From Heliocidaris erythrogramma (taxonomy: Eukaryota; Echinodermata; Echinoidea; Camarodonta; Echinometridae), in NCBI GenBank assembly GCA_025617745.1, contig CM046869.1:18430994-18494993 (forward strand): a DNA stretch of 64,000 nt, given 5' to 3'. The notes under the pieces are model-generated. The model had not been told where the DNA came from. It made no database searches and saw only the letters and a program-made list of their open reading frames with translations. A program made the position numbers and the translations under genes. Numbering within the stretch: position 1 is the first letter of the stretch; every line of letters starts with the position of its first letter. Shown piece by piece: positions 1 through 64,000 of this stretch.

Positions 1-1630
1 CTCTCTCTCTCTCTCTCTCTTTCTGTCTGTCTCTCGGTCACGATGTGATCTCATCGTGTTCCGTTTACCCTGAATCAACGATTCATCTCACCACATGGGA
101 TGTTTTTTCCTGGTTGCACATAGATAACGGGTGATGTAATATCACGTTCTTAGACCACTTCGTAACCTGCATGAAGGCATATGGCCATCGTCTCATAGAT
201 ATTCAGGAACATGCATATATATAAAATCACCCCGGCAACTTTTATTACTTATCAGACCTAACCAACCCCGTTGGATACACACTACATTCCCACTTCTTCC
301 TTTTATCATCAAACTCTTCGTGTTCCCATCCATCAATATTTTGTCGCCACGTGCATGTTTTCGGAAACAGTCGGCACCTGCGACTCCAGAGACGATACCG
401 ATTTACCCAGCTTGGATTGCCCGTGTTAAATATACTTGGAAACACAGCTTTCACCCCGTTTGCTAGCAACTGGTCGTGCCAAACAAAATACAACTGCGAG
501 ACTTACGTCACTCTTTGTCGTTACCGTTGGATACCCAACCCAGAATTCATTTGTCTGAATACAAGAGTAAAGGAGAGAGGAGAGAGAGAAATTTGAGGGT
601 TACACTCTTTTATGTTGCTACGAAGGCTGATGATGATCACATCGTTGGTTCATTTAAATTAACACGTGCATACGCACACAGAGAGAAAGAGTGAGAAGGA
701 CGGAGAGTGGGAAAAAGAGAAACCAGTGAGATTGTCTCCCCTAACTTGTTGCCGATTACTTTCTCATTACTCGGAGTATCAACTCATCTCATTGGAGGAC
801 ATATTTCTTGCAAAAACAAGTCACCCGATAGCATCTACTCTTAATGCCAGACACTCGAGAGATAGAAAGAGGGGAAAAAAGAAGCAACCTTTATCAGCAG
901 TCGCCAGGTGATAAGATGAAAAATACTTTGTCACCCTTAGCGCTGATTTTGATTACAAAACAACGAAGCTGATTTAAGTGATATTTATAAAGCAAGGGAC
1001 AACTTTGAGGAGAAACAAGCAGTTTGTCGCTGACTTTTGGTGCGATAACACCAACTCTTAATCTTTGCTTACGAAACCAGTGCCTTATAGTCAGCTTTCA
1101 GCCAGATGATTTTTCTATTGGATATGCATTTTGCACTACCAAGGTAGGGGAGAATCAAATTTTAAAAATGTATTTATTTTTTACATTCATTTGTTTTATT
1201 TTCCTTTGTTTTACAGTCTGCCAAGGATAGGAGATGTCTCCTCCAATTTATTTCCGCTTTTATTTTTCTTCCTTTTATTTTGCACAGATGTAGAATAGTT
1301 TAATCCTTTCAACCTAACTTTATTCAAAATTTGATTTGATCACTTTGTTATCTCTTTGTTATTAAACAGAAATTAATTATCATCTATTTATGTCTTCTTT
1401 TTTGACCTATAAAATTTGAAGTGGACACTATTATTATGCTTTTTCTAGCTGTCTTAATTCAGCGATATTCATTTTGTATTTGAAATGTTATGTGTCCTTC
1501 ACTTCTCACTATTTTCTTTATTCTGTTTTACTTGCCGCTTCTTGTTCATTCTCTCTTCTCTCTTTTCTTCCCTTACAGCTGTGGTCTTTGTATCTATTCC
1601 CTCTCTCTTCAATTCTCTTTCTTGAACCTC
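1..1630. other. Non-coding stretch, left edge
   Basis: (CT)n at 1-20 continues out of the window. The rest is unique-looking AT-rich DNA; open frames are short and show no family similarity. Nothing else recognised. Confidence 0.6.
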
Positions 1631-1705
1631 TCTCTCTCTCTCGCTCTCTCTCTCTCTTTCTTTCTCTCTCTCCCTCTCTCTTTCTTTCTCTCTCTCCGTG
1701 CCCAC
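1631..1705. repeat. CT/CTTT simple repeat
   Basis: CTCTCT runs interrupted by TTTC. The open frames over it on both strands are compositional artefacts. Confidence 0.9.
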
Positions 1706-4700
1706 CTCTACATCCCCCATCTCGCCCACCTTTTCTTTATAAGTACATGTAGCTCTAATTATGATCAGATAACATGCTATGATTCCCTTGCCCCTTATCA
1801 GTATCATCTTAAATTGCTCAGTTACCATATTGTTATCTTCCTTTAAAATCTAGAAAGAAAGGGCATGGTATAGTACCCTTCAGTTTCCAATACAAAAAGG
1901 AAGAAAGCCTTTTTTTTTCTCTCGCTTCTCTGTCTTTATGTCTTTTTTTTTCTACTCGGTCAGTTCCACATAAAGAAGAAGCCTGTTGTAAAGATCAGGG
2001 AATGTGATGGAAATTTAAAGCGATCCTTCTGAAAATGTGTTATTATTTTATTTTCAGAGGATTCTCTGATTTGCAATATTTGATTTCTCTTTGTCTTTGA
2101 TTGCATTTATCGATGTAGAACAGTGATATTTTGTACAACTTTAGAATATGGAGTTGTATCACCCTGTTAATACGAGATGTGTGACTGTTAATTTAAGTGA
2201 TCTCCCCACTTTGGACAAGAAACTTTGTTTTTCCTGCCACCACTTGCCCTTTTCTACATCTGTCAATGTAAATTTACAAGGACACTCTTCCATAACATAC
2301 ATAGATCTGTGTGTTATTTATTCATCATCTTTTTTGTATCACTAAGCCTTTTTCCTACAATATCATTTTAAAATGAGTAACCCTGAAGTAATGATCTAGT
2401 CTTTAGAAAGTGCTGACTACTTTAGTATTTTAGAACGTCAATCTCTTTGGAAGTGGATTATAATGATTGCAATCGGGATTTGAAGTTTGCGCCTCTCAAC
2501 TGTATGTAAGAACATGATTGCGTGGATGGAGGTAGCTGACTATTACTTCATCAGCCAACGGCAAAGTCATGCTCAAGAAACGAGCTCTACAGCATTAAGA
2601 TTGCATCAAAATGGCATTCACAGCGAGGAGTTTCTGATCTTTTCGATAAGCCTCTGATCGTATTAAACTTCAAGAGGAGAGATAAGGAGTAGATTGGAAG
2701 GGAGGGGGAAGAATTCATAATGGAATTATCAGTGAGGGAGGGATTTGATTCTATCTGCCCACCCCATCAAAATCCAATATTTGATGGGGGAAATGTAAAA
2801 CTGTAAAGCCATTGAAATCTTGAGAAACAAGAGAGGCAAGCACACAAGCTCGTTTCACCGTCCCGGTTCTTCATCCTGTCGCCGCACACTGCATTGATGA
2901 GTGAAGTCGGAGAGGCAGTTTATGTATAGTCACACCTATTACATGACACTTGCGTAAGCGGGCGATTGTGCCGTCGAAAATTTAGACAGACTCACCGGGA
3001 CTGTCTCTCTCTAGCTCTCCCTGCCATTCATCGTTTATTAGTTGTCTTGGGGGACCGGTGTAAAAGAGGGGTTGGTAATATTAGGGAACTTCAGATGGGC
3101 TTTGTGATTGATGAGGATGAAGATGATGAGAGGTGGAGACAAGTTATCTGTGGTTCCTAGCATGAGAGTTTTTCCTGCAGGCGATTCCGGGACTTATATA
3201 GCTGCGAGTTGTGGATTTCTGGAGGTCAATTCTCGCTTCTACTGCTCGGTTTCGCATCGAGCAGCCACCGCAAGTGAACCATCGATAGCATCCCACTCCA
3301 CTTCCATTCTTCCCTTCCCCCTCAAAGAAGTATCAGAATTTCTTGAGAGTTTGAGGGAAATCATCTTGGGTGAATAGTTCTCATATGTTTGTTTATCTCA
3401 TGCTTGATGAGAGCTGAGAAGGAGTTTGATTATTGTTCGTCTAATGCACTGAACTTTGGCATATGTCAGAGAAAGACATTTTGTTATTGCTGTCTTTTGT
3501 TGTGAGTTCATGAAGCTTTCCAGTTCACCTGCATGCAGATACATATTGCCTGGAGATGTTTTTTGAGGAGAGAATGAACCATGAAAAAGAGCTAGATTAC
3601 TTTGCATGTAAGACCCAAGCATCACCAGGCATCTTATATCTGCACCATCTGTTTGAGTCTAAGCTTCAAAATCAGCTTGTTTTTGCTGATGTCTAAAGTC
3701 GATTCCTTCCCTTTTCTGGATTTGCATTCAGCCTGCTCCAAGTAAGCAGAGTTTACAACTTGGATTCATCAGGTATCATGAGAAGGTTTTTAAGCTCAAA
3801 TCTCTTCTGTCCATGACGGGATTAGGCCCAGCTTTGTGTGCAAGTATTGAAATATTGCTTATCATTTGGTTTGGTTGATATATGTAATCTGCATGAGATA
3901 ATTTGAAGAAGCCTTGATGAAGGGATTTTCTTTTAAGGGATAATGGCTGATCTTTGTTATTCCAAGAGCTGATATTTAACCTGCAGTTTGCTGATTTTAT
4001 GTTTCATGTCGATGACGTGCAAATAATTGTAGGGATAGCATATGCTCCAACCCACTTGTAGACGATTCAGTAACACCCCCCCCCCCCCCATCATCCGCCC
4101 AATGCCGTCACTTTTGTCCACTTTACAAACAAAAAAACACTTGATTCTAACCTCTTTAGTATTCAGGACGACTCTTCGCATGTTTGACCGAACAAACTTT
4201 CCCTCCTTGTAAGGTGGCAGTTCAACGACGAGAGGGAAAGAAAGAGAGAGAGGGGGGATGAACAGAGGAGGCCAGCGGGAGCGCCAGCTTTCTTCCATAA
4301 ACAAGCGTAAATTTGGAGGCAGGTGGCACATGCAACATTGTTTTTTCCTCTCTTGACGGAATGACACAAGTAAAAATAATTGAGCATTTATTCAGTAGGA
4401 AGTCTTTGCAATCGGTGCAACCGGGCAAAAATTAGCGTCGGCGATCGATATTATCTTCTTGACTTTCCTGGAGTTGCTTTAATAGAGGTCTCGCTAATTG
4501 CATACTCTGCCGCAGATGTCGCATCTTGACAAGTTTGTAATCAACTCACCCCTTGATTATTCTGTGCTGAGCTTGCATGGTGTTGGGCCTTACATGAGCT
4601 TATTCCCTCATACCATCCCATGTTATCTTTCTCTTTTGAGGGGGAATGCCCCCATTAATGTCCCCTGAAAGGCCGATGTAGGACAAGGATCACGTCCTCT

Positions 4701-5573
4701 GATTTCTGTTTTAAGGAGCATCCACGAAAGCCCTGTTTACTTGAAAATTAATCAGCTGTCATTTCAACGTCTAGTTCACGTCGTCGCCCTCTGTCGATGC
4801 ATTGTGACCGACTCGTGTGTCGCAACCTAACACCAGCTGGGTCTGAGAGGACTCGTCAAAGCTTTTTCCTCTTTGGATCATTGCTATCCAGCGATTGTTC
4901 GAAGGCTACCGTCAACTCTTGCTTCTTGTCTCAAAATCAACTGTTTAATTCTCCTCCATTTTACTTCTGCCTTTCAGCATATTATCATTCATCACTCGAT
5001 CACAAAGACATTTGCTTGCAACATGAAGACAACACTGTTTTGAATATTTCTCTTCAAGTCTGAACACAGTCTGTGAATTCAGCATCTTCGTAACTTGCCC
5101 TTCTTTCTGCAGCCTGTTAGCATGACAACACTGAAACTTGCAAATTCCGTCGCCGGTTTTGTGTTGAAACAGGCAGAAATAGACACGGAACACAAATTTA
5201 CAGACAAGGTCACCATAGTCACCATTTCTTGAATCTCCTTTATCTTCCAAGTAGACATCTTTGAGAGATTTTGTGCTGTTCCGCTTTAAGAATGACGTCA
5301 AAACTTGTCAATGCGATGGAGATAAAGAGATCAGAGACATTCACAAAAGAAGGCAATGTGTAAGTAAAATTTGATAACATGTTCAAGGAAGGGTTATGGA
5401 ATTATTAAATCATTCAAGTCTGGTGCTGTTTCACTATCAAGTTTGTACTATTATGAAACTGGACAGATCTTATATTTAAAAAAAAAATGTTTATTCTAAA
5501 TATATGAATCAATTAAAATTGCAAAGGAAGCAAACTCATAGATTCTTGATCAGTGAATATTATTTATATCTGC
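1706..5573. other. Non-coding stretch
   Basis: No gene recognised. A more GC-rich patch at about 2860-3350 could be a promoter or 5' UTR, but no supporting motif is clear. C12 run at 4077-4089. Confidence 0.5.
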
Positions 5574-5642
5574 TGAGAGCCAAAAGGGCATAAGTCAAAG
5601 TCGTATCGCTTTAAATGGAGTTAACGGCATTATGGCTCTAAA
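5574..5642. repeat. Dispersed hairpin, family 1
   Basis: GAGAGCCAAAAGGGCATAAG pairs imperfectly with GTTAACGGCATTATGGCTCT. It resembles the hairpins at 19310, 25186 and 26793. Confidence 0.5.
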
Positions 5643-6459
5643 TAGATGATGTTTTTCTTTAGTCGCTAGCAGGCTGCTAATAGCAAAATATGTGGAGTGA
5701 AGTGAGCACAGTTCAATTTTCCTGAAATCAAACTCGAAAGTGCCCGCTAATAGTTAGGGCTTACTAGAAATAACCTCAACCATCCCCCCCCCCCCCCTCC
5801 ATTCCATTCAAAAGTAGAAACGAATCAGGATTTTATATGTCTTAAGGGAAGCCTACTTTCCTTTTAGGGTATTTTTTATAGGGTATATATATATTACTGC
5901 TGCATGTATATTTTCCATTTAGTGTCAAAAAAGTGTGTATTTTCAGTAACAGGAGGATATTGTTGTTCTATTTCTTCACGCTCTGTGGTGTAAGATCAAT
6001 AGCAACTCGATTTGAGACTCAAATGTAGGGAAGAAGCAACTGAACAGGTTTCATTGTTCTTCATTGTTAGTGCTGCCAGAAATACCAAAACTCAATTTGG
6101 CCGGAAGCTTTTCCTAGAAATTAACAGTCTGATTTTTGGGGAGAAAGTAGTAAGCAGTGTTCTTTTTTGTTTTCTTGCTTTTTGTTTTCTTTTTGACTTC
6201 AAGAAAAAACTGTCAGCATCGTGTAACCTAATGATTCAGCAGTGTAGAACATAGTTTCCTTCTTGACAAACATTAACAATGTCTTAGGAACACAATCACT
6301 TTCTAAAATCCCTGTATAAAAATAAATAAAAGCTCTAGAATCTGGTACTCCAATAAAAGCCAGGAATTTTAGTTGCACAATATTTTGTGTATTTCCCAGA
6401 AATTTGTTGTTGTTTTTGTTTTTATTTTTAAACAGACTTCATTATTCATATGAGAAAAT

Positions 6460-6775
6460 GGAAGATGCTTTGAAAATGAGTTAGGGGATTTTCTTTATTT
6501 GACATGACTGGCTCTGTGTTATGGAAAGCTTTGGGAAAAAGTCTCCGCTAACTCATAATTACATTTTGGGATCTGCTGAGGTAGGAAATATTGAAGGAGA
6601 CACTGTAACTTTTAGGTAAAAAATGAAAATAGGGTTTGTTCTTTTACTTTACATCACTGGCTATTGGTTATGGAAAGTTGTGAGATGGATACAAAATTTA
6701 TTGGCTAACTCATGTATTAGGATCTGCTGAGGCGGGAAATATCGAAGGTGACACTTCGTCCACTTACAGGAAATT
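6460..6775. repeat. Two tandem units of about 151 bp
   Basis: ACTGGCT.TG..TTATGGAAAG, GGATCTGCTGAGG(T/C)(A/G)GGAAATAT and GAAGG.GACACT occur twice in the same order (first near 6487-6605, second near 6655-6755). Non-coding. Confidence 0.7.
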
Positions 6776-7119
6776 TGAGAGAGATTCCTTGTTTTCTCCC
6801 GTCCTCAACATTCATGTCAAAAGTGGGTCTGCGGAAAATGATCTCAACCAAATGAAATGCAAAATGTTCTTATACACTCCTCAATGTTCCAAGTATGTGT
6901 TGTTGCTTTTCCTGGTGATATTGCAGTTGTTGATGATGTTGCTGTTGTTGATGATATTGCTGCTATTGTTGCTGTTGTTTTGGGGTTGGTTTTTTTTGTT
7001 GTTGTTGCTTTTGATAGAGATAGCTACTCTCTCTCTGTGAAATACATAAGCTGGTTCCCCCAGTATCTAGAGCAAATTGAATGGAAATATCAACACTTGG
7101 CTTTGGGTGTAAATACATA

Positions 7120-7385
7120 CAGTATAAACCTATTCTTAAAGACTGCTCATTTGAAACAAGAAAAGTGGTCTTTATAGACGAGTGGTCTTTAAGCAGGTTT
7201 AAGTGTGATGCATATTTCACCCACTTACTAGAAATGTTTTGACCTGCCTTCCAATCCAGACGGTTAAGGGTCCCATGAAGAAGATTAAACATAATGTCTG
7301 TAAATAGAGACTTGTTACAGGGAAACTAAAATGTAGACAGGTGGTTAATTTTGTGCGGGTGGCCGCTAAAAGCAGAATAGACTTG
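7120..7385. mobile_element. pogo/Tigger-like MITE, diverged
   Basis: TA CAGTATAAACCTATTCTTAA at the left and GCAGAATAGACTTG TA at the right. Inside it shares GTGGTCTTTA and AAGACTGCTCATTTGAAA-type text with the copy at 10491. Confidence 0.5.
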
Positions 7386-7620
7386 TAAGACACACTCTCC
7401 CCTCATACTAGCGATGATGTGGACAGACACCCGATCGAGGCGATTAAGGGCCCCCAGGAATACATTAAGCTAAATCTCCTCGCGCCGTGACCAATGCGTG
7501 ATGCCCATCATGAATAGAAGATGCATTCCGTCTTAGATCAGTATATTGACATCTACTGTAGATCACCACACTGCGTCAGTTCGTTATCTCATCCTTTCAA
7601 TATTGATGCAGTTTTGAAGT

Positions 7621-7792
<172 letters not shown>

Positions 7793-7794
7793 CA

Positions 7795-7945
7795 CAGGGG
7801 CAGATCCAGAATACTGTTAAGGGGGGGGGGGGGGGGGGCATCATGGTGAAAAATCTCTGACAAGCTAAAAAAAATATGTGTGTATACTTGAGGGGGGCAC
7901 AGGACAGTATGCCCCCCCCCCCCCCAATATGCCAGTTTGTATGTG
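7795..7945. mobile_element. hAT-like MITE fragment
   Basis: CAGGGGCAGATCCAGAATAC is followed by G18, TGAAAAATCTCTGACAAGC, GGGGGGCACAGGACAG and C15. It belongs to the same poly-C/G-bearing repeat type as the copies at 35700 and 42428. The right end is not clear. Confidence 0.45.
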
Positions 7946-7986
7946 TGTATATCATTGAGGCTAATTACTTATCTGTGTGTGTATCT

Positions 7987-8049
7987 GTAAACACACACAC
8001 ACACACACATATATATATTTAAAAAGAGAGAGAGAGAGAAAGAGAGAGT
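7987..8049. repeat. (CA)n, (TA)n and (GA)n microsatellites
   Basis: ACACACACACACACACACAC, ATATATAT and GAGAGAGAGAGA within 63 bp. Confidence 0.9.
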
Positions 8050-8489
8050 CTTGTTGGTGTTATTTTGTGAGAATAGGTGTGCCTGACATGACAATATAAG
8101 AATCATGCAAGCTGAGACAGTGCATCTTAAAGAATAGGCCAGTTTTATAATAGTATAGAAGATCTGTTCAGTTCAAACAAGAAATTTAGTATTTTTTGTT
8201 TCTGGGTGTGGGTGGCATCAGGGACATTTCATGTGAAAAGAATTATTTTACTACTTTTGCCATTTGTTACACTTACTGCACGTTATGAAATGATTTAAAG
8301 TTTAATATGATTCTGTGACTCTTACTAGAACTTTACCTCACTTTTAACGTCATTAATGGCATTGCTTAAAACGCACACGTACAGACTTGTTGTGAAAGAA
8401 ATGCTTCCACTAGCTTTGTGTAAATACCTGGTTGACCTTATTCAATTTCCTGTCCTCAATGGGAACGGAGCTCCATTACTTTTTTTATG

Positions 8490-8990
8490 GAGAGAGAGGC
8501 AAATATGGTAGAGGGAAGAGAAGAGAAGGAGAGAAATGGATGGAGAGAGGGAGAGAGAACAAGATGGAGGAAGAAAAGAAAAAGATAGAGGATAAGAGGA
8601 AAAGAGATGATAGAGAGTGAAAGAGATGGAAAGAAATAGAGAAATAGTGAGAGAAAAGAAGAGAGGGAAGAAGATGGAGAAAGGTGGAGAGAGAGGAAGA
8701 AGGGGAAGAGGATGGAGCAAGAGTGAAAGAGATGGAGTAAAGGAACAAGGTGAACATGCATAGCAATACAAGAAGAGAATGAGAGAGATTGTGAGATGAA
8801 TAAAGGAAAGATATGGAGAAAGAGGAAAAGAGGGATGGGGGAGAGAGAAATAGAGGAAGACACGGAGAGGGGTAAAAGGAAGAGGTAAGAGAGATAGAGG
8901 AAAGATGTTCTTGTAGAAGAAAGTGGGAGAGAGATACAGGAAAAGAGGGGTGGAAAAGAGGAAAAGAAGGAGGGAGAGAGAAATTTGGCT
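8490..8990 (+). repeat. 500-bp polypurine tract
   Basis: Almost only G and A on the plus strand (GAGGAAGA, GAGAGAGA, GGAGAAAG), with rare T and C. The long minus-strand frames (Ser/Leu/Pro-rich) are artefacts of this composition. Confidence 0.9.
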
Positions 8991-10490
8991 GGACTCAGAG
9001 AATCCTCACACGCTGTGTGTGACATTGCTACACTGAGGAAATTAGTGTTTACTGACGTTTATTCTCTACAGCCTTCCAATCTTAAATAGAAGATGGCAAG
9101 GAGATTGTGTTTTGATGTCCTGTAAGAAATTGTTAATAGCGTGTGGTTGTTTATGGACCAACAAATAGCAAATCAATGTTTTAAATTAAACAACATTTTT
9201 TTCATTTAATAAAATGAGTCAGTCAATGAAAGCCATGTTAACGCAAAGAGCTTTGATAGTGTTCCATCAACAGATATTGTAACAAACAAAAATTGTGATG
9301 GCGTCGTAAACTGCCATGGCAGAATTTATATGATGGTTAGCTCTAAAATAAACAATATGATGTGTAGGATTTTTCTTGCAGCATCTTAATAATGGTATGG
9401 AAGGAGAAATTGTATGTCAGAAACATTCATTTCATTTATTACTTATTATTATTTCAAATGGATACTCAGATTGTGGATGTTTTTATGCTGTGAGAGGGCA
9501 CCGTGATGGTTACCTGATCATGCCGTTGCCCCGTGGGGCGCAGGCTTCTGACAGACAAGTCTCTTGCCAAGATCTTTACCTCCTATGGCAACAGTGAACA
9601 GTCGTGTCCCAGCTCTGTAGCTACGAAGATTGCGCTATGGCTTACATCATTCTCAGCCTTGAATGAAAAAACGAGGTCAAAACAAGGTCAATCAGTGGAC
9701 TCATTAGCCAATCATTTCCATCCTCTTTGCAGTGAAGTCATTGCTCCAGAATGCTTCTCATGTTATTATTCTATGAGAGCGCTGCGGGTTCGGTGTCGCC
9801 ACCGATGGAAGAGGGCACTTAAGGTTTGCCAGCTGCTTCCACTAAAACACTTCTTAAAGGAGGACGTCACAATTGAGAAATGCCCACCCCCCACCCCCGG
9901 AACATGGATACATGTTTATGCAGAGAAGATAAACAGTTTCCTTTATTGTCCGTTTGCAAAAATCCTGCAACATAGGCCTCAAGAAAAGCATACCTTCTAT
10001 TATATCTGTGTTTTACAAGATGCAGAAATGTGAACTGCGCTACACTTATTTCTGTGGCCTACTGCTTCGTGTGTGAACAGTGCTTCATTATATCACCTTG
10101 AGTAGTGGCGAAAAGTCCTTAGACCCAACGGAGAAAAATTAATTTGAAGTAATTCATCAGCAAATACCATTTCCGGCTTCTTGCTTTGCTATTAATCTTT
10201 ATAGTTAATCACTAATTATCACAAGCATACATGAGGGTCACGGTGATTCATTTTGCTTTTCCCATTCCAGGCACAGGTGATGTCAAATATTTAATAATGA
10301 TAATAACAATGACAATAATAGTAATGATGGTGATGATCACTGTAAAAAAAAAAAATTAGTAAAAAATTTACCCTACATGATAGTAATTATTTGTTGACCA
10401 ACTTTTTGCAGATTTTTAGCCAATTTGGGTAATAGTTTGCCAATTTTGAAGTAATTATCTTTCATTTATACCCCAAATGGACAATTTATA
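8991..10490. other. Non-coding stretch
   Basis: A 166-residue open frame at 9533-10033 has no recognisable domain and no clear initiation or splice context. No gene called. An ATA-rich simple tract lies at 10295-10330. Confidence 0.5.
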
Positions 10491-10680
10491 CAGTCAAACC
10501 TGCTTTAGCGACCACCTGTATAGAAAGACCACCTGTCTATAAAGACCACAATTTCTGTTTCCCTTGAAAAGTGTTTCTCATTTAAACATGTATTAAAGAA
10601 ACCTGTACATAAAGACCACCTGCTCATAAAGATTGCTTTTCTTGTCTCCCTTGAGCGGTCTTTATATAAAGGTTTCACTG
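10491..10680. mobile_element. pogo/Tigger-like MITE
   Basis: TA at each side, terminal sequences CAGTCAAACCTG and AAGGTTTCACTG (inverted). Inside are repeated AAAGACCACCTGT units in both orientations. CAGT(G/C)AAACC ends with TA duplications are characteristic of pogo/Tigger-derived elements. 190 bp, non-coding. Confidence 0.75.
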
Positions 10681-11388
10681 TATTACCAAAGTTTGGCATA
10701 AAATTCCCTAAAGTTGGTTGGACACATAATTACCATTGTGTTAGGCAAACACACACTCTCTCTCTCTCTCTCTTTCATATATCCTTGTTCTCTCTCTACT
10801 TCTTGTGTATGCCTCTTTATAATACCTACATCTCTATGTTCATCACTACTTCTTGCACTGTGCCCAGCTTCAGAAACTTGATGCGACTAGTACAAGTCCA
10901 ATCCCCTTTTGAAATCGCAGTCTGGGAGTTGTAGATGACTATTATTAGATTAACCCATATACCCTCACATCGCCACTATAGAGTTCCTTGCTTGGAGGGT
11001 TCCAAATCACCTTAGCGTTCTCGTAACTCGTGTTCGATGTCTCCCGGTTCCCTCATTCGTGGTCTCCATTCCCTTTGCTGGTAGAGGTATATCGCCAGCA
11101 CCTTGCAGGTCGTAAGAAGTTCGTCTAGTTTCTCGAACCGCTGCAAAGATAAAATTTGCAGTATTGGGCGATCCTGTGAAATGTGCCATTTGTAACATAT
11201 TTATTTCAGATTAGATTTCAGCAAAGAAACTAAAATCACTGGAAATGTCCTTTGACTAATGCATCTTTGTGGTATTCCTGTACAGTGATTTGTGCCATCT
11301 GTAGGCAAAAACTACTTTGTTAATGTCCTGGATAACATATATGGAATAACCACTTTGCTCTGGGCGTTGTTATTTCGTTTTTTGGGTT

Positions 11389-11495
11389 TTTTTTTTTTTT
11401 TTTTTTTTTGGGGGGGGGGTCAAAGATATAGGGTTACGATTGGGGTTGCAATAGGATTTGGGGTCCAGTTTAGGGTTAGGGTTAGTTATATTGTT
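11389..11495. repeat. T/G run and telomere-like degenerate repeats
   Basis: T21 followed by G10, then GGGTTACGATTGGGGTTGCA and TTTAGGGTTAGGGTTAG. Two perfect TTAGGG-type units sit in degenerate ones; interstitial. Confidence 0.7.
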
Positions 11496-11520
11496 TGGTC
11501 CAGGGATGATTTTAGGAATT

Positions 11521-13136
11521 TGGTTGGTGTATGAAATTGACATCAGAAGAATGGTTGCCGAAACATATCTCTAGAACCTCTTGAACTATTAAATTCATCA
11601 TTGTTTACTGGAATGACTAAAGTATGTAGTAACAGTCTTGGACCATATCCATGAAGTAAGTGCTGAGAATAGGCACTGAAGTTTGTAACTATAAGGCATA
11701 CGTACATGTAACATCATATTTCTTCATTGATTTTCTGCTTCATTCTGAATTCATCACTTTTTGTTTCCGTTCATGTGGCCTAGATATGTTCGCTATGTTC
11801 ATGAAGAAATTTCTCTATTTTTCCCAAAATACTTCCGTGCTCTTTGTTTAAGGCCTGGGAGGAGTCTTTGCACTATAGGTTAAAAGGCACTTCTATTCTG
11901 CTGGTCTCATGGGTGCGTGCCAATTTGCACGCTTGCCGCTCACTAAAGGTTAAATGGATTGAGGCTGCCAATTTGCCTTCGTCCCAATTTCCCATCGCAA
12001 TGATCAGAAAATCAATAATCCTTGCTTCATGATTTCGCGCCGAGGTGATCAGTCATAGGATATAAGGGGATTCCGTCCATAGTTCTTATTTATGAATATT
12101 ATTTTTTCAAATGACTTTCATGTCACCATCTTATATTGAGGGATGTTGTACCTAGATGAGCTTGTCGTAATGGGACTCCTCATAAGGAATATTCTAAGAA
12201 AAGCTATTTGCGAAAGGCAAAAAGTGACGACAGTGATCGTTTGACGCAGTGCCACTACCACCACTTTTCTACGCATTCCTGCGTAAATATTTTCAATCGT
12301 CCATCAAATTTCCGAGTATTTCTGTCCTTTGCTTTATGAATTTCCTCCTCTCTGCCTTATAACCGCCAAGGCATCAAGATACTAATTCCATCCTCCTCGC
12401 TCATCAACCGCAAAAGATATGTAATGAAACGGTGACGAGAGGGCAATTTAGCCCGACAATGTTGCCAGTGGCAAATGAAGAGGGGGGGGGGGATTCCGAA
12501 GCTCTAGGAAATGAATGATTGCTAAATTAAAAAGAAGAAAAGAGAAGAGGTGACAGAAGGGTATAGGGAAGAAAGAAAAACATTAATTTTTTGAAAGGGT
12601 TTGAGGGGTTTGGGGGCAAATCCACAAAGGTTCGTGTGGTCTAGTAATCAGAGATTCCTTCCTGTGATGGAGTAGATTTACTGCCGAGATTTATCGTCAG
12701 TCTCGATTCAGTGATGATCTAGTTTGAGTGAGGCGATAGAAGGTTACTGGAGTTGATATCGTCTAAATAGGATCTGTGTAGGGGTACCATTTGAATTTGT
12801 GAGTGTCCAACAAGGCGGCTCTCTCTTCTTAATTGAATTCAATCTACAAACTGAACATAACATCACACCGATTTCCAATGGCTGGAATTTGTACACAGAA
12901 TGGACTGGTAAACCAACTTTTCTTTCCAAATTTTCTGTGGATATTTTGCCATACCTTTTACCTGTGCTGAAATAATGAACAGTCATATACTTTCGAATTT
13001 TCATGTCATTGAAGGTAACCCCATGTTATTTTTTCTGTATTTCTGATATTATACTAAGAGAAATGATGATTGTAAAATGCAGGTATCCTTTGTTAGCTGC
13101 ATTATTTGTAGATATATGTGTGAAAGAGAGGAATAA
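11521..13136. other. Non-coding stretch
   Basis: Unique-looking AT-rich DNA with a G10 run at 12482-12491. No gene or known repeat recognised. Confidence 0.5.
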
Positions 13137-13460
13137 AGATAGGGAATAGTGATAAAGAATTCACCACGATCATGGTATAGCTCTGATAGTTGAATTTGTC
13201 GCATCGGTGTAAAAAGGGGATAACACCCATGTATTGTTAATGTGCGCTATCCCCTTTTTACACATGATGCGACGATAATTTTCAAAGCTGTATGAGGTGA
13301 AGAGAGAGCGGGGGGGGGGGATAGTGGTAAATAATTTACCACAACCCTGATTATATAAAGCTATTTAAGGGAGAGAGAGAGAGAGGAGAGAGAATAGTGA
13401 TAAAGAATTTACCACATAGCTTTGATAGGTGAATTTTCAAAGCTATATTCCAAGAGAGAA
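13137..13460. repeat. Three diverged direct repeats, one holding a hairpin insertion
   Basis: The unit ATAGTGATAAAGAATTTACC AC...AGCT(C/T)TGATAGTTGAATT occurs at about 13147, 13320 and 13394, each preceded by G/A-rich DNA. The first copy is split by the hairpin at 13198-13273 between TTGAATTT and TTTCAAAGCT. Confidence 0.7.
13198..13273. mobile_element. 76-bp hairpin insertion
   Basis: GTCGCATCGGTGTAAAAAGG GGATA pairs with TATCCCCTTTTTACACATGA TGCGAC. The stem is about 25 bp with two to three mismatches and the loop about 25 nt. Its absence from the sister repeat at 13394 marks it as an insertion. Confidence 0.75.
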
Positions 13461-14239
13461 AGAGAGGGGGATAGAGACAGTTAATTAATTCAGTGCATAT
13501 CAGGATTTGTTGGGGGAAAAAAGCAAGAGACCAGATAGAGATATAATTAGATAGCAAGTGGAAAGTGCTGAGAGAGAGAGAGAAAGAGAGAGAAAGAAAC
13601 AGACTGACTGAAAGAGGGACATGAAAAATGTGAGATGATAGCAAGAGAAAGTAAAGCGTATCTACCAAAATAAACAATATATCCTGTATGTTGCCACCAA
13701 GTTTGCAGATGTACATCTTCAAAATAAGACACATGTTTCGTCACGTTCACCCCAATGATGCCTTTTGTTCTGTCTGTTAGCCTGAGACTACCATTATTCA
13801 ATGGTATCTATAGAATGTCTTCAACCACATGTTGGAACATGTGATGATAGTAAAAAATAAGGAGGTCTTAAGTTGAGCGCTATTGATGCACATACAAGCG
13901 CTCTCCAGAAAATCAAATCACCACGAGATACCTTTCTGATTAAAGCCGTGTCTTCAGTTGTTAACACACGGGAGGCTGAACGCGATGGAGTTTCTGCGAA
14001 GCGATATCTTTTACCGGCCTTTTGTGCGTGCGTCCTTCATTTGGTCTTGGAGGTCAGCAAGAGGTCGGAGGGTTTTAAGAATCAAGAGCCTGTTGAATTT
14101 GGTTGATTTCATACGTGCTCTTGTGACATTCAATTGCTATAAGATAGAAATGCTAGCTGTCACATGATCCTTCATAATGCTGGATTGTATAATCATGAAT
14201 CTTGTATAGCTTCATGGTATAATCAGTGAGGCATTGCTT

Positions 14240-14700
14240 GGCATTGGAAGGCATTTCCAATAATAATGCTCAGGAGCTTATGGAAATCAATGAAGGTCGC
14301 TATAAAATGAGGTGAAAGTTTGTCTATCTGACAATACATGTTTATTTACTCTCTTCAGTCAAATTTGACAGCTTTCCTAGGAATAATTGTCATGTGCAGA
14401 AGCATGTGGGAATCCTAATATATTCAAGAGAGCAGGCTTAATTCTCAAATGAAGGTCACTAACTGAGATGAAAGGTTGTCTATCTGGCAATACAGTTTTA
14501 TTTTCTATCCTTACTCAAGTTTGACAGCATTTCCAGCAATAATGCTCATCTTATAACATGTGGAAATCCTAAACTATTTTTAGATTCAAGAGAACATTCA
14601 TTCTCAAAGTAGAATCACTAACTGGGATGAAACTATGTCTGGCAATACATTTTTATTCACCCACCTTAAGTCATATATGATAGCATATCAAAGAGATGAC
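14240..14700. repeat. Three tandem units of about 155 bp
   Basis: GTTTGTCTATCTG(A/G)CAATAC, TTTGACAGC, TCCAATAATAATGCTCA and GTGGGAATCCTAA recur in order at about 14293, 14451 and 14602. Diverged, non-coding. Confidence 0.7.
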
Positions 14701-14805
14701 TGGGAATTTTCATTTTGATTTTAACTTGTGGAAGCTATTGAAGAAACAAATTCCAATGCAGATATAGAGTCAGTCTTGTAATCCCTGTTTAGTCTATTTT
14801 TATTA

Positions 14806-16558
14806 TTATTTTTTATTATTTTTTTTTTTTTTTTTGGGGGGGGGGGGTTGAGTTGGGTTTACTTTAGCTGTTTTGATGTCTACTAGGTATACTTTGAATA
14901 CATATTTTTAGACTTGTATGTAAACCATACACTTCAGCGAAGATAAGGCTTAAGAATGATACTATTGAATGACAAATATGAAAAATAAGATTTGTGAGAA
15001 ATATGGCACCAGTTATAGCTTATGGAAGTTTCATAGCATCTTCAATTTGAGTGGGAGATATGATCAAAATCTAAAACAAGATGAGTCCAAGGCATGCACA
15101 AAAGATACCCGTACACGCTGGCAGAGTCTTGACGGTTATTTATCAGAGCTCAACAGTCGAAGGGGGTCGTGCCGTATTACCCTTCTTACGTCATTGCCTG
15201 TGCACGTTCCTCCTGGGCATTGCACAATTGCGTTGTGCCCACCCGTTGCTAACGCAACTCGGCTGGGTGGGAAGTGGGGAAGGTTAATTCAGCTTAAATT
15301 GCAATAATAAATCCAACTCTTTGTGTACGTGTGCATGGTCAGATTATTACTCCCTAAATTGGCAACTAATATACTCCATCAATGAAGGAAAGTAATCCTC
15401 TCGCTTCAGACTCCTACTGATATCGAATGTTGTTTTGATCTGTCGAAAGGGGAGGGGAAATACTTGCCCTGAGGGCAGGATGAAATACGTAGTAAACAGC
15501 CCAACAAATGAACTCATTCTCACTGGCCTGCTTTGTTGAGTTGCAGATGGCTATGTATAGAGTGCATTTTGAAAACAAAATCATCATAACTAGCAATCAT
15601 CATAAACAAAGGCATCATATTTCATTGAATTATGATTTAATAGTGAGCTGCGAAGGCGTTAGTTTTGGATTAGGACGGCTCGTAAATGGTACTTCAAAGC
15701 AAGAACGCTTGGTCTTAATCATACACTTACAGGCCTAATTGCTTGTTTAATAGTATTTGAAAGAAATGTCTCTTCAGTCAGTAGCTAAGGCATGAAATAT
15801 CCAAATGTTTTCATACATGTATAAACTTATACATACATACTTTTTTTCCTGGATACTTTGGTGAAATTCTTACTCAGGGCATATGCTGTTAGCTAAAAGT
15901 TTTACTTGATAAGTCAGTCATTCTAATCGTCTAAGATAAAAATTGATTTATAATGTTCGTCAATATACATATATTCTGAAACGTGTACTATCCAAATATG
16001 CATCACTCAGAGATGCATATAACCTGATATCATGTTTATCCCCCTAGATTATTTCTTTTGCCATAAGCATAATTTGAAGGAGGATTATAATTTGCAGTGT
16101 ATATTTCCTTTTCATTCATTCGTCATGTAACGCTTTGCATTGGACAGATATTGAGAGATGTGTTTTTATGAAACCTGATACAATGTTGCATTGCCCACAG
16201 AGAAATATCTCATACATGTATTGTTTTCATCTTTCATCTTCTTGACCCAGCACCCCTGAAAAAACAAGATATTTGGCTGTTGAATGTATTTCATTTCTCT
16301 CATTTATTCTTGTTGCTCTGTTGATAATTTGAACAATAACTAACAAAATGTTCTTTCTAAGAACATGGTACAATTCTTCAAACATAAAACCCTATAACAT
16401 TTTGCAGTGAGAAATTGCTCTTCTTTTCTTTTGTCATTCTTAATACCATGCTTTGAAAATTGAAGGATTCAGTGACATGCACTTTCTTGGAATCTGATAT
16501 TAAAAAGATGACATTTTGCAATATCACATTCTGTGTTCTGTGTACTTTGTTCTATTGT
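14806..16558. other. Non-coding stretch
   Basis: It starts with a T/G run (T20 then G12, 14818-14848). 15080-15290 is more GC-rich, with GGCATTGCACAATTGCGTTG, but no exon could be supported. Confidence 0.5.
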
Positions 16559-16775
16559 GTTTCCAGTGCTCAAGAACTGACAGATAATATTTTTTCTACA
16601 ATGTGGAACTTCGTGTATTGTTCTCTTTCTACTTTATTTATTCTTGACGCTGTGCTCAAGATTTGGAAGATAAGATTTTTTTTTTTTTTTTTTTTTTATG
16701 AACTATTTCCAAGATTTCTGCACTGTGGAACATCATGTATATTTCTCTCTTTTTCTTTTATTTATTCCCACACAG
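16559..16775 (+). repeat. Imperfect tandem copies of the RGS exon boundary
   Basis: Two decayed copies of the intron/exon junction lie directly upstream of the real exon. At 16563-16600 TTTCCAG is followed by TGCTCAAGAACTGACAGAT. At about 16650-16680 GTGCTCAAGATTTGGAAGAT follows a TTTATTTATTC tract. The real junction reads TTTATTTATTCCCACACAG then TGCTCGGGATTTGAAGGAT. The intervening segments also match each other (ATGTGGAACTTCGTGTATTG versus CTGTGGAACATCATGTATAT). The unit is roughly 100-120 bp. Confidence 0.7.
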
Positions 16776-16936
16776 TGCTCGGGATTTGAAGGATAAAATG
16801 CGCTTTCTTCGAAGGCGCCATACAGACAGTTCCCTGCGAGACACAAACAAATTCAACTGCGAGAAGATATCCTTACTCGAGGTGGAGGACGTACGAAAAT
16901 GGGGCGAATCATTCGAAAACTTGTTGAGAGATAAGA
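16776..16936 (+). CDS. RGS gene, coding exon with basic linker and start of RGS domain
   Basis: 161 bp. The acceptor is a pyrimidine-rich tract ending CCCACACAG; the donor is GTAAGT at 16937. The exon starts with the last base of a split codon (Ser if the preceding exon ends in AG) and ends with one base of the next. It encodes [18 protein letters not shown], then a variable Ser/Asn-rich linker, then [20 protein letters not shown], which matches the start of the RGS domain in R4 proteins (EEVKKWAESLENL in RGS4). The DNA just upstream is an imperfect duplicate of this exon boundary. Confidence 0.9.
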
Positions 16937-19900
16937 GTAAGTTTCTGCTTTCCGATTTCTTCTAGGGCTAGCCCCATGTTTTTTTTTCTATAGATTAGAT
17001 ATGCTTGTTTTTTAGGTACTTTTCCATTTTTGTTAATGTATTGTTTTTCACTTTAAACAAAATGTAGAAATTCTCCAAGAACACTTGCTGTAAACTAGAT
17101 GTTTTATTATATCTCTCACTTTTCGTTTTCTCTCTTTCCATATTCTCTCATTTTTGTCTCTGGAGCTATCTTCCTCCGATTTTCTGCTCTGCCTGTTATT
17201 TGTTCTCTTAGAGAAAATATCAACTTTTAGCACGCTCCTTCACGCTCTCTCCCTCTCTCTCTCTCTTTCTTTTTTTTTTAAATTGTATGTTTTATTAAAT
17301 TAGAAGACAAAAATCAAAATATTTACATGTCATCAACAATGATTGGTACACAACAACAACAACAACATTTTAAAAAATAAATAAATACATAGATAAAAAA
17401 TAAACAGGTGACAAGAAATAGAAGATATATTTAAACCAATAACATATTATAGTCATGATAGTGAGCAGTTCAAAGCCACCGAGAAAAGGAAATAAAATAT
17501 ATACTGTTTATTAATCTTTCTGTTTATCTATCTTTTTGTGTATCTATCTATATCTCTTCTCTCTATCTTTCTTTCCTTTTCTGCTTTCTCTTTTTCTCAC
17601 TTTCTCTCTCTCTCTCTCTCTCTCTCTTCTATTATCACTTTGTCTCTCCCTTACTTTCCCCCTTCGTGATTAGAATTTCCTCTTTACTCAAATGCTTTAA
17701 TAGTCAGAACAGTTTAATGAATATGTTTAAACATAAGAGATGAAGCTCAACTTATACAATTCTGTAGTTAGTGAAAAAAAGCAATCCTTCCCCTCCAAAT
17801 CAGTCCATTTGATACCATCTAGCTATTGTCTTTCACAGATTGGAATCGTTGCCCTGAATTCTAATTACTCTTATTTTCGTACCTGGGATACGGTAAAACA
17901 ACAAATATGTAGATGACTCTATATGCATCTAAAGAGGCATGTGATTTTTGTTTTCCGCAGCGTGCAGAGTATAAGTGGGTCGAAGTGGACTTCGTCTGAA
18001 ATTCAGGGTAGATGCAAGCGACGGGACTAAAGATAGAATGCTTTCCAAATGAGATCTGACTTTCGATCGATCCCTAAACTCATCTCTCCCCCGTAACTTT
18101 GGTTTACGCGGAAGAGGGGATAAAATCTGGGATTCCCAGTTTATCTTCCTTTTATCCAGTTCTGTATTTGTGTGGATCAGAAAATAAATCATTGAAATGT
18201 TCTTCACAGAATAACGATTTGGTTTCTTTATGCTATAGAGAGTAAAAAAAGGTATGGTGTAATAGAAACCTTTTTTCCTTATGCATTATAGATTAGATGT
18301 GGGTTATTTCTTTTCTTTATTCTGTGTTTAATGCTTTGAAAGGAATCTAACAGCGGTTGATTGCACTCAAATTACAGACTGATTCACATGTAGATTCTGT
18401 CTTTCTGTGGTTTAAAGTATTTCAGGGACATGTTTTATTGTAATTCTGATATCTTTGGCATCTTCCAGCTAAATATAAGACTATTGATATGTAGATTTTT
18501 CAGGAGCTATTCCAAGATATTGGGTTAAAACTGGAATTAGGGGCGGGGATAACATTTCTGTAGCAGAGTAAGAGCTAAAATGAAGCTTTGGAGTTGGAAA
18601 TACATTTTGAAAAAAAAAAATGCCTCAAAGTCACCTTCATTGATTATCATGTAGTAGATAATGTTAATGATAATCTGGGATCTGCTCATTTGTAAATAAA
18701 GTAATGATACTTGCAAAAAATCATTTTTACTAAATCCACATTTTCTATTCAACATGCAGTCGGGATGGCTATCTCAGTTTTTTTTTATGCTTCTTTTCCC
18801 ATTAATCGACTATGATACATTTTAAACCAAAATCATTTGACCTATATCACTTATTTGTAGTATTGAAGAATCAGTAAGAGTTTGGTTTAAGTCTGTATTA
18901 TCTTATTTTCCACCATGATCAGTACTCAGGATGATCTTTAATGGAAAAGTTCTTGAAGAGCTTTGAATAAAGTTTGTATCGGTAATGTGCCCTCCTTTCC
19001 CAGGGTCTCCAGATTGCGTGCCTAACTAAGAAAATGTATCAAGGAGTGGAGGGGGGGGGCCGTAAGAAGGTTGCCAGTAGAGGCAAGAATCCCTGCCAAG
19101 CTACTCACCAAGCTGCTAGAAAGAGGACTATGACAGAGGTTGACATTCATAAATGCAGACTAACTTTTCTACAGGTTTACACAACGGGTATTGTTTAATA
19201 ATCCACTGATTTATTAACCCGTTGACTACTGAATTTCTCATTCCCATAGGCTTAATACAGAGACCTCCCGGTTCTCATAGGCAATTGGTTAAGTACCAAG
19301 TGTCAGCCACATTGTTGAGAGCCAGAAGGGTGTTAACTCTTTATTCTTTATTTAACAAAATGAGTTAATCCCCTTCCAGCTCTAAGCAGATGATTTTGAT
19401 GATTTCTATGTGTTTTTCATCATGCGTGCAAAATGTTTGTTCTTCTCCCTCAGATGAGAGCCATAACGGCGTTAGCTCCGTGTGCTAGGATATGATATTA
19501 ATGCCTTTCTCTCTCTGAGATGATTTCAATGGTTCTTAATGCTGTATTAATTATTCATCACATGTGCATAAATTTTTGTTCTCTTCTTAGATGGGCTGGA
19601 AGCGTTCAGAAAGTTCCTCCAAACGGAGTTCAGTGATGAGAATATTGAATTCTGGTTGGCCTGTGAGGACTACAAGAAGCTCAAATCCTCCAAGCTCTCC
19701 TCGAGAGCGCGAAAGATCTACGACGACTACGTCACGATACAGGCCCCAAGAGAGGCAAGTCTCAATTACATGTTAGCTTTGTGCAGAAGTTTATTTAAAT
19801 CTATGCAAATCCTTTTTTCTTGTTTCTCTTTTGAAGTAACGTGTGCCAGGGAGTGTGATCTATGTATCCAAATAGAACAGATTAAAGTTTTGATCACGGC

Positions 19901-21980
19901 TGTAAGGCAAGCAGAGTAATGCCTTAGCTAAGAAACATAATAAAAAAACTCAGGGCAAATGGGAGAGGAGCTCGCTAGATACGTCACAGAGTTGCCAATT
20001 TGTGTTCGACTGGTTAAATCTTTAAAAATTAATAACTTTCTCATTTCTTATCAGATTTCATTGATCTCTTTGCTTATTTTTTCTTCTTCTTTTAAAATCA
20101 GCTTGATATCAGGATGGACTTTCCATTTATAGGCCATTGTTGCACATAGATGATGGGGTTTTTTTTATCACCCTCTCTTGCCATGCATTTACACCTAAAT
20201 TGATTGCATTTTGCCTTAGCATTTGGTTTTTAGGGCGGTTTAACACAGCATATGTGAACAAGGCATCATAGATACTATAGTTATCAACCCCATGTCCACC
20301 TTGCTATCATAAGGAAACGTGTCGTCTACGAAACAAATTACATTCAGTTCAAGAGATGCGCGTCATTGAGCGAGACCCCTGGTAAATCAATACGACGGAG
20401 ACGATAGAAAGGACTAAAATGGACGCAAGATGTGCCGCTGCATGTGATACAGTAAGAGAAGAGGAGAAGGGGGAGGTGCAGTGCAACTGTGTTTCAGTTC
20501 GTTTGCCCATTGAATTGATTTACAATACTCACTTAAGGCGTTTCCTACTCAAAAGTTCTTGTGCCTTGACACGTGCCTGCTGTGGATCATAGATCTGTCT
20601 GTTTGTTATCGGGGCTGGCAAAATATGTCGCCAGGAAAATGCTTGAGGGATAGAGTTATGTTCTGGACAGCTTCATCCATTATTGCGTGCAAACGGATGT
20701 TGCAAATTGGAGACAAAGTATAAATTTATAGTAGTGCATTAGATAAAGTCAGGGCAATAATTTTGATCATAAACCATATATCGCCCCCTCCATCCATGGT
20801 GTTTGAAATGCCATCATATCACACAATTAGCTCGGAAATTACAATTATTATGCAAGCCTCATAATCAAATACTGCATAAAAAGAGAAACTGATTTCTATT
20901 GTGGTCAGTGATATTGATTTTAGTAACTTAATAGAAACTGTAGCAAGAGGGACAGCCATTCTAAATTTAGGAATAAATTCACTTCTGCAACATCGATTCA
21001 ATTCAGTTCAATTCAATTTGTTGTTTATACACAAGAATACACATTTGGCATAAAAGGCATTGTCTGGCTGCTGTCAAATAATGATTATATATAATTCTAT
21101 ATAAAATCATCTAGAACGCCCCCCCTCCCAACCCAAACTTCTCTTGATGTGTTTGACCCTATACCCAGTTCTGTCTTGCCTATGTAGCTGTGCACCTAAT
21201 GCCACATTGCTCTGAAGCCCTGAGGGCAATTTCAGGGCAAATAATTGTGGTCACAGCGAAACCCGAAGAATATCGATCAACCCTGGTCGTGCATATTGCC
21301 GGTGGTGTGCTATTGCATGCCAGTGAATAAAGACAGTTCGTTATTTGATGCATGTAGCGTATATAGACAGGCCTGCGCAAGAGTATCGGGTGCTTTTAGT
21401 TTAATTTCCGAGAAAATGATAAGATTGTTTGCTGATTGTGTAATGTCAAGTGGAGATGGTGTAAGTGTGTCTATGTGCCAGAGGGCTAACAGGAATTCTG
21501 TTCCAAGGGTCATTGAATAGAGGCATCGCTTCATTTTCAGGATGGGGGCAGAGAAAGGACAACTGAAAATTCCATTCCAAACAGTGCATTTAGTAGGGCA
21601 TCAAGTCATTTTCAGGATGGGGCAGAGGGGGGAACTTTGAGATTTTTCAATCTTGAATGAAATAAAGGATGCAATACTTATAACTTATAACCAAATTCAC
21701 AAAATCACCCATCTGTAATTACAAGTGTAGGATATTATCATTTTTTGCTGAGGCAATCCTTTATTCTTCCAACTTTCTCTCTCTCCTCCATGCACAGGTT
21801 AATCTTGATTCCAGGACGCGGCTGGAAACGGTGGACAATCTGAGCGCGCCCGACGAGCACACGTTCGACCAAGCCCAAAAGAGGATAGAAGCATTAATGG
21901 AGAAGGACTCGTATCCGCGGTTTCTACGGTCCGAGATCTACCAGAAGCTGCTACGAGAAAGCAGTAAAAAGGGAAAGTGA
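16776..21980 (+). CDS. R4-type regulator of G-protein signalling, three coding exons (5' incomplete)
   Basis: Exons 16776-16936, 19591-19754 and 21798-21980 join in phase into about 168 codons and end at TGA. The product would accelerate GTP hydrolysis by Gi/Gq alpha subunits at the plasma membrane and so shut off GPCR signalling. Visible in order: a basic stretch ([11 protein letters not shown]) like the segment after the membrane-anchoring N terminus of RGS4/5/8/16; then an RGS domain with [32 protein letters not shown] and [13 protein letters not shown]. By family knowledge, Asn in DENIEFW, Asn in VNLDS and Asp/Arg in KDSYPRF are the G-alpha contact positions, and all are present. Only a dozen residues follow the domain, as in small R4 members. 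The intron positions look like those of vertebrate R4 genes (from memory). Missing: the short first exon with the start codon, which must end in two bases of a split codon. The exact vertebrate orthologue (RGS4, 5, 8 or 16) is not decidable here. Confidence 0.9.
19212..19292. repeat. Dispersed hairpin, family 2
   Basis: TTAACCCGTTGACTACTGAA TTTC, CCATAGGCTTAATACAGAGACC and TTCTCATAGGCAATTGGTTAA. The ends are inverted (TTAACC / GGTTAA), and CATAGGC occurs twice. Similar blocks lie at 61944 and 63578. Confidence 0.6.
19310..19384. repeat. Dispersed hairpin, family 1
   Basis: AGAGCCAGAAGGGTGTTAACTC pairs with GAGTTAATCCCCTTCCAGCTCT around a 30-nt AT-rich loop. It lies in the RGS intron. A single related arm, GAGAGCCATAACGGCGTTAG, lies at 19455. 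Confidence 0.65.
19591..19754 (+). CDS. RGS gene, middle exon encoding the RGS core helices
   Basis: 164 bp, preceded by TTCTCTTCTTAG. It completes an AAT (Asn) codon split with the previous exon, then encodes [37 protein letters not shown] and [16 protein letters not shown]. The last codon, GAG, is followed by GCAAGT, so the donor is GC rather than GT. This placement is supported because the next exon opens with VNLDS, the usual continuation after QAPRE in RGS proteins. Reading on without splicing gives a non-RGS tail and then a stop. Confidence 0.92.
19755..21797 (+). other. RGS intron with a GC donor
   Basis: A 2.04-kb intron with donor GCAAGT and acceptor TGCACAG. It contains a probable LINE 3' tail on the minus strand at about 20996-21050, marked by an ATTCAATTCAGTTCAATTC repeat. 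The rest is unique-looking AT-rich DNA without a recognisable gene. Confidence 0.7.
20996..21050 (-). mobile_element. Probable LINE 3' end fragment
   Basis: Short tandem units of ATTCAATTC or GTTCAATTC followed by TTTGTTGTTTATACACAAG. Read on the minus strand this gives a 3' tail of GAATTGAAT-type repeats, like the tail of the LINE fragment ending near 41812. Only the tail is recognisable, so this is a weak call. Confidence 0.35.
21798..21980 (+). CDS. RGS gene, last coding exon
   Basis: 183 bp, phase 0, preceded by a CT-rich tract ending CATGCACAG. It encodes [15 protein letters not shown], then [20 protein letters not shown] and [12 protein letters not shown], and a basic tail RESSKKGK before TGA at 21978-21980. 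This is the C-terminal third of the RGS domain, including the [21 protein letters not shown] signature. The GC content is visibly higher than in the surrounding introns. Confidence 0.93.
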
Positions 21981-24668
21981 TGAGGGCGCATATAGGTGCC
22001 AATTTGCAGACTAGACATGAACCACACCTTTACACATTTTTTAATGTATTATACTACGAAGAGACGTTTGTTAACTTTGTAGCGGTGAGGGCTTACATGA
22101 GAAGGTGAGCAGAACCAAAGCACTTACATGTAGACGTACACTTCTAGAATTCCGCACACGAGGGTTACCAAGTTATATAGCTGCATCGGTGAATAATCAG
22201 GAAAGAAACGTTCTCTGTTATTCGGAGGTGCTCCTATGGATGGGAGTTTCTTTTCTCCAGCGAGATGTGGATTCATGCTCATTTAAAACTCTGGGAAGCG
22301 GTTTTGTTTGTTTTTAGCGATTTCTCCATAGCGTCGGACACTCTTTGATAGCGTACCATGAGGACTTGTACATTTTTAGATATTGTGTTTTTTTAGCCAC
22401 CGTTTGGATATGAGCTTTTTTGGCACTCTACATATCAGCACCCCTATTCCCTCACCATGATATTAACGTCTAATAATGCACATGTGCACCGTGGTATGGG
22501 CGACGGATTCTTGCCATGTACGTTACTGTAATATACCACCCTCTGTAGTTTGCAATAATAGCTAACGATCACCAAAAGCCTGCTAGAGAACAATCAATTC
22601 CCCCACCCCCCGGATGAGTGCTACGTGCAATGTTATTTAAAGGTATTCTAGACTATTTTATATACAAGTAATGTCATAAGAATCATGTGCAGTAGATTTG
22701 ATGGTTATCTGTGTGTTTGCTCTCATTGTATGTTGCCTAAATTTTAAATTATGTGGGAATTATGTGGGAACTATGTGATTTATTCAAAGTGATTTATAGA
22801 TTTAACAGATGTTGGTTTTGCACGGGATACTTTTCTTTGTTGATCGGGATTTGATTTTACTGTACAGCACTTAAAGAAATGACATTTGATGTAACCTAAG
22901 ATAAGGATACAATAATGAATTCATAATACTTGCAAATATCACAACTCAGAGAGATACTTGTCAAAATAAGAATTCTAGTTTTCAAAGCATTTTCTCAGTT
23001 TTAGATTTCTATCCTATGAAATATAACATCACTGCCAGACAATAGAAAATAGGTAAATCTTTTTGTTTTACCTGCTTTTGAACCAAACTAAAACGTTGAG
23101 GAAAATGACATGATCATAACGATAAAAGATTTACTATGGGAAAAAGAACATATTTCCCCCATCCCCTCTTGCATTAATATTGAAGTGGTTTTTTTTTTTG
23201 TAATGTTTTTTATTAATTGGGATCAAGTGTATTCTTGTTCAGGTTTAATGACAGGAAAAAGTCCTGAATGAATCCGCTTAACTTGTTCCTTTAATCCCTT
23301 CCAATATCTCCCACTCTCTTCCGACCTCTTCCCCCCCCCCCCCCCCCACACCCTTCAAATCATTCAAATCAGAGACAAACAGGGAGTTTCACTGGCCCAA
23401 ACACAAATTAGTCAGTCTCTTATATTTTGTCTTGTGTCCAAACAGCATATCATGTGGATTGTTGTGACTTTGCTGGCTCTTTAGTGTGTAAAATATGCCT
23501 CCTTTCGATAGTGATCTTGGAATTCTGAAACTCCATGAGGGAAAAAATGCTGGAAACCCTGATGTTCTTCCCTCTCCTCCTCCTCCTCCTCCCTCACCCT
23601 CTTTCCTTCCCCCTCTTCATCTTCATTCCCCCCCCCCCCCCCCCAATCTCTATCTCACCCCGCCATGCTAAAGAACAGATTTGTAGCTTTGGACAGTGCC
23701 AAATAGACAAAGTTTACCAATGTATCCAAACTTTATGCATACTTCTCGACGAAAGTTGCTCCTGAATATCAAACAGCGTGCCAACAGATTGTCTGACATA
23801 GCAACAATCCATGTATGCAAGGTGGATATTCAGCAATACAAATGCTATTAGTAGGTTGTCATCAAGGGTACTTTGAAGAATTATGCACAAAATTTGTAAA
23901 CATTATTGTAAACCTGTCTAGTCTTCTGCAAAATAAACCATGTATCATTAAACAAAATTGTTACATTCCTTCATTCTTGTAGCATCAGGCTTGATGTGCA
24001 GGCCGCATCTTCTATGCTTTGGTTAAAGGGTTGGTCCTAAATTACTGATAAGGATAACTGTAACTAAACTGAGTTTGAAATTGGTCTCATGGAGTTGATA
24101 TGGAAAAGGCATTGGATAAGTCTTTGATTTGAAAGAGATCAGTGCTTGAGGGCTCATTAGCAGAAATTGGTGAGCTGAGACCAGCAACATCGATATCCAA
24201 TACCCTTTCCATGTAAACATCAGGAGAAAGATTTTATGATTTATTTTGTAGTTGTCGTTATCATTATTGTTATCAGTAATATGGGACAGGCCCTTTTCTC
24301 TTCTCATTTTGGACAAGAAAATTACTTTTAGGATATGGAGACAAGCAAATGGGGTTCAAAATCACAAACTGCTGATGAAATAATGAATGCATCTCTCATG
24401 GACCAACTGAATTTATCTGATTGGATCATTGAACCATTATTTCCAGAGTATGTAATAACGTGAAATATTCCTAGTATCTGCTGCAATTGGATAGTACCAC
24501 AGATGCGGGTATGACATTGTAGGCTGAATCAAAATTCCTATATCTCACCATCATTCAACTGAAGTATGTGTATATGACATAGTGTCTAATTTTACCCAAA
24601 GGAAAATTTCTGCCTCATTGTGAACAGTTTTCTGATGATAATCGGCCTACCATTGTATTAAAAAACAA
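21981..24668 (+). other. Probable RGS 3' UTR and downstream DNA
   Basis: No coding exon is visible. A polyadenylation signal AATAAA at 23932-23937, followed within about 40 bp by T-rich sequence, is one possible transcript end. C runs occur at 23332-23347 and 23631-23644. The length of the UTR cannot be fixed without cDNA. Confidence 0.4.
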
Positions 24669-24851
24669 CAGTCAAACCTGTGTATTAAGGCCAGCCAATT
24701 GAAACATACGAGAAATGGCCACTGTAGACAACTGGCCTTTGTAAACAGGTTCTATGCTACATATTCCTTCCCACATGGACACAGTACATGATGGTGGCCA
24801 CTAAAGCCAGTTGGCCTTTATAAAGAGGTGACCTGTAAGCAGATTTGATTG
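24669..24851. mobile_element. pogo/Tigger-like MITE
   Basis: CAGTCAAACCTGTGTATTAA at the left and GCAGATTTGATTG TA at the right, with inverted GGCC.GTTGGCCTTT(A/G)TAAA blocks inside. The left TA is not preserved. Confidence 0.6.
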
Positions 24852-25185
24852 TATTTCTGACATGTATTATCATGTGATCATGACAATCTTATAACACAGG
24901 GTGATTACTTCTTTTGAAATGTGGAACAGCTTGAATACATTTCATTGTATTTCTTGGTAACAAAATGCTGGATAATTTGTGAAGATGAATTTTGACACAT
25001 CATTGTAACATGCATCACTATGCCATTCTACTACAAGTGTGCCAAAGCAAAAGTGAAATTTCAGTTCCATTTCTATGTGTTTTCTTCTATCCATTCCTTT
25101 AGTTTCAAGAAAACTGCCCAAAACCAAGTTTGCTTGCAATAAAATTGCCACACAGAGTTATTAAGAAAGACAATGAATTTGTTTG

Positions 25186-25256
25186 CTGAGCGCTAGAAGG
25201 GCATTAAGTTAACTCATGCATTTCACACAGAGTTAACGTCCTTCTTGCTCTCAACA
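25186..25256. repeat. Dispersed hairpin, family 1
   Basis: GAGCGCTAGAAGGGCATTAA GTTAACTC pairs with GAGTTAACGTCCTTCTTGCTCTC. Best-preserved member. Confidence 0.65.
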
Positions 25257-26792
25257 TGCAGTTTGTTGATGACATGTATCTTCCTGATATGATCAAAACA
25301 AATATGATTTACCAGATGAGGACATAATCAGAAATGGAAAGTTTTCACATTTTTAAGTTGGTAAATGAATGTAAAACAGACACCAATTGAGAGGTCCATT
25401 GTCATTTGTCCTTTTGCAATCAAACAAAATATTTATTGAAGAATTGTGTTTTGAAAATAAAAACTGTTCAAGGATATTTGAAGTAGGTAAATTTGATACA
25501 AACGGAAATTAATATGTGAAGGTGATATTGGAATTTTAAGGAACTGCCCAAGTTCTATGCTGGAAATTAGAATTAGAATTGCAGATCGAATTTGAAAGTA
25601 TTGGAATGGAAATTTGAATTGTGGTGTGTATTTTTTTTCGCTGGAATGAAAAAAAGGATATATCAGATTTGCATACTGATGGACATGAGAAATGAACAAT
25701 CAATTTCTAGAACGAAATTGCAAGGCATATCGCTTATGCATCAGGGGAACATATATGTGTGACTGTGTGTGTTTTGTGTACGCAAGAAATGGAATACTTC
25801 AACAATTCATAGCAATCTATAGATTATGTTCAATTTAGTCCATTGCTTTCGGTGGAGAAGGACATTAGAAGACAAAGCAAACATTTTGTGTGATATACAG
25901 CAGGTGATGAAACAAGGTGTAGAAAATAATGCTATATTTTTGCAGAGAGATTAGCCTGAAATTGGTGATTTTCTATATGGTATTATTTGTCTTAGATAGC
26001 AGTAACCACGATATATAAATCTCATATATATTACCATTCACTATGCACATTTGTATATAATCTATAGTCAACACCTCGTATACAGATTATGATAAATGTG
26101 TGTTTTAGAAGAGGATTTTATTTCTTCTTCTTTATTATTTCTTGACTTGAATTGATGTCCCAACAGAAAATAAAAAGCTAGCTTTAAAATCAGTAGTTCT
26201 CTTGTTTCCAATGGAATTCTTTTATAATCATTTCAGTGATGAAAGTTGATGCATAAATTTATCATATTGTAATGTATGGTACCTCTCTCTCTCTGATATT
26301 CAAAAATTTTGTTGTGAAATGCATTTTGGGTTAAACTCAGCAAACTATAGCCAGCTTTTGTCATATTTAGGCCCCTATTTATAATAAAGAACTTATATGA
26401 TGAAAACCTGTAATTTGTTCATACCTTTTTTTTCTAAAGGAGGGGGCACAATCCTGAAAAATTTTCTGAGTAGCTGAAAGAAAGGATAAAAAAAGATCAT
26501 GACAATTTTTAAATGACACTTTACCCAAAAATTCTGTGACAAGCAAAGGAAAATAAAGAAAGGAAAGTTATTGGATTATTCAAGTGCTTTTTAGTGAAAA
26601 AATGGAAGGGGGGCGGGGGCACACAATATGTGGATTGGTTTTAATGAGGGGTATGTGTGGTTGGTCCCCCTCCCCACCTTCTAAATCTGCCAGTTGGTGA
26701 TAGCAAAATGATGTCCACACCTGATCGCCCCCTGCCTCCACCCAACTGTAATAAACAGGAAGTTCGCTCCAAATTTACAGACTACCTCTGTG

Positions 26793-26862
26793 GAGAGCTA
26801 GAAGGACGTTAGCTCATATACCTTTTAACTGATTTAACACTCTTTTTCTCTCTCAACAAACA
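26793..26862. repeat. Dispersed hairpin, family 1, decayed
   Basis: The left arm GAGAGCTAGAAGGACGTTAG CTC is clear; the right arm AACACTCTTTTTCTCTCTC is decayed. Confidence 0.5.
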
Positions 26863-27599
26863 ACTTGTTGTGCAGGAGCTATTTTGAGGACCCCTAGCAT
26901 TTAGAGTGTGATTTTTTTAGCGCAAATAGGAGGAGACAGAGAGAATTTGGGCAAGAGCCATCAAGATTGTAATCTAAGAATAGAAAGTATATCCAGTGAT
27001 GTGCAATCGATGTTTGTTATTAGGTCCCCAGGCTATTTAAATGCAAGAAAGTATTCCCATGGCCCGTTTTATACCCCACAGTATTTTATAACTTGAATGA
27101 ACTAGCTGAGGTAGCGTGTGCGTTTGTGTCTCTCAATCCCCTGCGCTTAGCTTATCCTCAATATACTGATATGAGAAACCCATATATAATTAGGTTTGAA
27201 GCAGAAAAGGGATAAATTATTGGTTTTCGTCCTTCTATATTAGCCATTCTTTTGGGGTTTGTTTTGTTGATGTTGTTTTTTTTATTTGTGTAGATTTATA
27301 TTGTGAATATATTATGAAATGAAATGACAGTAAGAAATTTCAATAAGCTTCATTGTCCGTTGGTTATCGTTGATGTTTGTGTATAGTCAAATGAGAGAAG
27401 AATAAAAACGAGACATAATATGAGAAATTATGTGTTGATACTTTGAAATAAACTCATCACACACAAGGTATATCAGCACTTTCTTGGATTTTAATTTCTC
27501 CTTGTCTTGGTTTCGTGCAAGGATGTTCATATTGTGAAGAGAATGGAAAGAATGAGAGGAGAGAGAAAATGTAAGTGAAGGAACAATGAAGGAAGAAGA

Positions 27600-28010
27600 C
27601 TGTGAAGAGAGAGAGAGAGAGAGATCATACAAGGGAATAGACAACACAACTTAAGATAGAAAGGGAGAGGGAGAGAGATGAAGAGAACAGAGAAGAAGAA
27701 GAGAGAAGAAGAGGGAGAGAACAGAAGAAAGAAGGGAGAACAGAGAAGAAGAGAGAGCAGAGAAGAGAAGAAGAAGAAGAAGAGAGAAGAAGAGAAAACA
27801 GAAAAAGATAGAAGAGAGAGAACAGAGAAAAAGAAGGGAGAGCAGAGAAAAAGAAGGGAGAACAGAAAAGAAGAGAGAGAACGGAGAAGAAGAAACGTAG
27901 AGAGAGAGAGAGCAGAGAAGAAAAAGATAGGAGGAGAGAGGGAAAGAGAGAGAGGGGGAAAAGAGAGAGAGAGAGGGGGGGTGGGTGGGGTTGGGAGGGG
28001 ATTGGACGCA
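27600..28010 (+). repeat. Polypurine tract
   Basis: About 400 bp of nearly pure G/A with GAAGAAGAG and GGGAGAACAGA sub-repeats (AGAAGGGAGAACAGA appears several times). Simple-repeat reading frames here are spurious. Confidence 0.9.
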
Positions 28011-28383
28011 GTTTGATTTCTTTTTTTAAATGATGAACTAACAAATGGGAGGAAGGGACAAACACAATAAAAAATAAACTCAAAGGCAATTTCAAAGGCC
28101 TATTGTACTGCCCATATAGAAATCAGGTTCGGATTACGTAATACGCGATTGTAATGTTCGCACATTTCTAATGCTGGCATCACACTGTCCCGATCTTGAG
28201 ACGAAGATGTGAATTTTATTAAGAAGTTTACCCGAAGGACGCACAACGGCCACAAGATGGGTACACGACCTCGTTTTGAGAGTACGATGAGTTCAAACTA
28301 GGTCATGAAGGCGTCACGTGACCCCCCCCCCCCCCCCCATTGGTATAAAACTTTCACCCGACCATACGCTTTGGAAACTCAAT

Positions 28384-29395
28384 CAGGGGCGTCGCTAGAA
28401 CATTTTGAATGGGGGGGTGCGACACCCAAATTTGCCGACAAATTTTTAGGGTGTGACACCTTAATTTGCCGACAGAAATGCTGCAACCTTATCCCCCCAC
28501 AGATAATATTACAAGAAAATCACAGATGTAGAGATCTTTATCATACAGGCCTCTTTATCATACAGGCCTATACAGGAGGTGGCTGACGCCTTTTGCCGAA
28601 ATATCAAATTTGTAATTGTTGAATCTTTGCAAGCGAGCAAAGCGAACAAGCAAATTAAAAAAAAACTTTTTGTAGAGAAAATGTACAGAAGTTACATACA
28701 GAAGTTACATTATTATCTCGGAACCTCGCTGCCCAAATATGTGGATATTCTTTCTCCTCGCTTCCTGAATGTGAAGTGATGGTTGCCCGAATATCGAAAC
28801 TTTGAAAATCCTCGGGGGAGGGGTCACAGCCATTGCCGAAGGTGGCCACATTTTGCCCAAATATCAACTTTTCAATTTCTAAATGTTTGCGAGCGAGCGA
28901 GCAATTTTTTTAATTTTTCGAAGAGAAAGTGTACAAAAGTTACATACAGAAATTACATAATTATCTCGGAACCTCGCTGCCCGAATATGAAGTGGTGGTT
29001 GCCCGAATTTGAAAATCCTCCGGGAGGTGCTGCAGCCATTGACTACGGGAACCGGGTGGCTTCTGTATTAAACCTATAAGAGTTAAGGAACTTAGTAGTC
29101 AACAGGTTAACTTTCCAGTGTTTTTGCGAACGAGCGAAGCGAGCGAGCAAAAAATATATGCCCTTCCTTATTTTCTTTCTGTTTTTCTTTTCCTTTCCTT
29201 TCCCTTTTATTTTTGCCTTTCTTTTTTCTTCTCCTTTCTCTTTTCTCATTTCCTCTTCCCTCTCCCTTTCCCCTCTTTTCTTTTTTGCCGACGGAGGTGG
29301 CGCATTTGCCGACAGCAATTTTGAGTAGGGATGTGACACCCCCCCCCCCCCACACACACACACACACACACAACACCCCTCTAGCAACACCTTAC
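28384..29395. mobile_element. Insertion with degenerate tandem GAGCGAGCAA units
   Basis: It starts with CAGGGGCGTCGCTAGAACAT and ends near CCCCTCTAGCAACACCTTA, hAT-like in style. Inside are two long and one partial direct repeats with a period near 260 bp. Shared text: GCGAGCGAGCAA, GTTACATACAGAA, TTATCTCGGAACCTCGCTGC and TTGCCCGAATAT. Copies lie at about 28575-28835, 28836-29040 and 29118-29160. A pyrimidine-rich tract (29160-29285), C11 and (CA)n follow. Confidence 0.6.
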
Positions 29396-29665
29396 GGAAG
29401 CTTATAAGTGCCAACCAGATGACGAGATAAGAAGACGAGAAGACAAGTTATTGGAACTCGGCAAGTCGACTTATTATGGACAAGAGTTCCAACAACTTGT
29501 CTTCTCGACTTCTTGTCCAGAATAAGTCGACTTGCCGAGTTCCAACAACTCGTCTTATCGTCATTTATCTTGTCTTCTCGTCTTCTTATCTCGTCTTCTC
29601 GTCATTTAACCTGTTTTCTCGTCTTCTTATCTCGTCATCTGTTTGGCGCTTATAAGCTTCCATAC
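29396..29665. mobile_element. Foldback MITE nested in the larger element
   Basis: The left end GGAAGCTTATAAGTGCCAAC and right end GTTTGGCGCTTATAAGCTTCC are inverted repeats. Long internal inverted segments follow (GATGACGAGATAAGAAGACG and complement; GGAACTCGGCAAGTCGACTTA twice in opposite orientation; GTTCCAACAACTTGTCTTCTC). The right half has extra CTTCTTATCTCGTCTTCTCG units. Non-coding. Confidence 0.75.
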
Positions 29666-30183
29666 ACATGGGGAACGCTTGAGCTACTAAAATTCGGCTG
29701 TCTTCGCCGACACCGTGATCCCATCTCGATGTCATCTTACTATAATACGAAGGCTACACACAGGCATTGCGAGGGCTTCATGTAGTCGAGTTGCCTTCCT
29801 ATGACAATCGGGCAGCTTCTTGTTTCCTTCGTATTGTCTTCGTGAGGCGAAAAATTCCCGATGTCACCGATGAGCACACGAAGTAAAGACGAAGATCACA
29901 TGATTTCGATCGCCTTAACGAAGGGCAAAATGGGCACACGAATTCAACACGAAAATGAACCTTCGCAAGGTCTTCGGGCAATTTTTTGACATGCCAAAGA
30001 TTTTGCCACCGCACACGAAGTTGCTGCCGGAGCCTGAGAAACTCCACCGGCGGTCATACGATGGCTTAAGATGCCCTCACGAATGGCCCGCCGATGTTTA
30101 CACGATCAGAGCCGAATATTATTAACATTTCCTTTATCGTGTGTCCATCTTGTCTCAACTTCGGGACCGTGTGACGCCTGCAT

Positions 30184-31487
30184 TAAGGTGATACACAGGG
30201 CTACTGAAATTGCCTTCAGTTAATTTTTTTTTTGGACACCGTTGAAAAACAACTTGAGCTTACACGGGCAATCCAACCCATGCATGAGTGGAGAATAAAT
30301 CAATCAAAATAAATCAAAATAGAGAGAAGAAAGTCAAGAAATAGACGCAAGAAATAGAAAGAAAGAGAGAGGTAAGATGGGGAAGGGAGAGGGAAGGGCA
30401 GTGTTTGCAAAGACAGGGAAAGAATACAGTGCATCAAACAGGAAGGGGCATAACATTGATAAAGGTGGCTTTTAATAAGAAGACTCAATTTGTTCCAAAA
30501 CTAGGTGCAACAAGACAATAAAACAGATCTAATGCAACTTGATTACTTTCACGATCACAACACGATATATAACGTGCTACGTACGGAGCTTTTTCTTGTT
30601 AAACACAGAAAACGCAACACTTTATGAACGAATCGAGTTTTTTTCGGTGGTCGAGGACGACGTTCTCGCCTATCTTCACGAGTGTCTAATAAGTGCACCA
30701 TTCTCGTCGAGATTGACGCCCATCGTGTCATTCTCTCAATAGCGGATCCAAGCTTCTCTAAGTCTAGATACAATTAGTCACGCGAAATATAAAATGAGGA
30801 CCGCAGCGGTCTTTCATCATAGAATTATGTGTGAATCTTTCAAAAGGTAAAATACATAAAGTGGGCCTACTTCTACGAAAAAGTGTAATAACCGCGAGGA
30901 ACTTGACAAGGCAGACAGACCGATATTAATCGTGGAACCGGAGACAGACAGATTGAAATAAAGATTGTCACAATATTAAGATGGGAGAATGCGATAATGT
31001 GGTAGAAAGATATATTGTTCAACCAAATGTGCAATACGACATTTTTTACATGATACAGGGGCTGAAGTCTCTCCTATTTTTCCTTCCATATTATTATGCG
31101 AGGGAGAGAGCAAAAATGTTGACGCTTTCTCTCAAGGAAATGTAATTTTGTCATTAAAAAAAAAAACTAGATAAAGTACGGAAATTAGAAATAGAGTTGA
31201 CGTCTGCATGCCTAAATATTGGTAATTTAAGAATTGTTAGGGCATGTTAAGTTACATAAAATGTAAAAGCTTTACAGAATTGATCCCAATTCTTTCCCCA
31301 TCCATTCGGTCGTATACATCGTATGGGGTTGGGGGTGGGCTGGTATAACTATAGGTGGATATTAGGAAGCAAGGTGACCAAGTAGAGCAGTAGTGAGCTG
31401 CCTTGCGGAAGGTGAGCCGAATCGTCGGCTTCTCGCGTTCATTTTGTTCCTTCTCACTTTATTTATCTCTTTTCTCCCCCCTCATCC

Positions 31488-31524
<37 letters not shown>

Positions 31525-32190
31525 TCAGTCTCTCTCTTTATCTCTCCTCCTTTTGGCCATTAACGTGTCCTCATTCTGATTCTACCTGCGACAATATCTC
31601 CGAGGTCCGATTTTTTTAAACCCTTGGTCTAACCCTTCACCTAACACTAACTCTAACGCTAATCCTAAACCTAAACCTAAACCTAGCTTTAAACCCAGTC
31701 CAAGCCCTAATCTTATATCTTGGACGAAATTTAAATCCGAAGCAATGTCGCTGGAGGAATTTTTTTTCTTCCTATTAGGGGCGGATCTATCGATCCAGGT
31801 TTTTTGTAAAAGGGGGTTGCAATTCCGAGGAAAAAAATGAACAAGCAAAGAAAGGGAAAGAGAAAAGTATGTTATCACATCTTTTAGGTGATGATTTACA
31901 AAAAAAGAAGAAGCTTTATGCTAGTTATTTAGTTAACTTTTTCTGTTCCTATAGCGTTCCAGTGGTTGCATTATTATCTTTATCTTGGCTTTGTCAAATG
32001 TGTTTCTAGTTTGTAAAATGTTCTTTGCCAAATGAAATAATGATAATAATAATATTATCACATTTTTGGTTCGAAAATTTAAAAAAAAATACACAATTGT
32101 TTTTTTTTTAATGCACATACGTTTAAAAAAGGGGCAGGGCCGGTTGTGCCTTCCCTCCCCCGAATTCACAATTGCAGCCCATAATTCTCT
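30184..32190. other. Non-coding stretch
   Basis: A possible LINE 3' tail on the plus strand at 30290-30320 (AATAAATCAATCAAAATAAA), a (CT)n at 31491-31520 and the telomere-like block. No gene seen. Confidence 0.5.
31625..31725. repeat. Telomere-like degenerate repeats, opposite strand
   Basis: CTAACCCTTCACCTAACACT, then CTAATCCTAAACCTAAACCT AAACCTAGC. CCTAA-type units, interstitial and diverged. A shorter run lies at 44976-45005 (CCCAAACGCTAAACCTAACC). Confidence 0.65.
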
Positions 32191-32194
32191 TTAG

Positions 32195-32219
32195 CCCCCC
32201 CCCCCCCCCCCCCCCCCCC
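32195..32219. repeat. C25 homopolymer
   Basis: 25 consecutive C followed by T-rich sequence. A similar run of about 23 C lies at 36893-36915. Confidence 0.9.
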
Positions 32220-32925
32220 ATTTTTTTTAATGATACCGGGCGAAGACGGATGGAACGTGCGCGTTGTTATTTCAATAATGGCGAAATCCCTAGCTTAGGA
32301 AGGGCTGAAGTTAGAATTTCGGAAGTCAAAAACATGATTATGGAAGCTTTTAGCTGACACGCTTTCCCATAAACGAGGGGCTTGCACTTTCCCTGAGGAA
32401 CGTGTGAAAACAAATACTGGATGACAGCAATAAATATTTAATGATTTTTGTTTCATCTAGTCGAAAATAATTCTCATATATTTCTTTTCACTTTCTTTCT
32501 CCTCTCTTTTTTCTCTCTCTATTTCTCTATCTTTCGTTCATACTCTCTCTTCGTCACTCTCTTTCTTTCCAAATCTTATCCTCATGTTCTCCCTCACTTA
32601 CTTTGTATTACCTTGATATTTTACCTTCGTACTTTCTTGCCTTCATGTTATAATCGATCGTATTTCTTTTTTGCCGTTGCGCTTATAAAATGAAGATGGT
32701 CTACTTCAGAATCTACTGAATATGCTCTATCGATTACACGATTGTAAAGACTTTCAAAGAAATTAACCGGAGGCAATTTCAGTTGTGCGAATGCTGTATT
32801 ACAATGACATTTTCCACAATCCGCACACGATTTCTATAGGCAATACGCTAAAAGACAATGATAGTGAAGATAATCTTATGAAGATCAGTGGGGGGATGAT
32901 GAATAGATCACCCCCCCCCCCCCCT

Positions 32926-32960
<35 letters not shown>

Positions 32961-32968
32961 ACATGGCT

Positions 32969-33139
32969 TTACTTCCGAGGACAACTATTGTTCCTCTATT
33001 GTTACTCGTCCTCGGACAGTCGACGGAATAAGGCATAAATTCATTGTTCGACGTTCGAGGACTATTGTCCGCCTTCCGAGGACCATTGTTGTCATGATTT
33101 TTTTTTTGTTCTCTGTCCGAAAATGTCCTCGGACATAAT
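32969..33139. mobile_element. Inverted-repeat element with TCCGAGGAC units between CA repeats
   Basis: TTCCGAGGACAACTATTGTT at the left, TTCCGAGGACCATTGTTGTC and AATGTCCTCGGACA at the right; CCTCGGACAGT and GTTCGAGGACTATTGTCC lie inside. (CA)n tracts flank it at 32930-32956 and 33151-33174. Confidence 0.5.
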
Positions 33140-33413
33140 GCTAAACAAACGCACACACACACACATACACACACTAACAATGGATACTTATGCGTGTCTA
33201 CGCCCGTGGTGGCAAAATCAGAAGGTTTTTAAAGTTCATATGAATATATATTTTCGTGCAGCAAATGTATTTACAACAGTGAGTGGGATATAGCGTTAGA
33301 ATGCTTTTATTTAACGTTTTGCTTTGTTTTTGCGTGGGGGGAGCAAGTTGAAGCACAAAACATGCAAAACTTTCCCCTCTTAATCACCTGATCCAGCAAT
33401 GGTTAAACAAAGA

Positions 33414-33550
33414 TACTCGCTGTTTAAAACTGCAAACAGTTGTTTACAATACGAAATGAACAACCCGTTGTACAGTTCATATTGTAAACAATATGTTTAA
33501 CTATTAAACAGGTTGTATAAGCTTTAAACAACCTTTTAAATAGCGGGGTT
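33414..33550. mobile_element. Palindromic MITE-like element
   Basis: ACTCGCTGTTTAAAACTGCA and AACCTTTTAAATAGCGGGGT are inverted at the edges. GTTGTTTACAAT and ATTGTAAACAAT are inverted near the centre. AAACAGGTTG/CAACC units repeat inside. Confidence 0.5.
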
Positions 33551-34065
33551 TTTTTACTGTTTTCATCGACCAGTGCAAACTTATACTGATCCATATGATG
33601 TAAAGTTACAACAACAAGGAACGTGTTGCTCCAATGCCGCCTATGCGGAATTGCAAAGTTGCACTCAATGCGCTTCATATTAATTCTCGGAAGACACTGA
33701 AAGAAAAAAATAAGTTCGAAGTACTGTACGACGTCATAACACACTAATCGGGAAAACTGTTACATCACGAAACAAGGGAGTGACATTTGTTTAAAATATA
33801 TCCATGGCAACACATAGTCTGTCCACCTTGTAACTATGGGCGATTTACGAGATTCGCTCAATGCAAATTACACGTACAATTAGTAAATACTACCCTCTCA
33901 TTCTGGGCTTCAAACAGAATAGAAGAATCATTATGCATTAGTTGTAGATACATTAAACTGGTGATTTCCAGTTTAAAGTTATCTAATGAATTACTCTTCC
34001 AATATGTAAACTAATCAGATGTGGCGATTTCTTTTCATGACCGACAAGGAGGAGGGGCAAGTTGT
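33551..34065. other. Non-coding stretch
   Basis: No gene or known repeat recognised. Confidence 0.45.
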
Positions 34066-34440
34066 ACGACACGTGCTCCCCACTTTTTCAAGTACCCCAA
34101 AAGTGCCCTTTTCATTTCTGAAAAATGCCCCCTTTCTCTCTGATAAGTACCTTTTTTACTACAGTAGTAGAAAGGAAAAGGGGCACTTTTAGTAACAAAA
34201 AGTGCCCCTTTTCCTTTCTAATAAGTGCCATTTCCCTTTCTGATAAATGCCCATTTTTCTCCTTCTGACAAAATTAATGCCCCTTTTCAAATCTGATAGC
34301 GCTCCTTTTCCCTTCTAATAAGTAATCACTTTCCCCTTCTGATAAGTGCCCCCTTTTTACTTCTTACAAGTGCCCCTTTTCAACTCTGATGAGATCCCTT
34401 TCTTCTTCTGATAAATGCCCCTTTTACCAATATTTCCCAC
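34066..34440. repeat. Imperfect minisatellite (AAGTGCCCCTTTTC unit)
   Basis: Roughly a dozen units of 25-30 bp of the form (A/T)AAGTGCCCCTTTT(C)..TTCTGAT, partly with an inverted unit (GAAAAGGGGCACTTTTAGTA near 34175). No coding frame. Confidence 0.75.
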
Positions 34441-34530
34441 TGTTTCTTACAAAAAGAGTCATATCCATAGCTTCAAAGAATCGGTGCGGCTTATAACAGG
34501 TACCCATATTACTACAAATACAAAGTAAAG

Positions 34531-35276
34531 CAGTGGAGCTGGAGGCAAGAGGGGCATAATGCCTATCCCCCCTCCCCCCCCCCCGAAGGATTTCTTATTC
34601 CGTTCGCCCTAATGTGCCCATAATTTACACCAAGTAGGAGCCATATTTTCTGAAAAATTCCCGAAAAATCGCTCGCTACGCTCGCTAGCTCTTATGATAC
34701 ATAATGAAATCAATCATATCTCATAAAGCATGTTGATATCGATGTAAAAACAACGAGAGGGTTAATGTACGATTTAAATTTATCATTCTACATTCCCCCA
34801 AATTAATTTGCTGTTGTCATTTTCATGATATCGCTGTAAATAATGCACAAACAAAGGACTTCAGCGTTAGAAAAATGTCTGAAAATTTTTGCTCGCTCAC
34901 TTTACACGCTCGCACACTCGCACATGGATCATTTAACCATCACACGCAACTGCTGATTAGGGAAGCCGAAACATTATCCAGAACCACAATAAAAAGGAAG
35001 AAGATAATGCTTGATAATGTATTAATCATGTTAATTAGACTGTAGGGTAATACCAATGTCACAAAATTGTCCTCTTTTTTTTTGCTTTATGTTCACCCCT
35101 TGTAGGTGACCCCTTTTCCCCTCCAAAGTGCCATTTTTGCTGGTGCCCCTGCTTTGAAAGACGCTCCGCCGCCCCTGCGCTTCAGCTAGGCCGTGTGTCA
35201 TACTCATACTTTTGATCACCTAGTTCGTCATTCAATTGAGGGGCACATACCCCATACCACTTTAGCTATGCCACTG
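34531..35276. mobile_element. Possible hAT-like element remnant
   Basis: CAGTGGAGCTGGAGGCAAGA at the left and TTTAGCTATGCCACTG at the right resemble the CAGTGGCG-type ends. In between are C runs and GCTCGCTACGCTCGCTAGCT text. No target duplication was recognised, so the pairing of the two ends is uncertain. Confidence 0.35.
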
Positions 35277-35699
35277 GCTATAAATTTCGGCCAGCCAATA
35301 TAATTGAGCTGGTTCAGCAGTTCATGGAAAGGGCGAGAGGTTGTCAGGTCTTTGCCACGAGAGGGCAGCATTACACTTAGTAATTACGTACATTATTGCG
35401 CGATTACGTCTTTCTAGTTTTTCTCGACTGTAGCTCTGTCACGTCTTTGAACTGAGTTAATCCACATCAGTGCTTAGAACGTGAGAAAAGGGCAAGAAGA
35501 TATGTGCGCCACTCCCCCCCCCCCCAAGAAAAACAAAAATCGATGGACGAAAAAGAAGGGAGAGAAAGAGAGAGAATGAAGGAAATTAAAGAAAGGGAGA
35601 TCGAGGACGAAAGGGATGAGAAAAGAGGATGAATAGACACCTTTCCGCATCATCCTCCATAATCGATGGCCTTTCTTGTTTCGAATTCATCGGAGGTCA

Positions 35700-36132
35700 A
35701 TTATGCCCCCCCCCCCCCCTCAATGGCTGGACCGATGCTACGCTACGGTGCTTCGCCATTACTTAGAACCTCAATGGAGGGCATTGTGCCCTCCATTTTT
35801 CGATTGTCCCCCCCCCCCCTTCTAGAACGAAAACTTTTTTTTTTTTTGCTTGTCAAAGAATTATGGAGGGAAGCTGGATCATAACCCCCCCCCCCCGAGC
35901 AAATTTTGGAGGTCTGGCGAAAAAAAAGTGTGAATCCAGCCATTGAGGGGTCATGGAGGAGGGGGGAGGGGGCACTGATTAAGGGGAAGGTGCGGGATGA
36001 GGTCCCATCATCTTCTTCTCTTGTCCTTTTCCCTTTTTCCTTTCTTTTTCTCCCTTTTTATTAGCCATTAGATTTTTGTTGGGGGGGGGGGGGGGGCATG
36101 CACCCCCTTTTCCCCCTCTAGCTACGCCACTG
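35700..36132. mobile_element. hAT-like MITE remnant with C/G runs
   Basis: Shares TTGCTTGTCAAAGAATTATG GAGGGAAGCTGGA and GAGGTCTGGCGAAAA with the element at 42428, and ends CTCTAGCTACGCCACTG. Poly-C runs at 35705, 35811 and 35885. The left end is not clear. Confidence 0.5.
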
Positions 36133-36287
36133 GCATAGCCTAATAATAAAATTCTGATGCAAAATCATAAAAATGCATTAAGTAAAAATAAGTATTCTGA
36201 TTACCATTTCTGTACTCTGTGGTTTCATGCACCACAGTAAATAGTAGAATATTGAAAGTTTTCTCAACAATATTCCACTACAAAATA

Positions 36288-36467
36288 CAGTGAAACCTCA
36301 TTATAAAGAACACTATTATAACAAACTCTCGTTATAACAAGGTAATTTTGCCAGTCACACTTCTCTGTATTCTATTGTTTTTTAGCCCTGATAAATATAA
36401 CAAGGTTTCAAAATAAAGAGGTAAATTTCTTGATTACAAGGAGTTTGTTTATAACGAGGTTCCATTC
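36288..36467. mobile_element. pogo/Tigger-like MITE (second subfamily)
   Basis: TA CAGTGAAACCTCATTATAAA at the left and ATAACGAGGTTCCATTC TA at the right, with repeated TTATAACAAG and AATAAAGAGG text inside. The termini are closest to canonical Tigger ends. Confidence 0.7.
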
Positions 36468-38248
36468 TACTGGAAATGTATGAATAATGAAATGACAAAG
36501 CATCAAAGCGCACTCGCCAGGTAGAGGTGAGAAAAAAAGATAAAAGGACCCTTTCTTCCGTCATATGTCATCGGTGCCCCAACAGCAATATTCAGTATGG
36601 TTAGTCCACAAAGCTGACAGGTAATGAGACCGATAATTTCGTTTTTATGGGTCTTCTGACAATTTCCGAGAGTTAACAGGACCAATGGCCCAAGAAAGTG
36701 ACAGCCCACGGGCCTTCAAGATCCGCTTTTATGAGGGTCTACACGACCGACAAGATCAGTTTTGTGGGCCTCCATCTTCTCTTTCGCTTTCTCGTCTTCC
36801 TCTCCGTCTCCAAGCACTTACATTATTTCTCCTTCTTGTTTCCACCTCATCACTCTGTTCATTTCAGTCTCTATCTCTCTTTCACACCCTCTCCCCCCCC
36901 CCCCCCCCCCCCCCCGTTTGTACCTCCTTTTTACACCTCTTGCTACCTTTATTTCCGTCATCTATTCTCCCTTACGTCATCTCGAAACAACTTTTCCGAC
37001 AATAATCTTGTATAATTATCTCCGAGCTAAGTGGGGGGGGGGGAGGAATTTAGAGTTCAACCATTCGAAGTTCGAAAGGATATTCCCCTGGAATAACACT
37101 ATTTTGACCTATGATTTGCTTTTCAAGAGGAGGGGGTGGTTCGTTCCCCTTGATCTTTTCAAACTAAAGTCCCAATGCTTGCTCATAAAGTTTCTTTCAA
37201 TGCTAATACCCACAACAAAGGTAAAGTATTGAAATGATCATGGAAAATTAAGTTAAGTTTAGTTCGTATATATTTATTTCTCTCAATTTTGAAAGCAAGG
37301 ATATGTACAATGCAATTTTTATCTTGTGTTCTAAAGTTATAAAAATACTGACTAAGATGAATTTTTGGACTGACTGGATATGAAGAAGCGATTTATTCAC
37401 ATTTACATTTACTTTATATCTTGTTTATTAACCAGGCAAACATGACATTAATGACATTACAATTTGAATTTTATGAATCGAACCATAAATAGACGAATTA
37501 AGAAAATGTGATGAAAGGCCTAGAAAACAAATTGTTAGGAATAATCAATTAATACGAAGGAGAATATCATAATCCTAATTAATATTATAAATATAAAATT
37601 CACTTAGACTTAGGAATGAATTTTATTTTCCATATGTATAAAAGGCAAACTATGAATATGTAACTTAAAAGCAACAAATTGACAGTATCATCAACACACA
37701 TTTCATACAGATTATGGCAATGAAATCAAAGGGAGAGTGAAAAGGACATTAAGTGTGTAAGAGGGAAAAGGAGAGTGAAAAGAGAGAGAGAGAGAGAGAG
37801 GAAGAAAGGAAGAAGGAATTGTAAAAAAAATAGTATCATTTCATTCAATAATCAATAACATGTTATGCAAAAAACAGAGATAAAATATTTGAATATGCCT
37901 GCAGAGGAAAAAAAAATGCAAGGAGGAATAAAGAGAATGGGAGTGAGGTTAGAAATTTTGAAAAGTAAAGAAGAAAGAAAGAAAAACAGAAAGAAAGAAA
38001 GTAAGAAGAGAAGTGTTATTGTCTTTTAAAGTGACATAGAAACATAAATTGTAAGAAAAATGAAAATGTGGTAAATACAAAGGGTAACTCTGCAGCATTA
38101 AAATATTTGTTAACTTCACGATCACGATAATACCCAGCTCCTCTATTTCTGAGAAAAAAAAGATAATGTTATTAATCTTCATTTGATAAGGTATTCATGA
38201 CTGCAGAATCAGCAATAATGACTCTAAGGAATGGAAATGGCATTTGAT
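36468..38248. other. Non-coding stretch
   Basis: A C23 run with flanking CT-rich DNA at 36780-36915, a possible minus-strand LINE tail at 37235-37290 (AAGTTAAGTTTAGTTCG), a GA repeat at 37784-37802, and AT-rich DNA. No gene seen. Confidence 0.5.
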
Positions 38249-38330
38249 CAGTGGCGTCGCCAGACCATTTTATATGGGATGGAAAAAAAAAAGGAACGAA
38301 TATTTGCGATTTGCTGACACGGCCCGAAAT
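38249..38330. mobile_element. hAT-like element left end
   Basis: CAGTGGCGTCGCCAGACCAT starts a truncated copy that runs into the AT microsatellite at 38328. Only the end is recognisable. Confidence 0.35.
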
Positions 38331-38390
38331 ATATATATATATATATATATAAAAAGAAAGTGTTCTGCGTCGGTTTAGGTAAAATACAAG

Positions 38391-38554
38391 TAGAAAAGAC
38401 AAATATAAATCAAAAAACCGTAGAGATGTCAATTATCCGATATTTCGGGCATCGCCCTTTGTCAAGGAATCATTTTTCCTTGACAAAGGGCTATGCCCGA
38501 AATATCGGATAATTGACATCTCTACGGTTTTTTGATTTATATTTGTCTTTTCTA
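38391..38554. repeat. Near-perfect 164-bp palindrome
   Basis: 78-bp arms (38391-38468 and 38477-38554) with an 8-nt centre. The arm text includes GGTTTTTTGATTTATATTTG and CCGATATTTCGGGCAT. A single difference (GGGCATCGCCC versus GGGCTATGCCC) was noticed. AT microsatellites flank it on both sides (38328-38350, 38556-38578). Confidence 0.9.
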
Positions 38555-38579
38555 TTTATATATATATATATATATATAA

Positions 38580-39705
38580 GAGCAACAATTGGCTCACACT
38601 CTTTAACATGGTGGGGTAGTGTACCCGTGCAATATTTGCTTTTTTGCTTTATAAATTACCCTGTTGATATGTTATACATTTATATACCCATAATAGTTTA
38701 ACACATATATAATAGAGACGGTATGGATCTAAGGCTAAATCCCGTAGTATATACGGCTGAATGCACTCAACCCCCACAACCAAGGAACGATATAATTATT
38801 TTATTTTATGTACCGACCACACGCAGATGCACTCATAGTAAGTTTACTAAATTTCTCTGTATATCTATCTCTGTTTATTGACTTTTCAACGTCGCTGTAT
38901 GGTCTAATTACACCTATGAATATGTATATATATTCTGGTTGTACTAGTTGTATCGCATTATATGTTCCCTTTATATATTTTTGGTTGTGTATATATAATA
39001 TATATATGCGTTCAATTATCTTAGTTATCCTTATTGTTGTTTCTGCCCTACTCATGTAGATCTGAAGAAGGGCTATTAAAGTGCCCGAAAGCTTATTAAA
39101 AGCGTGGTACCAACAGCTACGTCTGCAGGTGTACTCATTTTGTTGCCTCTATATATATATATATGTACACAGATATTATTGGGAATGAAAGGGGTCCGGT
39201 CCCTGCTTTCGATAGAACAATGTTTTTATTACAAAATGAGTGAATACAAAAGCTTGGATGAGGTAAAAATTAAATTAAACTTGGCAATCTAAACCCATAC
39301 CAAGGCAGGACAAATAAGGCTGTATCTATACGGTCTTATGCAATCTGGCTCGTAAGGGTTTAATTTCAATCCAGTTTAGTTGATTTGATTTGATAAGATT
39401 TATTTAACAATATTCAGCACTGCAGCTAAAAAATGATGTATAATGAATGTACAGTTTTAAATACAAACATAAAGGGGTGTAAATTGAGGATTTTACTTGT
39501 TAATGTGTGCTCTACACTGACTTCGTGGAACACTTCTTGGGAGGCTTCACGGCATAATAATTTACACTGATTAAAATCAAGGCATCCCCGATGTCCCATA
39601 TAAGACAAAGCATTTCTCGACGTAAATATATATGACCCCGCTAAGACACCTACCGACCCCTAAGATGGAATGTAGCGCATGGAAGAGTATGATGTTAATA
39701 TTACA
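38580..39705. other. AT-rich stretch with dinucleotide repeats and a LINE tail
   Basis: ATATAT runs near 38920, 38990 and 39150. A minus-strand LINE tail at 39376-39410 (GATTTGATTTGATAAGATTT ATTTAAC). AATAAA on the minus strand near 39216 could end the BCL10-like transcript. Confidence 0.4.
39062..39090 (+). ncRNA. Possible hammerhead-ribozyme-like core (remnant)
   Basis: CTGAAGA, then a GGGC/GCCC stem with a 9-nt loop, then GAAA: the order of the conserved hammerhead boxes (CUGANGA, stem II, GAAA). One extra A sits before stem II, and no stem I or cleavage triplet was convincingly found. Such motifs occur in Penelope-like and other retroelements (established knowledge). An (AT)n tract lies nearby. 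Low confidence. Confidence 0.25.
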
Positions 39706-39787
39706 CAGACAAACCTGTCTTTGTGGTCAACCTGTCTATACTTTTATAGTGGCAATTTTTTGTTTCCCTTGTTTGGCCTTTTGACTG
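39706..39787. mobile_element. pogo/Tigger-like MITE, short internally deleted copy
   Basis: CAGACAAACCTGTCTTTGTG at the left and GGCCTTTTGACTG TA at the right. 82 bp. It lies just downstream of the BCL10-like stop codon and may be part of the 3' UTR. Confidence 0.6.
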
Positions 39788-39886
39788 TACTATAGATCAG
39801 TGTTTGATAAAACCTCAAGTAGGATCGAACTTTTCAACGATGATCTGCCATACTTCGAAACAATGTTCAACATGGAATCTCCGTTG

Positions 39887-39966
39887 CTAGGGGGCGTGGC
39901 TCTGCAAACCATCTTGACTACTGATGTCAGAGCATTCTTCCGGATCACCATGCTCATCTTCTGGTA
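39887..39966 (-). CDS. BCL10-like gene, terminal exon with stop
   Basis: 80 bp. The acceptor is CCTTATCGGATTGTGATTTCAG. The first two bases complete a TTA codon with the T left by the previous exon. It encodes PEDEHGDPEECSDISSQDGL QSHAP and then TAG. The acidic, Ser-containing end continues the character of the preceding exon. The intron before it is about 3 kb and contains a LINE fragment and MITEs. Confidence 0.72.
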
Positions 39967-42900
39967 CTGAAATCACAATCCGATAAGGAGAAAAATATTA
40001 GTATGCTAGATTCATTCAAAACAATATTCTTTTTAGTATTCATGTACATACACACTGACTATTGATACAGAGAGTTTGTCTTTGTTATCTATTTGGGAAT
40101 TTTCATAAGGAAACTACAGGTTACTTCTTTTCTTTTCTTTTTTTTTCTTTTGCATTGTATTACACTCGAAATACTGTTTGGATATCGTATTAGAACAAAA
40201 CAGACAACAACCAAATTTTTTGTGTGTGCCCGAGGAGGTAAAAAGTACCAACTTGTAGCAATTAATAACTGGTGTTGAACATCAAGAAAACACAGGAAAT
40301 GGTGATCGATTTCCGTAGGAGTTCCAGAACTGACAGTACTCATATACCCTTATGTATTAATGGGGAAGCTGTAACTCAAGTGTCTGAATACAAATACCTT
40401 GGTACAATCATTGATAACAGGCTTGATTGGGTCAAAAATACCACTAGAATCCAGTGTAAAGGAAATCAGCGCATGTTTCTCCTGAGAAAACTTAAGTCAT
40501 TTCATGTGAGGTGTCAAACTTTAAGCTTGTTTTACCAGAGCATCATTGAATCTGTCATTTCTTTTTGTTGCTTGGCATGGTTCCACAGCCTCACTGCTGT
40601 GAACAGGGGGAAACTGAATAGGATAGTTTAAAATGCAAGTAAGGTTGTGGGGGTCCCTGTTAAGCATCTTGAGGAGATTGCAGAAAGGGCTATTTTAGCC
40701 AAACTCGAAGTAATTATTAAAGACCCATCTCATCCTCTTCACACTGAAATCACGTTAAACAGGTCTGGAAGAATCAGATTGCCCCGTATGAGGACAAATA
40801 GATTCAGACAATCTTTCCTACCAAGTGCAATGATAGCATACAATAGGAAGTTCGTTAGGTAATCCAACATTCTTGCCTTTACATGTATGGCTACTATGTA
40901 CTTTGTTTTTATTCCTGCAATATAATATGCCTTGTATGTACACCGGTTGAATATTACAAATCCCACATTCTTGCCTTTACATGTATTGCTAAATGTACTT
41001 TGTTTATTCTATGTCTGCTTTAACACCGGCTGGATATCACAGTGTACAATGCTACTCTTTGTCTCAGGATAGGGAGATGCACTGTTCATGTACGTACCCT
41101 TCTTCTTCTTCTGCTTCATCCTCTTTCTTTCTTTCTCTTCTTTTTCTTCCTCTCCTTCTTCTTCTCTTCTCATTTTCCTCCATCCTAGGCTCTGCCTTTC
41201 TTCTTTTCTCTCTCCCTGCTCTCTTAGGTACATGTACATGTAATCTCGTTTTCTGCCTTTACAGGTAGCTATTAAACATACGATATTATGCAAGTTAATA
41301 TTTTACACATACTTTATTTTTGAATATTGGAGTATACATTGCCACACCTGTTTTAGAGTTAGGGGAAGTACTGGTTGTCTATTTTACATATGTATGTACC
41401 CTTTTTCGTTCTTCCTTTTTTCTTTTTCCTCCTTTTCTCTCTCTCTTTCTCTTTCCTTTCTTTTCCAGCTTTTCTCTGTTTTCCTGTATTTTCCTTTCTT
41501 TTGTTGTTTCTGCATGGTTCTCTGCAAGACGTGGACCTCTTGCTTGTACTCTATTTTCTTTTGTATACGGTTTATGTAGTTTTATCATGGAATAATGAGG
41601 TATTATATTGTCATGTATTTTTATTCTCAATATGTTAATATATTTTTGATACATGTGCATTAATATGTTTTTCTGTATTCATTCTTATCTATCACGTGCA
41701 ATTTTCTGATATGTATTTTTATGCTTGAAATTTGGAAATCGAACTGTAACCCAATTTTTATGCTTGTTGCATGACAATAAATGAATCATTGAATTGAATC
41801 ATTGAATTAAGGTGATCAACTTCGGTAAAAAGTATAATTGGTGCGCCGTCATTGATAGTAATATCACGAGGTATCAATATTGCTCATATAGGACATGCGT
41901 CAGTGACTGGAGCGGCACATGGGACTGCGTCAGCGGCTGACGACATGTGAGAGTGACATCGAACAAAAAGTTGATGCAAAATGAAGAGTTCAAATGTTGC
42001 GTTGAATTACGGGTGGGTTACTGACGCAAGCACTAACTGCCTTTAAAGGTTAGATTAGCGTTGGCAATCATGTAAATTAAAATGACATCTCTGTGCAACG
42101 GGCATAATAATATCGTACAAAATGTGAATGCAAAATGAAAAGTGTAAAGAATTCTTTTCATACCTGGAGTATGACAATTGCCTGTACAGGCTCGATTAGC
42201 GCAGGTACTGACGCAATCAAAATGGGGTAACCTCGCTAGTTAAAAAGAACCACTATTCATAAGGACAACTTATTCATAAGGACCGCTATCCATAACGCGT
42301 GACTAAATGAATAGTGGTTTTGTATGAATAGCGGTCCTTCTAAATAGTGAGCAAACCATAGACAAATTACCTCGCTATTCATAAGGACCTCCATTCATAA
42401 GGACCACTATTCATAACTATTCGTAAGCATTGGCGGATCCAGGGGGGGGGGGGCACTTCCGGCCCATGCCCCCCTTTTGAAAGAAAAGTATGTATTTTGA
42501 CCATAGAGGATCCGCCCTTTTGTCGATTGTGCCCCCCATTTTAGAATCAAGACCTTTTTTTTTTTTGCTTGTCAAAGAATTATGGAGGGAAACTGGACCC
42601 CCATAACCCCACCCTCCCACTGAGCGAATTTTTGAGGTCTGGCAAAAGAAAAAAAAAATTTTTGTCGCCCCCCCCCCCCCCCCCCCCACACTGAGCGACT
42701 TTTCGAGAAGCTGGAAAGACCAAAAAAATACGGGTCTACCTTTTCCAAAAGTTGACAAAGTTGCATTTGTGTGCCCCCCCCCTTATACTAAATCCTGGAT
42801 CCGCCCCTGTTCATAAGGACAGCTATTCATAACGCGTTTTAAATGAATAGCAGTTTTCTACGAATAGCGGTCCTTATGAATATCGAGCGGACCCCATCAA

Positions 42901-44693
42901 AATGATGCCTCATGTACAAATGGCATTACTCACAATGTAACCCTTCGGCCTCACGAAGTCGCCTGATATCAATCGGAGGGAATACGGCTTCGTTCCCGTT
43001 CATGACACTTGTATTGTCGCTGGAGGATAATGAGCTGAATCGATCGGACAACCGTCGTTCGTCGTTACACACTGCGTCGTCGTCGATATCAAAGTTGTCA
43101 CGATTGCTGACATGGTTGTGATCACCCAGTGGAGGAAGAAGATCTACGCATTGACATTTTAAAAGAGGTAGAATCTGGTTTCATATACCTACCAAACAAT
43201 TATGCAAAGATAAATCAATTAATTGAAAATGCCAAGAAAGTAATTGAAAATAAAAGTACAAATATGACAATAATTTTACTTAACCCGTTCCATGCCACCA
43301 GATTTTTGAGCAATTGTCAAAAATCAACTTTCAATGAGTTTTTTTCTTGAGCAATAGCCTTGTGAACCAACATCTGAAATGTGAGAACATTACAATGACC
43401 TGTAATCTGAAAATGGATTTCCTTCGGTAATAAAATAGGCTATTTAAATTCAGCTTGAGTTCATTCTACGAAAGCCTTTGTCATGCTTTAATCGAAAATG
43501 TTAATATAGTAACTGAAAAGAGAAATAATGGCGAACTATGGTTTCATTTAAACGTATCAGAGATACTTGGATATACAGAAATATATCCCTCCAAGCCTAT
43601 CCCACATCTGCTTGTTTCATGCAAAAATGATTTAAGAAGGTATTTTTTAGTTATTTCATTAACAATTAGATTCAAAACAAAACAATGCTACAATGTTTTA
43701 CTCTGCCTCTGGACTTTTGTCCAGAGGCAGAGTAAAACAGTAAACTGAAGATTTGGGATTTTTTTGCCCGTATTTTTCCCCCGTCTGACAATCCAATCAA
43801 CTTGCACTGACAGGGTCAGTTCATCATGGTATAAAGTGGGCTGTTGTAACTGACAAGTATCGTCCAGGCAGACATAAACCGCAGGGCGGACCTGATCTGC
43901 TGTCACACGGGTTGCTGCAGCATCAAAATTCTCGGACTGAATTTTAGTCCCAAATCTCCCCGGGTGTGTTCAGATAATTTTTGAAAATGTCGATAGTGAA
44001 AGCACCTACCTTCAATTCTAAATGACTGTAATGCGTCGGCAAGTGTACTGAAGACAAATTGCTCTACTCTATTTTTTTCCAGGGATTCTATAAAAGCAGA
44101 TACTGGGTCTGGACCTCCCTCAAGTAGCACGTCGACAAAACTGTGAGAAAAAAAGTAATTCAGAAAGGGGTTATCTGATACCGGTATGTGAAAAGGCACT
44201 TCTGGCAACATCACATTTAATCTTCATGGTCTTATTTATGCCCTTTCTACCCTTACATTATTCCTTTACAGTTATCCTTGTACACAGAAAGCACATCCAG
44301 GATCCTGAAAGGGGCAGGGGGTGGTGGAAATTTGTTTGCTGACAGTAATTTCCCAGCAACGTGATTTCGGGAATCGGCCTCCAAAGGTCTCCAAAGGTCC
44401 CGAAAGGGAAGTTGCACAGTGTTGTTTCTCCTATCTTCTCCTGTCTTTTCTGTCTTTCATGTCTTTTTTTTCTCAAGGGGGTGGGCCGCTTTTCCCCCCT
44501 TCCTAATATTGACCTATGCTTGTATGTATTGTTTCTTCATATATACTCACCAACTTACTTTCGCCGCTGTGGTCACTTTATTCTCAATGAGTTCCACTGT
44601 GGTTTTGTCAAACCAACCCTTACTTCTAAGGTACGCATAGTGCCGGCTAGGATCGAGATGCTTGCACAGGAACAGGCGATTCGATTCAAGAAC
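39887..44693 (-). CDS. BCL10-like CARD adaptor, four coding exons (first exon missing)
   Basis: Minus-strand exons 44551-44693, 44010-44140, 42934-43143 and 39887-39966 join in phase (2+1, 1+2, 1+2) into 187 codons plus a TAG stop. The first two encode a complete caspase-recruitment domain: NRLFLCKHLDPSRHYAYLRS, WFDKTTVELIENKVTTAAK, VDVLLEGGPDPVSAFIESLE, RVEQFVFSTLADALQSFR. The best family match from memory is BCL10 (LRVYLCEKI, RHFDHLRAKK, TEEI, KLLDYL, FLIQKITDEVLKLR), including the LR pair equivalent to human L41/R42, important for CARD filaments. After the CARD comes a Ser/Asp/Asn-rich low-complexity tail (RLSDRFSSLSSSDNTS), like the Ser/Thr-rich BCL10 C terminus. BCL10 polymerises on CARD-coiled-coil proteins and recruits the paracaspase MALT1 to activate NF-kB. 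Human BCL10 is 233 residues; this product would be about 200-215 with a short first exon. It could instead be another small CARD protein. Confidence 0.8.
40255..41812 (+). mobile_element. 5'-truncated non-LTR retrotransposon (3' part)
   Basis: The 40272-40631 and 40647-40862 frames encode the end of a LINE ORF2: LNIKKTQEMVIDFRRS, YKYLGTIIDNRLDW, SLFYQSIIESVISF, then KDPSHPLH and FRQSFLPSAM. This is the C-terminal thumb/tail pattern of L2/CR1/Rex1-like elements. A stop at about 40629-40631 and probable 5' frame loss make it a pseudogene. The 3' UTR (about 40863-41790) is T/CT-rich and includes a roughly 100-bp direct duplication (ATTCTTGCCTTTACATGTAT at 40870 and 40970). It ends in a tandem TGAATCATTGAAT tail. 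It lies antisense inside the last intron of the BCL10-like gene. Confidence 0.75.
40272..40862 (+). pseudogene. LINE ORF2 C-terminal fragment
   Basis: Two frame-compatible blocks separated by an in-frame TAA-type stop encode the region after the polymerase core of a non-LTR reverse transcriptase. The catalytic FADD box and everything upstream are absent. The motif DPSHPLH near the C terminus is typical of fish and invertebrate L2/Rex-like elements. Non-functional. Confidence 0.75.
42228..42351. mobile_element. Palindromic MITE built of TATTCATAAGGACC units
   Basis: ACCTCGCTAGTTAAAAAG at the left and CTAAATAGTGAGCAAACC at the right frame ACTATTCATAAGGAC and GAATAGCGGTCCTTC units, with ATAACGCGTGACTAAATGAA at the centre. 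It can fold on itself. Confidence 0.65.
42367..42896. mobile_element. Second TATTCATAAGGACC MITE, split by the hAT-like insertion
   Basis: The left half starts CCTCGCTATTCATAAGGACC; the right half ends GGTCCTTATGAATATCGAGC. Without 42428-42809 the two halves make a palindromic element like that at 42228, including the centre ATAACGCGTTTTAAATGAAT. Confidence 0.65.
42428..42809. mobile_element. hAT-like MITE with 8-bp target duplication
   Basis: Ends CATTGGCGGATCCAGGGGGG and AAATCCTGGATCCGCCCCTG. Flanks TTCGTAAG (42420-42427) and TTCATAAG (42810-42817) are an 8-bp duplication with one change, as expected for hAT. Internal text GCTTGTCAAAGAATTATGGA is shared with 35850-35870. Confidence 0.8.
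42934..43143 (-). CDS. BCL10-like gene, exon encoding the Ser/Asp-rich tail
   Basis: 210 bp. The acceptor is CTACCTCTTTT...TGCGTAG; the donor is a consensus GTGAGT (minus strand of 42928-42933). It completes a GAT codon, then encodes LLPPLGDHNHVSNRDNFDID, DDAVCNDERRLSDRFSSLSS, SDNTSVMNGNEAVFPPIDIR and RLREAEGLH. The region is polar and probably disordered, with Ser clusters that could be phosphorylated. CpG-rich codon use sets it apart from the AT-rich introns. The alternative upstream acceptor (CCAG) gives a stop and is rejected. Confidence 0.75.
43144..44009 (-). other. Intron of the BCL10-like gene
   Basis: An 866-bp intron from donor GTAGGT to acceptor TGCGTAG. Plus-strand open frames at 43129-43350 and 43455-43748 have no recognisable similarity and are probably chance. 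It carries a perfect 46-nt hairpin at 43694-43739. Confidence 0.65.
43694..43739. repeat. Perfect short hairpin
   Basis: TGTTTTACTCTGCCTCTGGAC and its exact reverse complement flank a TTTT loop: a 21-bp stem without mismatch inside a BCL10-like intron. The loop is too short for a typical animal pre-miRNA. A snap-back duplication or tiny MITE is more likely. Confidence 0.85.
44010..44140 (-). CDS. BCL10-like gene, exon encoding CARD helices 4-6
   Basis: 131 bp. The acceptor is TACTTTTTTTCTCACAG and the donor is GTAGGT. It encodes FVDVLLEGGPDPVSAFIESL, EKNRVEQFVFSTLADALQSF and RIE, ending with one base of a split codon. It aligns with human BCL10 from GKLLDYL to KITDEVLKLR. The phases fit both neighbouring exons. 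Confidence 0.82.
44551..44693 (-). CDS. BCL10-like gene, exon encoding CARD helices 1-4
   Basis: 143 bp. The acceptor on the minus strand is TTTCTCCATCCCTGCAG, followed by GTT in phase 0; the donor is GTGAGT (minus strand of 44545-44550). It encodes VLESNRLFLCKHLDPSRHYA, YLRSKGWFDKTTVELIENK and VTTAAKVSC (last codon split). A GTAAGT 11 bases earlier is a competing donor, but it gives phase 0 and puts a stop in the next exon, so the later GTGAGT is chosen. As I recall, human BCL10 exon 1 ends just before ALENLRVYLC, the equivalent position and phase. Confidence 0.82.
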
Positions 44694-45161
44694 CTGCAGG
44701 GATGGAGAAATTCAAATTTGTTTAAACAATCTCTGGAAGCATTGACCTTCTATTTCTTCTCCTGAAGGTAAGCTACAATAGATTCAGTATGTTGGTAAAT
44801 ATTATCTAGTATATTCAATTATTGAGTATATACAATTGGTAATGATACTGTGACACATGTATGCATGCACTGGCGACAATTGCATTGCGGTCAACACACT
44901 AACCGCATTCCTTATTTCGACCAATGAGTTATCACAGAAGTTGCTTCAATCCTGGACCAAGCTTTATATCTATCCCAACCCAAACGCTAAACCTAACCTA
45001 CATGTAAAACCCAGTCGTAACCTTCACTTACCCTGTGTCTTTGACAATACAATGCTCAGAGCAACTGTTGCAGGAGCATGTACTGTGAATGTCAGGTCTC
45101 TTTAGTAATAAATCGTTTTGTAAAGAATATGCACACAACAGGGAGGTGGAAGAGCTCCCTG
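44694..45161. other. Upstream intron or flank of the BCL10-like gene
   Basis: On the minus strand this precedes the CARD exon, so it should be intron. A GTAAGT donor at about 45023-45028 (minus) lacks an open, phase-0 coding exon in front of it, so no first exon is called. Confidence 0.4.
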
Positions 45162-45170
45162 CAGACAACA

Positions 45171-46485
45171 GGCTTGTCTCGAATGGGTGGGTTGCGGGAG
45201 CGGGATGGGAGCGGGAACGGGAACACCCGGTTATCTCGAATGGACGCGTTCCCAGCGAGAAGTTCAATGAACGCGCCACTTCGAGACAACCAGGGGGGGG
45301 GGGGGGGGGCTATCCTCGAATGGGCGTGTTGAGTAGACTTTTGTAACAGACGTTTTAGACATTTTTGAAAAATGTACTCTTGCTAGTTTTTTCGTTTTTC
45401 TTTTGTCTAAGATGTAGAAAATATAAAAACAACTAGTATCTAAAAAAAGCTTTTGACAAGGAAATTATTATTTGTGCAAAATAAATAGGAGAATTGAATA
45501 ATTATGCATTAAAACACACGGGGACGAAAGGGCAAGTGGCGTAGCTAGGATTTTTTATTTATTTATTTTTATTTTTTTGGCATGACCTGTTAAATATTGT
45601 GAAATTGTGTTACAGACATGTGCTGACATAAGCCAAGGTGTGTTTATCATCTTTCCAAAGTTAGAAACACCTTTTAATGCCACTATCATTCTATCAATAC
45701 CCACTATCAAAAGTCAAAATGCATATTTTCCTAAATTAATTTCCTAAATTGCCTGGATAGGGGGTCCAATATCTCAGAAAATTCCTCGGGATAGGGGGGT
45801 AAATTCCAACTTCTCCGGGATAGGGGGTCACTTTTGAAAAGGAGGTACGAGCATAGGCTCTTGTATGGGGAGTTGGGGGGCCGGGTACAAACGACCTTTT
45901 GATATGCGTTTTGACTTTTGATAGTGGGTATTGATAGAATGATAGTGGCATTAAAAGGTGTTTCTAACTTTGGAAAGATGATAAACACACCTTGGCTTAT
46001 GTCAGCACATGTCTGTAACACAATTTCACAATATTTAACAGGTCACGCCAAAAAAAAAATAAAAAAAAAATAAAAAATCCTAGCTACGCCACTTGCCCTT
46101 TCGTCCCCGTGTGTTTTAATGCATAATTATTCAATTCTCCTATTTATTTTGCACAAATAATGATTTCCTTGTCAAAAGCTTTTTTAGATACTGTTTTATT
46201 ATATTTTCTACATCTTAGACAAAAGAAAAATGAAAAACAAAACAGCAAGAGTACATTTTTCAAAAATTTCTAAAACGTCTGTTACAAAAGTCTACTCAAC
46301 ACACCCATTCGAGGAAAGCCCCCCCGGTTGTCTCGAAGTGGCGCGTTCATTGAACTTCTCGCTGGGAACGCGTCCATTCGAGATAACCGGGGGCTTGTCT
46401 CGAAAGGGTGTGCCCGTTCCCGCTCCCATCCCGCTCCCATCCTGCTCCCATCCCGCTCCCGCAACCCACCCATTCGAGACAAGCC
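45171..46485. mobile_element. Foldback DNA transposon with long terminal inverted repeats (Mutator-like?)
   Basis: 1315 bp. Left arm 45171-45725 and right arm 45902-46485 are reverse complements over about 555-585 bp, with a 176-bp centre. The termini are GGCTTGTCTCGAATGGGTGG and its complement. Perfect 9-bp direct repeats CAGACAACA flank it (45162-45170 and 46486-46494). Arms contain sub-repeats (GAGCGGGATGG, TCGAGACAA) and the block GGCGTAGCTAGGATTTTTT near the A/T-rich inner part. Long TIRs plus a 9-bp duplication are the pattern of non-autonomous Mutator-like elements. No transposase is encoded. Confidence 0.85.
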
Positions 46486-46977
46486 CAGACAACATGCTTT
46501 TAAAGATAAAGTTGAGTTCTTGTCATGCAATTACACGGTGAAAGAAACTGTCTCAGAGCAATTAAGAAAGGTTGATCATGTCTACATAAGAATTGGTCTA
46601 TATTGTGAGGTTTTGGAATCATCAAAATGATAAAAAATTGACCCAATCTCGCTAAAAGGCACATATACTTCACACATATAAATGGATATATGGGACTGCA
46701 CACATATGTGGCATAAAAACTTCAGCTATTTCTTGTCATATTTTGAGTATGAGGGCATTAGAAGAGTGATCCCTTTTTCAGGTGACATTTCTATTAGATG
46801 TTCTTCCCAACTGACATTTATAAAAGATTGAGAAAGCTTACATGTACAAATTATTTTCACCTTTCCCAGAACTCAACCTTATCTTAAAATCAAATAATGC
46901 TGTATATAAGGTCGGCAAGCAGTAAACAAACTGTTATTCCAAAGCGGAACTAGATATATCCATTACAGCGCAATGCG

Positions 46978-47373
46978 ATTGTATCCCCCAGCACTGGCAG
47001 CGATTCGAAGGAGGGACAAAGAACCTTCCCCTCCCCTCCCTCAAACAAAAGGATGGCATCACCAAAATCTATAGGTATCTAGATTATACCAAGAGACACC
47101 TTCATGCAAAATTTGAACAAAATGTGACCGCTAGAGCACACACAAACTATCCCCCAAAATATGGCCTTTTACCCTATAAAAGACGGAATGCTGGGGGCAG
47201 CATCACCAGATATTATAGGTGTCTAGATTTTACCAAGATACACCTCCATACAAAGTTTGAAAGAAATATGTTGAGAAATGTGACCGCTAGAGCACACACA
47301 AGAATGTGACGCGGCGGCGGCGGAACACTGCTGAATCCAAAGTATCCTCCAGCATTTTGCCGGGGGATACAAT
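46978..47373. mobile_element. MITE with ATTGTATCCCCC ends and internal duplication
   Basis: The terminal inverted repeats are ATTGTATCCCCCAGCA at the left and TGCCGGGGGATACAAT at the right. Inside, a unit of about 140 bp is directly repeated: GCATCACCA.A.T.TATAGGT ... AATGTGACCGCTAGAGCACA at 47058 and 47200. Confidence 0.7.
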
Positions 47374-47968
47374 AATATGAAATGTCATCACTACTATAAT
47401 GTAATTTATTTTAAAAAGCGGGAATTTACACCAAATCATTTCAACTTATCAGTATCTAAATAGTTGCTGATTTAAGACAACGATGGAATTAGGTAACAAT
47501 CAAATACCCCTATGACTTTTCAGTCCTACATTCACCATCTATGTTTAATGAACATGTTTACAAAATGGTTTACTGAAGAACATGATGAGCTGATGGAAAT
47601 TGGGTGACAGGTGCCATTGTCTGCAAACTCAGACAACACATAAGAACCGGATTAATGCATTCTAAATGACCCTTCACCTAAATGGTACATCGGTATAGAT
47701 ATAGTATACAAAATAATTCAGATTACCAAAATTACATGTATTAGGAAGGCATAGTTTTTTCATTATTTTTTCTTCTTCCCCTTCAGATCAAAATATTCAA
47801 CTTAACATCTAATATTCTAGAAAATTTGTTCTGAATGCCATGAAAATTATTAAACATTACACATCACTAGATCTCTAAAAATATTTGTCTTTCATTTGAA
47901 TAATTTGAATAACAGAGAAACCAAAACAAACTTGTGTAATCGCAGTTAAAAATAAGGACCACAATGTA

Positions 47969-48289
47969 ATAAGCCAGTTCGGGGTTAGCGCATGGTACAA
48001 ATGACCCCAAATATCCACAGATATTTTAGACATGGAGGGTCCCTTTATGTGCACTTCAGAAAAATAACTCTGGGAGTGATAGAGGTGCCTCATGAATAGC
48101 TTTTGTTCCCCCCTTTAAAAAGAATACTTCCACCTGGATATCATGGAATGCACCATTAGTGCATAATTGAATAATGATTACATGACATTCATGAGCACAT
48201 ATCGAATATTAGTGTCAGTGGGTTTTAGAATTTGGTACAGATGACCTTTATCTGCTCATGCTCAGATTGCATCCCCGAAGTGGCTTATT
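47969..48289. mobile_element. MITE with AATAAGCCA(G/C)TTCGGGG ends, copy 1
   Basis: About 320 bp. The ends AATAAGCCAGTTCGGGG and the complement of AATAAGCCACTTCGGGG are imperfect inverted repeats. It is a near-identical reverse complement of 50847-51168. Non-coding. Confidence 0.8.
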
Positions 48290-48714
48290 TGGGTGTACAT
48301 TAAATTATAAATCAACTTTCAAAAATAGAATTGCTTGACATTTCCTCAAGGGAAGTGAATAGTTCAGGCAGTGGCGTATCCATCACTATCTGTGCGGGGT
48401 GGGAGGGGGTACACACCCCAACAAAAATTAATTAATAAATCCGGCATATCCTAAGTACACATCAATAATAACAAGAAAATGTGCCCCCCCCCCCATTTGT
48501 GCCTCTGGATAGAAATTTGTAAATTTGTAAATTTCTATTTTTCGTTGACAAATTTGACGTTAAATCAATAAATGGTATAGAATTAAATCGTTGGGTAACA
48601 TGAAATAATGAAGTTAATTATTCAATTGTCTCCAACGGTCACCAGAAGGTGGTAACACACGCAACTGCTGTGTGATAGGTTGCTCGACTGCTGTGAAAAA
48701 AAAAATCACAGGCA

Positions 48715-48788
48715 GACCGAGCGGGATTCGAATCCGCGACCTCTGGGTAACTAGACCAATGTCATAACCACTAGACCACAGGAGTGCC
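48715..48788 (-). other. tRNA-like SINE head, inverted copy
   Basis: Reverse complement of the core at 48918-48989 with a few differences (GGATTCGAATCC instead of GGGTTCGAATCC). The acceptor arm again does not pair. It forms one arm of the inverted SINE pair. Confidence 0.7.
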
Positions 48789-48917
48789 CTTAGTGGTATA
48801 GGTTCGAACTATCCCATTCATATGATGTCAAATCAATGGATTACCCAACGGATTAATTCTATACCATTGATTTGACATCATATGAATGGGATAGTTCGAA
48901 CCTATACCACTAAGGGC

Positions 48918-48989
48918 ACTCCTGTGGCCTAGTGGTTATGACACTGGTCTAGTAACCCAGAGGTCGCGGGTTCGAATCCCGCTCGGTCT
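48918..48989 (+). other. tRNA-like SINE head (Thr AGT-like), not a functional tRNA
   Basis: The A box TGGCCTAGTGG, anticodon arm CTGGTCTAGTAACCCAG (loop CTAGTAA, anticodon AGT) and T arm GCGGGTTCGAATCCCGC are clear. The 5' and 3' acceptor segments (ACTCCTG and TCGGTCT) do not pair, so it should not fold into a mature tRNA. It serves as the pol III promoter of the SINE unit. Confidence 0.7.
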
Positions 48990-49194
48990 GCCTGTGATTT
49001 TTTTCACAGCAGTCGAGCAACCTATCACACAGCAGTTGCGTGTGTTACCACCTTCTGGTGGCCGTTGGAGACAATTGAATAATTAACTTCATTAAATTTG
49101 ACGTTATATGGCAGGGAAGTTTTCAGACAGACCTGTGCCTCTCCCCCACCCTGCCCAAGAATCCTGGATCTGCCACTGACGACAGAAACATATA

Positions 49195-49558
49195 CAAGTA
49201 TCAACAAGGATCAGTGGATAAGTCCCCGGACTGTGAACCACGAGGTCCGGGGTTCGAATCCCACCGCAGCACTAGCGTCCTTTGGCAAGACGTTAATCTA
49301 CATTTGCCACTCTCCACCCAGGTGTTAAATGGGTACCCGGTAGGATGGCGAAAGGTAATGTCCTTTGCTCAGCATGTGTGCGCTTTACAGACGCCTGGCT
49401 GGAATGCTCCCCAGGGAGTGGAGAATGTGCATACACTGTGTGCGGGCGTGCCAGAATCCAATGACCAGGGGTAATAATATATACCTATCTATACAGCGCC
49501 ATGAGCGTCGAAAGGCGGACCTGCGCGCTATACAAGTAGCCACTATTATTATTATTAA
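49195..49558 (+). mobile_element. tRNA-derived SINE, longer variant
   Basis: The head reads CAGTGGATAAG...GGTTCGAATCC, followed by the same conserved body (CATTTGCCACTCTCCACCCA, AAATGGGTACCCGGTAGGAT), a variant middle, then GCGCTATACAAGTAGCCACT and (ATT)n. It belongs to the same family as the SINE at 58792. RNA polymerase III promoter boxes are present, but activity is unknown. Confidence 0.85.
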
Positions 49559-50846
49559 CATTATACCGTCTTTACATCGTATATCATACGATGGTACTAT
49601 CAGGGAGACGAATTACGAATTAGTTTCTGTATCTTTATTGTTTGAAACATTCACTATAAAATGTGTATTATACATGTAGGCATTATGCCTTTGTATGTTG
49701 TCGCTCGTGAGAGACGAGTGAAAAAAGTGACATTTGATCAACTCTATACATTTGTGAGAAAGAGCTGATTTGCGGGAGGTCTATTTAGATAAGTGGCATC
49801 ATATATATGATACTTTAATTTAAAAAATATGTACCTACGATACAACTATAATAGAAGCCTATATATTGCAGTGCACATATGACTTTAGTGTTACGTAAAC
49901 GCTAAAGTCTGTATAGATCTTTAGATAGCTTAGATAACTAAGTGGTACAGATCTAGACAGAACTAGATGAATCTCCGACCACGCGCGGTCAGAATTTATG
50001 CCTCCGCCATCATCAGATTGGCAATGTATGGCATACATGTACACTTTAAAAAGGATTGGTCCATCAAAATTACAAATCTTTTCACTTCAAAAGCACAGGA
50101 GACAGAAAATTTATTTCATTTTATTTTCAAATAAAAAACTTAATTACCATTGATGACTTACAATCATCAAATACACCATGGAAATACATATTTTATAGCA
50201 AATAGACCACTGTCCCCTTGAAATTTCTAAAATAGGTATGCCTAGACTCTAGCGTTGCGAACCGCGACTACAAAAGTGCGACTACATGCTTTTCGCTGAA
50301 ATTACATATATTTTTCATCTAAAAATTAAACTAAATAAAACTTCAACTATTGATTGATTGCATTCATAATTTAGTCAACCAACTTATAGCTTACCAAAAA
50401 CGATGATTTATTGCGTCATCTGCCCACAGCCCGTAATGGAATGTAATCGCGCTGCACTTTTTGAAAGGTCTCCCCCCATGCGTAACTATACACAGCACTG
50501 TCGCGAAGCGATATGCGATGGACAGGTTTTGGCAGTCAAAAGTTGAAATTTATAGTATACCCTGTGGACATTGCCTGTTGCTGGGGATTGCACTTCAATC
50601 CAAGCAATCGATTTCATGTGAGTATAACGTAAAATTGGAAGTTTAACATACACTTTAAATTAATTTTGTACATTGTTTTTAGTGACATTGAGGGGTGTCG
50701 CAATGAAACAAACTTGTCAGACTTTGCACGGCGTCTGGTAGGGCTAGTACTACTATGATGCCTTTACCTAATACCGACCTCTTAACGATGTTTCCAACGA
50801 CTGCGGCAAAGATTCTTCATGAAACGTAATGAAAATTCATCAGGCT
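49559..50846. other. Non-coding stretch
   Basis: No gene or named repeat recognised between the SINE and the MITE copy. Confidence 0.45.
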
Positions 50847-51168
50847 ATAAGCCACTTCGGAGATGCAATCTGAGCATGAGCAGATAAAGGTCATCTGTAC
50901 CAAATTCTAAAACCCACTGACACTAATATTCGATATGTGCTCATGAATGTCATGTAATCATTATTCAATTATGCACTAATGGTGCATTCCATGATATCCA
51001 GGTGGAAGTATTCTTTTTAAAGGGGGAAACAAAAGCTATTCATGAGGCACCTCTATCACTCCCAGAGTTATTTTTCTGAAGTGCACATAAAGGGACCCTC
51101 CATGTCTAAAATATCTGTGGATATCTGGGGTCATTTGTACCATGCGCTAACCCCGAACTGGCTTATTA
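50847..51168. mobile_element. MITE with AATAAGCCA(G/C)TTCGGGG ends, copy 2 (inverted)
   Basis: The same element as 47969-48289 in opposite orientation, with few differences (for example GATATCTGGGGTC versus GATATTTGGGGTC on one strand). The 2.56 kb between the copies includes the SINEs. Confidence 0.8.
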
Positions 51169-51556
51169 CCCAAATACTGGGGAACAAGATCCAGGTACTA
51201 ACGAGCGATAATACTTGCGCGTTCTTGTACTGTTGTAGAAATGACGTTGCAATAGAGTCATCTCATTTTACGCATAGAGGGAGAAGTGCGTTTTAATTAC
51301 CGACCCCTGCACATAGTCAATGGCAATTTATGAAAAGAGATTATTTTAATGAAAATATGAAAAATTAACAAAAAATTGATAATAATTATGTTTTTATTCC
51401 TCATCTTGCTCTATTTTGGCTGTTCTCAACGTTGCTAGGCATTCTACGCGTAGTCCCATGGGTTGATTTGCAAGACGCGCGCTAGATGCCATGATACGCT
51501 TAATGGTCGGTATTATGACTGGCCGGTATTGGGTGAAGTGATCATGCTAGTAAATA

Positions 51557-51606
51557 CTACTACTACTAGTAGTAGTAGTACTAGTAGTAGTAGTACTAGT
51601 AGTAGA
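51557..51606. repeat. ACT/AGT trinucleotide palindrome
   Basis: ACTACTACTACTAGTAGTAG is followed by further AGTACTAGTAGTAG units. It is self-complementary and could form hairpins or a cruciform. Confidence 0.9.
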
Positions 51607-51614
51607 ACCATGTA

Positions 51615-52278
51615 TGGTGGTGTGACCATATTTCGCGCATGACCTAAGTTCGCGCACAGGGCAATATCTAAAAAACTACAAAAGATTTCGAAAATTTGAT
51701 AGCGCTATGAGATAGAGGAAGCTAAAATTACATATGGACTATATTTTCTTTTAAGTTGGGTGAGAGATTATGAAGATATTGACAAAATATCGGCAATTTT
51801 GCTACTTTTTGCGTCAGTTTCCGAAAAATATGAAGTTACCGACAACGGTCCAAAAATCCTCATTTTGATAGAAGATGTCATCAAAGTTGTAGGTAAAACG
51901 TGATACCAAATGATTGTTGATATTTTGTCTTACAAATGATGCAACTATCTTCCCTTTGCTGGACCGCTACGTTGGATAACTTAGATGTTAATTTACGTGC
52001 GCGAACTTAGGTCTCGTGGTTTTTATGCCCTTTTTTTTTTCTTCAGTGTTTTGCGATCCGACACTGGGTTTTGAGATTGCGGTATTTCCGAAATTCTTCG
52101 TCGATTAATGTTCTTGTTGAATCAAGTTTTAGTCCAGAATTTTGCTTTCCGTTTAGTTTGGTTTGGTATAAAACTTTATAAATAAATTATTGTAGAATAT
52201 GAGAAATCAAGTATCGAAATTCGAATATCACATTTCTAATAAAAATTTGAATGTGCGCGAAATATGGTCACCCCATCA
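51615..52278. mobile_element. TA-flanked MITE with GTGACCATATTTCGCGCA ends
   Basis: Left TGGTGGTGTGACCATATTTC and right complement TGATGGGGTGACCATATTTC, both continuing GCGCA. TA lies on both sides (51613-51614, 52279-52280). A second internal inverted pair, GACCTAAGTTCGCGCAC, occurs at 51640 and about 51990. 664 bp, no reading frame. Confidence 0.75.
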
Positions 52279-52324
52279 TATAACTTTTTAAGTGATGATA
52301 ACCATACCTCTGTATACACCTTCA

Positions 52325-52480
52325 ATCTCTGTAATGGCGTAAGTTGGCGCAGATTTCTCGGCATTCTTCCTGTGTTTTCTGCTCTACTTAGATTGTCAGG
52401 GCCGCGGTTCGAGTCCCGGCTGTGGCTTCTCACAGGGGGGTACTGGCACTGCGACGACAGGGTACTCATTAGCGCGTGTT
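52325..52480 (+). mobile_element. Possible SINE remnant
   Basis: TGGCGTAAGTTGGCGCAG resembles an A box and GGTTCGAGTCCCGG a B box, about 65 bp apart. The spacing is larger than in a tRNA. No (ATT)n tail is seen. Weak call. Confidence 0.3.
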
Positions 52481-52937
52481 GGCAGACAGCTGACCGATAT
52501 ATAAACAGGAGCAGTACCGTACTTGTCTTTGGATCATGCAGAAGAAGAATAGAAGAAGCTTCTTTAACTTCCGCCTTTGAAGCGAAGACCTGACGTCATA
52601 ACAAAGTTTTGTGTCATTGTGGTAACCCGCTAAACGCTGTGCAATGTAGTCTTTATTGCAGCACATCTTGTTGTTAACGCCGCGCTACACAACATAATCA
52701 GAAACTTAAACACATAATCATGTGAACTATTGATTGTAATCCCTGTAATCACGTCACCCGTTACACGCTTACATTTCTCCTGTAATTTTCTTCTTATTTC
52801 TATCATTACACGTTGAGAACGTAAGAATCAATACACTCTGGATATACGAGACTGTGAAATGCATCGGCTACGAGGCGAGCACAAAGGGTGTTTTCGCCGA
52901 TAATAAGGGGACTTCCCCTAGTCTGGTCTATATCTTA

Positions 52938-53040
52938 TCTGGGGCCGGTAACATAAAGAGATGCGATCAATCTTACGATCAATTGTAAATCTTCAGTACA
53001 TGGTTTGCCATAGACTTACGATTGATATCGATCGTAAGTG
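52938..53040. mobile_element. Short palindromic MITE, right-truncated copy
   Basis: GGGGCCGGTAACATAAAGAG ... CTTACGATTGATATCGATCG, then the match stops at TAAGTGCCCC. Part of duplication copy A. Confidence 0.7.
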
Positions 53041-54268
53041 CCCCTTGCAAATTCAAATGTGACATTCATAACTACAAAATAAGGGGGAAATGCTGCCGCG
53101 GCCCAGGCAAAATTTGATAATTTGCTTTTCATGCAGATGTTTGATAACGCGTTTGAAAACGTGACAACTTCTTCATTTTTTCCTTGCTTGCTTGTCAGAG
53201 ATTTTTCGGATTTGTGCCCCTGTCTATATTTCATTTCCCTATTATTACTATTATTTCTTGTTGACATGTGCCTCCACCCTGGCTCAAGAGAATCCTGGAT
53301 CCTGACTTTGATATATTACAAAATAAGGTTTGGAGGTGTATTCATTTTGAGGTGACATCATGTTTTTCTCTGTCTAGTCTTGATGAAGTGGAAAACAATA
53401 GCTGAGCGTCAAATGGCCAGTGCGTCAAGTTGATTTGTATGAAAGTCAGGGAATAGGTGAAATAGGTAAAATATTTATTGGTTACTGTATCATCTAACTA
53501 CAACAACCAGGGAGGTGGAAGAGAACTCTCTTCCACCTTCCTGCAACAACAATACTTCTATTTACATTCTACGATGACAATAAATCATGATGAGTACACC
53601 ATAGCTTGACTAAAACGTGTACTAAAAGTGTATTGAAAGTGATGATGCAGAAGATAATACTAAGAGACAAAATGGGGGCTTATGGATGAGTCCGTATATA
53701 GGACTTATTTTTGTAGAAACATCTTTTTGTTGTTTTGTTGATAAAATGTTTATTTTGATTCTGGAGTATTCGTCTATTAACCTCAGAGCAAGTGCATTTT
53801 TCATAAATTATTATATCTACAATATTCAATATCTCCTGTATGGATAGCCTACGACATCATGAGGACATACAAAAATGGATAAGATGAGTATAAATAATCA
53901 ATTTCTCATCCATCATGAAGGTTTGTCTAATTGTTTGATTAATATCAGATTTCATAACTGTTACGATATATGACAATTTGTTTGTTTGTTTGAGTTTATT
54001 TTCTTCCGCAAAAAATAATACATACATACTTGAAATAACATTTGATAACATAATAAACATTTAAAGAGGTATACATTTGTCAGTTGGAGTAATTACCAAA
54101 ATTACTTTTGATATATATATACAGAAGAAGGACTGCCACTGTAAGCATTGGCTTGAAAACGTGACAGCCCAACAAAAGAGCATAAATATATTTATTATGC
54201 AAAACGGAGAAAATGAAGTATAATAACCTTTTTAAAAGGCGTCGATCATATCGATGATGGTAAAGATA

Positions 54269-54302
54269 ATGATGATGATGATGATGATGATGATGACGAT
54301 GA
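54269..54302. repeat. (GAT)n microsatellite
   Basis: GATGATGATGATGATGATGA with one CGATG interruption, inside the LINE 3' UTR. Confidence 0.85.
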
Positions 54303-54422
54303 TGAAACTGATGATTGGTGGGAATGAGGATGGTGGATGTTTAAATGATAGGTATTAGCAGCATAGTAATCACAGAAACATGGTTTATAGTATGAAACAA
54401 AGTGGTTATAGTTGTCAAAATT

Positions 54423-54826
54423 TCAAATGCTATACTCTGATAGTAAAATTTTCTTTACTTCTGTTTTAAAAGAATTAAGAGTTCTACAAGATCTGATATT
54501 ATCAGGGAGTGTATTCCATAAGTCAGGACCATGATGCCTTATGGATTTATGTGCAATCAGTGACTTAGGATTGACTAAATGAAAATTTAATGAATTCCGA
54601 GTAGGATACGAATGAATAGTATTATTTAGTATAAAAAAATGTTGAAACGATTGAGGCAATAAATTATTAGAATATTTAAACATAAATATCAGATTTTGCA
54701 TCGTATTTACATCAAAAACTTTAAGTGTTTTTAATTCATAAAACAATGGATTTGTATGAGCTAAATACTGCGAGCCAGTACAAATGCGTAGAGCTTTCTT
54801 TTGTAATAAAAATACAGGGTTAATTT
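54423..54826 (-). pseudogene. LINE ORF2 C terminus
   Basis: In the frame after the A-run shift: NPVFLLQKKALRICTG, HSYPTRNSLNFHL, GPDLWNTLPDNIRS, SFKTEVKKILL and a stop. This QKKALRI ... Y.TR ... WN.LP ... FK pattern is the usual tail of Jockey-superfamily ORF2. No zinc knuckle is seen. Confidence 0.8.
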
Positions 54827-55645
54827 TTGGTCTTTCCGCAAGTGGCCCATACCAAAGTACAATAAGTAATATATGGTAGTATTAAAGAATTGTAAAGCAT
54901 GAAAAGAGTATTTTTAGGAATATAATATTGTATCTTATAAAGTATACCAATGTTCCTAGAAATACAAGTAGTTATATGCCGTACATGTTCACTCCAATTT
55001 AAATTTTCATCGATGAAAACACCTAAAAATTTTGTATATTTTTTACGTTCGAGAGAAATATTATCAACTTTTATATTATAGGGAAATTCATCTATCTGAT
55101 TACTAAGTTTGAAATGTATAAAATTTGTTTTATTTATGTTAAGGGACAATTTATTACATTTAAACCAGGCAGATATTTTCAGTAATTCTGAATTAAGTAT
55201 TCGAACTAATGTGTCTAAGTTTTCATGAGAGTGAAAAATATTAGTATCATCGGCAAAAAGGATAAATGATAAAAGGGATGTAGAGTTGGTTATATCATTA
55301 ATGTATAAAATAAATAGAAGCGGACCTAATATCGACCCTTGAGGGACACCACATGTAATTGCAAGAGAGTCAGATTGAATTCCATTATATACTACATATT
55401 GTTCTCTACTAGATAAATAATCTTTTAACCATGAAAGTGCAATACCTCTAATCCCATAGTTTTGGAGCTTTTTAAACAGAATATCATGATTTAGAGTATC
55501 AAACGCTTTAGATAGATCCATAAAAACCCCTACTACATGTTTTTTGTTGGCCATTGAATTTGTTATTTTATCATATATTTGAACTAATGCTAAATCAGTT
55601 GAATAATTTTTCCGAAAGCCATATTTAGTATTCAAAAAATTAAAA
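54827..55645 (-). pseudogene. LINE reverse transcriptase catalytic core
   Basis: Contains YGFRKNYSTDLAL, VFMDLSKAFDTLNHDIL (first catalytic Asp), GVPQGSILGPLLFILYINDI and FILFADDTNIF (catalytic FADD at about 55247-55258), then SLNINKTNFIHF and YTKFLGVFIDENLNWSEHV. All polymerase motifs are intact, but the element as a whole is broken. The frame ends at a stop after one extra A in an A run near 54826. Confidence 0.88.
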
Positions 55646-56560
55646 AGCCTATAGTATAAATTAATTTTTCAAGTATTTTTGATATGCTAGGAAGAATTGA
55701 AATGGGTCGATAGTTGCTAATTTCATGAGGATCGTCTTTTTTAAAAAATGGATTACCTTTAGCAGTCTTTAAAGAGTTTGGACATTCGCCCACAGATATT
55801 GATAAATTAAATATAAAAGTTAATGGGGATGCAATAACGTGTATAATTTGTTTCAGAAGTGATGTACTTATTCCATCATGGCCACAAGCTTTACTAGAAT
55901 TAAGACCAGTCGTTAAAGTTATTATTTCATTTTGATTTGTTGGATTAAAGAACAAAGATGAAGATGTAGGTTTAGGAAGAAAATTAAGGAAACTTTCGTT
56001 TTGCGCATTGATTCTATTTGCTAAATTAGGACCTAGATTAACAAAATACGAATTAAATGCATTTGGTATCTCATTGTTATTAAAATTATTACCATCCAAT
56101 GTAAAATTTTCCTTCGGTAAATATTGTTTTTTCTTTCCCATCAAATCATTTAAAATGTTCCAGGTTAATTTCATATTTGATTTTACTTTGTTTAATTTTT
56201 CTGCATAATGAAGTTTACGAGACATGCGAATAGTGGTTGTTAATTTGTTTCGGTATTTTTTATATTTATTTAAATTGTCATCTGTTCGATTATGTAAATA
56301 AATCTTGTACAATCTATTCCTTTCATGTATAGATCGTAAAATTGCTTTAGATATCCATGGCATTTTACCATGTTTATTATTTTTAGTTTTAACAAAAGGA
56401 AAGTTTTTATTATAATAAAATTGCATTTTTTATTAAAATTATCATATGCAACATTTACATTTGTTTGAGTATATACATCATACCATTGTTCATGGGCTAA
56501 GTCGATCTTGAATGATTCAATATTTTGAGTTGTTTCTTTTCTATACATTTTAGATTTAAA
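55640..56560 (-). pseudogene. LINE ORF2 linker and reverse transcriptase N-terminal part
   Basis: Reads in two frames: 56430-56560 (YRKETTQNIESFKIDL, EQWYDVYTQTN) and 55650-56426 (MPWISKAILRSIHERNRLYK, KLTWNILNDLMG, KACGHDGISTSLLK, ISNYRPISILPSISKILEKL). These are the usual blocks between endonuclease and polymerase and the first RT motifs (NYRPISILP). Frameshifts lie near 56425-56435 and 55655-55665. Confidence 0.82.
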
Positions 56561-56935
56561 CAAATGTCCAGCATTTGTGTTATCGTCACTAATAACAAAA
56601 ATTTGAAGATGATCTGATATAATTTATCTGAGTATAATAAACCACTGGTAATATTTTTATCATAAATATTAGAAAATATATTATCAATCAAGGTTGCTGA
56701 ATTATGACATATTCTTGTGGGTTTGTTTATATGAGGGTAACATGCATGAGAGTATATCAGTTGAGAAAAATTTTCACAGTTATTACTGTCATCTAATAAA
56801 TTAATATTAAAATCTCCCATTAAATATAATTGCTTATTTTCGCGTGAGAATGTTCGAAAGCAATTTTCCAAATCTTCATAAAATGAATCGATATTACTAT
56901 TAGGGGGTCTATAAATTGTTTCCAAAAATGAAAGG
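56497..56935 (-). pseudogene. LINE endonuclease domain, C-terminal part
   Basis: Contains TIYRPPNSNIDSFYEDLE, LYLMGDFNINLL and TLIDNIFSN, as in apurinic-like endonucleases of non-LTR elements. The N-terminal half, with the first catalytic residues, is missing. The final SDH motif is present but in another frame than MGDFNINL, so a frameshift lies near 56610-56625. Inactive. Confidence 0.8.
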
Positions 56936-57465
56936 GACTCTAACCATTGATCTCTACATATTTTTTTTTTACGTTGAGCCAAGTGACTCGATCTAAAAGC
57001 CATTGGCTAATAGCGTACTCTATCGAATGGGGCGAAGAAAGAAAGAGAAGGGGAAGGAGGAGGAGGAGGAGGAGGAGGAGGAGGAGGAGGAGGAGGAGGA
57101 GGAGGAGGAGGACCTGACGTGACGTCATAACAAAGTTTTGTGTCATTGTGGTAACCCGCTAAACGCTGTGCAATGTAGTCTTTATTGCAGCACATCTTGT
57201 TGTTAACGCTGCACAACATAATCAGAAACTTAAACACATAATCATGTGAACTATTGATTGTAATCCCTGTAATCACGTCACCCGTTACACGCTTACATTT
57301 CTCCTGTAATTTTCTTCTTATTTCTATCATTACACGTTGAGAACGTAAGAATCAATACACTCTGGATATACGAGACTGTGAAATGCATCGGCTACGAGGC
57401 GAGCACAAAGGGTGTTTTCGCCGATAATAAGGGGACTTCCCCTGGTCTATATAACTAATCTGGGG

Positions 57466-57578
57466 TCGGTAACATAAAGAGATATGATCAATTGTAAATC
57501 TTCAGTACATGGTTTTCCATAGACTTACGATTGATATCGATCGTAAGATTGATTTATCTCTTTATGTTAATAGGGGAC
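57466..57578. mobile_element. Short palindromic MITE, nearly full copy
   Basis: GGGGTCGGTAACATAAAGAG ... GATTTATCTCTTTATGTTAA. Counterpart in duplication copy B. A further partial copy starts at 57817 (GGGGCCGGTAACATAAAGAG) and breaks at 57855. Confidence 0.7.
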
Positions 57579-57601
57579 TTCCCCTAGTCTGGTCTATATA
57601 A

Positions 57602-57803
57602 CAGGGGCGTATCCAGGATTTCCCAATAGGGGGGGGGGGGTGGGGCGCCAGGCATTATTGATCGCCATCCTGGGGTAGGGGTCTAAGGGGAGGGGGTGCC
57701 CCCTCCCCTTTGGAATTTTTTTTTTTTTGCTATTTTTTTTTTTTTTTACGACGGCCAATCGGGGGGCGCGCACCTGTTGCGCCACCCCCTGGATACGCCA
57801 CTG
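57602..57803. mobile_element. hAT-like MITE with 7-8 bp target duplication
   Basis: The ends CAGGGGCGTATCCAGGATTT and CCCCCTGGATACGCCACTG are inverted repeats. TATATAA flanks both sides (57595-57601, 57804-57810). The uninterrupted site GGTCTATATAACTAATCTGG exists nearby at 57443-57463, which gives the empty-site structure. 202 bp. Confidence 0.82.
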
Positions 57804-58791
57804 TATATAACTAATCTGGGGCCGGTAACATAAAGAGATATGATCAATTGTCCTGATGTCGTAGGCTATCCATACAATGCAATGATATTGCGTATTGGCG
57901 GGTCGGTGGGGGAGGGGGGGGGGGGGGTGCGTGCCCCTGTCAAATTCAAATGTGATATTCATAACTACAAAATATTGGGGAAATGCTGCCGCGGCCTGGG
58001 CAAAATTTGATAATTTGCTTTTCATGACAGCTTCTTCATTTTTTCCTCGCTTGCTTGCTTGTCAGAGATTTTTCGGATTTGTGCCCCTGTCTATATTTCA
58101 TTTCCCTATTATTACTATTATTTCTTGTTGACATGTGCCTCCACCCTGGCTCCAGAGAATCCTGGATCCTGACTTTGATATATTACAAAATAAGGTTTGG
58201 AGGTCTATTCCTTTTGAGGTGACGTCATGTTTTTCTCTGTCTTGATGAAGTGGAAAAGAATGGCTGAGCGTCAAATGGCCAGTGCGTCAAGTTGATTGAC
58301 TTGTATGAAAGTTAGGGAAGAGGTGAAATAGGTAAAGTATTTATTGGTTATTACTGTATCATCTAACTGCAACAACCAGGGAGGTGGAAGAGAACTTTCT
58401 TCCACCTCCCTGCAACAATACTTTACAATGTATTTACATTCTACGATGACAATAAATCATGAGTACACAATAGCTTGACTAAAAAGTGGTACTAAAAGTG
58501 TATTAAAAGTGATGATACAGAAGATAATACTAAGAGACAAATTGGGGATGATGGATGAGTCTGTAGGACATATTTTTGTAGAAACATATTTTTGTTGTTT
58601 TGTTGATAAAATGTTTATTTTGATTCTGGAGTATTCTATTAAACTTCAGAGCAAGTGCATTTTTCATAAATTATATCTACAATATTCAATATCTCCTGTA
58701 TGGATAGCCTACGACATCAGGACATATAAAAATGGACGAGATGAGTATAAATAATCAATTTCTCATCCATCATGGTTTGTCTTGTTTCATT

Positions 58792-59087
58792 AGAGGTGTC
58801 GTGGTCTAGTGGATACGTCACCGGACTGTGGCTCACATGGCTCGCGGTTCGAATCCCGCCACGGCGCTAATGTCCTTTGGCAAGACATTCATCTACATTT
58901 GCCACTCTCCACCCAGGTGAAGTAAATGGGTACCTGGTAGGAAGAAATTCCTTGAAATGCTTTAGCGCCTATCATGGCAGCTCGGCTAAAGCCGGGGTAA
59001 TAATGTGATACTTTGTATTAAGCGCAGTAGAGTATATTCATATAGTAGCTGCGCTATATAAATGGAACATATTATTATTATTATTAA
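58792..59087 (+). mobile_element. tRNA-derived SINE
   Basis: The head has tRNA-like promoter boxes: A-box-like TGGTCTAGTGGATAC and B box GGTTCGAATCC. The body shares TTTGGCAAGACATT, CATTTGCCACTCTCCACCCA and AAATGGGTACC with the SINE at 49195. It ends GCGCTATATAAATGGAACAT followed by (ATT)n. It is absent at the matching site in copy A of the duplication, so it inserted after the duplication or was lost from A. Confidence 0.85.
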
Positions 59088-59375
59088 TATCAGATTTCAT
59101 AACTGTTACGATATGACAATGACGGCTCAGATTTGACAACCATTAGTCCTTTTACAGCAGAATTATGAGAACTCATAGTTGCACGTCATTTTGTTATAAA
59201 AAAAAATAAATAAATAAAAAAATAGGACGTCCATTTCGTAACTCTGTCTATGAACGGACTCTAACCATTGATCTCTACATATTTTTTTTTACGTTGAGCC
59301 AAGTGACTCGATCTAAAAGCCATTGGCTAATAGCGTACTCTATCGAATGGGGCGAAGAAAGAAAGAGAAGGGGAA

Positions 59376-59655
59376 GGGGAAGGAGGAGGAGGAGGAGGAG
59401 GGGGAGGAGGAGGAGGAGGAGGAGGAGAAGAAGGAGGAGGAGGAGAAGGAGGAGAAGGAGGAGAAGGAGGAGAAGAAGAAGGAGGAGGAGGAGGAGGAGG
59501 AGGAGGAGGAGGAGGAGGAGGAGGAGGAGGAGGAGAAGGAGAAGGAGAAGGAGAAGGAGAAGGAGAAGGAGAAGGAGAAGGAGAAGGAGAAGGAGAAGGA
59601 GAAGGAGAAGGAGAAGGAGAAGGAGAAGGAGAAGGAGGAGAAGGAGAAGGAGTAG
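59376..59655 (+). repeat. GGA/GAAGGA purine array, 280 bp
   Basis: (GGA)n and (GAAGGA)n on the plus strand. The frames over it (poly-Arg, poly-Glu/Lys, poly-Pro/Ser) are artefacts. The shorter counterpart at 57056-57110 ends duplication copy A. Confidence 0.95.
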
Positions 59656-59689
59656 TAATATAGATGAAAGTGATATATAATTTGTAGTA

Positions 59690-60086
59690 GGTGGGGGGGG
59701 GGGTGAGAAAGTGATTAGGCCTATAGTTCACCAATAGTTCACTGATTTAGAATGTAAATTCTATTGATCTTTATTTTCTTTATTTGGTTTTATTGGATGA
59801 TTCATTGATTTTGGTGGAAGCCAAAACATATTACCTTCAGAAGTTCTATACTAAAACAAAATGGGTAAATTGTGCAATATTGTCATTCTTTTCAATATAA
59901 ATTCAAATTTATTGGACCACACAGTACATCTGCGCCTTCTGCGGTAATCCTCATAGGCCCATGAGTACTGGAGCATTGGTATCGGGTGGTTCCATTAAAA
60001 ATCCTTGGCTATCACATACCACATGTACTTATTATACCCCGTTTACAAATCGCAAAAAAAAGCTTTCATGATGACATAATTGAAAA
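59690..60086. other. Non-coding stretch
   Basis: A G10 run at 59693, then AT-rich DNA. Nothing recognised. Confidence 0.45.
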
Positions 60087-60387
60087 TTTAAAGGGAAATC
60101 CAACCTTAATAGCAAGTTGCTTTGAAAGAAAGAGGAAAAATCAGAGGAGCAGATTGGTGAAAGTTTGAACGAAATCGGACAAGCAATAAAAAAGTTATGA
60201 ATTTTTTGAAAGTTGTTATCACTGTATACGAGAATTTCAAATTGACCGAATAGGTAACGTCACTGTGATGTAGCTGTGGACAACTCACCCATTCCCTCCA
60301 ACACACAAAATGACTAAAATGTCACTTTTTTTAAAAATGTATTTCTCAGTAGGATCATCTTATTACCAAGGTTGGATTGCCCTTAAA
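60087..60387. mobile_element. MITE with TTTAAAGGGAAATCCAACCTT ends
   Basis: The left TTTAAAGGGAAATCCAACCT and right AAGGTTGGATTGCCCTTAAA ends are imperfect inverted repeats. 301 bp, non-coding. It contains GAACGAAATCGGACAAGCAA. Confidence 0.7.
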
Positions 60388-60969
60388 TGACCAGTCCTCT
60401 TTTTTCCTGCTCATTGGCTAAAAGTTTAGCCAACTTGTCAGAAAATTTTGTCCAATTCCATCCCCCCCCCACAATGGGGTAGCCCTGTACTAATAGTGTC
60501 ATCTTGAACAAAAGTTATGAGAAATATCCCCCCCCCCCCTTATTTTTTTTTTTTTTTTTTGGGGGGGGGTCATAATCATACAGTACGTGTACAATTAAAC
60601 TTGTTAATGACAACTGCAATACACAAATTAGGGTATAATGTGAATGTGGTTGAACCTTTATTTAATTTCCACATTTCAACTGAAATGAGATGCTGATCCA
60701 TGTACACTGTACAGAAATTGACAATTCTAATGACTAAACAAATGTAATTAACTTAATCATAAATAGCAATGCTGAAATAGATGCCTATTTTGCATAAGAA
60801 CTGGCTTGCCACACAGCCTAAATATGCATGTACAGTCATTATATCTTAATGTGTTCATCAGAAGTGAGCATCTGTTTTCAGGGGTATACTCACAAAATGT
60901 CTTCCATGTTTAGGAACCTCTAATTTTGTTCTATACACTGAAAAAATCAACCAGGTGCATCGCCCATCT

Positions 60970-61103
60970 CCAGGGGCCTGTAACATAAAGAGATACAATC
61001 AATCTTACGATTAATTGTAACTCTTCAGAACATGGTTTGCCATAGACTTACGATTGATATCAATCGTAAGATTGATTTATCTCTCTATGTTACAGGCTCC
61101 AGG
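60970..61103. mobile_element. Short palindromic MITE (GCCTGTAACATAAAGAGAT)
   Basis: Arms CAGGGGCCTGTAACATAAAG AGATACAATCAATCTTACGA and complement, with ATTGTAACTCTTCAGAACAT as loop region. About 134 bp. Full-length copy of a family also seen at 52938, 57470 and 57817. Confidence 0.75.
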
Positions 61104-61513
61104 ACTGGGAAAATACAAAGGCATTAAAATAACTCCATAAGGTATAGAGTTACATTTGATTCCAAAATTATTGGTTAGGTTGACAACTGCTTCCCTCCCA
61201 CTCCCCACCTGGTTTCAACCATTGAAATACATGCGCAGTGTATCTATAGGTAAAACAAAATATCAACCACAGCCATACATAAAGGAACAACCTCCTACCC
61301 CATAAAAAAAAGTTTCAGAGTGACATTTTGAATTGTAAAATGACTGCATTGTAGCCCTTTAAAAATTGGTAAATAAATCTTAACCCAGTTTAGAGTTCTT
61401 ATTGTCTAAATTTAATCAGTTTTCCCTCCTCAAATTGGCAATAATATTACTATTTTCCACTTCTACATAGTTTGAAAAAAATGAGTTTATTAACTGAAAA
61501 CAAGTCAATGAAA

Positions 61514-61747
61514 ATAGACCTGTTTACTAAGTGATTCAAATTTATGGATGTTTCTTTCCTGGGGACCTAGTAACGAGGTATTCCATTAACCTGTTATTAA
61601 TGAATGAACTACAATACTTGGAATCCAGTTTGCATACATTCCTTGTTGCTATGTCTGACAAGCCTATGGCAAGCTTTCAGGTTGTCAAGAACAACCTTTG
61701 TTTCAAAGGTATGCATAAAATTTGAATCACTTAGTAAACAGGTCTAT
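61514..61747. mobile_element. MITE with 30-bp terminal inverted repeats
   Basis: ATAGACCTGTTTACTAAGTG followed by ATTCAAATTTATG is mirrored at the other end with one inserted base. 234 bp, AT-rich, no reading frame. Very good TIR identity suggests a recent insertion. Confidence 0.8.
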
Positions 61748-61943
61748 TGCTAATTTAAACACATAGTGATTATATATTTTACGCCTCATTGCCAATTTAG
61801 TTACAATAAAATCCCTCTTAATCATGAACGGCCCAACATACTGTATTGAAAAATAAGACCCAAAATTTCTGTGATTTTTGCTCTGGCTGCTCATGGATAA
61901 TTCCTAGCATTGTGGACCAAAGGAGACTCTTTACTGCTACGGG

Positions 61944-62022
61944 TTAACCCACTGACAACTGTAGGTTTCTAATTCTTATAGGCTTAAGTATAGGAACCAT
62001 CCAGTTCTAGTAGGAAAGGGGT
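61944..62022. repeat. Dispersed hairpin, family 2
   Basis: GTTAACCCACTGACAACTGTAG, TTATAGGCTTAAGTATAGGAACC and AGTAGGAAAGGGGTTAA; same order as the copy at 19212. Confidence 0.6.
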
Positions 62023-63577
62023 TAATACCTGTATATCTACACATAACAGAAGTGTGGGGAGGGGGACACTGATGAGATTTTAAGATTGATGATAGTTAAA
62101 ACATTGACTTTGCTTGTTCTTTCATGATTTCCTACATCGCTATGGCAAATGAAAGTAGATCAAATAGGCTATATTCAACAAAATTTTCCTTTTTAGAAGC
62201 ACTTTCTGCAGTAATAATTTCTTGGTACTCACGCTGTCCACAATGCTTTGGATTGGTTAAACATATTCCTCCAAAAACTATTTTCAAAGAAATGCTTTGA
62301 AAACACTGTTTGGATCTTACATACACCTTGTTACAAACGTGTCTTAAATCCAATATTCAAAGGGGATAATACAATATCATTACAATACATATACATGTAA
62401 TAAGTATTTAGTTATACATGTACCCCTAAACAGACAACTTTGTACAAAGGAAAATCACATGTAAAACAACAGAGGAACCAGCTGACACGTTACTCTACTT
62501 CTTAAAAAAATATATATACATATTTATAAACTCCACCGAGAATCTAAACTTACAGACTGTGGGGCACGGTAATTACTTAAAAATAAGAAGAAGGAACATT
62601 TTAAGCACACTTACAAAAGGAGGTAATTCACTTTTCCAAAGGTTTGGCACATAAACTGTAGCAAGTGTATGTCATAAAAGAAGTACATACATACGTGTAT
62701 ATCATAAACTAACTGTAGATGAAGCATAAACTAACTGTAGATGAAGCATAATGCTTAGGGGTATTATCTGATATTTTTAAAACTCTTTTACTGCAGAGGA
62801 CTTGGTATAACTCTACACCAAATTAAAAATTGTTCTTTATCTTCATTTTGGAAAAAAAATTCTTTGAGAACCAAAGGACAAAATCTTCTACAAATTTTAT
62901 GTTTTTTACAGTGCTCAACAAGTTGATGTATCCTCATTATCACAGATGATATAATGGTATCAAATAATTTCTTAAACTTATTTTTACGAGAAAGATAACA
63001 AATGATGCGTTAAAATTTCCAGTAATCTCATTTCCAGGCAATGTACTAACATGCAGCAGAAAAATGTGCATTCGTGATTTAAGAAGTAAGGGATACTGGT
63101 ATACATTGTAATAATGGAAATAAGCATGAATTGTTTCATCTGTAAAACTTTTTTTCATATATTTTTACTCTCTCACACCTATGCCTGCAGGGGAAATAAT
63201 TAGTACTTTACTAGGTTCTGACCATAACTGTGGTGAACATGCAAGATGTTTCTCTACAAAAATAGCATGATTGGATTAAAGAGAGAACCAATCAACCAGA
63301 ATGTCAACAGAGACACCATCTAGCATCAACATCACAGCCTTGCCCAAGGATTTTCTGACCTGGCAATACCAAATATTTACAAAACTAGTGAAAATTAGAA
63401 ATCAAGCAGCGAAAGACAGGTCAAAGCAATAAGCACTTTCCTAAGCATAGTAGGGTGCAATATGACCATGTTAATCTCATTACACACAAAAAAAAATACC
63501 CAATGGTTTGCTGAATGTTCTGCATTTTCTTCTCGGTAACTAGTTTTCAAGCATGATAACAAGCAAACTATCTTTAA

Positions 63578-63655
63578 TTCGTTGACTACTGAATTCTTTA
63601 TCTCTCATAGGCTTAATACAGGAGTCACCTGGTTCCTGTAGTCTATGAGTTAACA
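63578..63655. repeat. Dispersed hairpin, family 2
   Basis: TTCGTTGACTACTGAATTC, CATAGGCTTAATACAGGAGT and CTGTAGTCTATGAGTTAAC. Closest to the copy at 19212 in its left half. Confidence 0.6.
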
Positions 63656-64000
63656 TAATCTGGAATAAAGACAGTTTGTCATCCATCCAATCCAAAATTG
63701 ATTTTGACTTGTCTTTTCCCCTCAATACATTATCATATCAAATAGCCATTTGATACAAATGAGTACTATTTATAAACATAACAAGCTAGCTAGCCTACCT
63801 CAGAGCAATACATAATATCGCAATAGAGTAAGCTTGATAAAACAAAATGGTTAAATGACATATAAATCACATTCACAACAGCTAATAATTATATATACAT
63901 GTACATGTCAATGCCATCGCCTGCTACAAGGTAATTCAAGGACAACACAAGGTTAAAAATGTACAAAAGATTTATCCCCTATAAACAAAGTGGAAATGTC

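Follow-up and report, generated by a model that had tools for sequence, protein, structure and literature searches.

A gene on the minus strand of the window (the whole stretch of Heliocidaris erythrogramma DNA that was analysed, 64,000 nucleotides) very probably encodes the sea-urchin orthologue of BCL10, which in vertebrates is a small adaptor involved in turning on immune signalling. The predicted product begins with an N-terminal extension, continues with a CARD and ends in a disordered acidic, Ser-rich tail. The gene spans positions 52469-39887 and comprises five exons, with 726 nt including the stop codon and 241 encoded amino acids. Its features are as follows, in window coordinates:

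52308-52469, minus strand: exon 1, start codon (ATG) and residues 1-54, with its 3' end in the first helix of the CARD; the donor is GAG|GTATGG (phase 0).
44694-52307, minus strand: intron 1, 7614 bp, phase 0, with two tRNA-like Rfam matches inside.
44551-44693, minus strand: exon 2 (first exon of the preliminary description), encoding the CARD's first half (residues 55-101, plus two bases of codon 102).
44010-44140, minus strand: exon 3 (second exon of that description), encoding the CARD's second half, starting with the third base of codon 102 and ending with the first of codon 146.
42934-43143, minus strand: exon 4 (its third exon), acidic, Ser-rich linker with a conserved PP(I/V)D..L segment and a short predicted helix.
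39887-39966, minus strand: exon 5 (its fourth exon), conserved acidic tail with an SD(I/V)SS segment, and TAG stop.
40269-40862, plus strand: probable retrotransposon relic in intron 4, made up of ORF fragments, with 40269-40628 matching Pfam ALKBH8_N (24.7 bits, cut-off 21), a segment that we take to be common in LINE ORFs.

The preliminary description had reported exons 2 to 5 as four minus-strand exons with fitting phases and one open product ending in a stop, and these were confirmed: the introns are GT-AG, and the exons form a single frame of 187 codons ending in TAG, with which Lytechinus variegatus protein P0002 aligned throughout (71% identity over 100% of 187 aa, E 1.1e-75). Because P0002 aligned over the whole product, a chance origin of the frame was excluded. 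The four-exon model was nevertheless incomplete, since it begins at a splice acceptor and lacks an ATG; the start codon was located in an additional first exon 7.6 kb upstream. Exon 1 was recognised as an open ATG-to-donor segment that matches the N-terminus of P0002 and is the best among the genome matches of that protein. The CARD had been assigned to what are now exons 2 and 3; the domain itself stood, scoring above the Pfam cut-off, but its start lies in the missed exon 1.

P0002 (L. variegatus LOC121428686, labelled 'uncharacterized protein' in its source) matched the full product end to end at 73-75% identity. Such end-to-end conservation was seen with three relatives (75, 70 and 48% identical) and with P0006 (53%), and P0005 seems to read intron, exon, intron at the same two borders as exon 3. 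When P0002 was searched against the whole 1.06-Gb genome, eight matches were obtained at E <= 1, of which five (E 3.6e-5 or better) were the five exons in collinear order and three had E values of 0.14-0.82; at exon 1 the alignment ran beyond the exon boundary and across two stop codons. On these matches the gene is apparently single-copy in H. erythrogramma. By a simple splice score built on approximate base frequencies, the 43143 acceptor was pyrimidine-poor and the donor at 42934 was the weakest of four, yet it still ranked in the top 2.3% of all GTs that the gene contains; the proteins of relatives run on across both junctions. A decayed copy within transposon-rich DNA would fit the large, repeat-bearing introns and the pyrimidine-poor acceptor, but it is extremely unlikely, given 726 nt without a stop or frameshift, four GT-AG introns with phases in register, end-to-end identity of 75% to an intact relative, and the lack of a second good genome match.

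Assignment to the CARD family was made with Pfam, where PF00619 scored 26.6 bits with the four-exon product and 27.1 bits with the full-length protein (cut-off 23.9). CARD was the only Pfam family in the full-length protein at E <= 10, with no catalytic or other domain, and an NCBIfam search gave no match for any of four family members (4/4). Within the CARDs, BCL10 was the best family. In searches against PDB sequences, BCL10 ranked first with the four-exon product (1.2e-5; 28.7 bits against 16.7 for the CARD9/11 type), with the urchin profile (7.9e-9, followed by CARD9 at 4e-4, a gap of about 15 bits) and with the Diadema protein (1.1e-5 against 0.29), so that among CARDs of solved structure BCL10 is the closest to that of the window protein by sequence. 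In the opposite direction, an HMM of vertebrate BCL10 scored 53.4, 52.5, 46.5, 45.7 and 38.6 bits on all five urchin-type proteins, compared with 28.1 bits for RAIDD and 23.0 bits for CARD9, and the reciprocal profile-profile test gave a probability of 98.5% and E 1.5e-15. Identity between the urchin and human BCL10 CARDs was 22 of 93 aligned residues. Intron 1 shares its aligned position and phase 0 with human BCL10 intron 1 (after c.57), and the intron at the CARD end is in phase 1 in both species (the human phase having been deduced), 3-6 residues apart. The echinoid profile alone retrieved only four proteins at E <= 10 from 5339 candidates, all of urchin type and none a BCL10, for which the word filter is a likely cause. 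A query to which a human CARD fragment had been added reached vertebrate BCL10s among 149 proteins, a result that is by construction not independent evidence of homology; among the best 120 of the 149, no row was named as a non-urchin invertebrate. The ranking of BCL10 in the PDB searches and the reciprocal test thus support the orthologue proposed in the preliminary description.

One rival reading is a chance resemblance to BCL10 by a member of a different CARD group, whether CARD-CC, RAIDD-like, NOD1-like or an expansion specific to echinoids: CARDs are short and divergent, and CARD9 came second in the sequence searches. In the maximum-likelihood trees, the outgroup CARD sequences were partly approximate and no other invertebrate Bcl10 was among the rows. 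In a tree of 26 rows, urchin and vertebrate BCL10 were joined with support of 95/90, and CARD9/11, RAIDD, NOD1, APAF1, CASP9 and six other CARDs of the same genome were kept outside the group. In a tree of 22 rows, from which APAF1, CASP9, NOD1 and own-genome CARDs L005, L006 and L008 were dropped and to which two CARDs from genome sequence C5 were added, the join received 89/87, and the tree program warned that it is one of two long branches. Approximately unbiased (AU) tests left standing the alternatives of urchin with CARD-CC (p 0.31), vertebrate BCL10 with CARD-CC (p 0.119), and urchin with RAIDD and own single-exon CARDs (p 0.114); once the vertebrate BCL10s were removed, the urchin rows moved to the side of CARD-CC in the best tree (87/88). 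The trees agree with the BCL10 placement but are not decisive. Membership in CARD-CC (CARD9/10/11/14) is disfavoured, as BCL10 was the better match by about 15 bits with the urchin profile and by 28.7 against 16.7 bits with the four-exon product, and the best tree is against it, though the AU test leaves urchin with CARD-CC. Other CARDs rank above BCL10 by fold, as described below, but the rank and bit-score gaps of the sequence searches consistently favour BCL10, the best 26-row tree excludes the other families and the six own-genome CARDs, candidate CARD-CC genes lie elsewhere in the genome, and intron 1 is common to human BCL10, which together make a member of another family very unlikely. 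Because the AU tests leave alternatives and a long-branch warning was given, confidence in BCL10 orthology, although high, was set slightly lower than it would otherwise have been.

In the AlphaFold model of P0002, the CARD blocks had pLDDT values of 72-94 and the tail was mostly below pLDDT 50. Nearly all structural matches shown for this model were named CARDs. Foldseek returned 97 matches at E <= 10, the best at 0.088 and none at E <= 0.001, with BCL10 (6bze) 26th among the best 50 of the 97, and 6bze was not among the best 50 rows of a VIA structural search. Because of the weak E values, the rank of 6bze and its absence from the VIA top 50, the fold was taken to indicate a CARD in general and not BCL10 specifically; with other CARDs ranking higher, the fold search was dropped as evidence for the BCL10 family.

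Predicted partners were located in the same genome, where the preliminary description had proposed looking for a MALT1 paracaspase and CARD-CC genes. Genome sequence C8 carries exons of a MALT1-type paracaspase (PDB MALT1, 6.6e-18 and 1.5e-11) with a caspase-like domain containing GHG and DICRK segments, which we take to be catalytic; an Ig exon scored 19.3 bits with PF18703, below the cut-off of 26.4, and a MALT1 death domain was not found within the 50 kb searched. Genome sequence C5 carries two loci, each encoding a CARD11-type CARD interrupted at the same position (PDB CARD11, 1.2e-12 and 5.4e-9), with coiled-coil-like exons downstream, judged by eye and by weak tblastn matches (E 0.009-0.4 and worse). 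CARD matches on genome sequences C3 and C1 were rejected as CARD-CC, being single open frames in which no coiled coil was seen and which fell outside the CARD9/11-BCL10 group (96/92, 22-row tree), and L027 was rejected by eye as a chance match in helicase-like sequence. One of the C3 and C1 CARDs still matches a CARD9 fragment (44% identity, E 1.3e-4). These loci indicate that the H. erythrogramma genome holds a MALT1-type paracaspase and two CARD-CC-type genes beside BCL10, and the sequences support the earlier suggestion that a CARD-coiled-coil/BCL10/MALT1-type module probably exists in this animal. By analogy with vertebrates and cnidarians, a CARD-CC protein activated by a receptor, for which the C5 loci are candidates, would nucleate polymerisation of the BCL10 CARD; the resulting filament would bind the paracaspase from C8 through its N-terminal part, and the clustered paracaspase would become active as a scaffold, a protease or both. 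The tail is lineage-specific and probably adjusts turnover or the binding of partners.

Residues of the two interfaces were compared in the five urchin-type proteins. E53, reported as a polymer-interface residue in PMC9342958, is kept in four of the five, and R36, H37 and R42 in all five. Six residues of human BCL10 are given as critical for MALT1 binding in PMC5978004 (D80, E84, Q92, L95, I96 and I99); four are kept in kind in 5/5 proteins (E84 acidic; L95, I96 and I99 hydrophobic), and D80 (to S or A) and Q92 (to E) are changed in 5/5. In the tail, MAFFT aligned the urchin PP(I/V)D...LPE segment with the vertebrate proline motif. When the tail with its conserved (L/F)PP(I/V)D segment was compared by hhalign with the vertebrate tail and its C-terminal proline-rich motif, the similarity was borderline and lay elsewhere in the tail (score 13.82, E 0.11, over 17 columns), and 4 of 100 column-shuffled controls scored as high; C-terminal homology to vertebrate BCL10 is therefore not claimed. 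Any relationship of the tail to those of vertebrates appears weak at best, yet the tail is conserved among urchin-type proteins.

These differences raise the alternative that the echinoid BCL10 orthologue is uncoupled from MALT1, its CARD polymerising while the changed interface and new tail serve other effectors. The change of D80 and Q92 in all five proteins and a tail that is conserved among urchin-type proteins but at best weakly related to vertebrate ones would fit, as would the oyster Bcl10, which likewise has no acidic residue at D80 and failed to activate human MALT1 (PMC5978004). Set against this are the four binding residues kept in kind, the retained MALT1-type caspase-like domain (GHG, DICRK) and CARD-CC genes, and the statement in the same source that MALT1 activation requires a non-CARD part which does not hinge on a single conserved peptide, and we consider uncoupling unlikely. 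A related proposal, still doubtful though somewhat less so, is that echinoid BCL10 was rewired: CARD polymerisation would be conserved, the MALT1 contact changed (D80, Q92) and an echinoid-specific N-terminal extension and acidic SDISS tail gained, with paracaspase recruitment having evolved differently or been partly replaced by another output. The preferred reading remains a BCL10 orthologue acting with the predicted partners.

Bcl10 is stated for cnidarians, molluscs, annelids and hemichordates in PMC5978004, and a sea cucumber transcriptome study names "BCL10" among LPS-responsive genes (PMC7161275). The word 'urchin' is absent from the main text of PMC5978004 and PMC9342958; 'echinoderm' occurs in PMC5978004 only in the reference list and is absent from the main text of PMC9342958. 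Searches of the open-licence literature did not bring up any recognisable description of a BCL10 from sea urchins. Invertebrate Bcl10 is already published, and the novelty here is an unannotated urchin member of a known family: a useful, not revolutionary, extension. It supplies a complete, correctly bounded gene model where the relatives in two named sea urchins are still "uncharacterized", and the presence of all three predicted module parts (CARD-CC, BCL10, MALT1) in one urchin genome would open the module's ancestral role to experiments in embryos and coelomocytes, which are readily accessible.

Like vertebrate BCL10 (human, PDB 6bze and 2mb9), the urchin protein has a single CARD at its N-terminus and a low-complexity tail behind it, at 241 against about 233 aa, and shares with the human gene the position and phase of intron 1 and a genome with MALT1 and CARD-CC partners. 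It differs from human BCL10 in about 35-40 extra N-terminal residues, in two additional introns, of which one interrupts the CARD in phase 2 and the other the tail, and in the divergent CARD, tail and D80 and Q92 positions noted above. L. variegatus LOC121428686 is an orthologue over the full length, within one residue in length; in contrast to the assignment made here, it has no functional name in its source. The published invertebrate Bcl10 proteins (Nematostella, Crassostrea; PMC5978004 and PMC9342958) resemble the urchin protein, by their description, in occurring outside vertebrates together with CARD-CC and a type 1 paracaspase.

The gene on the minus strand comprises five exons of 162, 143, 131, 210 and 80 nt, separated by introns of 7614, 410, 866 and 2967 bp, and its product is 241 aa. 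The four exons of the preliminary description were retained, with GT-AG borders at each intron, phases of 2, 1 and 1 relative to the true start, and a terminal TAG, but the gene extent was not, as an ATG-bearing exon had been missed upstream. This exon was required because the former first exon begins with an acceptor and offers no ATG before its frame is closed. It was found among phase-0 ATG-to-donor segments upstream, encodes MSTLSSQCQYPPVRS...VYTE, and its product closely resembles the N-terminus of P0002 (Lytechinus variegatus LOC121428686). The gene and its neighbors are as follows.

52469-52308, minus strand: exon 1
44693-44551, 44140-44010, 43143-42934 and 39966-39887, minus strand: exons 2 to 5
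19572-19916 and 21684-21977, plus strand: two exons of an RGS-domain gene (Pfam RGS, 4.9e-17 and 5e-14)
48713-48785 (minus) and 48918-48990 (plus): two inverted tRNA-like matches in intron 1 (Rfam, 30.8 and 36.9 bits)
54823-57006, minus strand: element of LINE type preceding exon 1, with a reverse transcriptase (PF00078, 1.4e-28)
59278-59727, both strands: long low-complexity tract with spurious overlapping ORFs

The first RGS exon matched RGS2 best in PDB (1.5e-20); we take this gene to be R4-like. The LINE-type element also contains an endonuclease-like ORF under the curated cut-off. ARAGORN found no tRNA; the intron 1 pair is perhaps a tRNA-derived SINE.

A homologue search with the 187 aa of the four-exon model covered 249 candidates, of which four proteins matched at E <= 1.

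P0002: L. variegatus, 240 aa, 71% identity
P0003: 65% identity
P0004: Diadema antillarum, 50% identity
P0005: fragment, fourth match

Profile search added a further relative, P0006. The longest sequences behind P0003 and P0006 (1493 and 1195 bp) could not accommodate a 12.6-kb gene, and so are probably transcripts. The P0005 translation appears to start in an intron, cross the second CARD exon and continue into the following intron, with borders as in the window gene. The genome (1,064,227,859 bases, 26 contigs; window at C17:18430994-18494993) was searched with P0002, yielding eight matches at E <= 1: five inside the window, in exon order, at E 3.6e-5 or better, and three at E 0.14 or worse. 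The exon-1 match ran on beyond its exon and across two stops, which is to be expected when a search takes no account of introns.

The CARD proposed earlier was recovered by Pfam (26.6 bits), and BCL10 ranked ahead of CARD9 in a PDB sequence search (1.2e-5 vs 0.05), as had been anticipated. An urchin profile against PDB gave BCL10 at 7.9e-9, CARD9 at 4e-4, CARD11 at 0.08 and RAIDD at 0.18; the Diadema protein alone gave BCL10 at 1.1e-5 and next CARD11 at 0.29. In reverse, a profile of 15 BCL10s (13 vertebrate by name and 2 others, picked among 116 newly listed proteins) scored 38.6 to 53.4 bits against all five urchin-type proteins, and 28.1 and 23.0 bits against RAIDD and CARD9 in PDB. Profile-profile comparison of urchin and BCL10 gave 98.5% (E 1.5e-15), in the CARD region only. 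The P0002 structural model is a CARD-like helical bundle, with blocks scoring 72-94 across residues 41-150 and 106 of 240 residues under 50. Nearly all structural matches listed were named CARDs or designs; BCL10 was not ranked first, and Foldseek returned no match with E <= 0.001.

In a maximum-likelihood tree of 26 CARDs, the five urchin-type proteins and nine BCL10 rows were united (support 95/90), separate from CARD9/11, RAIDD, NOD1, APAF1, CASP9 and six CARDs of the same genome. With two urchin CARD-CC (CARD9/11-type coiled-coil) rows in and six rows out, this join stood at 89/87 in the resulting 22-row tree, where the program warned that the join itself connects long branches. AU tests did not reject clades of urchin with CARD-CC (p 0.31), vertebrate BCL10 with CARD-CC (p 0.119), or urchin with RAIDD and single-exon CARDs (p 0.114). 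The trees favor BCL10, short of proof, and on account of the AU tests a CARD protein of another family is given a slightly raised, though still small, probability. More weight is placed on the profile scores and a shared intron. Because the AU tests leave alternatives standing, our confidence is slightly reduced, and we regard the gene as very probably a sea-urchin BCL10 orthologue.

PMC5978004 names D80, E84, Q92, L95, I96 and I99 (human BCL10 numbering) as critical for MALT1 binding. In all five urchin-type proteins the E84 position is acidic, the L95, I96 and I99 positions are hydrophobic, and Q92 is replaced by E; the D80 position is S or A. R36, H37 and R42 are retained in all five and E53 in four. 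CARD identity between human BCL10 and urchin is 22/93. The tail is conserved within urchins, with borderline similarity to vertebrate tails.

Candidates for both partners whose presence had been predicted were located in the same genome. MALT1-type exons on contig C8 matched PDB MALT1 at 6.6e-18 and 1.5e-11 with their own sequence; the entry point was a weak PF18703 match (19.3 bits, cut-off 26.4), after which 50 kb was examined. These exons are 49-53% identical to human MALT1 and carry GHG and DICRK. Upstream of them is an Ig-like exon (E 2.4e-4 in a search of the 50 kb); no MALT1 death domain was found in that stretch. A CARD11 query gave just two genome matches at E <= 1; both were weak (E 0.06 and 0.74) and lay on C5. 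The flanks of both loci contain the first CARD half, with the donor at an equal position in each gene, and the joined CARDs matched PDB CARD11 at 1.2e-12 and 5.4e-9 and clustered with CARD9/11 at 88/88 in the 22-row tree. Downstream exons are coiled-coil-like, by eye and weak scores only.

The genome also holds several CARD proteins that form a small related family (C3:202533, C3:18800398, C3:18818827, C1:73076502 and C18:27919651), with single open frames seen at C3:202533, C3:18818827, C1:73076502 and C18:27919651. In the trees they fall into neither the BCL10 nor the CARD-CC group, and they perhaps represent an echinoid CARD expansion. A tandem two-CARD protein occupies a single 208-aa frame at C2:13683859-13684389.

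Judging from BCL10 of vertebrates and Nematostella (PMC5978004 and PMC9342958), urchin BCL10 would most likely act as a nucleated polymerising adaptor linking a sensor-side CARD-CC protein to the paracaspase. The parts list comes from sequence; each functional step of the module we infer. Bcl10 of invertebrates, including hemichordates, is already published, according to PMC5978004. No sea-urchin BCL10 paper was recognised in the open-licence literature searched, and both named urchin orthologues are labeled 'uncharacterized'. New here is one more BCL10 family member, its gene model corrected, together with candidates for the full set of partners.

Human BCL10 has three coding exons. Its intron 1 lies after c.57, per the variant c.57+1G>A in PMC7506548, and therefore follows codon 19; in accord, human isoform P0041 shares the sequence of isoform P0012 from A20 onward only. 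Intron 1 of the urchin gene separates E54 from V55, the residues aligned with human D19 and A20, and both introns are in phase 0. Gene structure is independent evidence for BCL10. Compared with other BCL10s (P0022, for example), P0012 is missing 11 residues following K115. If this gap reflects an alternative acceptor, the human second intron is deduced to be phase 1, because in phase 0 no acceptor could sit immediately ahead of a GAT/GAC codon that follows proline. At the CARD end the urchin gene also has a phase-1 intron, 3-6 residues off by the alignment used. It differs from human BCL10 in two additional introns, one within the CARD and another in the tail.
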